Below are positions 1 through 64,000 of a DNA stretch of 64,000 nucleotides, piece by piece. Under the pieces are notes generated by a model. The model saw only the letters and a program-made list of their open reading frames with translations, did not search any database and was not told the origin of the DNA. Position 1 is the first letter of the stretch, and the number at the start of each line of letters is the position of its first letter. The stretch is from Bifidobacterium xylocopae (GTDB lineage Bacteria > Actinomycetota > Actinomycetes > Actinomycetales > Bifidobacteriaceae), in contig NZ_PDCH01000010.1 in assembly GCF_003315615.1 (NCBI RefSeq), forward strand, positions 1 through 64,000. Direction: 5' to 3'. A program made the position numbers and the translations under genes.

Positions 1-142
1 CGGGTGTTGTGTGCGGTAGTGGACTGTGGATCGTCGTGTGTGGTGGGTCGTCTTCTCTCTTATCTGGTCTTCAGGCGGGGCAGGAGGCGGCATACGAGTT
101 CAGCCTCGTTCTCGTGGGCTCGGAGATGTGTATAGGGGCCAG
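1..142. other. Illumina Nextera i7 adapter artefact at contig end
   Basis: Bases 109-134 match the Nextera read-2 transposase adapter with one mismatch at the first base, and 135-142 match its end (AGAGACAG) with A-to-G-type errors. Bases 101-108 are CAGCCTCG, which I recognise as the adapter form of a Nextera i7 index (N710). Bases 77-100 match the P7 primer (ending CGGCATACGAGAT) at about 18 of 24 positions. The order P7, index, transposon end is exactly that of a library molecule. Bases 1-76 are T/G-rich and look like read-through noise beyond P7. None of this should be annotated biologically; genome sequence probably starts near 143. Confidence 0.93.
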
Positions 143-468
143 GCCCCGGTTCGCCCATGGTGGAACATAGCCGTGGCCCGTAGGTAGGCCGGGGCCTGTA
201 CGGGGAAGGCGGCCGAGCGGGGTCGGGGAAAGTGTGCCATACTGGAGGAGTGGTGGTCCTGCATGGCCACCGTGAAGCGTAGGCGTCGATCCCCTTGCAT
301 GGATCGCTTCGTGCGAATGCAGGCGACGGTGTCCGTTTACGCCCCGGAAGACTTTTATGAAGGCGTCCAGACGATGCGCACGCAGTGCGCGGCCGCGGTG
401 AGAGCGCGGTGTGAGCAGTCGTCGCCGCCGTGAGCGCGACCCGGTGCAGCGCGTCGCAAGGAGCCATT
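143..468. other. Upstream region of rne, no gene seen
   Basis: This stretch lies between the adapter artefact and the RNase E start. Open frames through it on either strand are continuations of adapter-derived frames or antisense shadows of rne and resemble no protein I know. It presumably holds the rne promoter and 5' leader. RNase E leaders are often autoregulatory in other bacteria, but I see no specific element here that I can name. Confidence 0.5.
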
Positions 469-3414
469 GTGCCGAACAGAACACCAGAGGACAGCGCCGA
501 ACGCGAGTCCTCGCAGAACATCGAACATAGCGAGCAGGGCGAGAGCCAGAAAGCCGCCGGGAACGCGACCCGCCGCCGCAGGGGCGGACGCCGGGTGGTG
601 CGCGGGACCGGAGCTGCCGACGCACCGGTGCCGGTGCAGGTGGAGGCCAAGGAGAGGGAGCAGGTCCATACCCGGCGCCGTACACGCGCCGCCTCGACCG
701 CCGAGGATGCCGACACCCCCACCCCTACCGTGGATGGCGCCGATTCCGAGGGCGAGCGTAAGCCGGCCCGCAAGACCAGCCGCCGGCGCACCACCCGTGG
801 GCAGGCTGCCGCCTCCGGGGAGGGTGCCGCCAGCCGCAGCCGTGCACGCCGGTCCAGCCGATCCGGTGAGGCCGCCGCAGGCGAGACGGATGGCGAAGAC
901 AGCCGGGATCGCCGGTCCGAGGAGGCCGAGGAACGGCCCGTCCGCCGCAGGTCCGTCCGTCGCAAGGCAGGGGAGGAGACCGGTCGCAGCGGTCGCTCCG
1001 GGCGTGACGAGCAGGCCGAAGACGGGGGCGAGGATGAAGGCTCCGGCAGCCCCCGCAGGGGGCGTCACCGGGTGCAGTCAGGCCGCTCAGTCGGCACCCG
1101 CTCAGCCGGCGCGCGCAGCCGCCAGGCCCAGGAGGCCGACAGCGGCGAGGACAACGCCGATGCTGAAACCAAGGAGACCAAGCCCGCCAAGAGCGCACGG
1201 GGGAGGAGCGGCCGCACCCAGTCACCGGCCCGGCCCATGACCTCCCTGCTCTTCCAGGAGCCTGTCATCCCCGCCGCTGCCGTAGCCGAGGACGAGGCTG
1301 AGGAAGACGAGGAGGAGACGGGTTCCGGCCGCCACGCGCCCGCCCGCCGCAGCCGCGTCCGCAAGACCCGTTCGGGCGGCAACCATGCCGCTGAGCACGA
1401 CGACGCCGACGAACGCCGGGATGAGGACGGGGAGGAGCGCCCGCGCCGCCGCCGCAGGCTCAACGCCGAGGAACGCCGCGCCGCCGACGAGGTGGGGCAG
1501 ATCGAGCAGGACCTGCACGAGGACGACATCCGGTTCGTGAACGATGAGTCCGAGGAGGACGAGGAACCCAAACGCACACGCCGCCGCCGCAGGTCCCAGG
1601 ACAAGGATGAGGATGAACCCGCTTCCGAGCGCAGTGAGCGCGGCGGCCGCCGCCGCAAGCGCAAGGGCGAGGAAGCAGAGGAGGATGAGGGAGGCCTGAC
1701 CCGTCGCCGGCGCCGCCGCCGGGGGGCCAAGGACGCCGATGAGGAGCCGGCCCGCCGCTCCCGCCGCCAGCAGTACGTGGATGAGATCACCGACATTGAG
1801 GGGTCCACCCGCCTGGAGGCCAAGAAGCAGCGCCGGCGCGACAACCGCCGCGAGCGCAGCCGGCAGACCCAGCTGGTGGAGCAGGACTTCCTGGCCCGCC
1901 GTGAGAACGTGGACCGGCAGATGGTCGTGCGGGAGAAGGAGCACCACACCCAGGTGTCGGTGATCGAGGACGGGATCCTGGTGGAGCACTATGTCTCCGA
2001 CATCGACGAGGTCTCCTCCGTGGGCAACATCTACCTGGGGCGAGTGCAGAACGTGCTGCCGAGCATGGAGGCCGCGTTCGTGGACGTCGGGCAGGCCCGC
2101 AACGGCGTGCTGTACGCCGGCGAGGTCAACTGGGACGCCACCCGCCTGGAGGGGCAGCCGAGGAGGATCGAGCTGGCCTTCAAGTCCGGCGATCCGGTGC
2201 TGGTGCAGGTGACGAAGGACCCGATCGGGCACAAGGGCGCCCGTCTGACCGCGCAGATCACGCTGGCCGGGCGCTTCCTGGTCCTCGTGCCCTCCGGCGG
2301 CATGACCGGCGTCTCCCGCAAGCTGCCCGACAAGGAGCGCGCACGGCTCAAGTCCATTGTCTCCAGGATCGCGCCCAAGGACATGGGTGTGATCATCCGC
2401 ACCGCCGCCGAGGGAGCCTCCGAGGAGGCCATCGAGAAGGACCTGGGGAACCTGCAGCGGCAGTGGGAGGACGTGGAGGCCAAGCGCCAGGAGTTCTGGC
2501 ACGGCAAGCGCCCCAAGCTGCTCCAGGGTGAGCCCGACGTCGCCATCCGCGTGGTGCGGGACATCTTCAACGACGACTTCAACCGGTTGGTCGTGCAGGG
2601 TGAGCGCGTCTACGGGCACATCGAACATTATTTGGACACCATGGCCCCGGATCTGAAGGACAAGTTGGAGCGCTGGGATCCGGCCGAGCACCAGGGCAAG
2701 GACGTGTTCGACAAGTGGCAGATCGACAGCCAGCTGCGCAAGGGCATGGAGCGCCAGGTCTACCTGCCCTCCGGCGGCTCGTTGGTGATCGACCGCACCG
2801 AGGCCATGACCACGATCGACGTGAACACGGGCCGTTTCATCGGCAAAGGCAAGTCCCTGGAGGAGACCGTCACCCGCTGCAACCTGGAGGCGGCCGAGGA
2901 GATCGCCCGCCAGCTGCGTTTGCGTGACATCGGCGGCATGGTCATGATCGACTTCGTGGACATGGTGCTGCCCGCCAACCGCGACCTGGTCCTGCGCCGG
3001 CTGGTGGAATGCCTGGCGCGTGACCGCACCAAGCACCAGGTGGCCGAGGTCACGTCACTGGGGCTGGTGCAGATGACCCGCAAGCGCGTGGGCCAGGGCC
3101 TGGTCGAGGCCTTCTCCGAGGAGTGCCCGTCCTGCCATGGGCGCGGCTTCATCCTGCACGACCAGCCCACCATCTCGGCCAAGTACGACGACCCCTACGC
3201 GGTCAAGGGCGGCGATCCGTTCGTCAAGACCAACAAGCACGGGCATGGCTCCAAGGCTTCCAAGGAGGCGCCGGCGCCCAAGGGATCCTCCCCGGACGTG
3301 AAGGCGAAGCTGGCTCAGATCGCCGCCGCCGCCGAGAAGGCGTCCGAGGGGCAGGAGGACGAAGGCGCGGGTTCCCGGCTGGACGACCGGGATGATGTCG
3401 TCCAGGAGGCATAG
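469..3414 (+). CDS. rne: Ribonuclease E/G family endoribonuclease
   Basis: RNase E/G cleaves single-stranded RNA and acts in rRNA maturation and mRNA decay. The product is about 981 residues. Residues 1 to ~490 are a disordered region rich in Arg, Glu and Asp with many runs of 3-8 arginines. The catalytic part follows: an S1-like RNA-binding domain at ~495-620, the DNase I-like subdomain with acidic residues in TIDVNTGRFIG (~782) and MIDFVDM (~826), and the Zn-link CPSCHGRG (~886). A long N-terminal extension ahead of the catalytic core is typical of actinobacterial RNase E. GTG at 469 is preferred because AAGGAG lies 5 nt upstream; an in-frame GTG at 430 has no such site. It stands upstream of rplU, as is common in actinobacteria. 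Confidence 0.95.
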   Translation: MPNRTPEDSAERESSQNIEHSEQGESQKAAGNATRRRRGGRRVVRGTGAADAPVPVQVEAKEREQVHTRRRTRAASTAEDADTPTPTVDGADSEGERKPARKTSRRRTTRGQAAASGEGAASRSRARRSSRSGEAAAGETDGEDSRDRRSEEAEERPVRRRSVRRKAGEETGRSGRSGRDEQAEDGGEDEGSGSPRRGRHRVQSGRSVGTRSAGARSRQAQEADSGEDNADAETKETKPAKSARGRSGRTQSPARPMTSLLFQEPVIPAAAVAEDEAEEDEEETGSGRHAPARRSRVRKTRSGGNHAAEHDDADERRDEDGEERPRRRRRLNAEERRAADEVGQIEQDLHEDDIRFVNDESEEDEEPKRTRRRRRSQDKDEDEPASERSERGGRRRKRKGEEAEEDEGGLTRRRRRRRGAKDADEEPARRSRRQQYVDEITDIEGSTRLEAKKQRRRDNRRERSRQTQLVEQDFLARRENVDRQMVVREKEHHTQVSVIEDGILVEHYVSDIDEVSSVGNIYLGRVQNVLPSMEAAFVDVGQARNGVLYAGEVNWDATRLEGQPRRIELAFKSGDPVLVQVTKDPIGHKGARLTAQITLAGRFLVLVPSGGMTGVSRKLPDKERARLKSIVSRIAPKDMGVIIRTAAEGASEEAIEKDLGNLQRQWEDVEAKRQEFWHGKRPKLLQGEPDVAIRVVRDIFNDDFNRLVVQGERVYGHIEHYLDTMAPDLKDKLERWDPAEHQGKDVFDKWQIDSQLRKGMERQVYLPSGGSLVIDRTEAMTTIDVNTGRFIGKGKSLEETVTRCNLEAAEEIARQLRLRDIGGMVMIDFVDMVLPANRDLVLRRLVECLARDRTKHQVAEVTSLGLVQMTRKRVGQGLVEAFSEECPSCHGRGFILHDQPTISAKYDDPYAVKGGDPFVKTNKHGHGSKASKEAPAPKGSSPDVKAKLAQIAAAAEKASEGQEDEGAGSRLDDRDDVVQEA

Positions 3415-3444
3415 ACTGGGCGTGTTTCGTCGGCGCGCTGCCAT

Positions 3445-3474
3445 TTGACGAGGTGGCGCGCTTGCTTATATACT
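3445..3474 (+). promoter_or_regulatory. Sigma-70-type promoter for rplU-rpmA
   Basis: A TTGACG -35 box (3445-3450) and TATACT -10 box (3469-3474) are separated by 18 bases, 30 bp after the rne stop codon. It would start transcription of rplU-rpmA independently of rne, near 3481. Confidence 0.7.
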
Positions 3475-3495
3475 GATTAGCTGGTGTCTGACTCG

Positions 3496-3511
3496 CCCGC
3501 CCTTAGGCGGG
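3496..3511 (+). promoter_or_regulatory. Hairpin in rplU 5' leader
   Basis: A CCCGCC/GGCGGG stem with a 4-nt CTTA loop lies between the promoter and the rplU ribosome binding site. L21 leaders in several phyla carry regulatory RNA structures. I only see the hairpin and cannot assign it to a named leader family. Confidence 0.35.
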
Positions 3512-3559
3512 GACGGGCTTCAGGCGCGGGCAGCTTTGAGAGGCAGACAAGGTAGGGCT

Positions 3560-3868
3560 ATGTACGCGATTGTTAAGGCCGGTGGCCATCAGGAGAAGGT
3601 CGAGGTCGGCGACGTCATCACGGTCAACCGACTGGCGGCCAAGAAGGGCGAGTCGGTCGAGTTTCCGGTCGCGCTCGTCGTGGACGGCGCCAAGGTGACG
3701 CTGGCGGCGAAGGACCTGGCCAAGGTCTCCGCCAAGGGCGAGGTCGTCGACGACGGACTCAAGGGCCCGAAGATCCGCATCCAGAAGTTCAAGAACAAGA
3801 CCGGCGTGGCACGCAAGAAGGGCCACCGCCAGCAGCTGAGCACGGTCAAGATCACCGCGATCGCCTGA
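3560..3868 (+). CDS. rplU: 50S ribosomal protein L21
   Basis: A 102-residue protein beginning [18 protein letters not shown], the canonical L21 N-terminus, and ending in the basic segment [17 protein letters not shown] that contacts 23S rRNA. Length equals the usual ~102 residues. ATG at 3560 is chosen because it gives the conserved start; an in-frame codon at 3536 adds eight non-conserved residues. It is followed after 41 bp by rpmA, the near-universal neighbour. Confidence 0.98.
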
Positions 3869-3909
3869 GCGTCGGTCGCTACAGCTTCCAGTCGGGAAAG
3901 GACTAAGAC

Positions 3910-4161
3910 ATGGCACACAAGAAGGGCGCGTCCAGCTCGCGCAACGGTCGTGATTCCAACGCGCAGTACCTGGGTGTTAAGAAGTTCGGCGGCGAGTCCG
4001 TCGTCGCGGGCAACATCCTGGTCCGTCAGCGCGGCACCAAGTTCCACCCCGGCAGGAACGTCGGCCTGGGCAAGGACTTCACCCTGTTCGCCCTGACCGA
4101 CGGCAGCGTCAGGTTCGGCGTTCGCCGGGACCGTAAGGTCGTCGACGTCGTCTCGGACTGA
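3910..4161 (+). CDS. rpmA: 50S ribosomal protein L27
   Basis: An 83-residue L27 that starts [20 protein letters not shown] and contains the family core [20 protein letters not shown]. The N-terminus reaches the peptidyl-transferase centre, and there is no extra N-terminal propeptide of the kind cleaved in Firmicutes. It is cotranscribed with rplU and followed by a strong terminator at 4191. Confidence 0.98.
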
Positions 4162-4190
4162 GCGAACAGCCAGAACGAACTTTTCAATAG

Positions 4191-4219
4191 AGCCGCGCCC
4201 CGTCCGGACGCGGCTTTTT
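4191..4219 (+). terminator. Rho-independent terminator after rpmA
   Basis: The stem AGCCGCG (4191-4197) / CGCGGCT (4209-4215) is followed directly by a run of T. It lies 30 bp after the rpmA stop and separates rplU-rpmA from obg. Confidence 0.85.
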
Positions 4220-4272
4220 CCGTAAGTGATCCGCATCCGTCCGGCCGGTGGATGCGGGGGGAGTAGATAGCA

Positions 4273-5985
4273 ATGAGCGCATTCGTCGATCGCGTGACCG
4301 TCCACGTCAAAGGCGGGGACGGCGGCAACGGCGCCTCCTCGATCAAGCGGGAGAAGTACAAGCCACTGGCCGGCCCGGACGGCGGTGATGGCGGGGACGG
4401 CGGATCCGTGATCATGGTGGCCGACCCCAACGCCAACAGCCTGCTGGACTACCGGTTCGCCCCGCACCGCTCGGCGGGCGCGGGAACCATGGGCCTGGGC
4501 GGCGACAAGGACGGGTCCAGGGGCGCCGACCTGACGCTGCCGGTGCCCGTGGGTACGGTAGTCTTCGCCGCGGTGGGACGCGAGGGCGAGCCCAAGAAGC
4601 GGGGGGAGCGCCTGGCCGACCTGAACCATCCGGGTGACCGCTTCGTCGTGGCCCAAGGCGGCGCCGGTGGGCTCGGCAACCGCTCCCTGGCCAACAGGAC
4701 CCGGCGGGCGCCCGGCTTTGCGCTCCTGGGAGAGCCGGGCGAGGAACGCGACGTGATGTTGGAGCTCAAATCCATAGCCGACGTGGCCCTGGTCGGCTTC
4801 CCGTCGGCCGGGAAGTCCTCCCTGGTCGCGGCCATGAGCTCGGCCAAGCCCAAGATCGCCGACTACCCCTTCACCACCCTGGTGCCCAACCTGGGTGTGG
4901 TCCAGGCTGGGGCCGAGCGTTTCACCATGGCCGATGTGCCCGGCCTGATCCCCGGGGCGTCCCAGGGCAAGGGGCTTGGTTTGGAGTTTCTGCGCCACAT
5001 CGAACGCACCGAGGTCGTGGCCCATGTGATTGACTGCGCCACCCTGGAACCGGGCCGAGACCCCCTGAGCGACTACCGGGCCATCGAGGCCGAGCTGGCC
5101 CGATACGCCGACAGGCTTGAGCTGCCCCTAGGCGCAATCCCCATAGCCGAGCGCCCGCGGGTGATCGTCCTGAACAAGGCCGATGTGCCCGAAGCCCGGG
5201 AACTGGCCGAGTTCGTGCGTCCCGAGTTCGAACGGATGGGGCACCAGGTCTTCATCGTCTCCACGGCCTCGCACGCTGGGCTCAAGGAACTGGGCTTCCA
5301 CCTTGCGGAGCTCGTCGGACGCCTGCGGGCGCGTATAGAGGCCCAAGCGGCCGCCGAGGAGGAGGGGAGGGTCGTGATCCGCCCCCTGGAGGACCGGTCC
5401 CGGCGCCGTCGTCGCGACGATTTCACCGGCGCCTTCCATGTGGAGCGTCAGCAGGACCAGGCCGGCGGCCGCTGGTTCGTGGTCACCGGCGCCAAACCCG
5501 AGCGGTGGGTGCGCCAGACCAACTTCGACAATGACGAGGCCGTGGGCTACCTGGCCGACCGCCTGGCCAAGCTTGGCGTGGAGGACGAGCTGCGCAAGGT
5601 CGGTGCCCGGGCCGGTGACGAGGTGCGCATCGGGACGGGACGCGATCAGGTGGCCTTCGACTGGGATCCGACCATCGCCGCAGGCGCCGAGATGCTGGAC
5701 GGTACGCCGATGGCTTCGCGCGGCAAGGACCTGCGCCTGGAGGAGGTCGAGACCAGGACCCACCGGCGGACCAACAGCGAGCGGCGGGCCGAATACCACC
5801 GGATGATGGATGCCCGCCAGGCGGTGCGCCAGGCCATGGCCGCCGAACGTGAGGCCGGGCATTGGGCCGATCCGTCCGTGGACGACGACCCCGAGGATCG
5901 GGAGGGGCTGGTCGGCAAGGCCCTCCACGCCGGCCGGTCCGATGACGAGGACGGTGCGGCAGACGACAAGGCCGATAGGGGCTGA
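4273..5985 (+). CDS. obgE: GTPase Obg/CgtA (ribosome assembly)
   Basis: Obg is an essential GTPase in 50S subunit assembly and stress signalling. The 570-residue product starts [20 protein letters not shown] and has the glycine-rich Obg fold (1-~160). The G domain (~163-340) carries the P-loop [10 protein letters not shown], switch [18 protein letters not shown] and NKAD. The OCT domain (~375-450) contains [21 protein letters not shown]. After OCT there is a charged tail of roughly 120 residues ending in an acidic segment; such tails occur in actinobacterial Obg and are absent in E. coli. It sits between rpmA and proB as in many actinobacteria. Confidence 0.97.
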
Positions 5986-6049
5986 CCCTGCTGCGGGCCG
6001 GTTTGGACGGTCGGCGGCAGCTGGCGGACGAGGCTTCGGGAGGGGCGTC

Positions 6050-7183
6050 ATGGCCGGAATGGATGAGCAAGAGGTAAGGCGGTCGGTGGCCCAGGCGGGC
6101 ACAGTGGTCGTCAAGGTCGGTTCTTCCTCATTGACCTCCGCCAGCGGCCACCTGCGACTGGACCGCCTGCAGGCCCTGGTCGGGGCCCTGTCGCGGGTCC
6201 GTCTCCAAGGTGCGCGGCTGGTCCTGGTCTCCTCGGGCGCGATCGCGGCGGGCTTCGGCTCCCTGGGCTTCGATGCGCGGCCGGAGGATGTGGCGACCAA
6301 GCAGGCCACCGCATCCGTGGGCCAAGGGATTCTGATGGCCCATTACGAGTCCGCATTCGCCGTATACGGCCTGAAGGTGGGGCAGATCCTGCTGACCGCG
6401 CAGGACACCCGCCAGGCGGCCCAATACCGCAACGCCCGCCGCACCTTGGGGCGCTTGCTCGACCTGGGTGTGGTGCCGATTGTCAACGAGAACGACGCCC
6501 TGGCCTCCAACGAGATCCGCTTCGGCGACAATGACCGTCTCTCGGCCCTGGTGTCCAACATCGTGCGCGCCGATGCGCTGGTGCTCCTCACCGATGTGGA
6601 CGCCCTCTACTCCGAGCCGCCCTCGCGGCCGGGCGCCCGGCGGATCTCCTTCGTGCCGAACGTGGTCCAGGCCATGGAGTCGATAGACGCGGAGGGGTCC
6701 ACATCCGGCGTGGGCACCGGAGGGATGACCACCAAGCTGGAGGCAGCCAGGATCGGCGCGGTATCAGGGATTCCGGTACTGATGACCAAGGCCGGGCTGG
6801 CTGGACCTGCGCTGTTCGGCGACCCGGTGGGCACGGTGTTCGCCCCCGTCAGGCACCGGGGGAGTGCCCGGCGGCTGTGGATCAAGTTCGCCTCCGCGCC
6901 GCGCGGTTCCTACGAAGCCGATCCCGGGGCCGCCACAGCGGTGTCCGGCGGCAGGGCGAGCCTGCTCCCGGCCGGCGTCACCGGGGTCGAAGGCGACTTC
7001 TCCGCCGGAGACCCGGTCTGGATCCGGGATCAGACGGGCCGAGTCCTGGGCAAGGGGGTCTCGGCCTACGACGCCGAGGAGGCGGTCAGGCTGATGGGGC
7101 GCACCACTACCGAGCTGTCGCGCAGCTATGGCCACCAGTACGCCCACCCCTTCGTCCACCGCGACGACCTGGTCCTCCTATGA
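6050..7183 (+). CDS. proB: Glutamate 5-kinase
   Basis: ProB phosphorylates L-glutamate as the first step of proline synthesis in the cytoplasm. The product is 377 residues. The amino-acid kinase domain (1-~265) has VVKVGSSSLTS, the glutamate-site segment PIVNENDALASNEIRFGDND and GTGGMTTKLEAA. A C-terminal PUA domain (~285-370) matches the long ProB form. ATG at 6050 is preceded by GGGAGG at 6 nt spacing, so an upstream in-frame region overlapping obg is unlikely to be translated. No proA is adjacent. The obg-proB order is frequent in actinobacteria. Confidence 0.96.
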   Translation: MAGMDEQEVRRSVAQAGTVVVKVGSSSLTSASGHLRLDRLQALVGALSRVRLQGARLVLVSSGAIAAGFGSLGFDARPEDVATKQATASVGQGILMAHYESAFAVYGLKVGQILLTAQDTRQAAQYRNARRTLGRLLDLGVVPIVNENDALASNEIRFGDNDRLSALVSNIVRADALVLLTDVDALYSEPPSRPGARRISFVPNVVQAMESIDAEGSTSGVGTGGMTTKLEAARIGAVSGIPVLMTKAGLAGPALFGDPVGTVFAPVRHRGSARRLWIKFASAPRGSYEADPGAATAVSGGRASLLPAGVTGVEGDFSAGDPVWIRDQTGRVLGKGVSAYDAEEAVRLMGRTTTELSRSYGHQYAHPFVHRDDLVLL

Positions 7184-7379
7184 ATCCGTGTGCGCTGATG
7201 TTGGCGATCGGCCGACCAGGTCGGCGGCCGGGCCTTCTGCGCGCTTCCTGGGGGGTGCGACACCGACGGAGCCGATGGGTGGACGGAATCGGCCCCTTGG
7301 GCTAGAGTAAAAACCTGGCGGTCTGTCCTGCCGACCCTCCGGTATCCACCGGAGCGAGTACAGTGGGCAGGTATCTCCT

Positions 7380-7452
7380 AGGGAAGTGGCGCAATTGGTA
7401 GCGCAACGGTCTCCAAAACCGTAGGTTGTGGGTTCGAGTCCCGCCTTCCCTG
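7380..7452 (+). tRNA. tRNA-Trp (anticodon CCA)
   Basis: A cloverleaf with 7-bp acceptor AGGGAAG/CTTCCCT, anticodon loop CTCCAAAAC giving CCA, and T loop GGTTCGAGTCC. The discriminator G at 7452 is followed by a genomically encoded CCA (7453-7455). It lies immediately upstream of secE-nusG, a classic arrangement. Confidence 0.96.
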
Positions 7453-7488
7453 CCAATGGTTGGTTCCAGGATCGAATGAAGGACGGAT

Positions 7489-7716
7489 ATGGCTAAGAAG
7501 GCTCAGGCCCTTGAGCAGAAGAGGCCCAACATCTTCAAGCGTATCGGCATGTTCATCAAGCAGGTGATCGATGAGATTCGCAAAGTGGTCGCGCCGACCG
7601 GCGGGGAGCTCCTCGGCTGGTCCGTGGCGGTCTTCATCTTCGTCCTCTTCCTGATGGTCCTGGTCACAGCCCTGGACTTCGGCCTGGGCAAGCTGGTCAT
7701 GCTGGTCTTCGGCTGA
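7489..7716 (+). CDS. secE: Preprotein translocase subunit SecE
   Basis: A 75-residue single-span SecE that clamps the two halves of SecY. The cytoplasmic amphipathic helix ([21 protein letters not shown], residues ~24-44) leads into one transmembrane segment (~45-72). The single-TM form is usual outside enterobacteria. It is 30 bp upstream of nusG and just downstream of tRNA-Trp. Confidence 0.96.
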
Positions 7717-7757
7717 TTGGTAGTTGTTCTTACATTTGCGAGAAGGTGGCTCTGTAC

Positions 7758-8696
7758 ATGAGTGATGATCAGATGGCGGATGCGATGAACGAGGCGTCGA
7801 CCGAGCAGGTCCCCGTCGCTGGCGCAGCCGAGGCGGCCGGGCAGGGCACCTCTGCCCAGCAGGAATCCTCCAGCCAGGCTGACTCCGTCCAGGACCACGC
7901 GCCCCAGGCCGGAGACAGCGCCCCTTCAGGCGAACAGGTCGCACAGGCTGCGGCCGAGGCCACCGACGAAGCGGTGCAGGCCGACCAGGCGGAAGCGGAT
8001 GAGGTGGTCGCCGAGGATGCATCGGCATCGGGTGCCGCGGGATCCGAAGGCAGCGGGCAGGACGAGCCCGAAGAGCAGGACGCCGGGCAGAAGGCCGTGG
8101 ACGAGTTCTCCAAGCAGCTGCGCACGCTGGAGGGCAACTGGTACGTGCTCCACACCTACTCGGGTTATGAGAAGCGCGTCAAGGCGAACGTCGAGTCACG
8201 CATCGTCTCCTTCGGGCTGGAGGATCAGATCTTCCAGGTCGAGGTGCCGATGGAGGAAGTCGAGAAGCATACCGACAAGGGCAAGAAGATCGTGTCCCGC
8301 GTACGCGTCCCGGGATATGTGCTCATTCGCATGTGGCCGGACGAGAACGCCCGCCGCATCGTCAAGGACACCGAGGGTGTGACCGGCTTCGTCGGGCCCA
8401 CCAAGGATCCTGCCCCCCTGTCGCGCAAGGAAGTCGTCAAGATGATGGCACCGATGATCGCCTCGGAGGCGCTCAAGGCTGCAGGCGACAAGCCGGCGGC
8501 CGCCAAGCGGCGTTCCGTCGAGGTGTCCTACCAGGTGGGCGACCAGGTCACCGTCACCGAGGGCCCCTTCGCCACCATGGCCGCCGCCGTGTCCGAGGTG
8601 GAACCGACCACCCAGAAGCTCACGGTCCTGGTCTCCATCTTCGGGCGTGACACACCCGTGGAGCTGGGCTTCGACCAGGTCGAGAAGATCGTCTGA
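7758..8696 (+). CDS. nusG: Transcription elongation/termination factor NusG
   Basis: NusG binds RNA polymerase and links it to Rho or the ribosome. The 312-residue product has an acidic, Ala/Glu-rich disordered extension (1-~120), then the NGN domain (from [20 protein letters not shown], ~125-235) and the KOW domain ([15 protein letters not shown], ~258-312). E. coli NusG is ~181 residues; long acidic N-termini are usual in actinobacteria. ATG at 7758 follows GAGAAGG; a GTG at 7746 overlaps that site and is less likely. It is followed by rplK. Confidence 0.96.
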
Positions 8697-8838
8697 CCAT
8701 TCCTGCGCGCCCGTCCGGTTGGGGTGGCATACTGAGAAGGCTTGGTGTTCGGGGCTTGTCCCCGTCACCGGAAATAACAGTTGCGGGAGAAGGCCCTGGG
8801 CTTTCGAGAGAACCGCTTCGTAGAAAGAAGAAGCAGCA

Positions 8839-9273
8839 ATGCCTCAAAAGAAGAAGAAAGTCACTGCGCTGATCAAGCTGCAGATCGAGGCCGGCAAGGC
8901 CAACCCGGCCCCGCCGCTGGGCCCGGCCCTGGGTTCCCATGGCGTCAACATCATGGACTTCTGCAAGGCCTACAACGACGCGACCAAGGACAAGATGGGG
9001 CAGGTCATCCCTGTCGAGATCACCGTCTTCGAGGATCGCTCCTTCACCTTCATCACCAAGACTCCTCCCGCTGCGGATCTGCTTCGCAAGGCCGCTGGCG
9101 TCAAGAAGGGCGCCGGCAACCCGCTGACCACCAAGGTCGGTTCGGTCACCAAGGCCCAGGTGCGTGAGATCGCCGAGACCAAGATGCCCGACCTTTCGGC
9201 GCGTGACGTCGAGGCCGGCATGAAGATCGTCGAAGGCACCGCCCGTTCCATGGGCATCACCGTCACCGACTGA
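8839..9273 (+). CDS. rplK: 50S ribosomal protein L11
   Basis: A 144-residue L11. It starts [20 protein letters not shown] and contains the [19 protein letters not shown] signature and the C-terminal rRNA-binding segment ending [12 protein letters not shown]. It forms the GTPase-associated centre with 23S rRNA and is the site of thiopeptide action. A CATACT -10-like box near 8727 upstream is consistent with an independent rplKA promoter. Confidence 0.98.
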
Positions 9274-9329
9274 AAGTTCTGCGGCAGGGCGACGCTAGCC
9301 CGCACCGCGACTGCTGATAGGAGAAGCAG

Positions 9330-10019
9330 ATGACAAAGCGTTCCAAGAAGTACCGCGAAGCGCTCGAGAAGATCGACCGCTCGAACCTCTACACCCCGGA
9401 GGAGGCCATCGCCCTGATCAAGTCCATGCCCAAGTATGGATTCGATGAGAGCGTCGAGGCCGTCTACCGGCTGAGCGTGGACCCGCGTAAGGCGGACCAG
9501 CTCATCCGTGGCACCGTCAACCTGCCCAACGGCACCGGCAAGACCGTCAAGGTCCTGGTCTTCGCCCGCGGCCCCCAGGCCACGGCGGCCGCCGAGGCCG
9601 GAGCCGATGAGGTCGGTGACGACGATCTGGTGACCAAGGTGGCCGGCGGCTACCTGGACTTCGATGCCGTCGTCGCCACGCCCGACATGATGGGCAAGGT
9701 CGGTCGTCTGGGTCGTGTCCTGGGTCCGCGTGGCCTCATGCCCAACCCCAAGACCGGCACGGTGACCATGGATGTCGCCAAGGCCGTCAAGGAGATCAAG
9801 GGCGGCAGGATCGAGTTCCGTGTCGACAAGAACGGCAACCTGTCCTTCCTGATCGGCAAGGCGTCCTTCGAGGAGAAGGCGCTGGCCGAGAACTTCCACG
9901 CCGTGAGCGAGGAGATCAAGCGTCTGAAGCCGGCGACGGTCAAGGGCCGTTACATCACCAAGGCCACGGTCGCCTCGACTATGAGCCCGGGTGTCCCCCT
10001 GGACCTGGCCATGCTCTGA
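9330..10019 (+). CDS. rplA: 50S ribosomal protein L1
   Basis: A 229-residue L1 with the hallmark [20 protein letters not shown] segment and the conserved [13 protein letters not shown] stretch. L1 builds the E-site stalk and in many bacteria represses its own rplKA mRNA. The gene follows rplK by 56 bp and ends in a strong terminator, so rplJL are not part of this transcript here. Confidence 0.98.
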
Positions 10020-10036
10020 TTGTCTGGAGCCATTGA

Positions 10037-10078
10037 GGGCCCGTCGCACAACCGATTCGGTTGGCGACGGGCCCTTTC
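10037..10078 (+). terminator. Terminator after rplA
   Basis: The outer stem GGGCCCGTCGC (10037-10047) / GCGACGGGCCC (10064-10074) encloses a second pairing of CAACCG with CGGTTG, then TTT. It lies 17 bp after the rplA stop and may also stop the opposing gene at 10160. Confidence 0.85.
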
Positions 10079-10159
10079 GCGTGCCTTGAGTGAGGTGCGG
10101 TAGGCCGTATCACTGCGGCCGGCAGAGGTTGGCCTGCCTCGCGTGGGGACAGGTCCGAC

Positions 10160-12100
10160 CTACCGCTGTCGGGCGGGCGATAGGGCTGCCTCCTCAACAC
10201 TGCGGCGGTGGAAGGCAATCAGGAGGAAGGGGAGGGCGAAGACGACGGGGAGCATGTGACGCTCGAAATTGTTGGCGGGCGCAGCGATCATGACGCCCAT
10301 CAGGAGGAGCAGGGGCAGCTGGTCCAGGATGTCCCCCCAGCGGCCTCGCAAGGCCTCACAGCACAGGAGGATAAGCGCGGCCAGCACCCAGCAGTTGCCG
10401 GAGGCGGGCCAGCCAAGCACCGGCACGGCCGCCCAGGCCCGGGCGAACCAGGCCACCCAGTCCCGCCAACCGTGGCACCAGTAACGGATCCAGGCGGAGT
10501 CCTCCTGCACATAGCCGTTGTTGACGTAGTAGGCCATCGGCACATAGGCGTGGTCGGCCGGGTCGAAATAGCCGTAGGACTTGGCCAGGAAGGCGTCCAG
10601 GTAGATGACCGGATTCCGTTCACCGATCCGTGCCCATGCCCTGTTGAAGCCGCGCATGTCCGATGCACTGACCGTCTTCCAGCGGTAGACCACGATCTTG
10701 CCTTCGGGGCCGGAGGATTTGACCCTGTCCGCGTCCTTGGGGGTGTAGGCGAAACCGGCTGCGTCCAAGTCCATGATCGGGACCAGGTCGGCCCTGGCGT
10801 CTGCGGGGATGCCGGACGGGTTGCGCTGGGCCACGCGGGCGATCTGCTGGAGCTGGATGCCCTTGCCTTCGATGGGATCCCCCTTGATCACCGTCCCGGA
10901 GCCGGTCAGCATACCCATGGTCGCCTCAAAAACGAGGAGCGGGGTCAGGAGGCATAGGAGATGGAGCCTCCAGCGCCGCCGGTCACTCAGGAGCAGGACC
11001 AGAAGCTGGATGGCAACGATATAGACCGCGTATTTTGCTGAGCAAAGCATGACGAGTGTGGAGACCATAAACGCCATCCGGGCTCGCCAGCGCAGGGGCA
11101 GGCCGGCTTGACGCGTGGCCCTCAGCTCGTAGGCCAGGCCCGTCCACCAGAGGAAGGCCCAGGCGAACAGCGGGGATTTTGTCAGGGATATGGTGCTGAG
11201 GATGGCCAGAGGCCCGGCCAGGAAAGCCAGCAGGGTCAGCACCCGGGCCATTGTGCCCGCCTCGGGCAGGCCCTGGGCTTCGGGGTGCGCGGTCAGGTGG
11301 CAGGCGCGGGCCGGTTGGAAGAAACGGTCGGCGGTGACGGCGCAACAGAAGGCCGCGAACACCAGTTGGAGTCCGGCCAGCAGGATGACGGCCAGGTCGC
11401 CGGCGCCGGTCAGCCGCCGGGAGAGCGCTATCGAGCTGCCGTAGAGCAGGGTGAGCGGCAGGTTGTGCTGGTCGGTCAGGTAGGTCGGGGTCTGCGGCCA
11501 CAGGTAGTGGGCCGTGGGGTAGACATCCATGATGGTAGGCCCCTGCAGGTAGGGCAGCCGGGCCCCGCCCCGCTCAGCCAGCCATGAGGCGACCTCCTGG
11601 GTCTGTGAGACCAAATCGGCACCATAAGCCGCCAGTAGGGTGACCCAGATCCAGGACCAGCCGGCCAGCAGAAGGAGCAGGAGCGGCTTCCAACCCCGCG
11701 TCAGCCGCCACAGAAGGCGTCGGAGCGGGCGCAGGCAGGGCCAGTCATGCAAGCGGGCCATCAGCCGGGCAAGGCCCCGTCCGCTCGCTTGGGCTGTGAG
11801 CGGGTGGGTGCCTGGACCATGACCGGGCCGGCGTGAGAAACCGATGGCCAGACCCATGGTGAGCACGAACGAGGCCAGCAGAAGTGCGTAATTGAAGGGG
11901 CCGAAGTCGGCGATGCCGCCATCGGCCCGGTAAATCGGGCCTACTGCTATGCATAGGGCCATCCAGGTGCAGGCCAGCGTGGTCAGGATCCATCCCGCCC
12001 ACCGTGAAAGCCTGCCGCTTTTGCCGCTATAGCTGGTTGCGCCCTGGTGCACGGCACCTGGCTGGCCGGTTCGGGCGGGAGAGGAGGTTCGGGTGGTCAT
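10160..12100 (-). CDS. DUF6020-like polytopic membrane protein (GT-C-like)
   Basis: About 646 residues with a short Ser/Thr-rich cytoplasmic head and roughly ten or more hydrophobic segments. The extracellular loops resemble the DUF6020 family of Gram-positive membrane proteins, for example the loop containing YLTDQHNLPLTLLYG and the membrane segment CSAKYAVYIVAIQLLVLLL. The topology is that of lipid-linked-sugar (GT-C) transferases, but no catalytic residue can be assigned from sequence alone, so function is inferred. ATG at 12100 (MTTRTSS) is preferred over 12139, although neither has a strong ribosome binding site. It is divergent from the TM2 gene at 12264. Confidence 0.7.
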   Translation of the reverse strand: MTTRTSSPARTGQPGAVHQGATSYSGKSGRLSRWAGWILTTLACTWMALCIAVGPIYRADGGIADFGPFNYALLLASFVLTMGLAIGFSRRPGHGPGTHPLTAQASGRGLARLMARLHDWPCLRPLRRLLWRLTRGWKPLLLLLLAGWSWIWVTLLAAYGADLVSQTQEVASWLAERGGARLPYLQGPTIMDVYPTAHYLWPQTPTYLTDQHNLPLTLLYGSSIALSRRLTGAGDLAVILLAGLQLVFAAFCCAVTADRFFQPARACHLTAHPEAQGLPEAGTMARVLTLLAFLAGPLAILSTISLTKSPLFAWAFLWWTGLAYELRATRQAGLPLRWRARMAFMVSTLVMLCSAKYAVYIVAIQLLVLLLSDRRRWRLHLLCLLTPLLVFEATMGMLTGSGTVIKGDPIEGKGIQLQQIARVAQRNPSGIPADARADLVPIMDLDAAGFAYTPKDADRVKSSGPEGKIVVYRWKTVSASDMRGFNRAWARIGERNPVIYLDAFLAKSYGYFDPADHAYVPMAYYVNNGYVQEDSAWIRYWCHGWRDWVAWFARAWAAVPVLGWPASGNCWVLAALILLCCEALRGRWGDILDQLPLLLLMGVMIAAPANNFERHMLPVVFALPFLLIAFHRRSVEEAALSPARQR

Positions 12101-12263
12101 CGCTATGATTCTAGCCCGCAGCTGCCACAAACGCGGCAATGGCGGGTGAACCAGCTCTTGGCTGGCTCATCGAATATACTGGTGTCACATAGCGTCTGCA
12201 TTCAATCGGTTCCGCTTCGGATGAGCGGTGGCGGGGGGCGCGAGGCTCGGTTAGGGAGATGCG

Positions 12264-12923
12264 ATGGATAACGACCAGCAGCAGCAGGTGCAGGGTGCCG
12301 GGCAGGCGGATTACGGCCAGGTCGGCCAAGGAGCTGCGCAGCCGGGTTACCAGGGTGCTCCCTACCAGGGGCAGTACCAGGTGCCGGGGGAGGCGGGATA
12401 CGGCGGCGGGGCCTACGGTGGGCAGCAGTATGACGGCCAGGGCTACAGTGCTCAACCAGCCGCCGTTCCGCAGAACAACGGGCAGGCCTACGGTCCCGGC
12501 CAGCAGAATCAATACCAGGGGCAGTACCAGGAACCCTATGGAGGGACCCAGGCACAGGCCGCCTATCAGCAGTACGGCCAGCCCGGACAGCAGCAGTACG
12601 GGCAGAATGGTGCCTACGGGCAAGGATCATATGGCCAGTACGGGCCATATGGCCAACAGGCTCCGCAGGTCGTTTCGCCCAAGTCCAAGGTCGCGGCCGG
12701 CCTGCTGGCGATTTTCCTGGGCAGTCTCGGCATCCATAACTTCTATCTCGGCAGGACCAGCCGTGGCGTCTGCCAGCTTGTACTGACAGTCGTCGGCTGG
12801 ATCGTCATCGTGGGTCCGGTCATCTCCTCCATCTGGGCCCTGGTGGAGGGCATCCTGATCCTGTGCTCGCATCCTGGCTCCTTCTGGCATCAGGACGCCA
12901 ACGGCCGGGAGTTCATGGATTGA
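12264..12923 (+). CDS. TM2-domain protein with Gln/Tyr/Gly-rich N-terminus
   Basis: The 219-residue product has a low-complexity half (1-~135) built of YGQ, GQYQ and QQQYG units, then a TM2 domain (~137-205). That domain has SKVAAGLLAIFLGSLGIHNFYLG followed by a second span and the usual polar turn. TM2 proteins are small membrane proteins of unknown function. The prion-like N-terminus resembles that of the DUF805 protein at 48402. The function is not known. Confidence 0.85.
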   Translation: MDNDQQQQVQGAGQADYGQVGQGAAQPGYQGAPYQGQYQVPGEAGYGGGAYGGQQYDGQGYSAQPAAVPQNNGQAYGPGQQNQYQGQYQEPYGGTQAQAAYQQYGQPGQQQYGQNGAYGQGSYGQYGPYGQQAPQVVSPKSKVAAGLLAIFLGSLGIHNFYLGRTSRGVCQLVLTVVGWIVIVGPVISSIWALVEGILILCSHPGSFWHQDANGREFMD

Positions 12924-12970
12924 CGGACACGCGTTACCGTTCGGGTGTAGAGGCGCAGGGGGAGCGGTCG

Positions 12971-13591
12971 ATGAAACGGCGGGAAGTGTCGGCCCATCCC
13001 GAGGCCACGATTGCCGACTCCGAATACTCCCTGGCGGACATCCAGCGCAAGCAGGCCAAGCCGATGCGTTGGGTGGTCTTCATCCTGGCCGCTTTGCTGG
13101 CAATCGTCGTGCCCTATGGCCTGGGACGGACACTGGCCATCCACCATACCGCTGGCGTGTTGCGGCTGGTCTCGGGTCTCGATCCGCGTGGCATCGCCCT
13201 GATTGCCTGGACAGTCACTCTGGTGGCGTTCGTGGGCCTGGGCATGTCGATCATCGAATCCTCATCCTGGTTCTGGAGGGTGCTCTTCGTGGTAGGCATA
13301 GCGGCAGAACAGCTGATCGCCGGGCTTTGCCTTCTCAAATTCAACTTCTGGTACGGGACCTATGTCATCTACCAGCAGTCCTCGGTGCTGGCCAACGCAG
13401 CCAACCTGGGCATCCTTGCCGCCGGACTGTCCGTCGCGGTCTTTGCGGTCCTGTTCGTGGCCATCCTGATCGGTGTCAGGAAGGACTCGCCACTCAACAC
13501 ACTGACCCATTCCTGGTCGGCCCTGACCATGTTCTTCGTGATCGAGTTGGCCGCCATCCTGATCGTCCTGTTTGGCGGCCTCATCAATTAG
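12971..13591 (+). CDS. Hypothetical membrane protein, about five TM segments
   Basis: A 206-residue protein with a short charged head (MKRREVSAHPEATIADSEYS) and about five hydrophobic segments spread over residues ~35-205. I do not recognise the family. ATG at 12971 is chosen because GGGGAGCGG lies just upstream and an earlier in-frame start would overlap the TM2 gene. It lies 47 bp after that gene and 23 bp before the PHP gene, so the three may form one transcript. Confidence 0.75.
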   Translation: MKRREVSAHPEATIADSEYSLADIQRKQAKPMRWVVFILAALLAIVVPYGLGRTLAIHHTAGVLRLVSGLDPRGIALIAWTVTLVAFVGLGMSIIESSSWFWRVLFVVGIAAEQLIAGLCLLKFNFWYGTYVIYQQSSVLANAANLGILAAGLSVAVFAVLFVAILIGVRKDSPLNTLTHSWSALTMFFVIELAAILIVLFGGLIN

Positions 13592-13614
13592 CCCAGGACG
13601 GGGAAGAGAGCGGT

Positions 13615-14415
13615 ATGCCGGCTGATTTCCATGTGCATTCCAGCTACTCGTTCGACAGCGATTCACCCTTGTCGGCCTATCTGGACCGCGAGAACCACCT
13701 GCTGCTGACGACTGACCATCTTGAACTGGCGAACTCGGTTGACGACGGGCGCGATGATGTTCCCGACTTCGCTGAGATTGCCCGGCAGATGGAGTTCATC
13801 CGCCAGGAGTCCGGGGATGCTGGGCTCGAAACGGTCGTGGGGGCCGAGGTGGGCTACTGCAGGGAGCACCTGGGGCGGTTGGAGGAGCTTGTGGCCACGG
13901 ACGGCATCGCCCTGCGGCTGCTGAGCTTCCACGCCTACCAGGGCCATGACTGGATCGAGACCGAGGCGCATGCTTCGATGGGGGATGACGACTATGCCAA
14001 GGCGTACTTCGACCTGGTGCTGGAGGGAGTGGAACGGCTGGGCGGGCAGGCGCAAGTGCTGGCCCACCTGGATTACCCCTTCCGCTACCGACCCTCCATC
14101 GACAGCCGCGTGTTATTCCGGCGCTTCGGCGGGCGCATCCGGGCCATCATCGACGCTTGCGACCGACAGGGGCTGGTGGTGGAGCTGAACACCAAGAGCA
14201 TGTATACATACGGCAGGGAGACCTTCTACGACTTGCTGCTTGAGACCATCGCCGGTCGGGACGACGGTGGGCGGCCGGTACCGGTCTGCCTGGGATCCGA
14301 CTGCCACCCGGCGGGGAACTGGCATGCCGGATTCGACCGGGCGGCCGGGCTCGCCGCCTCGCATGGGCTGAAGCCGCTGGATTGGGTGGATATGCGGGGC
14401 CGCCTTACCCGCTGA
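13615..14415 (+). CDS. PHP-family phosphoesterase (histidinol-phosphatase-like)
   Basis: A 266-residue PHP-domain protein. The first metal motif HVHSSYS is at residues 6-12, the second element TTDHLEL near 32, EVGYCREHLG near 80, and the final CLGSDCHPAGN near 226. These His/Asp ligands bind the trinuclear metal site of PHP phosphatases. Length and layout fit HisJ-type histidinol-phosphate phosphatases, but no other his gene is adjacent, so the substrate is open. The start follows GGGGAAGAG and gives the HVH motif its usual N-terminal position. Confidence 0.85.
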   Translation: MPADFHVHSSYSFDSDSPLSAYLDRENHLLLTTDHLELANSVDDGRDDVPDFAEIARQMEFIRQESGDAGLETVVGAEVGYCREHLGRLEELVATDGIALRLLSFHAYQGHDWIETEAHASMGDDDYAKAYFDLVLEGVERLGGQAQVLAHLDYPFRYRPSIDSRVLFRRFGGRIRAIIDACDRQGLVVELNTKSMYTYGRETFYDLLLETIAGRDDGGRPVPVCLGSDCHPAGNWHAGFDRAAGLAASHGLKPLDWVDMRGRLTR

Positions 14416-14470
14416 TGAACACGCAAGTGCCGGTGCCCGCAGCTACCGCATGACGGAACGATAACGGAAA

Positions 14471-14500
14471 GGCCCCGCCGGCAGCAACCCGGACGGGGCC
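14471..14500 (+). terminator. Hairpin between convergent genes
   Basis: The stem GGCCCCG (14471-14477) / CGGGGCC (14494-14500) is preceded by AAA and followed by a mixed sequence with few T, so termination efficiency is uncertain. It separates the PHP gene from the opposing gene ending at 14555. Confidence 0.6.
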
Positions 14501-14554
14501 CTTGGGCCTTATCCTGCCAGGATCTCTGAATGGGTGCTGGCAGGGATGGGAGCC

Positions 14555-14980
14555 TCAGTAGCTCTGGGAGACGGGGATGTTGAATCGTACATTCAGTCCG
14601 CGATCATAGTGCAGGAACATATTGGCGCCATAACGGTCCACGTCGCGGTGGGTGAAGAGCATGCGGATGGCGAAAGCGGTCTGCACGTCCGGTGGCAGCT
14701 CCTCGAAAGCCTTGTGCGCGTCCCAACCGCCGGGTGCAACCGCCTGGTCAGGCACATAGGCATAGCCGTAGCCGTCCTCGTTCACATATCCCATGAACGG
14801 CAGGTCCCAGGCCTTGTGCTCGGTCAGCTGCTTCTTGAAGTCCTCGACCCCCTGCAGGGCCTCATCGCTGATTCCGAAACGTTTGGCCACCTTGTTGGCC
14901 TCGCGGGTCTTCGTCTCGGCATCCTCTTCGAAGAGCGAGCCGTCCACAACGATTGCATCGTCTTCCTTCTGATTCGCCAT
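14555..14980 (-). CDS. Hypothetical cytoplasmic protein, 141 aa
   Basis: A 141-residue acidic soluble protein starting MANQKEDDAIVVDGSLFEED. It has no signal peptide or membrane segment, and aromatic residues are concentrated in GYVNEDGYGYAYVPD (~70-85). I do not recognise the family. The start at 14980 is supported by AGGAAGGA 7-8 nt upstream. The region between it and the next gene upstream on the same strand is 530 bp, so it is probably transcribed alone. Confidence 0.75.
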   Translation of the reverse strand: MANQKEDDAIVVDGSLFEEDAETKTREANKVAKRFGISDEALQGVEDFKKQLTEHKAWDLPFMGYVNEDGYGYAYVPDQAVAPGGWDAHKAFEELPPDVQTAFAIRMLFTHRDVDRYGANMFLHYDRGLNVRFNIPVSQSY

Positions 14981-15510
14981 ATGCGTGTTCCTTCCTATGA
15001 ACCCTGCTGCCGGCATCGCTGCCGGTCAGCCTGTAATCCCCGTCTGCCGCCCGCTGGGGCGCCGTGTGCGGCCGTGGAGCCATACGGTACCGCGGTGCAT
15101 CCGTACTCATAATCTATCATCGAAACAGGTGTGCTGTCGCTTCCGCTTGTGTTCGCTTTGCCGCGTGATTGCGGGATTGCTGATCAGGGAAATCGCCGTT
15201 TGCCCGGCCTCCTGTCGCTACCAGAATCTCACAGAAACGCACAGTGACCGGCATTTGTTATTTTGCTCACAGAGGAGAGGTAAACCGTATCGGGCTTCCG
15301 CTGTCGCCAGCCCCGCAGATGTCGACGAATTAAGGACCCGCTGTGGAAGCGGACCTTGGAACAGACCAGCTGCCCCCATGAGGGAGAGTTCGACAGGCTG
15401 GCCCATGGTCGTCCATCGCGTACGGTCGCTGATGTCAGGTGTGACAATACAAGGCCCGTCTCCCGCCCCGGAACGTGGGGGGGGGGGGGAGCCGTGTGGA
15501 ATGGTTCGGA
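14981..15510. other. 530-bp intergenic region with a G13 tract
   Basis: No gene is supported here. Possible frames are short, overlap on both strands and have no recognisable similarity. The stretch is less GC-rich than its surroundings between ~15110 and 15330. It ends in the G13 homopolymer near 15477. It should contain the promoter of the gene at 14980. Confidence 0.5.
15477..15489. repeat. Homopolymeric G tract (13 G)
   Basis: Thirteen consecutive G on the plus strand, 21 bp beyond the stop codon of the minus-strand gene at 15511. Runs of this length are prone to slippage during replication and also to sequencing and assembly error. Confidence 0.9.
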
Positions 15511-16263
15511 TCAGCGACGGTGGTGAAGGTCGGCGGCGACGATGACCGCTGCCCCCAATGCTTCCAAGGCCGTCGCGATCAGCCAGGCGACTACGATCCC
15601 GCTCTGTCTGGGACCTACGGAGCCCAGGCGGGTGAACAGGAAGATGTCGGTGACGGCTATCTGCAGGCCAACCAGGCTGCTGATGACGGTCAGTCTGACC
15701 GACTTGCGGTGTTGCTTGGCACGGTTACCTTCGCCCTCACCGCCGCCCAGCTTGATGACGCCCACGTGCCCCAGGAGCCAGACCGACACACCCAGCAGGA
15801 CGCCCGCCACCGGCAGGGAGAGGAAGATGGGGAAGGTGGAGAAAGCCAAACCCAGCGAGGCCACCGCGAAAGCCACGGCGAAGCCCAGGTAGAGCGGGCT
15901 GTAACGACTGTGCTCCTTGACGTTCCGCATGGCCGTGCCCGCCAGATGTCCTGCCTGCTCCGCCACGGATGGACCGTCCTGGCTCTTGCCGTGGTCGGAT
16001 TGGGCTGTGGATGCCTTCTCCTTGCGCCGGCCACCTTCCTTGGTTCCGGTGCGGTCCTTCTGAGTGGTATCGCTGGCCTTGGAATGGGTGGTTGGGGTGC
16101 GGTGCTCGGCTTGTTCGCCGCCGTGCTTCCGGCCGCTGCCCGGATTGCGGTTCCTGGTTTTGGTCGCTTCGGTCCTGGGCTGTGGGTCCTGACCGTCCCC
16201 CGGGTGCGGGTCCTGTTTGGCGTCACCATGCGGCGAAGGTGTCTTATCGTTCTTGTCTACCAT
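15511..16263 (-). CDS. Membrane protein with long polar N-terminus, 250 aa
   Basis: Residues 1-~115 are a charged, low-complexity region rich in Lys, Asp, Gln, Thr and Pro (begins MVDKNDKTPSPHGDAKQDPH). Four hydrophobic segments follow at ~128-250, with a cytoplasmic basic loop KQHRKSVR between the second and third. The family is not recognised. ATG at 16263 is fixed by GGAGG 6-7 nt upstream. Its stop lies next to the G13 tract. Confidence 0.75.
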   Translation of the reverse strand: MVDKNDKTPSPHGDAKQDPHPGDGQDPQPRTEATKTRNRNPGSGRKHGGEQAEHRTPTTHSKASDTTQKDRTGTKEGGRRKEKASTAQSDHGKSQDGPSVAEQAGHLAGTAMRNVKEHSRYSPLYLGFAVAFAVASLGLAFSTFPIFLSLPVAGVLLGVSVWLLGHVGVIKLGGGEGEGNRAKQHRKSVRLTVISSLVGLQIAVTDIFLFTRLGSVGPRQSGIVVAWLIATALEALGAAVIVAADLHHRR

Positions 16264-16402
16264 GATCGGCCTCCTATGTACCATCGCTTCCAGTCTAGGT
16301 ATGCCGCGGCGCAAACGGTGAAGTGTGTCCTTTGTTCCGCTTCGTGCAAATACCCGCGAAGCCAAGCGGCGTGCCGTTCCCCCGGCAGCGGTGCTGGATG
16401 TG

Positions 16403-17857
16403 TCAGTGGTGGGATGGGCTGAAGGGGGGCATCTGTCCCGTGGTTCGCCATCTGTCCCATAGCGCCTGCATGCAGGTGAGAGCGCACAGGCCCCAGCCTG
16501 CCACCAGAGGCAGGAAATAGCGCAACTGCATGCCCAGGACGCCGACCGCACCGGATCCGGTGTACTGCAGCCACAGGGCCAGATATGTCAGCAGGATTAT
16601 GAGGAGGTTGAGCAGGTAGGAGGACCAGCAGAACAACAGTTCGGAGCGGCCAAGGGTGCGTACGGCCGTGGCGAGCAGCAGGAGGGCAAACAGGAGCGTC
16701 AGCCCCAGCCAGACGGTGATAAGGGCGCGGGAGCCTCCCTGGCTGCTGTTGTTGGTCTGCCCGTGGCTTATGGACCATGCGATGGAACGCAGCACAGCGG
16801 CGATGGTCGCCGGCCTGGTGAGCAGGTCATGCTTCTTCGCAAGCATGGCGTCATACGACACGAACATGGGAGCCGTGGCGTACCAACCATTCAGTTTCAT
16901 CCAGGCCAGGAGCCAGGCCGCGGAGGCCCCCACCCCTGCGATGGATACAGCAGGTACGAACCGGTCGCGGCCGCCGTTTTCGGGTGCTGTCCTCCCTGCC
17001 TTCCGCGCCAGGGGGAGCAGCAGGAGCAGCGCGACCAGTGGGGCGTATATGAACTTGCACATGGCGAGCAGGAGTCCCACTGCCGCGGTGGAAGCGCAAC
17101 GGCGTTTGGTTGGCGGCTGGATGAGCGAACTGAAGACCAGGCAGAGGAAGAGGGGGGCGATGGCCTGAGTCATCGAGTCCGCAGAGATGGTGAAAGCCGT
17201 GCGCATGTGGAAGGCCAGGACGGGGACCAATAGGAGCAGCCCCATGGCGATGCGCCAGCGGGGGAGGACGCTCAGGCTCATGAGCAGGCAGAGGGTGAAG
17301 ACCAGCAGCATGGCGACTTCGGCCGCATAGAATGTGGCGTTGGCCGACAGGCCCGCCAACTTGCCGAATCCGAAGACCAACAGCTGCGGTAGGTAAGCGA
17401 CAGGTGAATTCGTGGCGGTGTTGTTGTATGGCAGTGCAACAGTCGCTTTCCCCTGGTCGCTGGGGCTGATGGAATCGGGCAGGGCTATGGATGAGTCGTA
17501 ACCGTCGAACACCTGCCAGGAATAGTCCAGCCAGGCGCGGTCCACATCCCCGCCGACGTTCCCGGTGGTGTTGTGCAGGAAGCTTCTGGAGCCGACCGGC
17601 TTCGCCAGCCAATCACCGTTGGTCATCCCGCTGATTCGGTAGACATGGGACCATACATCCGGGGTGTGCCCGGGCTTGGTCGTTGCGATGAAAAAGCAGC
17701 CGGCCAGTAGTGAACACACAGCCATCAGCAAAGGAGTAAAGGCCCGGATTCTGTCCAGCCAGGATTTGAGCCCCATGCCCGGCCGTACCTTGCAATCCCC
17801 TGCAACGGCGGTTTTTCGGGCGTTCGTAACGCTGCCGGCACTCACTCCATTGCGCAT
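16403..17857 (-). CDS. DUF2142-like polytopic membrane protein
   Basis: A 484-residue protein with one N-terminal span, a ~100-residue extracellular loop (GHTPDVWSHVYRISGMTNGDW) and about ten further spans. The PDxxxHxYRIS-type motif after the first helix and the overall layout match DUF2142 proteins, which often lie near surface polysaccharide genes and resemble GT-C transferases. The function is inferred. ATG at 17857 is used; ATG at 17776 (MGLKSWLDRIRAF) is an alternative. A TATAAT box on the minus strand (17920-17925) lies about 65 bp upstream. Confidence 0.75.
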   Translation of the reverse strand: MRNGVSAGSVTNARKTAVAGDCKVRPGMGLKSWLDRIRAFTPLLMAVCSLLAGCFFIATTKPGHTPDVWSHVYRISGMTNGDWLAKPVGSRSFLHNTTGNVGGDVDRAWLDYSWQVFDGYDSSIALPDSISPSDQGKATVALPYNNTATNSPVAYLPQLLVFGFGKLAGLSANATFYAAEVAMLLVFTLCLLMSLSVLPRWRIAMGLLLLVPVLAFHMRTAFTISADSMTQAIAPLFLCLVFSSLIQPPTKRRCASTAAVGLLLAMCKFIYAPLVALLLLLPLARKAGRTAPENGGRDRFVPAVSIAGVGASAAWLLAWMKLNGWYATAPMFVSYDAMLAKKHDLLTRPATIAAVLRSIAWSISHGQTNNSSQGGSRALITVWLGLTLLFALLLLATAVRTLGRSELLFCWSSYLLNLLIILLTYLALWLQYTGSGAVGVLGMQLRYFLPLVAGWGLCALTCMQALWDRWRTTGQMPPFSPSHH

Positions 17858-17984
17858 AATGCCATCTATCCATTCACCATATCTTGGGGGTTTGCACTTC
17901 AGTGCCTGCCTGTTAGCCGATTATAGCCGTATCCGTCCGTGCGGCCGGCCGTCGCGCTGTCAAACGGCGAAAGGCTGGATTGTG

Positions 17985-17995
17985 CCCCCCCCCCC
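17985..17995. repeat. Homopolymeric C tract (11 C)
   Basis: Eleven consecutive C on the plus strand, reading as G11 in the direction of the DUF2142-like gene. It lies ~130 bp upstream of that gene's start and ~60 bp upstream of a minus-strand TATAAT box. Slippage here could change promoter spacing, or the length could be an assembly error. Confidence 0.9.
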
Positions 17996-18005
17996 ATCGT
18001 ATGGT

Positions 18006-18370
18006 TCACAGGCCGGAGTTCCCCGTCAGGTGCCGGTATAGTCCACTGTCCACGGGTTTGGCCAGACGTATGTCGGTGACGGTGGCTTTCATGCCCGTGC
18101 TGGTGTTGGACGCGGTCCGCTCCACCAGCCGCGAGTCATCGAATGACGCTACCCGACCGACGTAGTAGTACCTGGCTGCTCGGGACTCCTCCCTGCGCAT
18201 CACAAAGACCGGTATGAAGTGGCTGTCCTCCCAGGACGGCTCTCCTGCGCCCTCCCGCATCCAGCGGAACTACCAATACCCGCCGAGAGTGATTGTGCCG
18301 CTCCTCGTTGGGCGCACAGAACCGCGCCATCGCTGACTATCACGGTGCCAACCACCGTATGCCTTAACAC
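18006..18370 (-). pseudogene. Decayed NUDIX / DUF3427-like remnant
   Basis: Reading the minus strand from GTG at 18370 gives a NUDIX N-terminus (VVGTVIVSDGAVLCAQRG), as in CTP or 8-oxo-dGTP pyrophosphohydrolases. It stops making sense near 18280, where the continuation (GYW, a stop, then FRW) is in another frame. The rest of the NUDIX fold is missing. Downstream in that frame, HFIPVFVMRREE, ARYYYVGRVASFDDSR and the ending resemble the DUF3427 domain of helicase-like proteins. I read this as the two ends of a larger gene joined by an internal deletion and a frameshift. Family assignment of the second part is tentative. Confidence 0.45.
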
Positions 18371-18560
18371 CGATCGCTGTGGTTCTGTGCCATGGCATTC
18401 CTCGCTTTCCGCGCTCGCCTGGATCCAGGATACAGCCGGGTCTCGTACGATGCGGGTGGGGAGGAGCGGTCCCGTCATCCGGTCGGTTTGCAGGCAGACT
18501 GGTGTCGACAGCGTATTGGCTGCATTAGTGCAAGAGTGATTGGGCTCAATTATGACGAAA

Positions 18561-18578
18561 CCCCTCAACAGTGAGGGG
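18561..18578 (-). terminator. Terminator after tRNA-Ser
   Basis: On the minus strand the stem CCCCTCA/TGAGGGG with a 4-nt loop is followed by TTTCG. It begins 11 bp after the tRNA 3' end. Confidence 0.75.
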
Positions 18579-18588
18579 TCTGAGCTGG

Positions 18589-18673
18589 CGGAGGATACGA
18601 GATTCGAACTCGTGAGGGCGTGAACCCAACACGCTTTCCAAGCGTGCGCCATAGACCACTAGGCGAATCCTCC
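18589..18673 (-). tRNA. tRNA-Ser (anticodon GGA)
   Basis: An 85-nt class II tRNA with acceptor GGAGGAT/ATCCTCC, anticodon loop CTTGGAAAG giving GGA, a long variable arm (GTTGGGTTCACGCCCTCAC region) and T loop GTTCGAATC. Discriminator G and encoded CCA follow at 18586-18588. Confidence 0.95.
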
Positions 18674-18772
18674 AGGTCACAACTGCTTCATAATAGCACA
18701 CAGTGGCCGCTTTGCGGGCTGGTGACAGGGTCAGCGTGTCATGACCAGAACTCCGGATGGCCAGTCCGTCCC

Positions 18773-18806
18773 GAAGGACGGTCCGGTCAGAAGGACGGTC
18801 CGGTCA
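18773..18806. repeat. 17-bp tandem direct repeat downstream of katA
   Basis: GAAGGACGGTCCGGTCA occurs twice head to tail between katA (stop at 18830, minus strand) and tRNA-Ser. The preceding CCGTCC pairs with GGACGG across a GAA-type loop (18766-18783), so the unit may contribute to a weak transcription stop for katA. Confidence 0.8.
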
Positions 18807-18829
18807 GAATGGGATGCGGCAGGATGCAA

Positions 18830-20272
18830 TCAGAGGATCGCGTCCATGCTCAATCCCAGGGCCTGGGCCACGCGCTCGCCGTACCCGTGGTCGGCATGGT
18901 AGAAGATCCTGGTCTGCAGGACCTTGATTTCGCGGCTATCCACCGTGCCCAGGGTGCCTGCGATGGTATCGATCAGACGGTCCTTCTCCTCCGGGCTCAT
19001 CAGCCGGTAAAGGTCGCCGGCCTGGGAGAAGTGGTCGACCTCGTAGGGTTGCGAATACTCGGTCTCGCCTTCCACGGCATCGCCGTGCATCCTTGCCTGA
19101 TGGTCCTCAAGCGGGCCGTCGTGGGAGTTGGGCTCGTAGTTGACGGAGCCGTCCTGCCCCTGGCTCATGGAACCGTCGCGCTCGTAATTATGCACCTCGC
19201 TCACCGGCCGGTTGATAGGCAGGCTCTCATAGTTGACACCCAGCCGGTAGCGTTCGGCGTCCTTGTAGCCGAAGAGGCGACCCTGGAGGAGTTTGTCGGG
19301 CGAAGGTTCGATGCCCGGCACGAAGTTGGCGGGTGAGAAGGCCGCCTCCTCCACCTCGTCGAAGTAGTTGTCCGGGTTCCGGTCGAGGGTGAATTCGCCG
19401 ATTTCGATGCGCGGGTAGTCCTTCTTGGAGACGGTCTTGGTCACGTCGAAGATGTCGGTCCTGTAGTGCAGTCCCTCGTCGTAGGGCAGTATCTGCACGC
19501 AGACCTTCCAGGAGGGGTGGTTCCCTTGGTCGATGGCGTCATATAGGTCGTGGAGCAGGTAGTCCGTGTCCTCGCTGGCGGCCCTGGCGGCCTGCTCGTT
19601 GGTCATGTTCCTGACACCCTGGGCGCTGACGAAGTGGTATTTGACCCAGAACTGTTCGCCGGAGGCGTTGACCCACTTGAAAGTGTGCGATCCGTAGCCG
19701 TTCATGGTGCGGTAGGAGGCCGGGTTGCCCCTGTCGCCCATCAGGTAGGTGACTTGGTGGACGGACTCGGGCGAGTGCGACCAGAAGTCCCACTGCATTT
19801 CCTGGGTGCGCAGGTGGGTTGCGGGATCACGTTTCTGCGAATGGATGAAGTCGGGGAACTTGAGCGGGTCGTTGACGAAGAACACCGGCGTGTTGTTGCC
19901 CACCACGTCATAGTTGCCCTCTTGCGTGTAGAAGCGCAGGGCGAAACCGCGAACGTCGCGCATTGTATCAGGGTAGCCCGTTTCGCCGGCCACTTGGGAG
20001 AAGCGGATCAGAACCGGTGTCTCCTTGCCGGCGCCGTTGAACACGTCGGCTTTGGTGTACGGGCTCATGTCGCGGGTGAGCTTGAAACTGCCTTTGGCGC
20101 CGGCCCCCTTGGCGTGGACCACACGTTCGGGGATGCGCTCGCGATTGAAGTGGGCCAGTTTCTCCAGAAGCTGGTAGTCCTGCATGAGGATGGGGCCGCG
20201 TGTGCCTGCGGTCTGACTGTGGGTGTTGTCGCCCCAGGGCTGGCCCTGGTCGGTGGTGAGTCTGGTATCCAT
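18830..20272 (-). CDS. katA: Monofunctional haem catalase
   Basis: Decomposes hydrogen peroxide to water and oxygen in the cytoplasm. The 480-residue product is of the small-subunit type. It carries the distal catalytic His (about residue 53) in RERIPERVVHAKGAGAKG, the catalytic Asn in VVGNNTPVFFVND (~126) and the proximal haem Tyr in RLFGYKDAERYRLG. ATG at 20272 (MDTRLTTDQGQPWGDN) matches the family start; an in-frame codon at 20404 adds unrelated residues. It lies downstream of mntH on the same strand. Catalase is rare in Bifidobacterium, and this copy looks full length. An inverted repeat 91 bp upstream may be an operator. Confidence 0.97.
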   Translation of the reverse strand: MDTRLTTDQGQPWGDNTHSQTAGTRGPILMQDYQLLEKLAHFNRERIPERVVHAKGAGAKGSFKLTRDMSPYTKADVFNGAGKETPVLIRFSQVAGETGYPDTMRDVRGFALRFYTQEGNYDVVGNNTPVFFVNDPLKFPDFIHSQKRDPATHLRTQEMQWDFWSHSPESVHQVTYLMGDRGNPASYRTMNGYGSHTFKWVNASGEQFWVKYHFVSAQGVRNMTNEQAARAASEDTDYLLHDLYDAIDQGNHPSWKVCVQILPYDEGLHYRTDIFDVTKTVSKKDYPRIEIGEFTLDRNPDNYFDEVEEAAFSPANFVPGIEPSPDKLLQGRLFGYKDAERYRLGVNYESLPINRPVSEVHNYERDGSMSQGQDGSVNYEPNSHDGPLEDHQARMHGDAVEGETEYSQPYEVDHFSQAGDLYRLMSPEEKDRLIDTIAGTLGTVDSREIKVLQTRIFYHADHGYGERVAQALGLSMDAIL

Positions 20273-20362
20273 GGCGTATTCACGCTTTCTGGGGGCATCG
20301 CCGCCGCTCTTGCTGGCCTCGGACGTCCACGTCCGGTTCGGAGCCGGTGTTGTCGCGGTTTG

Positions 20363-20379
20363 ATGGGAAACCTTCCCAT
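20363..20379 (-). promoter_or_regulatory. Inverted repeat upstream of katA
   Basis: ATGGGAA-ACC-TTCCCAT is a perfect 7-3-7 inverted repeat in the 232-bp mntH-katA gap, 91 bp before the katA start. Position and symmetry suit a repressor or activator site, but I cannot name the regulator. Confidence 0.45.
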
Positions 20380-20504
20380 GTGCCTTCACTTCCGACCCTA
20401 ACATCGTTGGGGCGGCAGGGGTATGTTCCGCACCTCAGAGCGTAGTGGCCGCTTCCCGCAGGCTAGGCGGCGTCTATGGCAGGACTCCATGAACCGTTCG
20501 GAAT

Positions 20505-21932
20505 TCAGATGAGCGCGACCAGCTCGCCCACATCCTGTATGAGCAGCTGTGCGTTGAGCCCCGTCAGGGCCGCCACGACAATCCAGGCCAGGATGGCCAG
20601 CCAGCGGGCGTTGGCGTATTTGCCCATGATCTTGCGCGACGAGGTGAACCAGACCAGGGGGATCATCGAGATGGGCAGGGCCACACACAGGAAGACCTGC
20701 GAGTAGACCAGGAGGCTGTCCAGGGCCGACTCCTTACCACCGAAGATGATGGCGCAGGCCAGCACCGGGATGATCGAGATGATGCGGGTGACCAAGCGGC
20801 GCAGCCAGATGGGGATGCGCATGCGGATGAATCCCTCCATCACGATCTGCCCGGTCAGGGTGCCGGTGATCGTTGAATTCTGGCCGGAGGCGAGCAGGGC
20901 AACGGCGAAGAGGGTGCTTAGGAGGCCGGATGCGACCGGTCCCGCGACCTTCTGGTCGCCCAGTGCGTTGTAGAGGGCCGTGAAGGTGTCCAGACCATCG
21001 CCATGGCCGAAGAACATGGCGGCGCCCAATACCAGTAGCAGGCAGTTGACGACGAACGCTGCGGACAGTTGGAGGTTGGAATCCCAAGTGGCGAAACGGA
21101 CGGCATTGGCCACTTGCTTGTCGTCCTTGCGGTCGAAGTCGCGCGTCTGCACAATCGAGGAGTGCAGATAGAGGTTGTGGGGCATGACCGTGGCCCCTAC
21201 GATTCCCAGGGCCATGGTCAGCTGTCCGTTGCCCAGTATCTGCTTGTTCGGCAGAAAACCGGCGAACACGGCAGGCACGTCCGGACGGGCGAGCACGACT
21301 TCGTAGACGAAGACCGCCATGATGATCAGGATCAGTGCGGAGACGATCGCTTCGATCCGGCGGAAGCCTACGTGTGTCAGGAGCAGGAGGATCAGCACGT
21401 CCAGTACGGTCAGGGCCACACCCACAATCAGCGGGATGCCGAACAGGAGCTTCAGGGCTATGGCCCCACCTATCACTTCGGCGATGTCCGTCGCCATGAC
21501 CGCCAACTCGGTGCAGATCCAGAGGACGAAGCCTGGTTTGCGGCCAACGTGCAGGCGGGTGGCCTGTGCCAGGTCCAGACCGGTGACAATTCCAAGTTTG
21601 GCGGACATGTATTGGAGCATCATCGCGATCAGGGACGAGATGAGCACCACTGACATGAGCAGGTAACCATACTGCGCGCCCCCGCCGATCGAGGTGATCC
21701 AATTGCCTGGGTCCATATAGCCCACGGCTACCAATGCGCCCGGCCCGGAGAAGGCGGCCAGGTTCTTCCAGAAGGGCGCCTTGTCTTTCGGCACTGTGAT
21801 TGAGGCGTTGACCTCCTCAAGCGAACGGCCGTTGGCGGTCTGGATCAGCGGGGCGGATCTGCGGTGGTGGATGGTCGGGTTCACGCTGCCGGTGGCTGTG
21901 GCGATCGGTTCGGCGCCGGTGCTGGCGGTCAT
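20505..21932 (-). CDS. mntH: Nramp-family divalent metal (Mn2+/Fe2+) transporter
   Basis: A proton-coupled manganese importer of the cell membrane, 475 residues with about 11 spans after a 50-residue polar N-terminus. The metal-binding DPGN motif in helix 1 is at 74-77 and helix 6 carries the [10 protein letters not shown] signature with its Met and His; both are intact. It is divergent from a DtxR/MntR regulator and upstream of katA, pointing to manganese supply as part of peroxide defence. The 373-bp gap to the regulator contains a perfect palindrome. Confidence 0.96.
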
Positions 21933-22160
21933 ATCTGCTGTCTGCCTGCTTCCTGTGTGGCGCGGGGGCGCACGTTCCAGCGGTTCGGCGGTTCAGCATG
22001 TCTGGTCGAATGGGTCCCTGCCGTGCTCATTGGCCGTCCGACCATGGATTCGGCTGGTGCTGTGCTCGGCATGCTGTTTTCGGCTCCGCTTCCTGTGCGT
22101 CTCTCGGTGTCGGGTTCTGTTGCGCAGACCGCCGTTTGGTGTAAGCCATCAAACAACAAT

Positions 22161-22176
22161 CTTCGATACATCGAAG
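22161..22176. promoter_or_regulatory. Palindrome in the mntH-mntR intergenic region
   Basis: CTTCGAT-AC-ATCGAAG is a perfect 7-2-7 inverted repeat, 229 bp upstream of mntH and 130 bp upstream of mntR. It is a candidate operator for the adjacent regulator, although it does not match the classical DtxR or Bacillus MntR consensus. I see nothing else notable in the 373-bp gap (21933-22305). Confidence 0.45.
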
Positions 22177-22305
22177 TCTAGTGGTTCCTGTGTTGCATTT
22201 CCATTGTCCAAATGTGAAGATTGCCGGCCGAAGGTCAGCGGGGATGCGTTGGATCCCTGGTGGCATACGCATACGGGTCCTCCGGCGCCTTGCTAGACTT
22301 GGCCT

Positions 22306-23013
22306 ATGGCTTTGGAGGACTTATCGGCGAACTCACAGGATTACCTGAAAATGATTTGGGACCTGCAGGAGTGGGAACATAGCCCGGTGCAGCCTTCGGC
22401 CCTGGCTAAAAGGGCCGGTGTGAAACTGTCCACTGTGTCAGGCGCCATGAACCGCCTGGGTGCCGCCGGCCTGGTGGAGCACCGACCCTATGGGGGGGTG
22501 GATTTGACGGTGCAGGGGCGTCAATACGCGGTCCGGATGGTCCGCCGCCACCGGCTGTTGGAGACCTTCCTGGTGAAGACGTTGAACTATGGCTGGGACG
22601 AGGTGCACGAGGAGGCGGAGAACCTGGAGCACGCGGTCTCGGATACCCTGGTGGACCGGATCGATGCACTGCTGGGTCACCCCGACCGCGATCCCCACGG
22701 CGATTCGATCCCCACACCTACAGGCGACCTGCCCGACCGGACGGATTCGATCCCGCTCTCCCAGGCTCCGCAAGACGCTTTGGTGCGTGTGGACCGCGTC
22801 TCCGACGAGGATTCCGAGATGCTGCGCTACCTCCAGAGCGAGCAGATCCACGTCGGTTCCCTCCTGCGTGTATGCCCCCAGGCGCCATACTCCGATGCAG
22901 TCATGGTCCGGTTGGTGGACGAGGCTGGCGAGGCTTCCGTGAGCCCGGACCTGGCGCTCGGACCGGCGGCTGCCGAGCGGGTCAGGGTCTGTCGGATCGT
23001 TGCAAGGGCTTAA
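22306..23013 (+). CDS. mntR: DtxR/MntR-family metal-dependent regulator
   Basis: A 235-residue regulator. The winged helix-turn-helix (~8-70) includes KLSTVSGAMNRLGAAGLV. The dimerisation and metal-binding domain (~75-140) has HRLLETFLVKTLNYGWDEVHEEAENLEH, split here into HRLLETFLV and WDEVHEEAENLEH, and the family hallmark GHPDRDPHGDSIP. A C-terminal FeoA/SH3-like domain follows (~160-235). Its long C-terminus is closer to DtxR/IdeR than to the short Bacillus MntR, so iron sensing is possible. Divergent placement next to mntH favours control of that transporter. Confidence 0.9.
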   Translation: MALEDLSANSQDYLKMIWDLQEWEHSPVQPSALAKRAGVKLSTVSGAMNRLGAAGLVEHRPYGGVDLTVQGRQYAVRMVRRHRLLETFLVKTLNYGWDEVHEEAENLEHAVSDTLVDRIDALLGHPDRDPHGDSIPTPTGDLPDRTDSIPLSQAPQDALVRVDRVSDEDSEMLRYLQSEQIHVGSLLRVCPQAPYSDAVMVRLVDEAGEASVSPDLALGPAAAERVRVCRIVARA

Positions 23014-23128
23014 TGTGCTGCGCGTTCCGCAGCAGCGCCGGCAGCCGGGCAGATGGGTGGCTCTCCAGCGGTGAGTACCCTCGAAATGAGTCCTGGCGTT
23101 GCCGATTCGAGTATAAGGATGAAACAGA

Positions 23129-25105
23129 ATGCCCAAAGCCGTAAGTAACAGTGATAAAGCCCATCAAGTGTCGGCAGTGAGCGCTGCTGTAGGTGCCGCC
23201 GATTCACACCAGGCCGCCGGGCGGCATCCGTCGATAGCGACGCAATCGGCTACCTGCTCCAAGTGGATGCTTCGCGCTTGCGCCGCGCTCGGCATCGCCT
23301 TGGCTTTCACGATCGTGCTTGTCTGGTTCCCCAGGGGGAAGGACATGTGGACCCTACCCATTCACCAGATCGACGCTCCCTCGCATTACTATTCGATTCG
23401 CAAGCTCCTGAAACACGGCCTGCCGGCGGCCCTTCACCTACTCCCCAACGACAGCTACTACCCACCGCTCTTCCATCTGCTGGTCTGTCTCCTGATCAAG
23501 GCCTGCGGCTTGTTTGGGCTTACACTCAACATCTTCACCGGTCTCAACATCGTGTGGATCATCTCTTCGGGGATTGCCTTCCCAGCCGGCATGCTCCTGT
23601 GGTGCTCCTATTTCCTGCGCGGCGTTGCCGCACCTTACCGGGCCGCCCTCTCTGTCATACTGCCGGTGCTGGCAGTGTCCTGTGCGGCTCATCCCTTCTG
23701 GATGCTGGCAGCCGGCCCGCTCATCGCCTACGGACTGGCCACCTCCCTACTGCCATACCTTATGTATGCGAGCCTGCGGCTGATTGATGCCTTGGTCAAG
23801 CCGGAAGAGCGTTCACCCCGGTCGGCCGTATGCTGGGCGCTCGTTAATATTGCACTGGGCCTCCTGGTCCTGTTCGCCCATCCGCGTATCGCTTTCACCT
23901 ACCTGGTGTTCATCGCTTTCTTCATCATCCTCAAGCTGCCGTGGAAGGTCATCGCATCCGCCGCCGGCGCCCTGTGCCTGGCCGTCCTGATGTTCGCGGC
24001 ATATGTGATGCGCAGGGACCACGGCAAGGACTACTTCAACCCGTCCAGCTGGTTCCATACCTTCGAGCCCACCCGCAGCGTTCCTGACGCCCTGCGGGTG
24101 GTCGTCACGGATTTTCTGCCTGGCCTGCCCGGGGTGATCATGGCGATTTGCATTGTGGCGGCGGTCCTAGCGACCATCCTGCTGAGCGGGGATCGGCGCA
24201 AGGACGGCATCGCTCTCCTGGCTTCCTACTTGCTGACCGGCCTGGTGTTTGTGTGCAGCGCAGCGGTGACGGGACCATTCGCGAATATCGTGACCGCCGC
24301 CTGGTACCGGGGGGAGACCCGGCCTCTCACGATGATCCCGCTGGCGGTCGTACCGCTCCTGGCCTTTGGTGCGTCTTGCATGCTTCCAGGCAAGACAGTG
24401 GATGACGGCGGGGGAGATACGGGTGCGGCTTTGTGTGCGCATGCGAGTGCATGGAAGGAATACCGGCAAAGTACCAACGCTTCGCTCCGGCGGGTGATTG
24501 CTGTTGCTGGGATCTGCGTGCTGGCGGCGCTCGCAGTGTTGGCCAATACCGCTGACCCCACCCGTGCTGCGTTGACATCCACCATCGAGTCCAACGTGTC
24601 GCTGGACCAAGCGGACCCGCGCGAACAGCTGACCCGGGCCAAGTATCAGGTGCTCACGGATGTGAAGCGGCGCGTTGAGCCTGATGCGGTGATCATCTCC
24701 GACCCCATGAACGGGTCAATGTACGGTTCGGCGCTCTATGGCATGGACATGCTTTACCCGGTCTACAATCCGATGGATACGAAAAAGGGCAAGGTGTTCG
24801 GCGATGTCGAGCGTGCCTTCGCCTCCGGCGACGCGGACCTGTTGCTGCATACAGTCTGCCCGGTCGAAACCACCTACGCCCCCCGCCCAGACGGTCGGAC
24901 TCCCAGCCCCAAGTACTTCCTGACCATGGGCCCCCAGGCTCCGAGCCTGCAGATGTTCACCTACAAGGCCCAGTACTATCCCTTCCATGATCGCAGTCTT
25001 ATAGACAGCTACGAACACTCTGGCACCCTGATCAAGGTAAAGGATTACAACTCATTGATTTCCAGGGACCAATCTTGGTCCCTCTACCGATTCGCTTGCC
25101 GGTAG
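23129..25105 (+). CDS. DUF6541-like polytopic membrane protein
   Basis: A 658-residue protein with an N-terminal span (~45-68), an extracellular loop carrying IDAPSHYYSIRKLLKHG and PNDSYYPPLFHLLVCLL, about ten more spans and an extracellular C-terminal domain (~480-658). The D-A-P-S-H segment after helix 1 and the YYPP loop fit DUF6541, a presumed GT-C-type family found in bifidobacteria. The acceptor is unknown. It begins the surface-glycan region and may act on the polymer made by the rml-wzm-wzt genes downstream. Confidence is good for family, low for function. Confidence 0.75.
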   Translation: MPKAVSNSDKAHQVSAVSAAVGAADSHQAAGRHPSIATQSATCSKWMLRACAALGIALAFTIVLVWFPRGKDMWTLPIHQIDAPSHYYSIRKLLKHGLPAALHLLPNDSYYPPLFHLLVCLLIKACGLFGLTLNIFTGLNIVWIISSGIAFPAGMLLWCSYFLRGVAAPYRAALSVILPVLAVSCAAHPFWMLAAGPLIAYGLATSLLPYLMYASLRLIDALVKPEERSPRSAVCWALVNIALGLLVLFAHPRIAFTYLVFIAFFIILKLPWKVIASAAGALCLAVLMFAAYVMRRDHGKDYFNPSSWFHTFEPTRSVPDALRVVVTDFLPGLPGVIMAICIVAAVLATILLSGDRRKDGIALLASYLLTGLVFVCSAAVTGPFANIVTAAWYRGETRPLTMIPLAVVPLLAFGASCMLPGKTVDDGGGDTGAALCAHASAWKEYRQSTNASLRRVIAVAGICVLAALAVLANTADPTRAALTSTIESNVSLDQADPREQLTRAKYQVLTDVKRRVEPDAVIISDPMNGSMYGSALYGMDMLYPVYNPMDTKKGKVFGDVERAFASGDADLLLHTVCPVETTYAPRPDGRTPSPKYFLTMGPQAPSLQMFTYKAQYYPFHDRSLIDSYEHSGTLIKVKDYNSLISRDQSWSLYRFACR

Positions 25106-25300
25106 ATTATGACTGTTTATTGCTCCGATCAAGGCTTTCTGCACATGACGGCGAGGTTAAGCCCATCGTATGAACGGCTTATGGTAAAAGTGTGGTTCAT
25201 GTCGCTTCCTTGGTGATATCGGGGTATGCGCCGATTACAGTGTGCAAAGGGGAACCCAATAATCAGTGAGCCCGCTGGGCCGAGGAATGTGTAGGAAACT

Positions 25301-26995
25301 ATGAGTGCTGTACGAAGATTTGGCGCGTTGGCTGCTGCCGTATGTATGTGCTTGCTGGGTGTTGAGGCGAATCCCGTCTGGGCTGGGACGTTAAACGATA
25401 CGCTCGTTCCAGTAACGCAGGGCAGTCGAGCATTCACGTCGTCTGATTCTTCGGATGAGCGCTTGTCCGCAGATAAACTGCCGGATACGGTCTCTGACGC
25501 GATTCCCGATAGCGCGACATTGGTGTCCAAGGATCTCGCTGTCACCGATTCCGGTGAAGCCAAGGACGTCAAGACCGGGCGCACCGTCGCCGACTCCAAT
25601 GTGATAGGCACAGACAGCAAGCCCGCCGACCCGTTGGTCAAGACGGACGGCCGCTCCTTCATCCCCGCCCCGATGAGCGAAGTCAAAAGCCAGGCCAAGC
25701 AGCAGGTGGAAGGCAAGGATTCCGATTCCGCAGGCATAACTGGGCGTGAAGGATTCGCCAGACAGTCCACCTTGCGCGGCTTCGGTCATGACCAGGTCCG
25801 TGCCCGTACCGAGTCGGGACGGTACCTGGAAGCGGGAGGAACCCTCGGCCAGGGTACAAATGCTGCCCCCGTGCGGAGCGTGGCACTGCAAAGCAGCCAG
25901 TATGGGGCCCACTGGGGCACCTATAGCGGTACGCAGGCCTTCTTCCAGGCCGATGGCACCCTGTTCGCCCAGCAGGCCAAGGGCGTCGTCGATGTCTCCC
26001 AGTGGCAGGGCAACATCAACTGGGAGGCGGCCCGCAACTCGGGCGTCGAAGGCGCCATCATCCGCATCGGATACGGCTGGGGCAACGGCTTCGATACCCA
26101 AGCCATCCGCAATATCAATGAATGCAAGCGCCTGGGCATCCCCTTTGGCATCTACCTCTACTCCTACGCCTACGATGCCGGCACCGCCAGCGCAGAGGGG
26201 CGCGGGACCGTAGACCTCCTCAAAAGGGCGGGGATACGCCCTGCCGACCTGAGCTACCCGGTCTACTACGACCTCGAGCCCTGGGTGTGGAGAGGGCATG
26301 CACACCCGACCACCCCCGTCGTATACGACGGCATCGTGAACGCCTGGGACACCGAACTCCAGGCCGCCGGCTACCTCAACCTCTCCGTATACTCCTTCCC
26401 CTACTATCTGAACACGGCCCTCAACACGGGCGGTATACATTCGCGCACGAACTGGGTGGCCAGCTACGGCCCCACGCCGCTGTTTTCCTTCCCCAATAAC
26501 GATCGCTGCTGGCAGTATGCGAATAATGGGCAGGTGAAGGGCATATCCGGTAATGTGGATGTGAACGCCTGTGGGGTTGCAACCACCGCGTCCAATGGCG
26601 AGCTACACATTTACCGGGTCTACAACCCCAATTCCGGCGAACACTTCCTGACTTCCAATCCTGTCGAGTACCATCAGCTTTCCGCGCGGGGTTGGAACGC
26701 CGAGGGGGTAGCATGGGTGTCTCCTGCTGACGGTGCTCCTGTATACCGCTTGTACTCTCTGAACGAGGGATATCACCTATACACGATGAATAGCTATGAA
26801 TACAACGTACTTACGCGGTATAGGTGGCGTCAGGAAGGAATGAGCTGGCGGTCAGGCGGAGCCGTCCCTGTCTATCGTGTGTACAACCCCAACTCCGGCC
26901 AGCACCTCTTTACCATCAACAGTAATGAGCGCAATCATCTGGTTGGGCTTGGCTGGCGGAACGAAGGCACTGCGTGGTATGCGGCCCGTTACTGA
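25301..26995 (+). CDS. Secreted GH25 lysozyme with three C-terminal DUF5648-type repeats
   Basis: A 564-residue exported muramidase. It has a signal peptide (MSAVRRFGALAAAVCMCLLG), then a disordered Ser/Asp/Thr-rich stretch to ~225. The GH25 domain (~226-425) has GVVDVSQWQGNINWE with a catalytic Asp and the YYDLEPW acidic pair. Three ~45-residue repeats (~430-564) follow, each of the form YRVYNPNSGEHF / E-Y/R-N-x-L / GW-x-x-EG, the DUF5648 pattern. GH25 cleaves the MurNAc-GlcNAc bond; the repeats likely bind wall or surface glycan. The same repeats occur in the gene at 40931. Its stop overlaps the convergent gene by 7 bp. Confidence 0.9.
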   Translation: MSAVRRFGALAAAVCMCLLGVEANPVWAGTLNDTLVPVTQGSRAFTSSDSSDERLSADKLPDTVSDAIPDSATLVSKDLAVTDSGEAKDVKTGRTVADSNVIGTDSKPADPLVKTDGRSFIPAPMSEVKSQAKQQVEGKDSDSAGITGREGFARQSTLRGFGHDQVRARTESGRYLEAGGTLGQGTNAAPVRSVALQSSQYGAHWGTYSGTQAFFQADGTLFAQQAKGVVDVSQWQGNINWEAARNSGVEGAIIRIGYGWGNGFDTQAIRNINECKRLGIPFGIYLYSYAYDAGTASAEGRGTVDLLKRAGIRPADLSYPVYYDLEPWVWRGHAHPTTPVVYDGIVNAWDTELQAAGYLNLSVYSFPYYLNTALNTGGIHSRTNWVASYGPTPLFSFPNNDRCWQYANNGQVKGISGNVDVNACGVATTASNGELHIYRVYNPNSGEHFLTSNPVEYHQLSARGWNAEGVAWVSPADGAPVYRLYSLNEGYHLYTMNSYEYNVLTRYRWRQEGMSWRSGGAVPVYRVYNPNSGQHLFTINSNERNHLVGLGWRNEGTAWYAARY

Positions 26996-28830
26996 GATCT
27001 TTGGTCATGTAAGCTAACGGCTTCTTGAGGTGGGGAAAGCCTGTTTGCTTGGTACTCTTTCAATCGAGCGAACAGGCTTTCCCAATAATGGCCGTCGCTG
27101 CAAAATGCACCTAAGCCAAGAATGAGTCCGATTGCCACAAATGGCGTAAGCAAACCTGCGGTGTAAAAGAACTGTACATAGGTGTTCTTCAAATATTGGG
27201 CATACCACATGGCGAAGAAGGCATAGGCATATGCATAGAGGAAAAGGCATAGGCTGAGAGCGGTGAAGGCTGGCCGAATCCACTTACGGTGGTGCAGGTC
27301 GCGCACGCAGCAGAACAGATTAATCAGCAGCACTATCAGCAGCAGTATATTCACGATCATATAGATGGTCACTACGGTACTTGCTACTTCCTGGGCATTG
27401 TGGTAGGAAAATAGGGGAAAGATTCGCGGGTTGGGGTTGCGGGGATCAATGTTCAGCTGTTGGAGCCCGCGTTTATTGACGATATTGTACTTGCCGGTTG
27501 CGGGTATGTTGACATTGTGGGAAACCTGGTAGTACCTCTGCAACGTAAAAGTATCAGAGAACACATCCGAGGCCGGATCGAATAACTCGATGATTTCGTG
27601 TTTGCTTCGAGGCACCAGAGATGAAGAGACTGAAATCTTATCGGTTTTGGTTAAACTGCCATCGGAAAAAGCAGCATCGATTTCCATGTTGACCTTACGG
27701 AAAAACTGCTGTACAGCGTTTTCGTCTTCCATGCCGATAGTTTCGTCGATTGCAGCCAGCATCTGCCATGAAATGTAGTCACCGGTCAGGGGCTTGACCA
27801 GAATGTCAGGTGCGGCAAAATCACTATGGGTAACGTAGTCGATGATGCCGGGCTGGGTTTGCAAGGTCGGGGAGGCTTTCTCCGCAGCGACTATGGAGTC
27901 AGCCGGTGACCAGATTTCAGGTGTTTGGTGGAGACTCTTGATTTTGTATATGCGGGAGATGAATCCAGCGATTTCACCGGTTGTTCTGGTATTGAGCATG
28001 TGGACGCCGAAGTTCCGAGCATTGTATGACTTTATGGCCTCCAGGCCTGAGTATGCACTGATCAGGGGCAGCAGACACAGGGACGCCGCGAGTGTTTTTC
28101 GTATGATATCCGAATGGCTGCGCACAACTGTGATGACTTTCAAAGATAGAACGAAGATGAACATGGGGACCAGCCAGATCGAGTCCTCTTTCATGTCATA
28201 AATTATTGTGAACACAAGACCGAGAACACAGTAGAAGCAACCCATTCCCAGCCAGGCCAGTATCTGTGCAGCTGTAAGGCCGGGGGTGGAGCCATGAACG
28301 CATTTGGACTTTGGGGGTGTGGAGGTCAGGAAAAGCATAAGCAGGGCAAGAAGGATGAACAAGGTTGGTGCAAAAATTGAATTACGATATACCCTGGTGC
28401 CTTGCCAATTTTCGAAAGCCAGTGGATTCCATAGGACATATATATAAGTGGACAAAGCCAGCCAGGTGCGGTGGAAGAAGCGATAGGTGGCGAAAGCTAC
28501 AAGTACTGCCGCCAGGAACCATAACAGAAAATAAACTGTGTCAATATTGATGCGGCTCCAGCCGACAGCGCGCAGAAACCAGCCATACCCTTGATTTTTG
28601 GCGAGTTTATAACGGTCGGACGAATTCGGATATTCCGGGAATGAGTAACTCATCAGGAGGGCGTCATCGGCACGCTGGGTGAACGGGTACCACATATGTA
28701 AAGTCAGGGACATGACGAGGCGTCCGGCTGTAATTGCAACAAGCGCCATAGCGATTATAAACCGCAGAGCTTGCCTAGTTTTAGGAAAGTGTTTAAAACT
28801 TATGATGGTTATGGTCGCAATCGAGGTCAT
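26989..28830 (-). CDS. GT-C-like polytopic membrane protein, A/T-rich
   Basis: A 613-residue protein with about 11 spans. The first is followed by an extracellular loop with QRADDALLMSYSFPEYPN, a D/E-bearing loop placed as in GT-C transferases. A central extracellular domain (~290-480) is followed by three further spans. I do not recognise the exact family. Codon use (many AAA, ATT, TTT, ATA) is clearly more A/T-rich than the housekeeping genes, a sign of recent transfer. The gene is divergent from the GT2 at 28937, a pairing typical of polyprenyl-phosphate sugar donor plus GT-C acceptor enzyme. No strong ribosome binding site is seen, so the start is uncertain. Confidence 0.7.
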   Translation of the reverse strand: MTSIATITIISFKHFPKTRQALRFIIAMALVAITAGRLVMSLTLHMWYPFTQRADDALLMSYSFPEYPNSSDRYKLAKNQGYGWFLRAVGWSRINIDTVYFLLWFLAAVLVAFATYRFFHRTWLALSTYIYVLWNPLAFENWQGTRVYRNSIFAPTLFILLALLMLFLTSTPPKSKCVHGSTPGLTAAQILAWLGMGCFYCVLGLVFTIIYDMKEDSIWLVPMFIFVLSLKVITVVRSHSDIIRKTLAASLCLLPLISAYSGLEAIKSYNARNFGVHMLNTRTTGEIAGFISRIYKIKSLHQTPEIWSPADSIVAAEKASPTLQTQPGIIDYVTHSDFAAPDILVKPLTGDYISWQMLAAIDETIGMEDENAVQQFFRKVNMEIDAAFSDGSLTKTDKISVSSSLVPRSKHEIIELFDPASDVFSDTFTLQRYYQVSHNVNIPATGKYNIVNKRGLQQLNIDPRNPNPRIFPLFSYHNAQEVASTVVTIYMIVNILLLIVLLINLFCCVRDLHHRKWIRPAFTALSLCLFLYAYAYAFFAMWYAQYLKNTYVQFFYTAGLLTPFVAIGLILGLGAFCSDGHYWESLFARLKEYQANRLSPPQEAVSLHDQRSQ

Positions 28831-28936
28831 GACAGCATGTTAACCTAACGGCGATAGTTTACAGACTTGGTATAGTTCGTATTGTTGCATTAGTTTAAGA
28901 ACCCTCTGTCATACAGAGCGTGGAAAAGGAATGGCG

Positions 28937-29653
28937 ATGGCTCTCAGAGGGAAGTCCGTATCTCTGGTGATGCCGTGCCGCAATGAGGGTAAGCACCTGA
29001 GCGGTTTAATCAGGAAGATTGTTTCACCCCCCTCCCCCCAGGACTTTGATGAGATAATCTGCGTCAGCAATTGTTCCACGGACAACACCTTGGAGGTAGG
29101 AGCAGTGCTCGAGAAGGAAATTCCGTGCTTCCGAATGCTTCAAGATGACAGAGCCATAGGTGGTATCGGTTATGGCTATGCACATATGACTGGTATCGCT
29201 GCAGCGACTGGAGAAATAATTGTATGTGCTGATTGTGACGGGACCTATCCTGTAGAGGATGTGGCGCTTATTGTCGACATCATGGATAAGCAGGGCCTGT
29301 CTTTTGTCTCCTGTTGCAGATACCCCGATTCTGGAATCGCGCCTATGCTCCAACTCGGGGTGAAGTTGCTGAATGCAGAGATTCGTCTGTTATATGGGTA
29401 CAGGATCCAGGATTCGCTTTCCGGCATGTGGGTATTCAAAAAGTCTGTGGTACCCGATTTGCGCTTAAGCGCAGGAGACTGGAACCTCTCTCCACAAATT
29501 AAGCTTAATGCGTTCTCCGTTTTGGGTAAGAAGGCTGCTGAAGTCAAGATTCATCAGCTTAAGCGTTATGGGCAGACCAAGCAAAACTATGTACGCACTG
29601 GTCTAGGCCATGCTTGGTGGATTGCCAAAAATCGTTTTGCATCTTCACGATGA
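28937..29653 (+). CDS. Family 2 glycosyltransferase (polyprenyl-phosphate type)
   Basis: A 238-residue soluble GT-A enzyme resembling dolichyl-phosphate mannosyltransferase. It has SLVMPCRNEGKHLSGLIRKI at the N-terminus, the nucleotide-sugar DxD in CADCDGTYP (~95) and the second conserved element QDSLSGMWVFKKSVVPDL (~158). No membrane spans follow, so the product would be loaded onto undecaprenyl phosphate at the membrane surface. ATG at 28937 is favoured because AAAAGGA lies 6 nt upstream, whereas ATG at 28931 abuts it. The gene shares the lower GC of its divergent neighbour. Confidence 0.85.
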   Translation: MALRGKSVSLVMPCRNEGKHLSGLIRKIVSPPSPQDFDEIICVSNCSTDNTLEVGAVLEKEIPCFRMLQDDRAIGGIGYGYAHMTGIAAATGEIIVCADCDGTYPVEDVALIVDIMDKQGLSFVSCCRYPDSGIAPMLQLGVKLLNAEIRLLYGYRIQDSLSGMWVFKKSVVPDLRLSAGDWNLSPQIKLNAFSVLGKKAAEVKIHQLKRYGQTKQNYVRTGLGHAWWIAKNRFASSR

Positions 29654-29786
29654 CGAGTTCCATTCATCAGAAATTCTGGAACGGTCCGGGTTCCGGGTGA
29701 ACTGACGTCGCTCGATACTTAGTGCACAGGTTGCCAATCACAAGTGTTTCTGGGCCGGTAACGGTTGGGCGGTATTAATGTCGTGA

Positions 29787-30845
<1,059 letters not shown>

Positions 30846-30907
30846 TCGGGCATCGCCCGAGTCCTGTATGCGAGTGTGCAGCAACCAGTTAGGGGAATAA
30901 GGAAGAT

Positions 30908-32365
30908 ATGACTTTCGATTTTGAAAAGGACCTGCGGGTCGAGCGGACCAACATCCCTGGTCTGCTGGTCTTCGACCTGCCGGTCCACGGCGACAACCGC
31001 GGTTGGTTCAAGGAGAACTGGCAGCGGGCCAAGATGACGGCCCTTGGGCTTCCGGATTTCGGTCCGGTGCAGAACAACATCTCCTTCAACGCCAAGAAAG
31101 GCGTGACCCGGGGTATACACGCCGAACCCTGGGACAAGTACATTTCCATCGCCTCGGGTGAGATCTTCGGCGCCTGGGTCGATCTACGGCCGGGTGAGAG
31201 TTTCGGTCAGGTATACACCACCCGGCTGGACCCTTCCAAGGCCATCTACGTGCCCCGAGGCGTAGGCAACAGCTTCCAGGCCCTCCAGGACGGCACGGTG
31301 TACACCTACTTGGTCAACGCCCACTGGTCCCTGGAGCAGAAGAAGACGTACACCTTCGTCAACCTGGCCGATCCCGAATTGGGTATCGAGTGGCCGATTC
31401 CCCTGGGGGAGAGCGAGCGCAGTGAGGCCGACCTCCACCATCCCATGCTCAAGGAGGCCAAGCCCATGGCCCCCAAACGGACTTTGGTGACCGGCGCGCG
31501 CGGACAGCTGGGTCAGGCGCTCAGGCGGTATGTCGAGGTTCACGGGCTCGAAGGATTCGAGTTCGAGGACATCGACGGGTTCGACTTCTCGGATCCGGCT
31601 GCATACGACAGGTTCGATTGGAGCCTGTATGGGACCATCATCAACGCCGGTGCCTATACGGCTGTGGACAAGGCTGAAACCAAGCAGGGACGTCGGGCGG
31701 CATGGAAGGCCAACGCCCAGGGGCCGGCCCTCTTGGCCCGGGTCGCCAGTGAGCATCAGCTGACCCTGGTGCACATCTCCAGCGACTACGTCTTAGATGG
31801 CAGCGAAGAGGAACACCGCGAGGATGAGCCCTTCGCCCCGCTTAGTGTGTACGGGCAGACCAAAGCAGCGGGCGACATCGCCGTGGCCGATGCTCCCCGG
31901 CACTACATCCTGCGCTCCAGCTGGGTGATCGGCAAAGGGCATAACTTCGTCAAGACCATGATGGGTCTGTCGAATCGTGTCGCCGATCCGGCCGACAATC
32001 TCGCCCAGGTGACCGTGGTCGATGATCAGTATGGTCGGCTCACCTTCACCGATGACATGGCGGAGGCGATTTTCCACCTGCTCGATACGCGTGCGCCATA
32101 TGGCATCTACAACCTGACCGGTTCCGGGGCCGTGAAATCCTGGGCGGATATCGCCAAAAGCGTGTTCGATCAGACGAACGGCAACGGGGACAAGGTCCTG
32201 CCGGTCTCAACCCGGGAGTACTACGCCAGTGCCGACGGTCCGATCGCCCCCCGGCCCACCTACAGCGCGCTGAATCTGGACAGAATCGAAGCGGTCGGTT
32301 ACCGGCCGGCGGATTGGGAGGATAGCTTGGCGGCGTATGTGACCGCCGCCGGCAGGGAAGCATAA
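30908..32365 (+). CDS. rmlCD: Fused dTDP-4-keto-rhamnose 3,5-epimerase / reductase (RmlC-RmlD)
   Basis: A bifunctional 485-residue enzyme completing dTDP-rhamnose synthesis. Residues 1-~185 are the RmlC cupin, with GDNRGWFKENW and the catalytic His in TRGIHAEPWDKY. Residues ~193-485 are the RmlD reductase, with VTGARGQLGQALR, HISSDYVLDG and YGQTKAAGD (YxxxK). Separate genes are usual in other phyla, whereas this fusion is known in Bifidobacterium. The start follows AAGGA. It lies 62 bp after rmlB and 120 bp before rmlA. Confidence 0.95.
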   Translation: MTFDFEKDLRVERTNIPGLLVFDLPVHGDNRGWFKENWQRAKMTALGLPDFGPVQNNISFNAKKGVTRGIHAEPWDKYISIASGEIFGAWVDLRPGESFGQVYTTRLDPSKAIYVPRGVGNSFQALQDGTVYTYLVNAHWSLEQKKTYTFVNLADPELGIEWPIPLGESERSEADLHHPMLKEAKPMAPKRTLVTGARGQLGQALRRYVEVHGLEGFEFEDIDGFDFSDPAAYDRFDWSLYGTIINAGAYTAVDKAETKQGRRAAWKANAQGPALLARVASEHQLTLVHISSDYVLDGSEEEHREDEPFAPLSVYGQTKAAGDIAVADAPRHYILRSSWVIGKGHNFVKTMMGLSNRVADPADNLAQVTVVDDQYGRLTFTDDMAEAIFHLLDTRAPYGIYNLTGSGAVKSWADIAKSVFDQTNGNGDKVLPVSTREYYASADGPIAPRPTYSALNLDRIEAVGYRPADWEDSLAAYVTAAGREA

Positions 32366-32485
32366 GCCGCTAGGCGGATGCGGGGAAACGGAGGAGAAAG
32401 TGCCCAATCCCCGTATCGGCCGCTCAGTGCGACTAGGTTGTATACGTCTTGACCATAGTGATGTGAAAGGCAGGTGGCTCAAGCC

Positions 32486-33385
32486 ATGAAGGGAATCATA
32501 CTTGCGGGGGGGTCGGGCACGAGGCTTTACCCTCTGACCACAGTCACTTCCAAGCAGCTGCTGCCGGTCTACGACAAGCCGATGATCTACTATCCGCTCA
32601 GCGTGCTGATGATGGCCGGCATCCGCGACATCCTGATCATCTCCACCCCGCATGATCTGCCCAACTTCGAGCGACTCCTGGGCGACGGCTCGCAGTACGG
32701 TGTCAGCTTTTCCTACAAGGTGCAGCCCAGCCCTGATGGTCTGGCCCAAGCTTTCATTCTGGGGGAGAGTTTCATAGAGGGTGAGCCCTGCGCCTTGGTT
32801 CTGGGCGACAACATCTTCTTCGGCAACGGACTGGGGCGTACCCTACGCAAGGCGGCCCAAGTCGGTCGGGGCGCCACCGTCTTCGGCTATTACGTCGACG
32901 ATCCCGAACGCTATGGCGTTGTCGAGTTCGATGATAGGCACCGGGCGATATCCATTCATGAAAAACCTGCACATCCGGCGAGCAATTATGCGGTGACCGG
33001 CCTGTATCTCTATGACAACAGAGTCACTGACTTTGCCAAGCAGGTCCAACCGTCGCCCAGGGGTGAATTGGAGATCACCGATTTGAACCGCATGTATCTG
33101 GAAGACGGCAGCCTGAACGTCCAGACGCTGGGGCGTGGTTACGCATGGTTGGATACCGGTACCATGGATTCGCTGTTTGAAGCGGGTGAGTTCGTCCGCA
33201 CTGTGCAGCGGGCGCAGGGGCTGCCCATTGCGGTCGCCGAGGAAATCGCCTTCGAAAACGGGTGGATTACCCGTGAGCAGCTGCTCTGCGCGGCGGAAAA
33301 ATTCGGCAAATCACCTTACGGTCAGCATCTGCGTGATGTGGCCAACAATAAAATATTGCTCAAGACTTATACTGTGGGCGATTAA
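32486..33385 (+). CDS. rmlA: Glucose-1-phosphate thymidylyltransferase
   Basis: Makes dTDP-glucose from dTTP and glucose 1-phosphate, the entry step to dTDP-rhamnose. The 299-residue product begins [18 protein letters not shown] with the nucleotide-binding [11 protein letters not shown] loop, and contains LGDNIFFG and [18 protein letters not shown]. It matches the short (RfbA) form. ATG at 32486, with AGGTGG upstream, gives the family start; GTG at 32474 is an alternative. It is the last sugar-nucleotide gene before the exporter. Confidence 0.97.
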
Positions 33386-33444
33386 CTGCTTTAAGCCTGT
33401 CCTGGTAATATTTGTGAGTCGTTTGCCTATAGTAGGAGCCGTCG

Positions 33445-34272
33445 TTGGAAATCGCAGAGGTCTTTACCAAAAAGAATCGTCTGTTGCTCAGAGCAATGGT
33501 TAGCACTGATTTTAAACTACGCTACCAGCAGTCGGTTCTGGGGCATTTATGGTCGGTTCTGAAGCCTCTGCTGCTGTTTTCAGTCATGTATGTGGTCTTC
33601 ATCCGCTTTCTGCGGTTCGGGGCTGATGTGCCTCATTTCGCTGTTTCCCTATTGCTGGGTACAATTCTGTGGAACTTTTTCAATGAGACGACCACCGGCG
33701 GCATGATGTCGATTGTCGGCCATGGTGATCTCCTGAGGAAGATTCATTTCTCGAAGTATGTAGTAGTCATCGCCTCTTCCATGAGCGCTCTGATCAACTT
33801 CGGCTTCAATTTTGTTGTGGTCGTCATCTTCGCCTTGGTGAATGGGGTCCGGCCATCATGGTCGAACCTCTTGATTTTCCCGATAGTGTTGCAGCTGTAT
33901 GTGCTGGGACTTGGCATTGCTTTCTTTCTGGCTGCGATTTACGTGAACCTGCGCGACCTCAACCCGATTTGGGAAGTGGTCATGCAGGCAGGTTTCTATG
34001 CCACTCCCATCATCTATCCCATCAGTATGATTTCCAGTAGGGCCGGCGCCTATGGCCCTTTGTTGGCCAAGCTTGACCTGATGCTCAACCCTATGGCCCA
34101 GATTATCCAAGATGCCCGGCACGTACTGATAACCCCGGCTAATCCCACACTGTGGCAGTGGGAGAGCAACTTCTTTTTGGCTTGCTGGCCGGTGATGGTC
34201 ACCATTCTGATATTCCTTGGTGGCGTCTGGTATTTCACGACTAAGTCACAGTATTTCGCGGAGCTGATTTAA
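33445..34272 (+). CDS. wzm: Polysaccharide ABC exporter permease (Wzm/RgpC-like)
   Basis: The membrane subunit of an ABC-2 exporter for a lipid-linked polysaccharide. It is 275 residues with six spans and the family N-terminus TDFKLRYQQSVLGHLWSVLKP, split as TDFKLRYQQSVLG and HLWSVLKPL, which forms the gate helix. TTG at 33445 is supported by GGAG 6 nt upstream. Its stop is immediately followed by the start of the ATPase gene at 34273, so the two are translationally coupled. Substrate is inferred to be a rhamnose-containing chain from the rml genes upstream. Confidence 0.93.
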   Translation: MEIAEVFTKKNRLLLRAMVSTDFKLRYQQSVLGHLWSVLKPLLLFSVMYVVFIRFLRFGADVPHFAVSLLLGTILWNFFNETTTGGMMSIVGHGDLLRKIHFSKYVVVIASSMSALINFGFNFVVVVIFALVNGVRPSWSNLLIFPIVLQLYVLGLGIAFFLAAIYVNLRDLNPIWEVVMQAGFYATPIIYPISMISSRAGAYGPLLAKLDLMLNPMAQIIQDARHVLITPANPTLWQWESNFFLACWPVMVTILIFLGGVWYFTTKSQYFAELI

Positions 34273-35502
34273 GTGAAGATGAGCATCAATTCGAAGCAGG
34301 AGTTGCCTGACAACGTCGCTTTACGGGTGAGCCATGTCTCCAAGGACTTCCGTTTGCCGACCGAACGGGTCAGCAGCCTGAAGGGAGCCCTCTTTAATGT
34401 ATTGCGTCATAACAAAACTGGTTTCACCACGCAGCATGTGCTCAAGGACATCTCCTTCGAAATCAAAAAGGGCGACTTTTTCGGTATTGTCGGCAAGAAC
34501 GGCTCGGGCAAATCGACCCTCCTGAAAATCATCTCCCAGATTTATTCGCCGAACCAGGGTACGGTCGAGGTCAACGGTAAGCTCGTTCCCTTCATTGAGC
34601 TGGGTGTCGGTTTCAACCCTGAGCTCACCGGCCGGGAAAATGTCTACCTGAACGGTGCCATGCTGGGCTTTACCAAGTCAGAAATTGATGGTATGTACGA
34701 CGATATCGTCGATTTCGCGGAAATCGGCGACTTCATGGAACAGAAGCTCAAGAACTACTCTTCCGGCATGCAGGTACGTTTGGCTTTTTCAGTGGCCATC
34801 AAATCCCAGGGTGACATTCTCGTCCTGGATGAGGTTCTGGCCGTTGGTGATGAAGCTTTCCAGAAAAAGTGCCAGGATTACTTCTTCCAGGCTAAGCGTG
34901 AAAAGAAAACCGTCATTCTGGTCACCCACTCCATGGCTGATGTGCGCCGTTTCTGTAACAAGGCCATGCTGATCCAGGATGGTGTCATCGCGGAATTCGG
35001 TTCCCCCAATGAGGTCGCGGATGCATACTCCGGCTCTTTCGCTGAGCAGGAGGGTAAGCAACTGGAGAAGGAGAACGAAGCTATCAGACTGGAACTCGGC
35101 GATGGTGTCAGACTGACTGATGTGGAGACGCAGGTGGAAGGAGTGAAGAACATCCAGCTCGCTATCAACCAGGACTTCTCTCTGGCTTTTTCCTTCGAAT
35201 GTGACCATGATATTGAGGACGGAGTGCTCTCCTTCAGCCTGATAGACGGACAAGGGCGGCTGAGCCTGGCTATGGCAAGCACGTTAGATGGTGAAAAGAG
35301 GGTTTTTACTAAGGGTGAGCATCGGATGGTCTTCGACATCGAGAACATCTTCGCCTCCGGCGACTACCGCGTCGATGCCGCCATAGAATCCGGCGAGAAG
35401 ATGCTGTTCAAACAGATTGGCATCTACCAATTCCAAATCAGGAATGCGCTGCGATTCGATGAGAGTATGACCCACCCCAGGATCAGCATGACATTGCAGT
35501 GA
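34273..35502 (+). CDS. wzt: Polysaccharide ABC exporter ATPase with C-terminal binding domain (Wzt-like)
   Basis: A 409-residue ATPase. The nucleotide-binding domain (~1-250) has Walker A VGKNGSGKSTL, the signature YSSGMQVRLAFS and Walker B ILVLDEVLAVGD. Residues ~265-409 form a beta-rich domain such as binds the polymer terminus in Wzt and related exporters, which suggests recognition of a chain end. GTG at 34273 follows the permease stop directly, with GGAG 9 nt upstream; an ATG two codons later is an alternative. Confidence 0.93.
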   Translation: MKMSINSKQELPDNVALRVSHVSKDFRLPTERVSSLKGALFNVLRHNKTGFTTQHVLKDISFEIKKGDFFGIVGKNGSGKSTLLKIISQIYSPNQGTVEVNGKLVPFIELGVGFNPELTGRENVYLNGAMLGFTKSEIDGMYDDIVDFAEIGDFMEQKLKNYSSGMQVRLAFSVAIKSQGDILVLDEVLAVGDEAFQKKCQDYFFQAKREKKTVILVTHSMADVRRFCNKAMLIQDGVIAEFGSPNEVADAYSGSFAEQEGKQLEKENEAIRLELGDGVRLTDVETQVEGVKNIQLAINQDFSLAFSFECDHDIEDGVLSFSLIDGQGRLSLAMASTLDGEKRVFTKGEHRMVFDIENIFASGDYRVDAAIESGEKMLFKQIGIYQFQIRNALRFDESMTHPRISMTLQ

Positions 35503-35592
35503 CTTCGGGCGCTGTTGCACCTGCCCTTCAGGCATGTGCCGCCAGATCAGCGCCGCTCACAGATTAACAGTTCATACGAGTGAGGTCGGGCT

Positions 35593-38500
35593 TTGGAGCT
35601 TATCAAGAACGAGAAATGCCACATCGAGATAGACAGCGTCATTGAAAGTCGCAGTGGGGCAGACCCGGTACGGATTATATCGGGATGGGCCGTGGATACT
35701 TCCGCCAGAAAGGCCCTCGACTTCAGCGTTCGTAGCGAGGGTGCCGAGATCAAGCGTAGCTGCCGGGGCGATCTCACCAGCATGCTCGGTCTGGATACGG
35801 GTGCCAAAGCAGGCTTCACCATCACCTTGCCTGCGTGCTGCCGGACGTTGATTATCCACCTCTCCCAGGATGGAGAGGCCATCAGCAGGACGGTTGGTAT
35901 CGATGAGTTGGTGGCCGGGCTCGGCAAGGACTTCAGGCGCAAGCGAAGCAAAGAGCGGATGCGCTACCTGACTCATGCCGGGACACCCTCCGGTTTTAGG
36001 GCCCTCAAAGCAGCCGCCAAGCGGCGCGTGTCCCCTGAGCAGGACCATTACCAGGAGTGGATTGCTCAACACGAAGTGCTGTCTGAGCCCGCTGCCGTCG
36101 CTCAGTTGGGAGGCTTCAGCAAGCGCCCCTTGATTTCGATCGTTATCCCTGTATATGACGTGGAAGAGAAGTGGCTGCGTAAATGCGTGGCGTCGATACA
36201 GGCCCAGTGGTATTCCAAGTGGCAACTATGCCTGGCCGACGACCATTCACACTCGGAGCATGTGCGCCCCCTGCTAGAGGAACTGGCTGCAAGTGACGAG
36301 CGTATCAAGGTCGTGTTCCGCGAGGAGAATGGCGGCATATCGGCAGCCACGAATTCGGCCCTGACCGAGGCCTCCGGTGATTACATCGGGTTCATGGACA
36401 ACGACGACGAGTTGGCTCCGAATGCCCTCTTCCACGTGGTCCAGGTCCTGAACGAGGATCCGACCATCGACCTCATCTACACTGACGAGGACAAGATGAG
36501 CGAGGACGGGGTCCGCTTCGACCCCTTTTTCAAGCCCGGTTTCTCGCCTGACCTCTTACTTGCCCACAACTACATCACTCATTTTGTGGTTGTTTCCAAG
36601 GAGCTACTGGCCAAGGTGGGGCCCCTGCGTCCGGAGTTTGACGGTAGCCAGGATTATGACTTCGTCCTGCGAGCGACCGAGCGGGCCGTGCGAATCCACC
36701 ATATCGGTAGGATCCTCTACCACTGGCGTACGCTGGCGTCTTCGGTGGCTGGTGATCCGACTAGCAAGATGTACGCTTACGAAGCGGGGCGCAAGGCCCT
36801 GGAGGCGGCCCTGGAACGGCGGCAGCTGGCCGGCTCGGTGCAGATGCAAGACAACCTGGGCACCTATAAGATTGAGTACGAAGGCAAGTTGCCATCGATC
36901 GCCGTCCTGGCCTCCTCATACAGCGCTGGGCGTCTGCGAAAGCTTCAGGAGTCGACTCAATATCCTGATGTGGCGTTCGTGCCCGTCACGGAGGAAACAC
37001 TCAATCAGGTGGCCCAGGAGCGTGGCGAGGATAAGTTGGTGTTTCTGGACGGTCTTCTGCCTAAGGACCCCTCCTGGTTGCTGGAGATGGTCAATGCCAG
37101 CCGTGGCGCCGGCGTGGGCGTCGTCGGAGGGAAGATCTTCGACCGCCACGATCGGGTCGTCAACGTTGGCATCACCCTGCGGGCCTTGCGTGGGCATGAG
37201 CCCTTCGAAATGCGGGGGCAGACAGACCAAGGCATAGGGTATTATTTCCGCGACATTCTGCCCCGGGATATGTTCGCTGTGACAGAGGACTGCATGCTGG
37301 TCGATCGCAAGGTTTTCGTGACCTTGGGGGGGTTCAATGAGCAACTGGCGGCAGGGATCAGGGGGGTTGACTTCTCCCAGAGGGTGCTCCGCCAGGTAGG
37401 GGGCAGGCCTCTATGGCAACCATATTCCGTGTTTGTGGATACGAAACGTCACCCGCTCATCATGTTGCGGCCTATGATTTTCCAATATCTGAGGCAGCAC
37501 AAGGACCTGAGCGATCCTTTTGCCTCGGTGTGCTTCCCTCCGAATATGGACCAGGAGGCCTATATTGAGGCGGCTATAGACGAGGTCACCGGCTCATCGG
37601 ATGGCAAGAACGTGGTGGTCTCAGGCTGGGCCGTCGATATGCAAGCAGATGAAGAGGTCAACATCGGGTTGGCGGATTCGTCCGTAGCAACACTTGATAA
37701 AGTCAAGCGCCTCTCTCGACCTGACGTAAACCGAATGTTTCCTGTTCCGGCCGATGCCCGCCTAGGTTTTGAAGCATCGATATCACTGGCTGTCGGTGAG
37801 GAAGGGCCGTCCGCTCAGTTGCCTGTCCTGCTGGTCTCAACATCCCAAGATCGGGAAAAGCTAAGTTACCCTCGGCAGCAAGGCAAGGAGTATGGTAAAC
37901 TGAAGGATATTCTGCGTAAAATAGCTCTCCTGCGCCATCCGAGGAGCACGCTGAAGCGGCTGATTGACAAGTATATTTCACCCCGCCTGCAAAAGCATGA
38001 CTACCGAAAGCTGATACACCGTACAGAGCGTTATCAGCTGTCGGCCGTAAAGGCGGACATTAATTCGTTTGCTTGGCAGCCCTTGATTTCTTTGCTGGTA
38101 CCGGTCTACAATGTCGATGCCACCTGGCTTAAAGCTTGCGTGGACTCCATTAAGAGCCAGTACTACGATAACTGGCAGCTGTGTCTGGCGGATGACCACT
38201 CCTCGCAGCCGCATGTCAAGCCGCTGCTGGAGGAACTGGCAGCCAGTGATGAGCGGATTACAGTGGTCTTCCGCCAGGAAAACGGTCACATCTCCAGGGC
38301 CACCAATTCCGCGTTGGAAGTCGCTGAGGGAGATTTCGTTGGTCTTCTGGACAACGATGATGAGCTGGCCCCACAGGCTTTGTACGAGATGGTCAAATGT
38401 CTAAATGAGCACCCCGACACCGACCTGATCTACAGTGACGAAGACAAGATTGACGAGCGCGGATGCCGTACCGATCCACATTTTAAGCCGGACTACGCCC

Positions 38501-39690
38501 CCGACCTTCTCCTGAGCACCAACTACATCAGTCACTTCGGGCTCTATCGAACGTCAATCGTGCGGGAGATTGGCGGATTCCGGGTGGGCTATGAGGGCTC
38601 CCAGGACTACGATTTGGTCTTGCGCTTTACCGAATGCACCGATTCCCGCAGAATTAGGCACATTGCAAAGGTGCTCTACCATTGGCGTACTCTGCCGACA
38701 TCCACAGCCTCCTCCGGCAGTGCCAAGGACTACGCTTCCGATGCGGGCCTACGGGCCTTGCAAGCGGCCATGGAGCGGAGAAGGATACCGGCGGAAGTGG
38801 TCTCCGAGGGTCCTGCGGGTATCTATGATGTTCATTATCAAGTGAACGACCCCGCCCTGGTCTCGGTCATCATTCCGACTAAGAACGGCTACGACAACGT
38901 CAAGCGTTGCATGGACTCCCTCATTGAGCGCACCGATTACCCTAATTACGAAGTCATTATCGCGGACAACGGCAGTAGCAATCCGCACATGTGGGACCTC
39001 TACCGGGAGTATGAGGGGAAGCTGGGAGAGCGTTTCCGGGCTGAGAAGATTGACATCCCCTTCAACTTCTCACTAATTAACAACATAGCCGCCGCGAAGG
39101 CCAAGGGCAAGTACCTGCTCTTCCTCAACGACGACACGGAAGTCATCAGCGCCTCTTGGATGACCCGCATGGTCTCGTTTGCCCAACTGGATCGGGTGGG
39201 AGTGGTGGGTGCCAAACTCTATTATCCTGATGAGACCATACAGCACGCCGGTATTGTCCTTGGTATGGGCGGGCCTGCAGGACACATCATGATCGGGTCG
39301 CCTAGGAGCTATCTGGGCTATTTCGGGCGGTTGGTGGAAAATGTCAACTACTCAGCGGTCACCGCAGCCTGCTGCATGGTCAAGGCCGAGGACTTCGAAG
39401 CCGTCGGTGGTTTCGATGCGGACCTGGCGGTGGCCTATAACGATGTGGACCTGTGCTTGCGGGTTTCCCAGCAGCTCGGCCGTGATAACGTTTGGGCGCA
39501 TGAAGCTGAACTCTACCATTACGAGTCGGTCACCCGCGGCTACGACACCACGAGCAAGGAGAAGAAAGAACGGCTGACACGGGAGGCCGAAGCCTTCAAA
39601 TCCCGCTACAGTGCATTGATTGAGGACGACCCCTACTACAACCCCAACCTCTCACGGACATCAGGGAACTTCTGGGTGCGCAAGTGGTGA
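35593..39690 (+). CDS. Giant multidomain glycosyltransferase, internal duplication
   Basis: 1365 residues built as two copies of one unit. Each has a GWAVD domain (~10-105; ~658-735), a basic linker, a GT2 domain with ISIVIPVYDVEEKWL (~181) or ISLLVPVYNVDATWL (~832), MDNDDE (268) or LDNDDE (919), then a second GT half. In copy 1 that half (~435-620) has FLDGLLPKDPSW where copy 2 (~1088-1315) has FLNDDTEVISASW, and lacks the HYES motif, so it is probably inactive. Three active GT2 domains are thus predicted. There are no membrane spans. It probably polymerises the exported glycan, like RgpF-type enzymes. TTG at 35593 follows GAGG. Confidence 0.9.
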   Translation: MELIKNEKCHIEIDSVIESRSGADPVRIISGWAVDTSARKALDFSVRSEGAEIKRSCRGDLTSMLGLDTGAKAGFTITLPACCRTLIIHLSQDGEAISRTVGIDELVAGLGKDFRRKRSKERMRYLTHAGTPSGFRALKAAAKRRVSPEQDHYQEWIAQHEVLSEPAAVAQLGGFSKRPLISIVIPVYDVEEKWLRKCVASIQAQWYSKWQLCLADDHSHSEHVRPLLEELAASDERIKVVFREENGGISAATNSALTEASGDYIGFMDNDDELAPNALFHVVQVLNEDPTIDLIYTDEDKMSEDGVRFDPFFKPGFSPDLLLAHNYITHFVVVSKELLAKVGPLRPEFDGSQDYDFVLRATERAVRIHHIGRILYHWRTLASSVAGDPTSKMYAYEAGRKALEAALERRQLAGSVQMQDNLGTYKIEYEGKLPSIAVLASSYSAGRLRKLQESTQYPDVAFVPVTEETLNQVAQERGEDKLVFLDGLLPKDPSWLLEMVNASRGAGVGVVGGKIFDRHDRVVNVGITLRALRGHEPFEMRGQTDQGIGYYFRDILPRDMFAVTEDCMLVDRKVFVTLGGFNEQLAAGIRGVDFSQRVLRQVGGRPLWQPYSVFVDTKRHPLIMLRPMIFQYLRQHKDLSDPFASVCFPPNMDQEAYIEAAIDEVTGSSDGKNVVVSGWAVDMQADEEVNIGLADSSVATLDKVKRLSRPDVNRMFPVPADARLGFEASISLAVGEEGPSAQLPVLLVSTSQDREKLSYPRQQGKEYGKLKDILRKIALLRHPRSTLKRLIDKYISPRLQKHDYRKLIHRTERYQLSAVKADINSFAWQPLISLLVPVYNVDATWLKACVDSIKSQYYDNWQLCLADDHSSQPHVKPLLEELAASDERITVVFRQENGHISRATNSALEVAEGDFVGLLDNDDELAPQALYEMVKCLNEHPDTDLIYSDEDKIDERGCRTDPHFKPDYAPDLLLSTNYISHFGLYRTSIVREIGGFRVGYEGSQDYDLVLRFTECTDSRRIRHIAKVLYHWRTLPTSTASSGSAKDYASDAGLRALQAAMERRRIPAEVVSEGPAGIYDVHYQVNDPALVSVIIPTKNGYDNVKRCMDSLIERTDYPNYEVIIADNGSSNPHMWDLYREYEGKLGERFRAEKIDIPFNFSLINNIAAAKAKGKYLLFLNDDTEVISASWMTRMVSFAQLDRVGVVGAKLYYPDETIQHAGIVLGMGGPAGHIMIGSPRSYLGYFGRLVENVNYSAVTAACCMVKAEDFEAVGGFDADLAVAYNDVDLCLRVSQQLGRDNVWAHEAELYHYESVTRGYDTTSKEKKERLTREAEAFKSRYSALIEDDPYYNPNLSRTSGNFWVRKW

Positions 39691-39696
39691 GTGCGC

Positions 39697-40734
39697 TCAA
39701 CGCATGTACTTGATTCGGCGATCGTAGCAGTGTTTTTCGGCCAGGCGGATCAGTCGGTGGACCTGGCAGTCGGCCCGTTGCCAAAAGCTTAGGGCACGGA
39801 AGAGAGCCCTGCAGTTCCGCCGGTCGGCCTTGTAGTCGTCGGTTAAGGCTGGTTCCCGTTTGGTGAGTGCGCGCTCCGAAGCCAGGGCATCGGCCATGGT
39901 GTAGTAGCTGCGCATGGGAATCAGGCCATGCTCAAGAGCCAGCCGGAAGTTGGCCATGCCGGCCCTGGCGTTGTCCTGGTAAAAGCCGAGGCTGCGTTCG
40001 GCGTGGGTGACCGAGCTGGGGGACTGAAGCCAGTTGTAGAGGTTGACGTCGAGGTCAGCGACCATGGTCATGCCTGAATAGAGCTGACCGGCGACCATCA
40101 CATCCTGAGCGAATTTACCCTCGGGGAAGCGCACACCCTCCCACAGCTCGGCCCGGTAGAGACGGCACCAGTTGGCTTCGTTGAAGTAGCGGGCCTCGCT
40201 CTTGCGGCCCAGGCGGTCCCCCAGTAGGCGCAGGCTCTTACAAAATACACTCTGGTAGGCCTTGAGCGGGTCCTTGAAGACCGTGATATGGCCCGGCGCC
40301 TGCGCTCCGACTGCGGCCTGCTTGGCGACCGCATCGAGCTGGGAGACGCCGAACTGCCGCCAGCGGCCCTTGCTCATGTCGGCCCCGGTGGTCTCCAGGG
40401 CGTGGAGGAGGAGCTCGATATTGCGGCTGTCGAGTATGTCGTCATTGTCGACGAAGGCGATGAACCGCCCCAGAATTGCGTCCAGTCCGGCGTTTTGGGC
40501 CTTGGCTATGCCCCCATTGCTCTGATGGATTACGCTGATTCGGCCATCCCGAGCCGCATATTCGTCACAGATTGCGCCGGAGCCGTCCCGGGAACCATCG
40601 TCCACCAGAATCACCTGCAAATCGGTGTAGGTCTGATGGACTATGGAGTCCAGACAGGCGGGCAGGTAACGCTCGGCGTTGTAGACCGGGACGATGACAG
40701 AGACCAGCTGTTGCGGAGAGTTCTGGGGAAGCAT
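39697..40734 (-). CDS. Family 2 glycosyltransferase
   Basis: A 345-residue cytoplasmic GT2. The nucleotide-sugar-binding region VSVIVPVYNAERYL is at ~11 with VDDGSRDGSG, and the metal-binding DxD appears as FVDNDDILDS (~92). The second half contains a region typical of capsule and wall transferases (NEANWCRLYRAELW, FAQDVMVAGQLY). It is convergent with the giant transferase (6 bp gap) and may add a branch or cap. A short GGTGG sits close to the ATG, so the exact start is moderately certain. Confidence 0.88.
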   Translation of the reverse strand: MLPQNSPQQLVSVIVPVYNAERYLPACLDSIVHQTYTDLQVILVDDGSRDGSGAICDEYAARDGRISVIHQSNGGIAKAQNAGLDAILGRFIAFVDNDDILDSRNIELLLHALETTGADMSKGRWRQFGVSQLDAVAKQAAVGAQAPGHITVFKDPLKAYQSVFCKSLRLLGDRLGRKSEARYFNEANWCRLYRAELWEGVRFPEGKFAQDVMVAGQLYSGMTMVADLDVNLYNWLQSPSSVTHAERSLGFYQDNARAGMANFRLALEHGLIPMRSYYTMADALASERALTKREPALTDDYKADRRNCRALFRALSFWQRADCQVHRLIRLAEKHCYDRRIKYMR

Positions 40735-40930
40735 GCCACCATCATAACTGTTGGACGCGAGTTCCCCCTGGCCTGGCGGGCCTTTTCCGCTCTTGTGGCG
40801 AGAGGATGGAAATCAGACATGTATGGGCTGGGCGCGGGCTTGATGAGTCGTACCATGAGCGGTGCCGGTCAGGTGCCAGCAGTGTCGTCGAACTGTCGGC
40901 GAACGGAGGGAACAGCTAGGAGAAATAAGC

Positions 40931-42135
40931 ATGAAAGCCAGAATTTCGATGGTCGGTGCCACGTTGGTGGCAGCGTTGGTGTGGCCGGGTACGGCGCTCG
41001 CGCTGAACGGGACCTCCGCCGACACTACGGTCGTCAACGGGCAGGAAGTGCCCTTGGAAGCCCCCTCAAAAGGCCGGCAAGGCAGAAGATGACTCCACCC
41101 GGGCTCCCCAAGGAGGAGCTGAAGCTTGACCGGTCCCAGCTACTGCGCTCCGAAGAACCCGCTGCCGATCTCTTTCGCATGTACAACCACAACACCGGCG
41201 AGCAGTTCTACACTGAGAACAGCTGCGAGCGGGACTTTCTGCGCGGCAAAGGCTGGAACTACGAAGGCGTGGGCTGGAGGGTACCCCTGGAAGGCGCTCC
41301 GGTCTACAGAATGTATAATCCCAACTCTGGCGAACACTTCTACAGCCTGAACAGCTATGAGCGCGACATGGTGGTTTCGAAAGGCTGGCGGTATGAGGGC
41401 GTGGGATGGAAGGCGGCCGGCTCCAACGGCTATCCGGTCTACCGGCTCTATAACCCTCACGACCGCAGACCTGGTGCCCATCATTTCACCCTCAACAGCT
41501 ACGAGCGCGACCAGCTCCAATCGGTGGGTTGGCGGTACGAGGGGGTCTCCTGGTTCGGTGTCGGCTCCGCCGAGGAATCATACGACGACATACGCCAGCT
41601 TAACGTGCCCAACTACAACCAGTACGCTGCCGGAGCCCCAAGCGGATGTGAAGGTGCCTCCCTGCTCCAGGCCTTGCAATACAAGGGCCGGCTGGGCGGT
41701 TGGAGCCTGCGGCAGTTCCTCGACACCATGCCGCACTCCAGCAATGGCGGTCCCAACAACGGCTTCGTCGGCCCTCCCTATACGGAGAGCCCGAATGTGT
41801 ACTCCGCCATCTATCCAGGTCCGCTGGCCTCATGGGGGCAGGCCTACGGTAACGTAAGTAACATCACCGGTTCGTCCATGGACGCCCTGATTAATGAGGT
41901 GAGGGCAGGCAATCCAGTGGTGACCTGGGTGACCATCAACTTTCAGACCGCTCGCTGGGGCATGTGGAGCTTCGGCGCGGCGGTCAACAACAACCACGCC
42001 GTTACTCTGGACGGCTACAACATCCCGGGGGGCCAGGTCCATGTTTCCGATCCAATCTCGGGCTCTTATTGGCTGAGCCGGAGCACCTTCGAGACCATCT
42101 ATAATGCTCGCAAGTTTGCGGTCGTGATTCGATGA
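40931..42135 (+). CDS. Frameshifted secreted C39-like peptidase with DUF5648-type repeats
   Basis: ATG at 40931, with AGGAG 8 nt upstream, starts a clear signal peptide (MKARISMVGATLVAALVWPG, cleaved after ALA). That frame stops at 41092. The remainder is in another frame from about 41070, and one added base in CCCCCTCAAAA (41061-41071) restores a single protein. It then has three repeats of the YNPNSGEHFYSLNSYERD type (~50-200) and a C39-like papain-fold domain with catalytic Cys in APSGCEGASLLQ and His in NNNHAVTLDGY. Either a pseudogene, a phase-variable gene or a sequencing error. Without repair, translation from ATG 41088 would lack secretion. Confidence 0.75.
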
Positions 42136-42232
42136 GCTTGTGAGAAGTCGGCTGGGAGCGATAACATTAAAACTTGTCTGATGTGGCTTCCCCATGAAGG
42201 GGAGGTCCGCGGGCGATGTGCTACACCCTCCT

Positions 42233-42251
42233 GTCGCGGAAGGTCCGCGAC
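42233..42251 (+). promoter_or_regulatory. Hairpin in rpsF leader
   Basis: GTCGCGG (42233-42239) pairs with CCGCGAC (42245-42251) across a 5-nt loop, 24 bp before rpsF. S6:S18 complexes regulate such operons through a leader motif in many bacteria; I see a stem but cannot confirm that motif. Confidence 0.35.
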
Positions 42252-42275
42252 CGACATGTCCAAAGGAGGTGGGTG

Positions 42276-42572
42276 ATGTCTGCGCACAAGTATGAATTGA
42301 TGTTCATCGCTGATCCGTCCCTCGACGAACGAGCCCTGGAAAAGATGGCCCAGCAGTATCTGGAGATTGTCACAAAAGAAGGCGGCTCCATCGACAAGAC
42401 CGATTTCTGGGGTCGTCGCAAGCTGGCATACGAGATCGATGGCAACACCGAGGGAAACTACGCGGTGATCAACTACACCTGCGAACCCGCCGTTTCGGAC
42501 GAGCTTGACCGCGTCTTGAACCTGAGCGAGTCGATCATCAGGACCAAGATCCTTCGTAAGGACGTCAAGTAA
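42276..42572 (+). CDS. rpsF: 30S ribosomal protein S6
   Basis: A 98-residue S6 starting MSAHKYELMFIADPSLDE and containing DFWGRRKLAYEIDGNTEGNY. The ATG at 42276 has an almost perfect AAAGGAGGTG upstream, and an in-frame codon at 42216 adds nothing conserved. First gene of the S6-SSB-S18-L9 operon. Confidence 0.98.
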   Translation: MSAHKYELMFIADPSLDERALEKMAQQYLEIVTKEGGSIDKTDFWGRRKLAYEIDGNTEGNYAVINYTCEPAVSDELDRVLNLSESIIRTKILRKDVK

Positions 42573-42638
42573 GCCCCAGCGGGCCACGTTGAGCCGCGCA
42601 GGATTTCATTCGGGGGTCAACCAGGGAAAGGCACGAAG

Positions 42639-43274
42639 ATGGCAGGGGATACGATCATCACGGTGGTGGGTAATCTCACCGCCGACCCGGAGGTGCGCAC
42701 CACCGGCAACGGCGGTACGGTAGCCAATTTCACGATCGCCTCGACACCGCGGCAGTACAACCGCAACTCGGGGCAGTGGGAGGACGGCGAAGCCCTCTTC
42801 CTACGTTGCTCGGCCTGGGATTCCACCTATGCGCCGATGGCTTCGAACATCCAGGCCAGCCTGACCAAGGGCATGCGCGTCATCGCCCAGGGTCGTCTGA
42901 CCCAACGTTCCTACCAGGACCGTGAAGGCAATAATCGTACGGTCATGGAGATGCGCGTCGACGAAATCGGTCCGGCCCTGACCCGCAACACCGCACAGGT
43001 CACCCGCAACTCGGGTGGCGGCAACGGCGGTGGTGGCGGTCGCGGAGGTTTCGCCGGCTCTTCCCAGGGCGGCGGTTATCAAGGCGGTTACCAGGGTGGT
43101 GCTTCGGCCCCGGCCACCGGCGGGCAGCCCCAGGGCGGCCAGCAGGCTGCCCCACGGCAGCAGCAGGCCCCGGCCCAGGATCCATGGTCCACCCCGGCCT
43201 CCTCGGGCAACTCCTTCGGTTCTTTCGGTTCCTCCGACGACTTCGGTGGCTCCGGGGACGAGCCGGAGTTCTGA
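42639..43274 (+). CDS. ssb: Single-stranded DNA-binding protein
   Basis: A 211-residue SSB. The OB fold (1-~115) has [21 protein letters not shown] long Gly/Gln-rich linker follows (~125-195), ending in the acidic tip SGDEPEF that recruits partner proteins. The usual tip is DDDIPF; the acidic-Phe ending is preserved here. Location between rpsF and rpsR is canonical. Confidence 0.97.
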
Positions 43275-43343
43275 GCACCGTGGTCCGGCTCCTGGTCGGA
43301 CCCCCCAATCGCAATCATTCGTAATGTGTTGTAAGGAGTACAT

Positions 43344-43592
43344 ATGTCACGCAAAAGGCCGCAAGCGCCGGTCAAGCCGATCAAGAAGAAGCCGAATCCG
43401 CTGAGCGTAGCCAAGGTTCACGAAATCGACTACAAGGATGTCGCCCTGCTGCGCAAGTTCATTTCCGACCGGGGCAAGATTCGTTCCCGCCGTATCACCG
43501 GTGTCACCGTCCAGCAGCAGCGTCAGATCTCCAAGGCCATCAAGAATGCCCGCGAGATGGCCCTCCTGCCTTACCAGACCACCGGTCGCTGA
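43344..43592 (+). CDS. rpsR: 30S ribosomal protein S18
   Basis: An 82-residue S18 with the conserved [22 protein letters not shown] segment, given here as [19 protein letters not shown], and [21 protein letters not shown] partner region for S6. There is no N-terminal Cys cluster, so it is the zinc-independent form. It is 14 bp before rplI. Confidence 0.97.
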
Positions 43593-43606
43593 GGGGAGAC
43601 AAGACA

Positions 43607-44059
43607 ATGGCAAAGACTAGCAAAGTCATTCTGACAAAGACCGTGGGCGACCTGGGCAACTCAGGCGATGTGGTCGAGGTCAAGCCCGGCTACGCACGCA
43701 ACTTCCTGCTGCCCAAGGGTCTGGCCTTCGCCTGGACCAAGGGTGCCGCCTCTCAGATCGAGTCCATGCGCCGCGCCCGCCGGGCCAAGCTCATGGCGAC
43801 CCGTGAGGACGCCGTTGCAGCCAAGGCAGCCATCGAGGGTACCGTCGTCGAGATCAAGGCGAAGGTCTCCGAATCCGGCAAGCTCTTCGGCTCCGTTTCC
43901 CTGGATGCGATCGCCGAGGCCCTGTCCTCAAAGGCTGCGGTAGAGCCGCGCACCATTTCGGTCGATACCATCAAGACGCCCGGCGATTATCCGGCCACCG
44001 TGGCCCTCCACCCGGAGATTTCCGCCTCCTTCACAGTCAAGGTGACCGGAGACAAGTGA
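43607..44059 (+). CDS. rplI: 50S ribosomal protein L9
   Basis: A 150-residue L9. The N-terminal domain has [20 protein letters not shown], then the connecting helix and the C-terminal rRNA-binding domain (~80-150). The length is normal. Last gene of the operon, followed by a strong terminator. Confidence 0.97.
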
Positions 44060-44101
44060 TGAACTGATTCAGGGACGGTCCAGACCGTTCCTGGACAGGG
44101 G

Positions 44102-44139
44102 AAAGGCTCCCGACCCGCAAGGGTTCGGGAGCCTTTCCC
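44102..44139 (+). terminator. Terminator after rplI
   Basis: A 12-bp perfect stem AAAGGCTCCCGA (44102-44113) / TCGGGAGCCTTT (44125-44136), with T residues on both sides. It likely serves both the ribosomal operon and the opposing gene ending at 44207. Confidence 0.9.
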
Positions 44140-44206
44140 TATACGTGCACGTGGTGGCCCGCCATGCCTGCTTGCCTGCGGCAGCCGGGCGACCCGGGCG
44201 ATGGGG

Positions 44207-44554
44207 TTAGAAGTTGGAGCCGTTCCAACCCCAGTCGGTGGTGGCTGTATAGCGGATGTAGGTGCGGTCGTTAGGGATGCCCAGCTCCTGGTCGAGGACC
44301 TTCATGATGGATTCCGTCAGTTGCTCCCAGGACGAGCGGGGCACATCGGAGCCGAAGACATTGACCTCGACATATGCGGCGGGCTTCGAATCGTCGCCGC
44401 CGAAGTAGATCGGCATGTCCGATTCGAACGGGCACATGAGCCAGCCCTCCGATTTGCCGGGGACCGCCGTGATGGCTTGGCCGTACGCGGCCTTGATATG
44501 CTCACGCTGTTCGGCGCTGAGCGGGGTTGAGACGTGTGTATGGATGACAGGCAT
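44207..44554 (-). CDS. MIF-family tautomerase
   Basis: A 115-residue protein of the macrophage-migration-inhibitory-factor branch of tautomerases. The catalytic Pro-1 follows the initiator Met (MPVIHTHVSTPL), Lys lies in VPGKSEGW (~33), and the ending YIRYTATTDWGWNGSNF mirrors the YINYYDMNAANVGWNNSTF end of animal MIF. Bacterial members tautomerise phenylpyruvate-type substrates; the natural substrate is unknown. The start at 44554 has GGAGG 6 nt upstream. It is first in line after gtrA on the minus strand, about 105 bp apart. Confidence 0.85.
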   Translation of the reverse strand: MPVIHTHVSTPLSAEQREHIKAAYGQAITAVPGKSEGWLMCPFESDMPIYFGGDDSKPAAYVEVNVFGSDVPRSSWEQLTESIMKVLDQELGIPNDRTYIRYTATTDWGWNGSNF

Positions 44555-44659
44555 GGAATCCCTCCTGGAAAAGTCCCCCGGTTGCTGCAATGGCCTGTCA
44601 TCTCCAACAGGGACGCCGCAGCCGGTCGATAGTTCTTCCAGGATAGTCCTGGTCCGTCC

Positions 44660-45238
44660 TTACCGCCAGCCGAATGGTCGGTGGGTCAGGGAGAAGGCGC
44701 CCAGGCGGCAGGCAAGGGAGTCTTTCGCCTTGGGCCTGCCTGAAGCGGGTGCGTCCAGGAGCCACTTGCGGATGATGAAGTTCCAGATGGAGACCACGAC
44801 AGTGGCCACGATTTTGCTGGCGTTGGTGTAAAGCACGTACTTGGCGTGCATGGCCGTTGCCGCGTCGGCTGGCAGCGTGGAGGTGCCGGCCCAGATGATG
44901 AGCTCGTTGATGCCCAGGCCGATGGCGGCGGAGACGAAGAACACCAGGATCTCCATCCAACGGGCCATGTCGTCGCGATGGGTGAAGACATACTTCATGC
45001 TCGCCAGGTAGTTGAAAGCCAGCGATATCAGGAAGGATGCCGTGGAGGCCGCCAGATTGTTGATGTGGAAGTGAAGAAGGAGGTTCATCACGCCGATGTC
45101 GATGAGGAAGGCGATGATACCCACGACACCGAACTTGGCCACTTGCTCAATCAATTTTCGCACAGTGAAACCATACAGCATGGCCCGGCCCGATTCCACG
45201 GCAGACCGAAGCCCGCCGCCGGATGTTCGCCCGATCAC
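44660..45238 (-). CDS. gtrA: GtrA-family membrane protein
   Basis: A 192-residue protein with four spans. The family pattern is seen in LIEQVAKFGVVGIIAFLIDI and NYLASMKYVFTHRD. GtrA-like proteins are thought to flip undecaprenyl-phosphate-linked sugars for side-chain addition to wall or O-antigen polymers. A partner for the GT2 at 28937 and the GT-C proteins is plausible but they are not adjacent. GTG at 45238 has AGGAATAGG upstream; ATG at 45181 is an alternative that omits 19 non-conserved residues. Confidence 0.85.
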   Translation of the reverse strand: MIGRTSGGGLRSAVESGRAMLYGFTVRKLIEQVAKFGVVGIIAFLIDIGVMNLLLHFHINNLAASTASFLISLAFNYLASMKYVFTHRDDMARWMEILVFFVSAAIGLGINELIIWAGTSTLPADAATAMHAKYVLYTNASKIVATVVVSIWNFIIRKWLLDAPASGRPKAKDSLACRLGAFSLTHRPFGWR

Positions 45239-45265
45239 CGATACCTATTCCTGCGCTCGGACGGA

Positions 45266-46591
45266 TCAGGTGGCCATGACAGTCAGGTCCGGGCGTTCGG
45301 TGGAATCCTTGATCTGACGGAAACCGATGAAGGCGATGGCCAGGCTGGTCAGGGCCAGGGCGGTGACTACGCCGAACCCGCCCCGGGAGCCGTAGCGGTC
45401 GATGAAGACACCGGCGATGGCCGAGCCGGCCGAGGAGCCGATGGAGTTCATGGCGTTCAGCCAGGCCATGCCTTCGGTGAAGCGGATGGGTGGGACCAGG
45501 TGGAGCATGAGCTGGTTCCCGTTGATCCAGGTGGGTGCCTGGCAGACACCGATGACCAGATAGATGGCCATGATCGTCCAGATGTTGCGGGCGAACATGA
45601 AGGAGGCGATACCCAGATTGACCACCAATAGGCAGAAGTAGAAGCGCTTCCATAGGGGGATGGTCCAGCTCTTGGCGCCGTAGAGGAGGGCGCCGATCAG
45701 CGAGGAGAAGGAGAAGCAAGCGAAGACGAACCCGGTCATCTGCTTCATGCCCTGCTCGCTGGCGAAGGAGATGATGGAGATGGAGGCGGCGGATTGGAAG
45801 GCGCCCAAACCGAACCAGGTGACACATACCGCGATCAGGCCTGCGCTCCAGAAGCCCGAGGAGACGCCCCCTCCGCCCAACTGTGCTTGGAGCTCGGCCT
45901 GCCTGCGGCGGTAGTCCTTGCGGGAGACGCCCTCCTGCCGGGCGAGTGCGGTCTGCGACGGCGGCTCGGTGGACAGTTCGGTCAGAAACATCAGCGCACC
46001 GATGATGACGCACACGCCGGTGAACGAGAAGGCCAGAACCCCTGAGGCGACGGCCAGGATGGAGGCCAAAGGGTTGCCCACCACCCACATGGCTTCGTCG
46101 AACACCCCGGACAGGGACAGGGCCCGTTCGGTGCGCACATGGTCGCCCTTGAGTAACAGGGTCCACCGCCGACGGCTCATGGCGCCCCACGGTGGGATCG
46201 CTGCCATGAATGGGGTGATGCAGTATAGGACCCAGGCCGGAGCATGGGCGCTGATGGCGCTGATCAGACTGACCGCTGCGACGACCCACACCGCAATTGT
46301 GGGAATCGAAACCTGGCGCTGGCCGAACTTGTCGACCAGTTTTCCCAGGACCGGGCTCATGACCGCCAGTGAGATGGCCTGCGTGGCGGTCAGGGCCCCG
46401 GCCAATGAGTAAGAGCCGTAGTAATGCTGGACCGAGATGGTGATGGTCATGCCCACCATGGGGAAGGGCATGGAGGCGATCACGGCGCCTATTGCAAAGC
46501 GGGCCGTGCCCGGCATGCGCAGGAGTTCGGCGTATCCTCCAAGGATGCGGCGGCCTGCTTCCCTGATGGCTGCGGTGATCTGCTGAGGCAT
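45266..46591 (-). CDS. MFS transporter
   Basis: A 441-residue major facilitator with about 12 spans. The cytoplasmic loop 2-3 has LGKLVDKFGQRQVSIPT (variant of the G-x-x-x-D-R-x-G-R motif), and a central cytoplasmic loop (~200-235) is rich in Arg/Gln. It resembles drug or sugar efflux members, but the substrate is not evident. ATG at 46591 follows AGGAAG. It is divergent from the phosphatase gene at 46753 and 27 bp upstream of gtrA on the same strand. Confidence 0.85.
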   Translation of the reverse strand: MPQQITAAIREAGRRILGGYAELLRMPGTARFAIGAVIASMPFPMVGMTITISVQHYYGSYSLAGALTATQAISLAVMSPVLGKLVDKFGQRQVSIPTIAVWVVAAVSLISAISAHAPAWVLYCITPFMAAIPPWGAMSRRRWTLLLKGDHVRTERALSLSGVFDEAMWVVGNPLASILAVASGVLAFSFTGVCVIIGALMFLTELSTEPPSQTALARQEGVSRKDYRRRQAELQAQLGGGGVSSGFWSAGLIAVCVTWFGLGAFQSAASISIISFASEQGMKQMTGFVFACFSFSSLIGALLYGAKSWTIPLWKRFYFCLLVVNLGIASFMFARNIWTIMAIYLVIGVCQAPTWINGNQLMLHLVPPIRFTEGMAWLNAMNSIGSSAGSAIAGVFIDRYGSRGGFGVVTALALTSLAIAFIGFRQIKDSTERPDLTVMAT

Positions 46592-46752
46592 CGGGCTTCC
46601 TCTGTGTATGTGAAACTGCGAGAGATGGGGTGGGGTTTGACGGTCCGTCCGGGCGACTTGTGGCAGCTGGCGTTCCGTGTCAAACTTTAGTGGACATAGT
46701 TGACGACACGCCATGGCTGCCCTGCTCCGGGGCGGCGGCAGGAGGCACGATT

Positions 46753-47424
46753 TTGCCAGCGACCACGATTCACTTCGTCCGCCATGGGAAGGTGTACAAC
46801 CCCGATCATGTGCTGTACGAGCGGCTTCCCGGCTTCCACCTGTCCAAGCGTGGGGCGCGGATGGCTGCGGCCACCGCCCGTTTCCTGGCGCTGAACCCGG
46901 CCACGCAGGGTGTCTCCGCCATCTATTCCTCACCCTTGGAGCGTGCACGGGAGACCGCAGGAATCATCCTCGACCGCCTCAATCGCGAGCGTGCCGAGCG
47001 CGGAGGGCAGCCTCTGAAGCTGGAGCTGGACACCCGCCTGATCGAGGCCGGCAATGAGTTCCGGGGCAAGCGGATAGGCAGGGGAGAGGGCTCCTTGTGG
47101 CGTCGAAGCAACTGGCGGCTGCTGACCGACCTGATGGAGCCATCCTGGGGTGAGTCCTACCGTTCCATCGCCGAGCGCATGGCCGCTTTCGTCCAGGAGC
47201 AAGTGAGGGACCGGCCGGGTGAGCAGATCGTGGTGGTGAGCCACGAGTCGCCCATCTGGACCTACCGGCATCTGCTGGAGACCGGACACCCGGAGCACAA
47301 CATGCTGCTGCGCGGCACGGCGCTGGCCTCGGTCACGTCAATCACCATCGACTGTGTCAGCGGTGACGTACTGGGCATTGCGTATGCGGATCCCGCGGCG
47401 GAGGTGGGCCGGGCGGCCCGATGA
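46753..47424 (+). CDS. Histidine phosphatase (phosphoglycerate mutase-like)
   Basis: A 223-residue member of the histidine phosphatase superfamily. The catalytic RHG motif is at the N-terminus (TIHFVRHGKVYNPDHV), followed by IYSSPLERARETA, an acidic residue in LIEAGNEFRG, and the second His in VVVSHESPIW. TTG at 46753 is preferred because AGGAGG lies 7 nt upstream and the RHG is then correctly placed; upstream in-frame sequence overlaps the mfs promoter. The substrate is unknown. Confidence 0.88.
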   Translation: MPATTIHFVRHGKVYNPDHVLYERLPGFHLSKRGARMAAATARFLALNPATQGVSAIYSSPLERARETAGIILDRLNRERAERGGQPLKLELDTRLIEAGNEFRGKRIGRGEGSLWRRSNWRLLTDLMEPSWGESYRSIAERMAAFVQEQVRDRPGEQIVVVSHESPIWTYRHLLETGHPEHNMLLRGTALASVTSITIDCVSGDVLGIAYADPAAEVGRAAR

Positions 47425-47490
47425 CCTATGATGGCAGAGGAGTCGCCGTGACCGGCGTGTCCGATTCGTCCAACAGGCCAAGGAGGGCAG

Positions 47491-48354
47491 ATGGCATACG
47501 CATTTGACAGCAAGCAGGTTGACGCCCTGGCGGTGTTGCCCGAAGTGGTGCAGGCCGCTGAGGCCGGGTCTCGTCTGATCGGGCTGTGGCCGCTGACAGA
47601 TGCCATGCAGATGGATAACGATGCCAAATACGGTGAGAATCTGCAGGTCAGAATGTCACAGACCCTGGCGCAGGTGATGACGGGCGAGGAAGTGACCATC
47701 CCCGATGCCGAATTCGTCTACGAAGGCGCCGATCAGATCCCGGGCCGTCCCCAAACGATTGTGGACGCGCTTTTGGCTGCCAACGACGCGTGTGATGGTC
47801 TGTCCGGCTTCGCTCAGGACGGCGATTTCGAACGCGTGAGGGTCGCAGCCGAACGTCTGAATGCCGGATGGAGCGAGGACGAGGTCCATGCTGGCGCCGA
47901 AGTGGTCCAGACTGCGCTCGCGTCGCTGTGCCCAGGGCAGGAATTGGAAGCCTCCGCCGACCCGCAGGTCATCGCCTCTCGCCTGTCCGGATCCATGCTG
48001 GCCGCCGGCGATCTGATCCGGGCCGTCGGTGCGAGTGCCGATCGTCCGGTCAAGGCTCTGCCTGTTCTGCTGTTCGCCAACGAACTCAATGAACGCCTGG
48101 AGATTCCCCGGTCCTATATCAGTGCCGGGCAGCTGTCGGAGCTGTTGGGCTTGTCGTCGCCGCAGGCTCTGGCCCGGGCGGCCGGCCCACTGGTGCGGGC
48201 TGAATGGGACTCACACCGTGAGGATCTGCTCTGGGATCCGGACGAGGCCAAGCGGCAGGCCAAGGAAGAGGATGAGCGGAAGAGCCGTGAGGCCCTGAAG
48301 GCCAAGTTCGCGCACGTACCGGAAGACCCGAACAAGCCCCCCGTGGAATTGTAA
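47491..48354 (+). CDS. Hypothetical cytoplasmic protein, 287 aa
   Basis: A 287-residue acidic, Ala-rich, mainly helical soluble protein with no signal peptide or span. The C-terminus (KRQAKEEDERKSREALKAK) is a charged helix. A segment LSELLGLSSPQALARAAGPL (~225-245) resembles a helix-turn-helix-like helical pair, but this is weak. I do not recognise the family. It follows the phosphatase gene by 66 bp on the same strand. Confidence 0.75.
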   Translation: MAYAFDSKQVDALAVLPEVVQAAEAGSRLIGLWPLTDAMQMDNDAKYGENLQVRMSQTLAQVMTGEEVTIPDAEFVYEGADQIPGRPQTIVDALLAANDACDGLSGFAQDGDFERVRVAAERLNAGWSEDEVHAGAEVVQTALASLCPGQELEASADPQVIASRLSGSMLAAGDLIRAVGASADRPVKALPVLLFANELNERLEIPRSYISAGQLSELLGLSSPQALARAAGPLVRAEWDSHREDLLWDPDEAKRQAKEEDERKSREALKAKFAHVPEDPNKPPVEL

Positions 48355-48378
48355 AGGGCTTATCCGGGTCTCTGCCCG

Positions 48379-48423
48379 AAGGCGGCTGGCCGGCGCTGTG
48401 ATCAGCGGGGCTGGCCGCCTTTG
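48379..48423. terminator. Bidirectional hairpin between convergent genes
   Basis: AAGGCGGC (48379-48386) pairs with GCCGCCTT (48414-48421), followed by TTTG. It overlaps the stop of the DUF805 gene at 48402 and is a plausible shared transcription stop. Confidence 0.55.
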
Positions 48424-49394
48424 TCGAAGCGGGTGCCCGCCGGGTTGGAGGCGCGCACGGTCAGCACCAGCCAGACGATGCCGCCGGCGAGTACGGCCAT
48501 AAGGGCCCAGCCCATATTCATGACCATGGAAGGGGTGAATATGGTCGCGTCCTCGGACATCAAGGCGGATGTGTCGACGGAGGCCACGGTGGCTAATACG
48601 ATGCCGGCGCCCCCGTATGTCAGCCCGAACGGCAGGAGCACCCAGCATCCGGAGAGATTGGTGTCATGCAGGCGCCGCACGGTCACGGCCAGGTTCGGAA
48701 TCAGGATGGCAAGGTCCCAGACGTAGCCGATGTAGGTGCCTGCAGACCCCATGGGCATGGTCAGCAGGCTGATTGCACCTCCGGCCAGGAAAAGGAAGAG
48801 GAAGGCCCACCAGAATTCCCCCCGTGAGGCGCGGCCGGAGAAGTCGGCGTACTTGGTGAAGAATCGTTTGATGGCCGCGACGAATCCGATGCCATACCAG
48901 GGTTGGCCCAATGGCGGCTCACCGCCAGGACCAGCTTGCCCCGAGTACATAGGTGGGGTCTGGGGCAGGGTGGGCTGCCCGGGGACGAATGGGCCGGCAG
49001 GCTGACCGTAGGGCGGCTGTCCAGGTGTTTGCCCGTACTGTTGCTGCTGCCCCGGTTGGGGCTGTCCGTACTGCGGTTGGCCGTATTGCGGCGCTTGCGG
49101 CTGCTGTCCGTAGGGTTGGCCGGGACCTTGGTTGTGGACGGGGGCCGTCTGACCATACCCCGGTTGGGGCGTTTGGACCGGTTGCGGAGCCTGCGGTGTT
49201 TGATCCGGCTGGCTTTGCTGGCCATATGGGCCGTATGGGTCCGGGTCGGTCCGCCCGTAAGGCTGTCCCTGGCTGTATTGTCCTGCTGCCCCATAGGGGG
49301 CCGTCTCGCCGGAGGGAACGTAAGGTCCCCGCCCGTTCCCCGGATGCTGGCCCCCACCATCTCCCGTCTGCGGTTCGTTTCCGAATTCCGTCAT
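48402..49394 (-). CDS. DUF805 membrane protein with Gln/Pro/Tyr-rich N-terminus
   Basis: A 330-residue protein. Residues 1-~185 are low complexity, made of YGQ, QPQ, GQPY units. The DUF805 domain (~200-310) has IKRFFTKYADFSGRASRGEF and four spans with the RRLHDTNLSG motif between the third and fourth. DUF805 proteins are small inner-membrane proteins of unknown function. The start at 49394 has AAGGAAG upstream. The N-terminal composition parallels the TM2 protein at 12264, suggesting a shared role for such tails. Confidence 0.88.
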   Translation of the reverse strand: MTEFGNEPQTGDGGGQHPGNGRGPYVPSGETAPYGAAGQYSQGQPYGRTDPDPYGPYGQQSQPDQTPQAPQPVQTPQPGYGQTAPVHNQGPGQPYGQQPQAPQYGQPQYGQPQPGQQQQYGQTPGQPPYGQPAGPFVPGQPTLPQTPPMYSGQAGPGGEPPLGQPWYGIGFVAAIKRFFTKYADFSGRASRGEFWWAFLFLFLAGGAISLLTMPMGSAGTYIGYVWDLAILIPNLAVTVRRLHDTNLSGCWVLLPFGLTYGGAGIVLATVASVDTSALMSEDATIFTPSMVMNMGWALMAVLAGGIVWLVLTVRASNPAGTRFDKGGQPR

Positions 49395-49546
49395 GTGTAC
49401 GCTTCCTTGCCTGGCGACCTTTACGGTCGCCGTCTTGGCCGCCGGCCTGTTCGCGACGGGCGGTTTTCCCAACTGTTACAGTATGGCAGAAAGGCACCGG
49501 GTGCGTCCACTGCGGCATGGAAGCCGTGGCTGCGTTCCGGGCCGGT

Positions 49547-50368
49547 TCAGCTTCCGAGTTCGGCCGTGAACTCCGCCTCGTCGTTTCCGCCGATCGTCAG
49601 CCGTTCGACCAGGGCGATCAGGGCCAGCAGAACGGCGGTCAGGGCTATGATCGCCAGGGTGGCGGAGAAGATGAGCGGTGTCTGGAAGGAGTTGAAGGCC
49701 GACTGGAGCCAGATGCCCAGGCCATCGCGCGCGCCCAGGTATTCCGCGGTGGCGGCGGTGGCGAACACATAGGCGGCCGAGACCCGTAGGCCCGAGAAGA
49801 CCTGACCGGCGGCCACACGCAGTTTCACGTGCCACAAGGTCCAGGCCCGGCCGGCGCCGCAGGTGAGCGCCACATCCTGATAGAAGCCGGGAACCGACTT
49901 GAGCCCCCGGTAGGTTTGGACGGCGACGGGAAAGAGGCCGAACACAGCGACCACCACCACCTTGCCGACCGGCTCGAAGCCGAACCAGATGATGAACAGG
50001 GGGGCGATGGTGATCAATGGCACCATCTGTGCGGCGGCGACCAAGGGGTAGAGGGCGTCGTGGGCCGGCTTCCAACAGTAGAGCGCAAGGCCGGTCAGCA
50101 GGCCGATCACAGCGGCCAGCAGGAATCCCGCGAAACCCTCCAGGGCCGTGATCCGTGCGGCCGTCAGCAGATCTGCCCAATTGCGTGCGGTGGACTGTAT
50201 GACCAGCCAGGGGGAGGGTAGGGCGTGCTCGGAGATTCCGCCCAGGTCAACCCCGAACTGCCAGATGAGGACCAGGGCTGCGAAGGTCAGCAGCGGTGGG
50301 AGAATTCGCTTCCAGAGCGGGCGCTTCCGGCCCCTGCCCTCGCGTGTCCAGGATGCGGGGGCGCTCAT
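49547..50368 (-). CDS. thiX: ABC importer permease, ThiX-like
   Basis: A 273-residue permease of the nitrate/sulfonate/taurine/thiamine-precursor type (BPD_transp_1) with six spans. It contains the loop EAA-like sequence ATCGAGR-type segment near DVALTCGAGRAWTLWHVK. The ATG overlaps the stop of the binding-protein gene (ATGA), so the two are coupled. No ATPase gene is adjacent. Assignment to thiamine-precursor uptake rests on the binding protein. Confidence 0.82.
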   Translation of the reverse strand: MSAPASWTREGRGRKRPLWKRILPPLLTFAALVLIWQFGVDLGGISEHALPSPWLVIQSTARNWADLLTAARITALEGFAGFLLAAVIGLLTGLALYCWKPAHDALYPLVAAAQMVPLITIAPLFIIWFGFEPVGKVVVVAVFGLFPVAVQTYRGLKSVPGFYQDVALTCGAGRAWTLWHVKLRVAAGQVFSGLRVSAAYVFATAATAEYLGARDGLGIWLQSAFNSFQTPLIFSATLAIIALTAVLLALIALVERLTIGGNDEAEFTAELGS

Positions 50369-51477
50369 CTGACGAACTCGTCGGTCCACAGGTCCTTGGC
50401 CTGCGGCGCGCGATCCGGTTTGGCGCCCTTCGCGTCCTGGTAGGAGCCGGCGGCCTGTTGGAAGTCCAGATAGGTCTGGGCATCGCCCATGTCCACCTTG
50501 CCGGTGAGCTTCGTGCCGCCGGGTTGCTTGGTCCAATACCCTTCCTTGACGATGCGTTCCATGGAGGTGTGCGCCTGGGCGGGGTCGATGTGGGCCGTGG
50601 GGGTCTGCCTGACCAGGATGTCGGCGGCCTGGTCGGGGTGGGCCAAGGCCCAGTCGTAGCCGCGTTTGCTGGCCTGCACGAACTTGCGCAGGGCGGTCCG
50701 GTGGTCCTGGCCCCTGAGCCAGCCGTCCTTGACCACGAACCCGGTCTGGTCGGGGTTTCCGGGCACCCCCCAGTCTGACTGGACGAAGCAGTTGAGCTTC
50801 GGGCCCTTGAGGTCGGACTGCACCCCCTCCCAGGTCACATAGAAGCCGGCGAAATCGCCCTTGCCGGAGGACAGGGTGGCGAAGGTGGAGGTGCCGGAGG
50901 TGGCGCGTTTGAAGTCGCCGTTTCCGCCGGCGTTCCTGATCATTTGCCTGACCACTGCGGTCTGTTCGGCGGAGCCGAAGCTGACGAATGTCTTGCCGTC
51001 GAAATCCCTGGGGGTCCTGATGTCCGTGCGGGAGGCAAGCGCGCACCAGCGGGCGATGGGTTCCTGCCCGATGTCGAAGACCTGCCTGAGGTGCGACCCC
51101 TTGGTGTTGAATGCCGCCAGGTTGCTCAGCTTGGAGAAGCCCACATCGGCCACCCCGTTCTCCACAGAGGTCTCGGCGCCGGCCTGGGCCGTGGGCAGGA
51201 TCCTGACCGAAACCCCGGCCTGCTTGTAGTAACCCAGTTCCTGTGCCACGTAGATGCCTACATGGTTGGTGTTCGGCGTCCAGTCCAGCATGAAGGAGAT
51301 GCTGTCGCCGGTTTTGTCGCCACCGGCATGGCCCGAACCGCAACCCGCCAGTCCGATCCCCAGGGCCACCGCCAAGGCGGAGATGGCAGCCAACGTCCGC
51401 CTGGGGAGCCTTGCCGCGGCCTTCCCGTATGTCGTGCCGCTGGCCGCCCGGGCCCGTGCGTTTTTCAGTGTCCTCAT
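50365..51477 (-). CDS. thiY: ABC importer substrate-binding lipoprotein, ThiY-like
   Basis: A 370-residue NMT1/THI5-like binding protein. The lipobox LAGC follows a basic head and hydrophobic signal (residues ~25-48). The mature N-terminus DSISFMLDWTPNTNHVGIYV is the ThiY signature of pyrimidine-precursor binding proteins. It should deliver the hydroxymethylpyrimidine-type thiamine precursor to the permease encoded next. The start at 51477 follows GGTGATGAG. No matching TPP riboswitch consensus is seen upstream. Confidence 0.82.
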   Translation of the reverse strand: MRTLKNARARAASGTTYGKAAARLPRRTLAAISALAVALGIGLAGCGSGHAGGDKTGDSISFMLDWTPNTNHVGIYVAQELGYYKQAGVSVRILPTAQAGAETSVENGVADVGFSKLSNLAAFNTKGSHLRQVFDIGQEPIARWCALASRTDIRTPRDFDGKTFVSFGSAEQTAVVRQMIRNAGGNGDFKRATSGTSTFATLSSGKGDFAGFYVTWEGVQSDLKGPKLNCFVQSDWGVPGNPDQTGFVVKDGWLRGQDHRTALRKFVQASKRGYDWALAHPDQAADILVRQTPTAHIDPAQAHTSMERIVKEGYWTKQPGGTKLTGKVDMGDAQTYLDFQQAAGSYQDAKGAKPDRAPQAKDLWTDEFVR

Positions 51478-51895
51478 CTGCTCATCACCTTGCCTTCCGC
51501 GCTTGCTGCGCGTGCTTGCGATGCCGGGCCGCTGGCCGGGAAGGTGAGGAGCCCGCGCGAAACCCGGATCGCCGGCGGGGGCCATGCACCTGCCCACCGC
51601 CTCAACTGGATCCTTATGACGCGGCTGCTGCCACCAACCGCGCGAAGCTGATGACCAGTATAAAAGGCCGGTGGTAAGAGGGGCGCGGTAGGACCGGGGC
51701 GACCAGCCCCGGCATCAGGCTCCGGAGACCGAATTAGGGGAGGGGTCTCGACATAGGGTACGGCGTGTCGGAGCGCTCGCGTGTCGCACAAGGTGGGTCT
51801 CGGCGGCTCGGCCGCCGGCTTGCGCCGTCTTCGCACGGTTTCGCCGGAGGCCTCCGGATGCATCAGTGTGTGCTAGTTCACAGTTTTTGGGTATG
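51478..51895. other. Divergent intergenic region with several hairpins
   Basis: A 418-bp stretch between thiY (minus) and the nrdD promoter (plus). It has inverted repeats CCGGGGC/GCCCCGG (51694-51712), GAGACC/GGTCTC (51725-51750 region) and a perfect 14-bp palindrome CCGGAGGCCTCCGG (51844-51857). On the minus strand a CCTGAT motif lies near the first two, but the CTGAGA element of a TPP riboswitch is absent. No gene is supported. It may hold the thiXY leader. Confidence 0.4.
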
Positions 51896-51942
51896 CAACT
51901 ATATGTAGTGATGGAATTGCGGAAAACCCCTAGATATTGTGT
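51896..51942 (+). promoter_or_regulatory. Pair of NrdR boxes upstream of nrdDG
   Basis: Box 1 CAACTATATGTAGTGA (51896-51911) and box 2 CCCCTAGATATTGTGT (51927-51942) each match about 12 of 16 positions of the NrdR consensus ACACTATATATAGTGT. Their starts are 31 bp apart, the three-helical-turn spacing characteristic of NrdR sites. NrdR is the ATP/dATP-sensing repressor of ribonucleotide reductase genes. Confidence 0.75.
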
Positions 51943-52037
51943 TTATTCGTGTTAGGCTAGGGGTGTTGAAGGAAACGACGCGGGTGTGGTTACGCTCGCT
52001 GGCGCGGGGGCCAGGCCCCCGCTTGGAGGAGCTGGAT

Positions 52038-54452
52038 ATGGATACGCAGGTGATGGCGGGTCGGACGCAGGACGATAAGGTCCTAGGGGAGTCCGACGGT
52101 GTCGACGGCATCCTCGTCGAGAAGCGGGACGGCCGAATCGTCGATTTCGATCCTGTGAACATCATGAATGCGGTCGAAGCGGCTTTCAAGGACGTGGACT
52201 CCGAAATCGACCCCAAGCTCAAGCGGGAGATCCGGGACATGGCCCTCGCGGTCCAGTCCGAGATTCATGACCGCTACACCAACCCGGTCAAGATCGAGGA
52301 CATCCAGACCCTGGTGGAGCATGCCCTCGTCAACGCCCACTATTACGAGATCGCCCGCGCCTACACCTCCTATCGGCTCAATCGGGACATCGCCCGCGCC
52401 AAGGCAACGGATGTGACGGAGGCCGTGCACCGTCTGACCTCCAAGGATGAGTCCCTGGTGCGGGAGAACGCCAACAAGGACGCCAATGTCTACGCCACCC
52501 AGCGCGACCTGCTGGCCGGTGCGGTCTCCAAGGCCTCGGCCCTGAAGATGCTTCCCAAGGATGTGGCCAACGCCCACCTGAAGGGCGACATCCACTTCCA
52601 TGATGCCGACTACTCGCCATTCACCGCCGAGACCAACTGCTCCCTGCCCGATTTCGGCGACATGCTGGCAAATGGCTTCGAGCTGGGCAACGCGATGATG
52701 GATTCGCCCAAGTCCATCGGCACGGCGGCCACCCAGATCACGCAGATCATCAAGGACATCGCCGGTTCCCAGTATGGAGGCCAGACCGTCAACCGCGCCG
52801 ATGAGATGCTGGAGCGGTACGCCAGGCTCGACTACGAGAAGAACTACAAGATGGCCGAAGCGGTCCTGCCCGACGAGGAGCCCATCGAACTGGCCAAAGA
52901 GGTGGTACAGGGGCTCAAGGCCCGCGAAGGCGACTGGATCCACCTGGATGACCGTCCCGCCCTGGGTGAGGACGCCCCCTTCGACCTGGATGCGCCGGCC
53001 ATTGTGCGCGCCCGTCAGGTCTATGCCAAGATCCTGACCCGCAAGGCCATCTATGACGCCATGCAGACCATGGAATACCAGATAAACTCCAACCGCGTAT
53101 CCAACGGTCAGACACCGTTCGTCACGGTCGGCTTCGGGCTGGGCACCTCCTGGTTCGCCCGCGAGATCCAGCGCGCCATCCTCCTGATTCGCATCCGCGG
53201 GCTGGGCAAGGACCGCCACACCGCCATCTTCCCCAAGCTGGTCTTCACGATCAAGCACGGATTGAACGCCGACGATGGCGATCCCAACTACGACATGAAG
53301 CAGTTGGCGCTCGAGTGCTCCACCAAGCGTATGTACCCGGACGTTGTCTTCTACGAGAACCTGGTCAAGATCACCGGTTCCTTCAAGGCTCCCATGGGCT
53401 GCCGTTCCTTCCTCCAGGGATGGGTCAACCCAGAGACCGGGGAGGACGAGGAGGACGGTCGCATGAACCTGGGCGTCGTCACCGTCAACATCCCGCGTAT
53501 CGCCTTGGAGTCGCGCGGCGACAAGGACCGGTTCTGGAAGATCTTCGACCAGCGGATGGAAGTGGCCCATCACGCCCTCCAGTTCCGTATCATGCGCTGC
53601 AAGCAGGCCACGCCGATCAATGCTCCCACCCTGTACCAGTACGGTGCCTTCGGCCGCCTGAAGCCCACGGATTCGGTCGACACCCTCTTCCGTAACTCCC
53701 GGGCGACCATCTCCCTGGGGTACATCGGCCTGTACGAGGCCACCTCGGTCTTCTATGGCAAGGACTGGATGCAGGACCATTCATGGGACCCCGAAGGCAA
53801 GGAATTCGCCCTCTCGATCGTGCGCCGCATGAACCAGCTGTGCCAGCAGTGGGAGAAGGCCGAGCGCTACCATTACTCGGTCTATTCCACCCCGGCCGAG
53901 TCCCTGACCGACCGCTTCTGCCGTTTGGACCAGGAGAAGTTCGGCAAGGTCGATGGCGTGACCGACCATGACTTCTACACCAACTCCTTCCACTACCCGG
54001 TCTGGCTGCGGCCCACCCCCATGGAGAAGCTTTCCTACGAGCGCGACTTCCCCTACCTGGCTTCTGGCGGGTTCATCAACTACTGCGAGTTCCCCTCCCT
54101 GCAGGCCAATCCAAAGGCTTTGGAGGCGGTGTGGGACTACGCCTACGACATCGGCATCGGCTACCTGGGCACCAACACGCCCATCGACCACTGCTTCGTC
54201 TGCGGCTACGAAGGCGATTTCGAGCCCACGGAGGAGGGCTTCAAGTGCCCTGAATGCGGCAATGACGATCCCGAGAAGTGCAACGTGACCAAGCGGACCT
54301 GCGGCTATCTGGGCAATCCGGTCCAGCGGCCCATGGTCCATGGCCGCCACGAGGAGATTGCCCATCGTGTCAAGCACATGGAGGGGCAGACCGGCCACGT
54401 GGTGTTGAAAGACGGCTCGACCAAGGAGTGGTTCGACGACGTCGAGGAGTGA
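52038..54452 (+). CDS. nrdD: Anaerobic ribonucleoside-triphosphate reductase
   Basis: Class III reductase making dNTPs from NTPs without oxygen. The 804-residue product has an N-terminal ATP-cone (~20-115), the glycyl-radical domain with catalytic Cys residues, a C-terminal zinc site CFVCG / CPECG (~725-755) and the radical glycine in RTCGYLGNP (~770). ATG at 52038 follows GGAGGAG; in-frame codons back to 51939 precede it without a site. It is 161 bp upstream of nrdG and preceded by NrdR boxes. Confidence 0.96.
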   Translation: MDTQVMAGRTQDDKVLGESDGVDGILVEKRDGRIVDFDPVNIMNAVEAAFKDVDSEIDPKLKREIRDMALAVQSEIHDRYTNPVKIEDIQTLVEHALVNAHYYEIARAYTSYRLNRDIARAKATDVTEAVHRLTSKDESLVRENANKDANVYATQRDLLAGAVSKASALKMLPKDVANAHLKGDIHFHDADYSPFTAETNCSLPDFGDMLANGFELGNAMMDSPKSIGTAATQITQIIKDIAGSQYGGQTVNRADEMLERYARLDYEKNYKMAEAVLPDEEPIELAKEVVQGLKAREGDWIHLDDRPALGEDAPFDLDAPAIVRARQVYAKILTRKAIYDAMQTMEYQINSNRVSNGQTPFVTVGFGLGTSWFAREIQRAILLIRIRGLGKDRHTAIFPKLVFTIKHGLNADDGDPNYDMKQLALECSTKRMYPDVVFYENLVKITGSFKAPMGCRSFLQGWVNPETGEDEEDGRMNLGVVTVNIPRIALESRGDKDRFWKIFDQRMEVAHHALQFRIMRCKQATPINAPTLYQYGAFGRLKPTDSVDTLFRNSRATISLGYIGLYEATSVFYGKDWMQDHSWDPEGKEFALSIVRRMNQLCQQWEKAERYHYSVYSTPAESLTDRFCRLDQEKFGKVDGVTDHDFYTNSFHYPVWLRPTPMEKLSYERDFPYLASGGFINYCEFPSLQANPKALEAVWDYAYDIGIGYLGTNTPIDHCFVCGYEGDFEPTEEGFKCPECGNDDPEKCNVTKRTCGYLGNPVQRPMVHGRHEEIAHRVKHMEGQTGHVVLKDGSTKEWFDDVEE

Positions 54453-54613
54453 GCGCCACCGTAACGGGCCCCGGCGGTGACCGCCGGTCTGGGCTCGAAG
54501 GATGATTCAGGAAACAGGGATCGCGGGTGCGGCCGGGGACGGCGGCCCGCGATCACCATGTGCAGCCCAACCCGGGCCGGGATGCGGCGGGTGAGGGGCG
54601 GGGAGAAGGTTGT

Positions 54614-55342
54614 ATGTCACAGGGGTTCATCTCGACGAATGGTGCGGCGACGGGCGGGCATCGGGATTTCGCGCCCGAGGAGACCGGCCGTGGGCCGGGC
54701 GTGCCAAGTCCGTTGACCAACAACCCCAAGGCAGGCCAATGGGACGGGCGCAAGCTGAGCCGGGGCATCGTCGCCGATTACAAGCGACTGGTGATGACCG
54801 ACGGCGAAGGCATACGCTGCTCCATCTATGTCTCCGGCTGCCCTTTCCGCTGCGAGAACTGTTACAACGCCTCCATCTGGGACTTCCAGGCCGGCCACCC
54901 CTACACGCAGGAATTGGAGGACAGGATCGTCAAGGACCTCTCCCTGTCCTACGTGCAGGGCATCACATTCCTGGGTGGGGAGCCCCTGCTCAATACCCCG
55001 ACCCTTATCAGGCTGGCCAAGAGGGTGCGCCAGGAGTTTGGGCACAGCAAGGACATCTGGTGCTGGACCGGTTACACATGGGAGGAATTGATGCGCCCGG
55101 GGGAGACGCCGGACAAGGCCGAACTCCTGTCGTACGTGGACATACTGGTGGACGGCCGATATATCGAGACGGAGAAGAACTCCCTCCTGCAATTCCGTGG
55201 ATCCGCCAACCAGCGCATCATCGACGTGCAGCGCTCGCTGGAGACCGGCGAGATCGTGGTGTGGCCTAAACTGCATGACCAGACCCGCTTTATCCCCGAG
55301 CATTACAGCAAGGAGCGCGAGCAGGAGCAGGCCAGGGGCTGA
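54614..55342 (+). CDS. nrdG: Anaerobic ribonucleotide reductase activase (radical SAM)
   Basis: Generates the glycyl radical on NrdD. The 242-residue radical SAM protein has CPFRCENCYN (the CxxxCxxC [4Fe-4S] site, ~76-83) and the SAM-binding FLGGEPLLN (~120). A polar N-terminal extension of ~45 residues precedes the core, longer than in E. coli (154 residues). ATG at 54614 is chosen because GGAGAAGG lies upstream. Confidence 0.95.
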   Translation: MSQGFISTNGAATGGHRDFAPEETGRGPGVPSPLTNNPKAGQWDGRKLSRGIVADYKRLVMTDGEGIRCSIYVSGCPFRCENCYNASIWDFQAGHPYTQELEDRIVKDLSLSYVQGITFLGGEPLLNTPTLIRLAKRVRQEFGHSKDIWCWTGYTWEELMRPGETPDKAELLSYVDILVDGRYIETEKNSLLQFRGSANQRIIDVQRSLETGEIVVWPKLHDQTRFIPEHYSKEREQEQARG

Positions 55343-55393
55343 GTCGCAGTCCGGGTTTGTCCGCAGCGGCCAACGTCGGGTTGCCGGGGCACA

Positions 55394-56932
55394 ATGGAGG
55401 CTATGAGTCAAGAGCACGACAAGAACGCGAAACCCGAGCTCCCCAAGGACCTGCGCGTCAGGTTCTGCCCTTCGCCGACCGGCACCCCACACGTGGGCAT
55501 GGTCCGCACGGCGCTGTTCAACTGGGCCCAGGCCCGCCACAGCCATGGGACGATGGTCTTCCGCATCGAGGACACCGACGCCGCCCGCGATTCGGAGGAG
55601 AGCTACCGGCAGATCCTGGATGCCCTGCGCTGGTTGGGCCTGGATTGGGATGAGGGTGTGGAGGTGGGTGGTCCGGATGCACCCTACCGCCAGTCGGAGC
55701 GCGGCGACATATACAAAGATGTCGCCGCCAAGCTGCTCCAGGCCGGCTACGCTTATGAGTCATACTCCACGGCTGAGGAGATAGAGGCCCGGAACCTGGC
55801 CGCCGGCCGCCCCAAGGCCTTCGGCTACGATGGCTACGACCGTGGTCTGACGCAGGAGCAGAAGGATGCCTTCAAGGCCGAAGGCCGCAAGCCCGCCCTG
55901 CGTATCAGGATGCCGGACGAGGACCTGGCTTTCGATGACCTGATCCGCGGCCGCATTGAATTCAAGGCCGGTTCGGTGCCCGACTATGTCATAGTGCGCC
56001 CGAACGGTGATCCGCTCTATACGCTGACCAATCCGGTGGATGATGCGCTGATGAGGATCAACGTGGTCCTGCGGGGGGAGGACCTGCTAAGCTCCACCCC
56101 CCGCCAGCTCGTGCTCTACCGCTACCTGACCGAGTTGGGCGTGGCCAAGGGGACCCCCCTTTTCGGCCACATGCCGTATGTCATGGGGCAAGGCAAGAAG
56201 AAGCTGTCCAAGCGCGACCCCGAATCCAACCTCTTCCTCCACCGCGAGCATGGCTTCATCCGCGAGGGCCTGCTCAATTATCTGGCCCTGCTGGGCTGGT
56301 CAATCGGACCGGACCGCGATGTCTTCTCCATGGACGAGATGGTGGATCGCTTCGACATCCGCGACGTCAAAGCGAATCCGGCCCACTTCGACATCGACAA
56401 GGCCACGGCCATCAACGCCGAGCACATCCGCATGCTGGAGCCCCAGGACTTCCTGAATCGTTCCCTGCCATACCTCAAGCGCGATGGCGTGGTCTCCGCG
56501 GCCTCCTGGGAGGGGTTGACCGAGCGCGAGCGGCGGATCCTGACCGCAGCGGCACCGCTGGTCCAGCCCCGGGTCAGGCTCCTGGGCGAGGTTTCCGGCA
56601 TGGTCGGGGCTTTGCTGAGCGAGGATGGTTACATCGAACCGGCGCCCGATGCCCGTAAGCAGCTCAAGGATTCGGCCGGGGCGGTCCTGGATATGGCGGT
56701 CCGGGCCCTTTCGCCCCTGGCTGAGGGGGAGTGGTCCACGGACCACCTCCACTCGGTGCTGACCCAGGCGCTGGTGGACGACGGCGGATACAAGCCCCGC
56801 CTGGCCTTCGGCCCGGTGCGGGTGGCCATTTCAGGCCGCCGGGTCTCGCCGCCCCTGTTCGAATCGCTCGAAATCATCGGTAAGGAGACGACACTCCGAC
56901 GGCTGAATAACTTGCGTGAGCATCTCGGGTAA
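55394..56932 (+). CDS. gltX: Glutamyl-tRNA synthetase
   Basis: A 512-residue class I synthetase charging tRNA-Glu. The HIGH-like motif is [10 protein letters not shown] (~27), and the KMSKS-like motif is KKLSKRDP (~265). The anticodon-binding helical domain is at ~330-510. A tRNA-Glu gene follows within 70 bp. ATG at 55394 and ATG at 55403 are both possible; neither has ideal spacing from GGAGG at 55396. Confidence 0.97.
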
Positions 56933-56996
56933 CATATACTTCTATTCGTTGTGTTCGTGACCCATTGAACCGGGTCATGGCGCGGCGGATAGGTAA

Positions 56997-57069
56997 GCCC
57001 CCGTCGTCTAGCGGTCTAGGACTACGCCCTCTCACGGCGCCAACACCGGTCCAAATCCGGTCGGGGGTA
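56997..57069 (+). tRNA. tRNA-Glu (anticodon CTC)
   Basis: A 73-nt cloverleaf with acceptor GCCCCCG/CGGGGGT (terminal G-T pair), anticodon loop CCTCTCACG giving CTC, and T loop GGTCCAAATCC. CCA is not encoded. It lies 64 bp after gltX. Confidence 0.94.
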
Positions 57070-57114
57070 CGACGGTCTGTGCGTAGCCGTACCAAGCGGT
57101 TACCACAAGCCCTT

Positions 57115-57186
57115 TGGGGTATGGTGTAATTGGCAACACAGGTGATTCTGGTTCATCCATTCTTGGTTCGAGTCCAGGTACCCCAG
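57115..57186 (+). tRNA. tRNA-Gln (anticodon CTG)
   Basis: A 72-nt cloverleaf with acceptor TGGGGTA/TACCCCA, anticodon loop ATTCTGGTT giving CTG, and T loop GGTTCGAGTCC; discriminator G. It is 45 bp after tRNA-Glu and probably cotranscribed with it. Confidence 0.95.
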
Positions 57187-57197
57187 CGGTGGAGATA

Positions 57198-57237
57198 GAA
57201 GCCGCGAGTCTGATATATCGGGCTCGCGGCTTCGTCG
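57198..57237 (+). terminator. Terminator after tRNA-Gln
   Basis: An 11-bp perfect stem GAAGCCGCGAG (57198-57208) / CTCGCGGCTTC (57223-57233), followed by GTCGT. It closes the tRNA transcript. Confidence 0.8.
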
Positions 57238-57262
57238 TATTCGCCCGCCGGCCCCTCCCTAA

Positions 57263-57278
57263 TGTGGCATATGCCACA
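57263..57278. promoter_or_regulatory. 16-bp perfect palindrome upstream of ndh
   Basis: TGTGGCATATGCCACA is perfectly self-complementary and lies 38 bp upstream of the candidate ndh -35 box, a good place for an activator or redox regulator (for example Rex-like or CRP-like) to act. The regulator is unknown. Confidence 0.5.
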
Positions 57279-57315
57279 AAACAGCGGCTTTACGGGGTTT
57301 TCGGCGGGTATGGCA

Positions 57316-57345
57316 TTGTTCAAAACCTTCACTTCCTTATATACT
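57316..57345 (+). promoter_or_regulatory. Candidate promoter for ndh
   Basis: TTGTTC (57316-57321) and TATACT (57340-57345) are 18 bases apart, 102 bp upstream of the ndh start. The -10 box is close to consensus; the -35 box is weaker. Confidence 0.55.
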
Positions 57346-57446
57346 GAGTGTGTATTCACAGTGGCCGTGCCGCTTCTGTACAGGCTCGGCCTTACGGGAG
57401 TGCGCCGGATTGCTGCGACAGCGAAGCGTGAGCAAAGGTGGAAGCA

Positions 57447-58622
57447 ATGACGACTATCGCCATATTAGGCGGCGGGTATGCAGGTCTGCGTGCCGCCAGG
57501 AAACTCGCCCATGCCAAGGTCGGCGCACGTATCATCCTGATCAATAGGAACCCCTACCACTACCAGTCCACCCAGCTCCATCAGCTGGCGGCGGGCACGA
57601 AAGAACCGGCGGATGTCTGCTTTTCGATTCGGGAGGCGGCTCCGGCGGGTGTCGACGTGGTGGTAGACGAGGTCGAGCGCGTGGACAGGAACGCCCGGCG
57701 GGTGCTGCTGAAGTCCCATCAGCCGATCGACTACGACTATCTCCTGAATGCCTTGGGCTTCGAGTCGGAGACCTTCGGCATCGAAGGTGCCGAGGAGAAC
57801 AGTCTGCCCCTGGTGGATGTGGACACGGCCATGGCCGCCCGCAGGCATTTGGAGGAGACCCTGGCCCGGTACCGTGCAAGCGGTGACGAGCTGGACTTGC
57901 ATATCGTGGTCTGCGGTGCCGGGTTCACCAGCATCGAATACCTGGGTGAGCTGGTCCACCGCCTGCCCCGGTTGGCCAAGGAACACGGTTTCCCGATGGA
58001 GAAGGTGCGGATCGACTGCATCGAGGCCGCGGATAAGATCCTGCCCATGTTCGAACCCGGGCTTGCCGCCTGGGCGACGGACTATCTGAGCAAGCGGGGG
58101 GTCCATTTCCATACGTCCACACCGATCACGGCCATTCGACCGGGTCAGGTGGTCAGCAATGGCACGGCGTTCCCTGCAAACACCATCATCTGGACCACAG
58201 GGGTCAAGGGCAGCTCCGTCATTCCCGCATCCGGCTATGATTCGAAGCGCAACCGGGTCGTCGTTCAGGACGACCTGAGCGTGGAGGGCGACCACCGGGA
58301 ATTCCTGATCGGTGATGTCAGTGCGGTACCGGACCCCTCCAGCGGCCGTCTCTATCCGACCACCGCCCAGATTTCGGTCGCCCAGGCCGACTGCGCGGCT
58401 GCGAACGTCGCGGCCCTCCTGGCCGGGCGTCCGACCCGCAAGTTCTCCTTCAAGAGCGTCGGCACCGTATGCTCCCTGGGCCCGTATGCGGGCGTCGCCC
58501 AGATCGATTACCTGGGCCACTGGAAGCTCAAGGGTCTGATCGTCGGCGCGGTGAAGAAGGTCGTGAACGACCGCTCGGTGCTCGAGCTGGCCGGTCTCAG
58601 AACCGTGCTGGGGAACAACTGA
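57447..58622 (+). CDS. ndh: Type II NADH dehydrogenase
   Basis: A 391-residue single-subunit flavoprotein that passes electrons from NADH to quinone without pumping protons. The FAD-binding ILGGGYAGLRAARKL (~8) and second dinucleotide fold VVCGAGFTSIEYLGELV (~156) are present, with IGDVSAVPD near 288 and the C-terminal amphipathic segment typical of NDH-2. The start at 57447 follows AGGTGG; GTG at 57438 overlaps it. It is directly upstream of the cyd genes and likely their electron donor. Confidence 0.9.
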   Translation: MTTIAILGGGYAGLRAARKLAHAKVGARIILINRNPYHYQSTQLHQLAAGTKEPADVCFSIREAAPAGVDVVVDEVERVDRNARRVLLKSHQPIDYDYLLNALGFESETFGIEGAEENSLPLVDVDTAMAARRHLEETLARYRASGDELDLHIVVCGAGFTSIEYLGELVHRLPRLAKEHGFPMEKVRIDCIEAADKILPMFEPGLAAWATDYLSKRGVHFHTSTPITAIRPGQVVSNGTAFPANTIIWTTGVKGSSVIPASGYDSKRNRVVVQDDLSVEGDHREFLIGDVSAVPDPSSGRLYPTTAQISVAQADCAAANVAALLAGRPTRKFSFKSVGTVCSLGPYAGVAQIDYLGHWKLKGLIVGAVKKVVNDRSVLELAGLRTVLGNN

Positions 58623-58690
58623 GCACCGGCGGTCCGCCGCCGTGGAAGAACGTATCTTGAAGTAAGCAGTAAGAGAGAGGAAGGAAGGAA

Positions 58691-60178
58691 ATGAGCGTAT
58701 TAGGGTTATCGCGATTCCAATTCGCGATGACGACTATCTATCATTTCTTCTTCGTGCCTATGACCATCGGCATCGGTTTGGCCGTGGCGATCATGGAGAC
58801 CATGTATGTGGTGACGAAGAAGGAAGTCTACAAGACGATGACGAAGTTCTGGGGCAAGGTCTTCCTGCTCTCCTTCGCCGTCGGCGTCGTCACCGGCATC
58901 ATCCAGGAGTTCCAGTTCGGTATGAACTGGTCGAATTATTCGCGCTTCATGGGCGACATCTTCGGCGCACCACTGGCCATCGAGGCGCTCGTCGCCTTCT
59001 TCCTTGAATCGACCTTCATCGGGGTGTGGATGTTCACCTGGGACCGGTTCAAGCCGGTGTGGCACATGGTCTTCATGTGGCTGACCACCGCTGGCTCGAT
59101 TCTGTCGGCGATCTGGATCCTGACCGCCAACTCCTTCATGCAGCACCCGGTCGCCTTCGAGATCAACAAGGCCACCGGGCATGTGCGCCTGACCAGCTTC
59201 GCGGACCTGCTCAAGAACCCACAGCTGTGGGTCGAGTTCCCGCATGTGTTCTTCGCCTCGGTGTGCACCGGCGCCTTCGTCGTCATGGGCTGCTCCGCCT
59301 GGAGCCTCCTGCGCATGCACGTCAAGGACAGGAAGGACGTGGCGGCCGTCGAGGCGGACGGCAGGCAGAGCGCCAAGGTGGACCTGTTCACCCGCTCCCT
59401 GCGTGTGGGTGCCGTGATCGGTCTGGTGGGCGCCTGCTTCACCATCCTCTACGGTGATTTCCAAGGCAAGTTCATCGTCTACGATCAGCCGATGAAGCTG
59501 GCCGCCATCGAAGGCATCTACGAGGATACGGGCGATCCCGCACCCTGGCAGGCCGTGGCCCTGATCAACGAGAAGGACCACAAGGTCGAGAAGTCGATCG
59601 ACGTGCCCGGCCAGGGCTCAGTGCTCTACTACGGCAAGATGAGCGGCAAGGTCGCGGGCATGGACTCCGTCAACAAGGAACTCCACCAGAAGTACGACGC
59701 CAAGTTCGGCAAGGATATGAACTACTATCTGCCGACCACGGTGCTCTTCTGGGTGTTCAGGCTGATGGTGGGCATCGGATTCGCTTTCGCGATCGTCTCC
59801 ATCCTGGTGCTGTGGTTCACCCGCAAGAAGAAGAACACCATGTGGACCAGCCGATGGAAACTGTGGATCATGGGGATCCTGACCTTCGCGCCCTTCTGCG
59901 CCACGACCTCGGGATGGCTGGTCACCGAACTGGGGCGGTACCCGTGGATCGTGTACGGCTATCAGACGATCGCCGATGCGGTCTCGCCGACCAGCACGGT
60001 GCCCAAGGTGCTCTTCTCCGTGATTGTGTACTTCCTCCTCTTCCTGGTCCTGGGCGCGGTCATGGTCTTCTACACCCGCCGTGTGCTCCATCAGGGTCCC
60101 TATTACGAGCCGGACGAGGGCGACAGGCCTGCCGCTCCCAGCGTCGGTTCCGCTGAACGGAAGGTGGCATTGGCATGA
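58691..60178 (+). CDS. cydA: Cytochrome bd oxidase subunit I
   Basis: A 495-residue quinol oxidase subunit with nine spans that carries haems b558, b595 and d. N-terminal RFQFAMTTIYHFFFVPMT holds a haem ligand His, FPHVFFASVCTGAFVV the second His, and the region near MVGIGFAF a Met. The quinol loop (~230-320) is of the short type common in Gram-positives. The start has GAGGAAGGAAGGA. It overlaps cydB by 4 bp. Cytochrome bd reduces oxygen to water and lowers local oxygen. Confidence 0.96.
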   Translation: MSVLGLSRFQFAMTTIYHFFFVPMTIGIGLAVAIMETMYVVTKKEVYKTMTKFWGKVFLLSFAVGVVTGIIQEFQFGMNWSNYSRFMGDIFGAPLAIEALVAFFLESTFIGVWMFTWDRFKPVWHMVFMWLTTAGSILSAIWILTANSFMQHPVAFEINKATGHVRLTSFADLLKNPQLWVEFPHVFFASVCTGAFVVMGCSAWSLLRMHVKDRKDVAAVEADGRQSAKVDLFTRSLRVGAVIGLVGACFTILYGDFQGKFIVYDQPMKLAAIEGIYEDTGDPAPWQAVALINEKDHKVEKSIDVPGQGSVLYYGKMSGKVAGMDSVNKELHQKYDAKFGKDMNYYLPTTVLFWVFRLMVGIGFAFAIVSILVLWFTRKKKNTMWTSRWKLWIMGILTFAPFCATTSGWLVTELGRYPWIVYGYQTIADAVSPTSTVPKVLFSVIVYFLLFLVLGAVMVFYTRRVLHQGPYYEPDEGDRPAAPSVGSAERKVALA

Positions 60179-61215
60179 GCTTCCTACAAGGTATGTGGTT
60201 CTTCGTCATCGGCCTGCTCTTCGCCGGTTTCCTCCTGCTGGAGGGATTCGATTTCGGCGTGGGCATGGCCACACGCTTCGTCGCCCGCAACGGTGACGAA
60301 CGCGCCGAGTTCATGCGGGCCATCGGACCCCACTGGGATGGCAACGAGGTATGGCTGATCACCGCAGGTGGCGCCATGTTCGCGGCCTTCCCCCTGTGGT
60401 ACGCCTCGCTCTTCTCCGGCTATTACATCCTGCTCTTCCTGGTGCTGGTGGCACTGATCCTGCGCGGCGTCTCCTTCGAGTTCGCCGGGCATGCGCTGAC
60501 CGACCGGGAGCGTGGTGTGTGGCAGTGGGCCAACTTCATCGGCTCATTCTTCGCACCCTTCTTCCTGGGCATGATGCTCACCTCCTTCATCCAGGGCGTG
60601 CCCATGGATGATGAGGGCAACGCCTGGGTCGGTTTCTTCGGCGTCTTCAACTGGCTTTCGGTGGTCGGCGGCATCGCGGTGGTGTTCTTCTGCTTCCTGC
60701 ATGGCCTGCACTTCCTGAGCCTGAAGCTGGGCCCCGGCGATTCCCGGCGCATGCTGAACACCTCGGAGAAGCTCTACTGGATCGCCTACCCGGCCCTGGT
60801 CGTGTTCGTGGCCCTGTCCCTGTTCATGACCGACTTCTTCCGTGAGCGCCCGGTCTCCACCTGGCTGCTGACGGTGCTGGTCCTGGCCTCCACGATCTGC
60901 GGGCATGTCAGCACGGTCAAGAAGCGGGGCGGTTTCGCTTTCGCCTCCTCCGGCGTCACACTCATCGCCCTGATCGCCTGGATATTCAACGGCATCTTCC
61001 CCCGCGTCATGGTGGCGGACGACCCGGCGAAGAGCATGCTGATCAAGGACGCCTCGGCTTCTCCCTACACCATGAAGATCATGACCATCGTGCTGTGCAT
61101 CTTCCTGCCGATCATGCTGGCCTACTTCATCTGGGCCTACTTCATCCAGCGCAAGCGTCTCGTTTCCGACGATGTGAGCATGACCGACCTGAGACCCATC
61201 GGTGTCACCCGCTGA
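60175..61215 (+). CDS. cydB: Cytochrome bd oxidase subunit II
   Basis: A 346-residue membrane subunit with eight or nine spans. The family motif LLEGFDFGVGMATRFVARN lies in the first helix, with GPHWDGNEVWLITAGGAMFAAFP next (cited as GPHWDGNEVWLITAGG). The ATG lies within the cydA stop (ATGA), showing coupling. Confidence 0.96.
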   Translation: MSFLQGMWFFVIGLLFAGFLLLEGFDFGVGMATRFVARNGDERAEFMRAIGPHWDGNEVWLITAGGAMFAAFPLWYASLFSGYYILLFLVLVALILRGVSFEFAGHALTDRERGVWQWANFIGSFFAPFFLGMMLTSFIQGVPMDDEGNAWVGFFGVFNWLSVVGGIAVVFFCFLHGLHFLSLKLGPGDSRRMLNTSEKLYWIAYPALVVFVALSLFMTDFFRERPVSTWLLTVLVLASTICGHVSTVKKRGGFAFASSGVTLIALIAWIFNGIFPRVMVADDPAKSMLIKDASASPYTMKIMTIVLCIFLPIMLAYFIWAYFIQRKRLVSDDVSMTDLRPIGVTR

Positions 61216-61277
61216 CACGGAGCGCTGAACGAAGCGCATGACAGCGACCGTCGTGTTCGTCATGGGAGGTATGCCCC

Positions 61278-63125
61278 TTGATTGATACAAGCCTCTTCCG
61301 GTTCGCCGGTATCAGGCGTGAGCTGCTGGCCCTGGCCGCGCTCTCCATCCTTCAAGGGGCGGCCATCTGCGGCCAGGCCACCGGCCTGACCTGGGCGCTG
61401 GTGCAGATTTGGTACCGGCGCGGCCTGCCTTCCCTGGTGCTCCCGGCGGTCGCTTTCTTCGTCGCCTTCACCGTCCGTCAGCTGTGCGAAGTGGCCAAGC
61501 AGCAACTGGCCACGACCTATGCCGACGGCGTGGTCCGCCGGCTTCGGCCCGAAGTGCAGGCCAAGGTCTTCCGCCTGGGCCCCGCCGCGCTGAACCAGCG
61601 CGGCACCGGCTCGGCCGTCACGATGCTGATCGACGGCCTGGACCAGGTCAAGACCTACATCCAGACGGTCCTGCCCAAGATGATGGACATGACCTTCATC
61701 CCGCTGATCGCCCTGGTGGTCGTCTGGTCCCAGAGCCCCCTGAGCGGCATCATCCTCCTATGCATGCTGCCCCTCCTCTTCTTCTTCCTGGCCATCCTGG
61801 GCCTGGCCGCCCGTGACCGTTCCAACAGGCAGTACGCCCAGTTCCGCAAGCTCAACACCCGTTTCGTCGACACGATCCTGGGCCTGCCCACGCTGAAGAT
61901 GCTGGGCATCTCCGACGAGTACGAGGACGAGATCCATTCGGTCTCCGACCGTTTCCGCAAACGCACCATGTCGGTGATCCGCGTGGCGCTCACCTCCACT
62001 TTCGCGCTCGACTTCTTCACCACCTTGGCCATCGCCATGATGGCCGTCTTCCTGGGCAACAGGCTGATCAACGGCAGCGTCGCCCTCTTCCCCTCCCTGC
62101 TGGCCCTGATCCTGGCGCCCGACTACTTCCTGCCCATCCGTCAGTTCGGCGACGATTACCACGCCACCCTGGACGGCAAGAACGCCCTCCAGGACATGCA
62201 GGCGCTGCTGAAGCGCCCGGAACCCGCGCAGGACGACAGCCTTGACTGGGAGGGCTGGGGCCCCGACAGCCGGCTGACCGTGAGCCACCTTGACTACACG
62301 TATCCCACGAAGCCCCAGGCCGATGCGGTGGTGCAATCCTCGGCCTCGTCGTCCAGGTACTCAAGCAAGGAGCCCGGCCCGGCGGAGCGGGAGGCCGACG
62401 CTGAGTCCGCCGGAACCGTGGAACCGGCCCTGACGGATCTGTCCTTCTCCTTCCATGGCTATGGCAAGATCGCCGTCATCGGCCGTTCCGGCGCCGGCAA
62501 ATCCACCCTCGTGCAGCTCCTGGCAGGCTTCAACGCCCCCTCGGCGGGTTCGATCGACCTGGACGGTCACCGGCTCGAACACTTCAATGCCCCCGCCTGG
62601 CAGCGGCACATCGCCTACATCCCGCAGACCCCGTACATCTTCTCCGGTTCCATTGCCGACAACATCCGCTTCTATGCCCAGGACGCCAGCGACGGGGACG
62701 TGGAGCAGGCCGCAGGCCGGGCCGGTCTGGACGACTGGCTGGACAGCCTTCCCGAGCGGCTGGACACCCTGATCGGGGAGGGGCACAGGGGCATCTCCGG
62801 CGGTCAGGCCCAACGCATAGCCCTGGCCCGCGTGCTCCTGGACGACTCGCGTGGGATCCTGCTGTTCGACGAGCCCACCGCTCATTTGGACATAGAGACC
62901 GAATACGACCTGAAACAGACCCTCCTGCCGATCATGGAGGACCACCTGGTCGTGTTCGCCACGCACCGCCTGCACTGGCTGTCCGCCGCGGACCGCATCA
63001 TCATGCTGGACCAAGGCCGGATCGCGGCCCAGGGCAGCCCCAGTGAGCTGATAGGACGGGGCGGCCCCCTCGACGGGTTGATCGAGCAGATGGGAGGCAA
63101 CCAGATTGCCGGATACCTCGACTGA
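61278..63125 (+). CDS. cydD: Thiol reductant ABC exporter subunit CydD
   Basis: One half of the CydDC exporter for glutathione or cysteine, needed to assemble cytochrome bd. A 615-residue ABC half-transporter: membrane domain of six spans (1-~320), then a nucleotide-binding domain with Walker A IGRSGAGKST, signature ISGGQAQRIALARVLL and Walker B ILLFDEPTAHLD. A Ser/Glu-rich insert of ~35 residues interrupts the start of the ATPase domain (~355-385). TTG at 61278 is supported by GGGAGGT 7 nt upstream. It overlaps cydC by 20 bp. Confidence 0.92.
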   Translation: MIDTSLFRFAGIRRELLALAALSILQGAAICGQATGLTWALVQIWYRRGLPSLVLPAVAFFVAFTVRQLCEVAKQQLATTYADGVVRRLRPEVQAKVFRLGPAALNQRGTGSAVTMLIDGLDQVKTYIQTVLPKMMDMTFIPLIALVVVWSQSPLSGIILLCMLPLLFFFLAILGLAARDRSNRQYAQFRKLNTRFVDTILGLPTLKMLGISDEYEDEIHSVSDRFRKRTMSVIRVALTSTFALDFFTTLAIAMMAVFLGNRLINGSVALFPSLLALILAPDYFLPIRQFGDDYHATLDGKNALQDMQALLKRPEPAQDDSLDWEGWGPDSRLTVSHLDYTYPTKPQADAVVQSSASSSRYSSKEPGPAEREADAESAGTVEPALTDLSFSFHGYGKIAVIGRSGAGKSTLVQLLAGFNAPSAGSIDLDGHRLEHFNAPAWQRHIAYIPQTPYIFSGSIADNIRFYAQDASDGDVEQAAGRAGLDDWLDSLPERLDTLIGEGHRGISGGQAQRIALARVLLDDSRGILLFDEPTAHLDIETEYDLKQTLLPIMEDHLVVFATHRLHWLSAADRIIMLDQGRIAAQGSPSELIGRGGPLDGLIEQMGGNQIAGYLD

Positions 63126-64000
63126 ACGGACCGCACCGGCGGCGGCCGCCGGGTCCGGCCGGACCGATGGCGGCGCCGGGGCCCCCGAACGCACCGACTA
63201 CATGAAGGTGTGGGGCAGGGACCACTGGTTCTGGCCTTACCTGAAGATGAACAAAGGCCTGCTGGCCCTCATCTTCTTCCTGGGGACGCTCACCTTCGTG
63301 TGCGCGGCCGGCCTTATGTTCACCTCCGGATTCCTGATCAGCCGTTCGGCCCGCCGGCCCTTCAACATCTTCGTGGTCTACGTGCCCATCGTGCTCACCC
63401 GCGCCTTCGGCATCGGCCGCCCGGTCTTCAAGTACCTGGAGCGCACCCGCAGCCACGACTGGGTCCTGCGCGTGGTCTCCAGGCTGCGCGTGCAGCTTTA
63501 CCGCACCCTGTCCAAGGACGCCTCCTTCCTGTCCGAGCATGAGCGCACCGGCAGCGTGCTGTCCATGCTGGCCGATGACCTGGATCACCTGGAGAACTTC
63601 TACCTGCGCACCATCTTCCCCACGGTCGTGGCCTACCTTATGTGGCTGGTCGTCACCATGGCCGTGGGCGTGTTCTCCTGGGTCTCCTCCCTCCTCCTGT
63701 TCGTGCTCTTCGCCTTGGTGCTGGTCCTGATCCCACTGGTCTCGCTGTCCTTCGCCGACGGCCACTACGCCCTGGAGAAGGCGCGGCGGCAGGAGGAATA
63801 CACCAAGGTCACCGAAAGCTACCTGGGCTTGTCCGACTGGGTCATCACCCACAGGGGCGCGCAATTCGCCGGCACGGGCGCCGACGACTTCGCCCGGGTC
63901 ATGGACAGCCAGCGGGAGCAGAAGCGGTTCGAGCGCTGGCGGAACTTCGCCATCCAGATGATTTTCGCCGTCATGGCCGTTGGGCTCCTGGTGGGCAGCC
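63106..64000 (+). CDS. cydC: Thiol reductant ABC exporter subunit CydC (cut by window end)
   Basis: The partner of CydD; only the N-terminal ~298 residues are in the window. It opens with an Ala/Gly/Pro-rich stretch and then the first spans (LLALIFFLGTLTFVCAAGLM) and the RSARRPFNIFVVYVPIVLTR region typical of CydC, ending in the membrane domain. TTG at 63106 has GGGAGG 8 nt upstream; ATG at 63202 is an alternative. The ATPase domain lies beyond base 64000. Confidence 0.88.
   Translation, partial: MPDTSTERTAPAAAAGSGRTDGGAGAPERTDYMKVWGRDHWFWPYLKMNKGLLALIFFLGTLTFVCAAGLMFTSGFLISRSARRPFNIFVVYVPIVLTRAFGIGRPVFKYLERTRSHDWVLRVVSRLRVQLYRTLSKDASFLSEHERTGSVLSMLADDLDHLENFYLRTIFPTVVAYLMWLVVTMAVGVFSWVSSLLLFVLFALVLVLIPLVSLSFADGHYALEKARRQEEYTKVTESYLGLSDWVITHRGAQFAGTGADDFARVMDSQREQKRFERWRNFAIQMIFAVMAVGLLVGS

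Follow-up and report, generated by a model that had tools for sequence, protein, structure and literature searches.

The DNA analysed here, referred to as the window, is a stretch of 64,000 bases from Bifidobacterium xylocopae which corresponds to positions 1-64000 of a contig of 65,911 bases (C2), one of the 98 contigs of a 1.85 Mb assembly; base 1 of the window is the true start of this contig. The first real gene of C2 encodes RNase E/G (469..3414, + strand), with the whole catalytic domain present (PF10150, E 4.8e-96, profile positions 1-270 of 270). Its start is likely the GTG at 469, which lies behind an AAGGAG at 458-463. Downstream it is followed by the genes of ribosomal proteins L21 and L27 and of an Obg GTPase. 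Upstream lie a conserved leader (approximately 232-465) and a -10-like hexamer, CATACT (238..243, + strand), of which ATACT is present in 20/20 aligned sequences and the first C in 16/20; no promoter was detected when 140-600 was scanned with the sigma-70 consensus. Both of these features are situated outside the adapter-derived bases described below. Farther into the window, G+C content is 0.54 and 0.49 in the 26-30 kb region and 0.53-0.60 up to 40 kb, compared with 0.60-0.71 elsewhere, and positions 26000-40000 are a possible acquired segment.

Positions 77-142 align without gaps, on the + strand, to P7, an 8-base index, GTCTCGTGGGCTCGG and a 19-base mosaic end, and they do so at the very edge of the contig. 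This bears out the initial annotation, which had described an untrimmed Nextera adapter with an i7 index at this edge, its P7, index and transposase end in the right order. Read outward from the chromosome, the Tn5 mosaic end (124..142) agrees at 16/19 bases with the reference sequence, the read-2 part GTCTCGTGGGCTCGG (109..123) agrees at 14/15, the i7 index CAGCCTCG (101..108) at 8/8 and the P7 flow-cell sequence (77..100) at 18/24. The index is N710, the other 11 of the 12 indices on the list differing from it at four or more bases. The P7 oligonucleotide is given in Table 1 of PMC7580199, the available text of which also supplies the first six mosaic-end letters (AGATGT) after the read-2 part, while the read-2 part and the N710 oligonucleotide are found in the corresponding text of PMC7757419. 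The oligonucleotide with this index is printed under the name N710 in the latter and as Ad2.10 (ATAC-seq) in Table 1 of the former; the C2 edge is identical to it in part order and index, and differs from it by 10 substitutions within the 58 fixed bases. On the + strand, A to G accounts for six of these mismatches, in agreement with the A-to-G-like errors noted earlier. By part and outward, mismatches number 3/19, 1/15, 0/8 and 6/24, with no simple outward increase in rate.

It had also been proposed that the contig start be aligned to Nextera adapter sequences. In an ungapped scan of both strands of the whole 64 kb with the index masked, the site at 77-142 scored 48/58 fixed bases, and the runner-up site for the P7-side adapter scored 31/58. 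Top scores in 20 mononucleotide shuffles of the window were 29-32 of 58. A chance likeness of GC-rich bacterial sequence to the adapter could draw on the 10/58 mismatched bases; this explanation is refuted by the distance between 48 and the shuffle maximum of 32, and by the exact match to N710, which lies outside that score, leaving it a probability next to nil.

Other contig edges of the assembly carry the same kind of sequence. The survey took up to 500 bases from the start of each of the 98 contigs and the final 500 from the 45 that exceed this length, giving 143 stretches, of which 54 were readable (27 starts and 27 ends); 89 stretches belonged to contigs reading as N and were left out. 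With index-masked queries, Nextera adapter was found above the null (maximum of 16 over 4,320 mononucleotide-shuffled tests) at 7/54 readable edges, facing outward in all seven cases. The P7 side is present at the starts of C2 and C89, and the P5 side at the starts of C1 and C56 and at the ends of C56, C45 and C19. An eighth edge, the C6 start, only equals the null maximum (16) with the index masked and reaches 22 with the index included. The same library is seen on these edges: both P7 edges are nearest to N710 (0 and 1 mismatches) and four of the five P5 edges are nearest to S508 (0, 1, 2 and 3 mismatches). At the C45 end the index is closer to S502 (2 mismatches) than to S508 (3), a slight point against a single library.

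These edges also bear on a second explanation, namely that the C2 start is the end of a genuine Tn5-type (IS50) transposon, or a tagged insertion engineered into the chromosome. The mosaic end is derived from Tn5, and this speaks for the idea. At C2, however, a catalogue i7 index and P7 are attached to the mosaic end, and we know of no natural element that carries these. Furthermore, the P5-side adapter is present on other contigs (C1, C56, C45 and C19), and all seven clear copies in the assembly are at contig edges. Beyond the mosaic end, where transposon sequence within the replicon was looked for, come the index and P7, then 76 bases of no recognisable kind, and then the edge of the contig. 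A natural transposon end was rejected on account of the attached catalogue index and P7 and the outward-facing copies at contig edges, and the explanation as a whole is considered exceedingly improbable.

The adapter is also present in public collections. An exact 25-mer (window 110-134) was searched in genome_contigs and viral_contigs, and was present in at least 120 stretches of each. Among the matches listed, 128/129 in genome_contigs and 122/123 in viral_contigs were outward-facing and no more than 250 bases from the locus edge (median distances of 14 and 18 bases, respectively); many of the listed genome_contigs records come from one run series (SRR3933...) and are not independent. For all 250 of these 252 listed matches, checking against contig ranges showed the locus edge to be a contig edge. 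Exact flanks allowed 98 index read-outs among the matches listed, comprising 13 distinct 8-mers, with N710 occurring six times; all 13 are indices printed in the available text of PMC7580199 or PMC7757419. The 25-mer was also observed inside two contigs, at 3944-3968 of locus L066 (Crenarchaeota MAG) and at 4961-4985 of locus L210 (viral contig), and these are possibly adapter-mediated misjoins. A comparable case has been described by Moeller et al. 2024 (PMC11536531), in which remnants of the Illumina universal adapter were concentrated at contig extremities of MGnify genomes. Both cases represent adapter at contig ends of microbial genomes, going by the available text of that paper, in which the word Nextera is absent. 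C2 differs from it in carrying the P7 side of Nextera with a full index, in having errors at 10 bases and in having a long outer tail that is unreadable.

The initial annotation had assigned the first ~142 bases to a library artefact. This was supported as a whole, although recognisable adapter extends over 77-142 only and positions 1-76 resemble nothing. This outer tail (1..76, no strand assigned) lies outside the P7 end and the placed adapter, and 57 of its 76 bases are A or C when read outward. At C2, 109 bases lie outside the 25-mer, a depth equalled or exceeded in 2/250 of the listed public edge matches. The tail could be genuine bacterial DNA that a chimeric or misassembled path has connected with the adapter, and the two of 252 listed public matches that fall inside contigs indicate that adapter may join two real sequences. 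Against this, window 1-200 gave no second match in its own genome (E up to 0.001) other than that of its adapter part to the C89 adapter, and none of the 38 related genomes searched gave a match within window 1-201. In addition, the tail follows P7 outward, at the place where a read-through ends, and the seven other adapter edges (C6 start included) likewise have bases outside the aligned adapter, the range over all eight edges being 53-198 per edge. Part of these outer bases may be adapter too degraded to align. From these searches of the own genome and 38 relatives, and from its position, a chimeric origin of the tail is regarded as very unlikely, and bases 1-76 are best read as base calls made past the end of the library molecule, beyond P7. 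An A/C-rich tail was rejected as a general mark of reading past the template, as the tails at other edges differ. Neither is a single type of error claimed to lie behind the mismatches, as the gained bases differ between edges: in read direction C predominates among them at C2, C89, C19 and C6, G is the main or sole gain at C45, and C1 and C56 show a mixture.

On the chromosomal side of the adapter, matches somewhere in window 1-900 were obtained for 26 of the 38 related genomes. The match of the closest relative (G023) begins at 202 and those of most others of the genus at 229-233, while a six-sequence alignment with relatives is convincing from approximately 225 onward. Relatives align unconvincingly to the stretch between the adapter and the first shared sequence (143..225, + strand), the only own-genome match within 1-200 being the C89 adapter. 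This stretch may be genuine species-specific intergenic DNA or degraded sequence.

Taken on its sequence, the start of C2 (bases 1-142) is almost certainly leftover Nextera adapter and unreadable bases rather than bacterial DNA, derived from a short library fragment that was sequenced through. Such a fragment, bearing i7 N710 and probably i5 S508 opposite, would have been sequenced end to end. A single read would leave the genomic insert at about base 143, pass through the transposase end, the index and P7 (from 142 to 77) and run on after the molecule had ended (from 76 to 1). With the adapter left untrimmed in the reads, and if coverage stopped at this point, the assembly graph would have a dead end with no competing path, and the assembler would keep the tail as the end of the contig. 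Counting against this reading are the 10/58 mismatches that lack a simple outward rise, the unusual length of the tail, the index at the C45 end that is nearer to S502, and the A/C-rich composition of the tail, in which not all other edges agree.

The artefact is of a well-known, harmless and ordinary kind, with nothing novel about it. Positions 1-142 should be trimmed, and at least seven edges of the assembly are affected. The translations IHISEPTR and YTHLRAH, which had been pointed out as products of the adapter, were indeed found in minus-strand frames 71-685 and 60-965. Among the papers listed by a literature search on these translations and the index, only the index letters were matched, and neither peptide. 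No protein calls should be made on the evidence of minus-strand ORFs that cross the adapter (60-965, 71-685 and 100-300). For contig ends that carry the universal adapter, the available text of PMC11536531 gives a blanket trim of 450 bases. If applied to the C2 start, such a trim would remove most of the real leader of the RNase E/G gene.

This leader (approximately 232-465, + strand; 250..463, model match at 250-353) is defined by alignment and covariation and, on these grounds, is taken to be a genuine feature separate from the adapter artefact. The window aligns here with 19 relatives at a mean column identity of 75%, and the consensus fold has 49 pairs, 21 of which have changed on both sides. 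Over 46 pairs in 18 distinct rows, 96.5% of cells pair. The covariation score was 0.376 versus 0.230 in shuffles (0/500 reaching it), and at most 0.111 with slid partners; the count of further pair types was not significant (54/500 shuffles reaching it). Derivation of the structure from this very alignment works in its favour. The window leader alone is not unusually stable (z-score +0.47, with 126/200 shuffles folding at least as well), so the evidence for the leader is one of covariation and not of energy.

A covariance model was built from the first 102 positions with 20 training sequences. It matched 130/151 genomes of the family (the 20 training genomes included), each with a single match spanning the whole model, in 10 of 16 genera. 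RNase E/G was found in 148/151 of these genomes; 18 have the gene without a leader match, and most of the 18 belong to a few genera with small or fragmented genomes. In 128/130 cases the match lies on the same strand and contig as the RNase E/G domain, 1,460-3,247 bases upstream of it, and in the other two the leader and the domain are on different contigs. Among 17 matches, 10 of them from genomes outside the training alignment, 98.4% of cells paired and the covariation score was 0.448 versus 0.232, in an alignment fitted to the model. Under stricter filters, which lose weak matches, the model was found in 13/198 genomes of the order, all 13 from the same family, and in 1/296 genomes of the phylum, this being the window's own.

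Rfam gave no match at E values up to 1 in window 140-700, and in six loci its single hit was below the gathering score and not at the leader. The stem-loop leader of E. coli RNase E carries the Rfam name rne5. The leader described here differs from the known Rfam RNase E leaders, rne5 and rne-II, in that no covariance-model match to them was found; rne-II is listed for Pseudomonadales in the available text of PMC2864571. Among the papers listed in a literature search, no title or abstract opening describes a leader of such a kind for the host family. Genome size, G+C, gene order and an XFP phosphoketolase, a hit also obtained in 3 of 14 controls, point to Bifidobacteriaceae as the probable identity of that family. 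It is fairly probable that the leader is a structured RNA outside Rfam, seen in one actinobacterial family only and placed upstream of RNase E/G, which would let this enzyme sense and limit its own synthesis in the manner of the E. coli RNase E stem-loop leader, without matching its model. A role as an RNase E/G feedback element is likely.

Several further features of the assembly were observed at contig termini. Eleven pairs of termini overlap by exactly 127 bases, with an identity of 100% in eight pairs and of 98.4-99.2% in three. Overlaps of this length are the mark of a de Bruijn assembly with k=127, and an assembly of this type implies reads well over 127 bases. This speaks for the read-through origin of the C2 start, as a fragment shorter than its read is sequenced into the adapter and beyond. 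The start and end of contig G000:C8 (35,849 bases) share exactly 127 bases at 100% identity, by which C8 is probably a circular molecule. A scan of eight proteins from its first 20 kb showed RepA-like, ParA-like, cell-surface antigen I/II-like and Abi_2 proteins among them, and C8 is probably a plasmid. To find the gene upstream of rne, an RCC1-repeat gene of the relative G023 was used as a query; it had 43 matches in the genome under study and did not identify that neighbour. Several of these matches are at contig edges (e.g. C2:65660-65908), and RCC1 repeats probably fragment the assembly.
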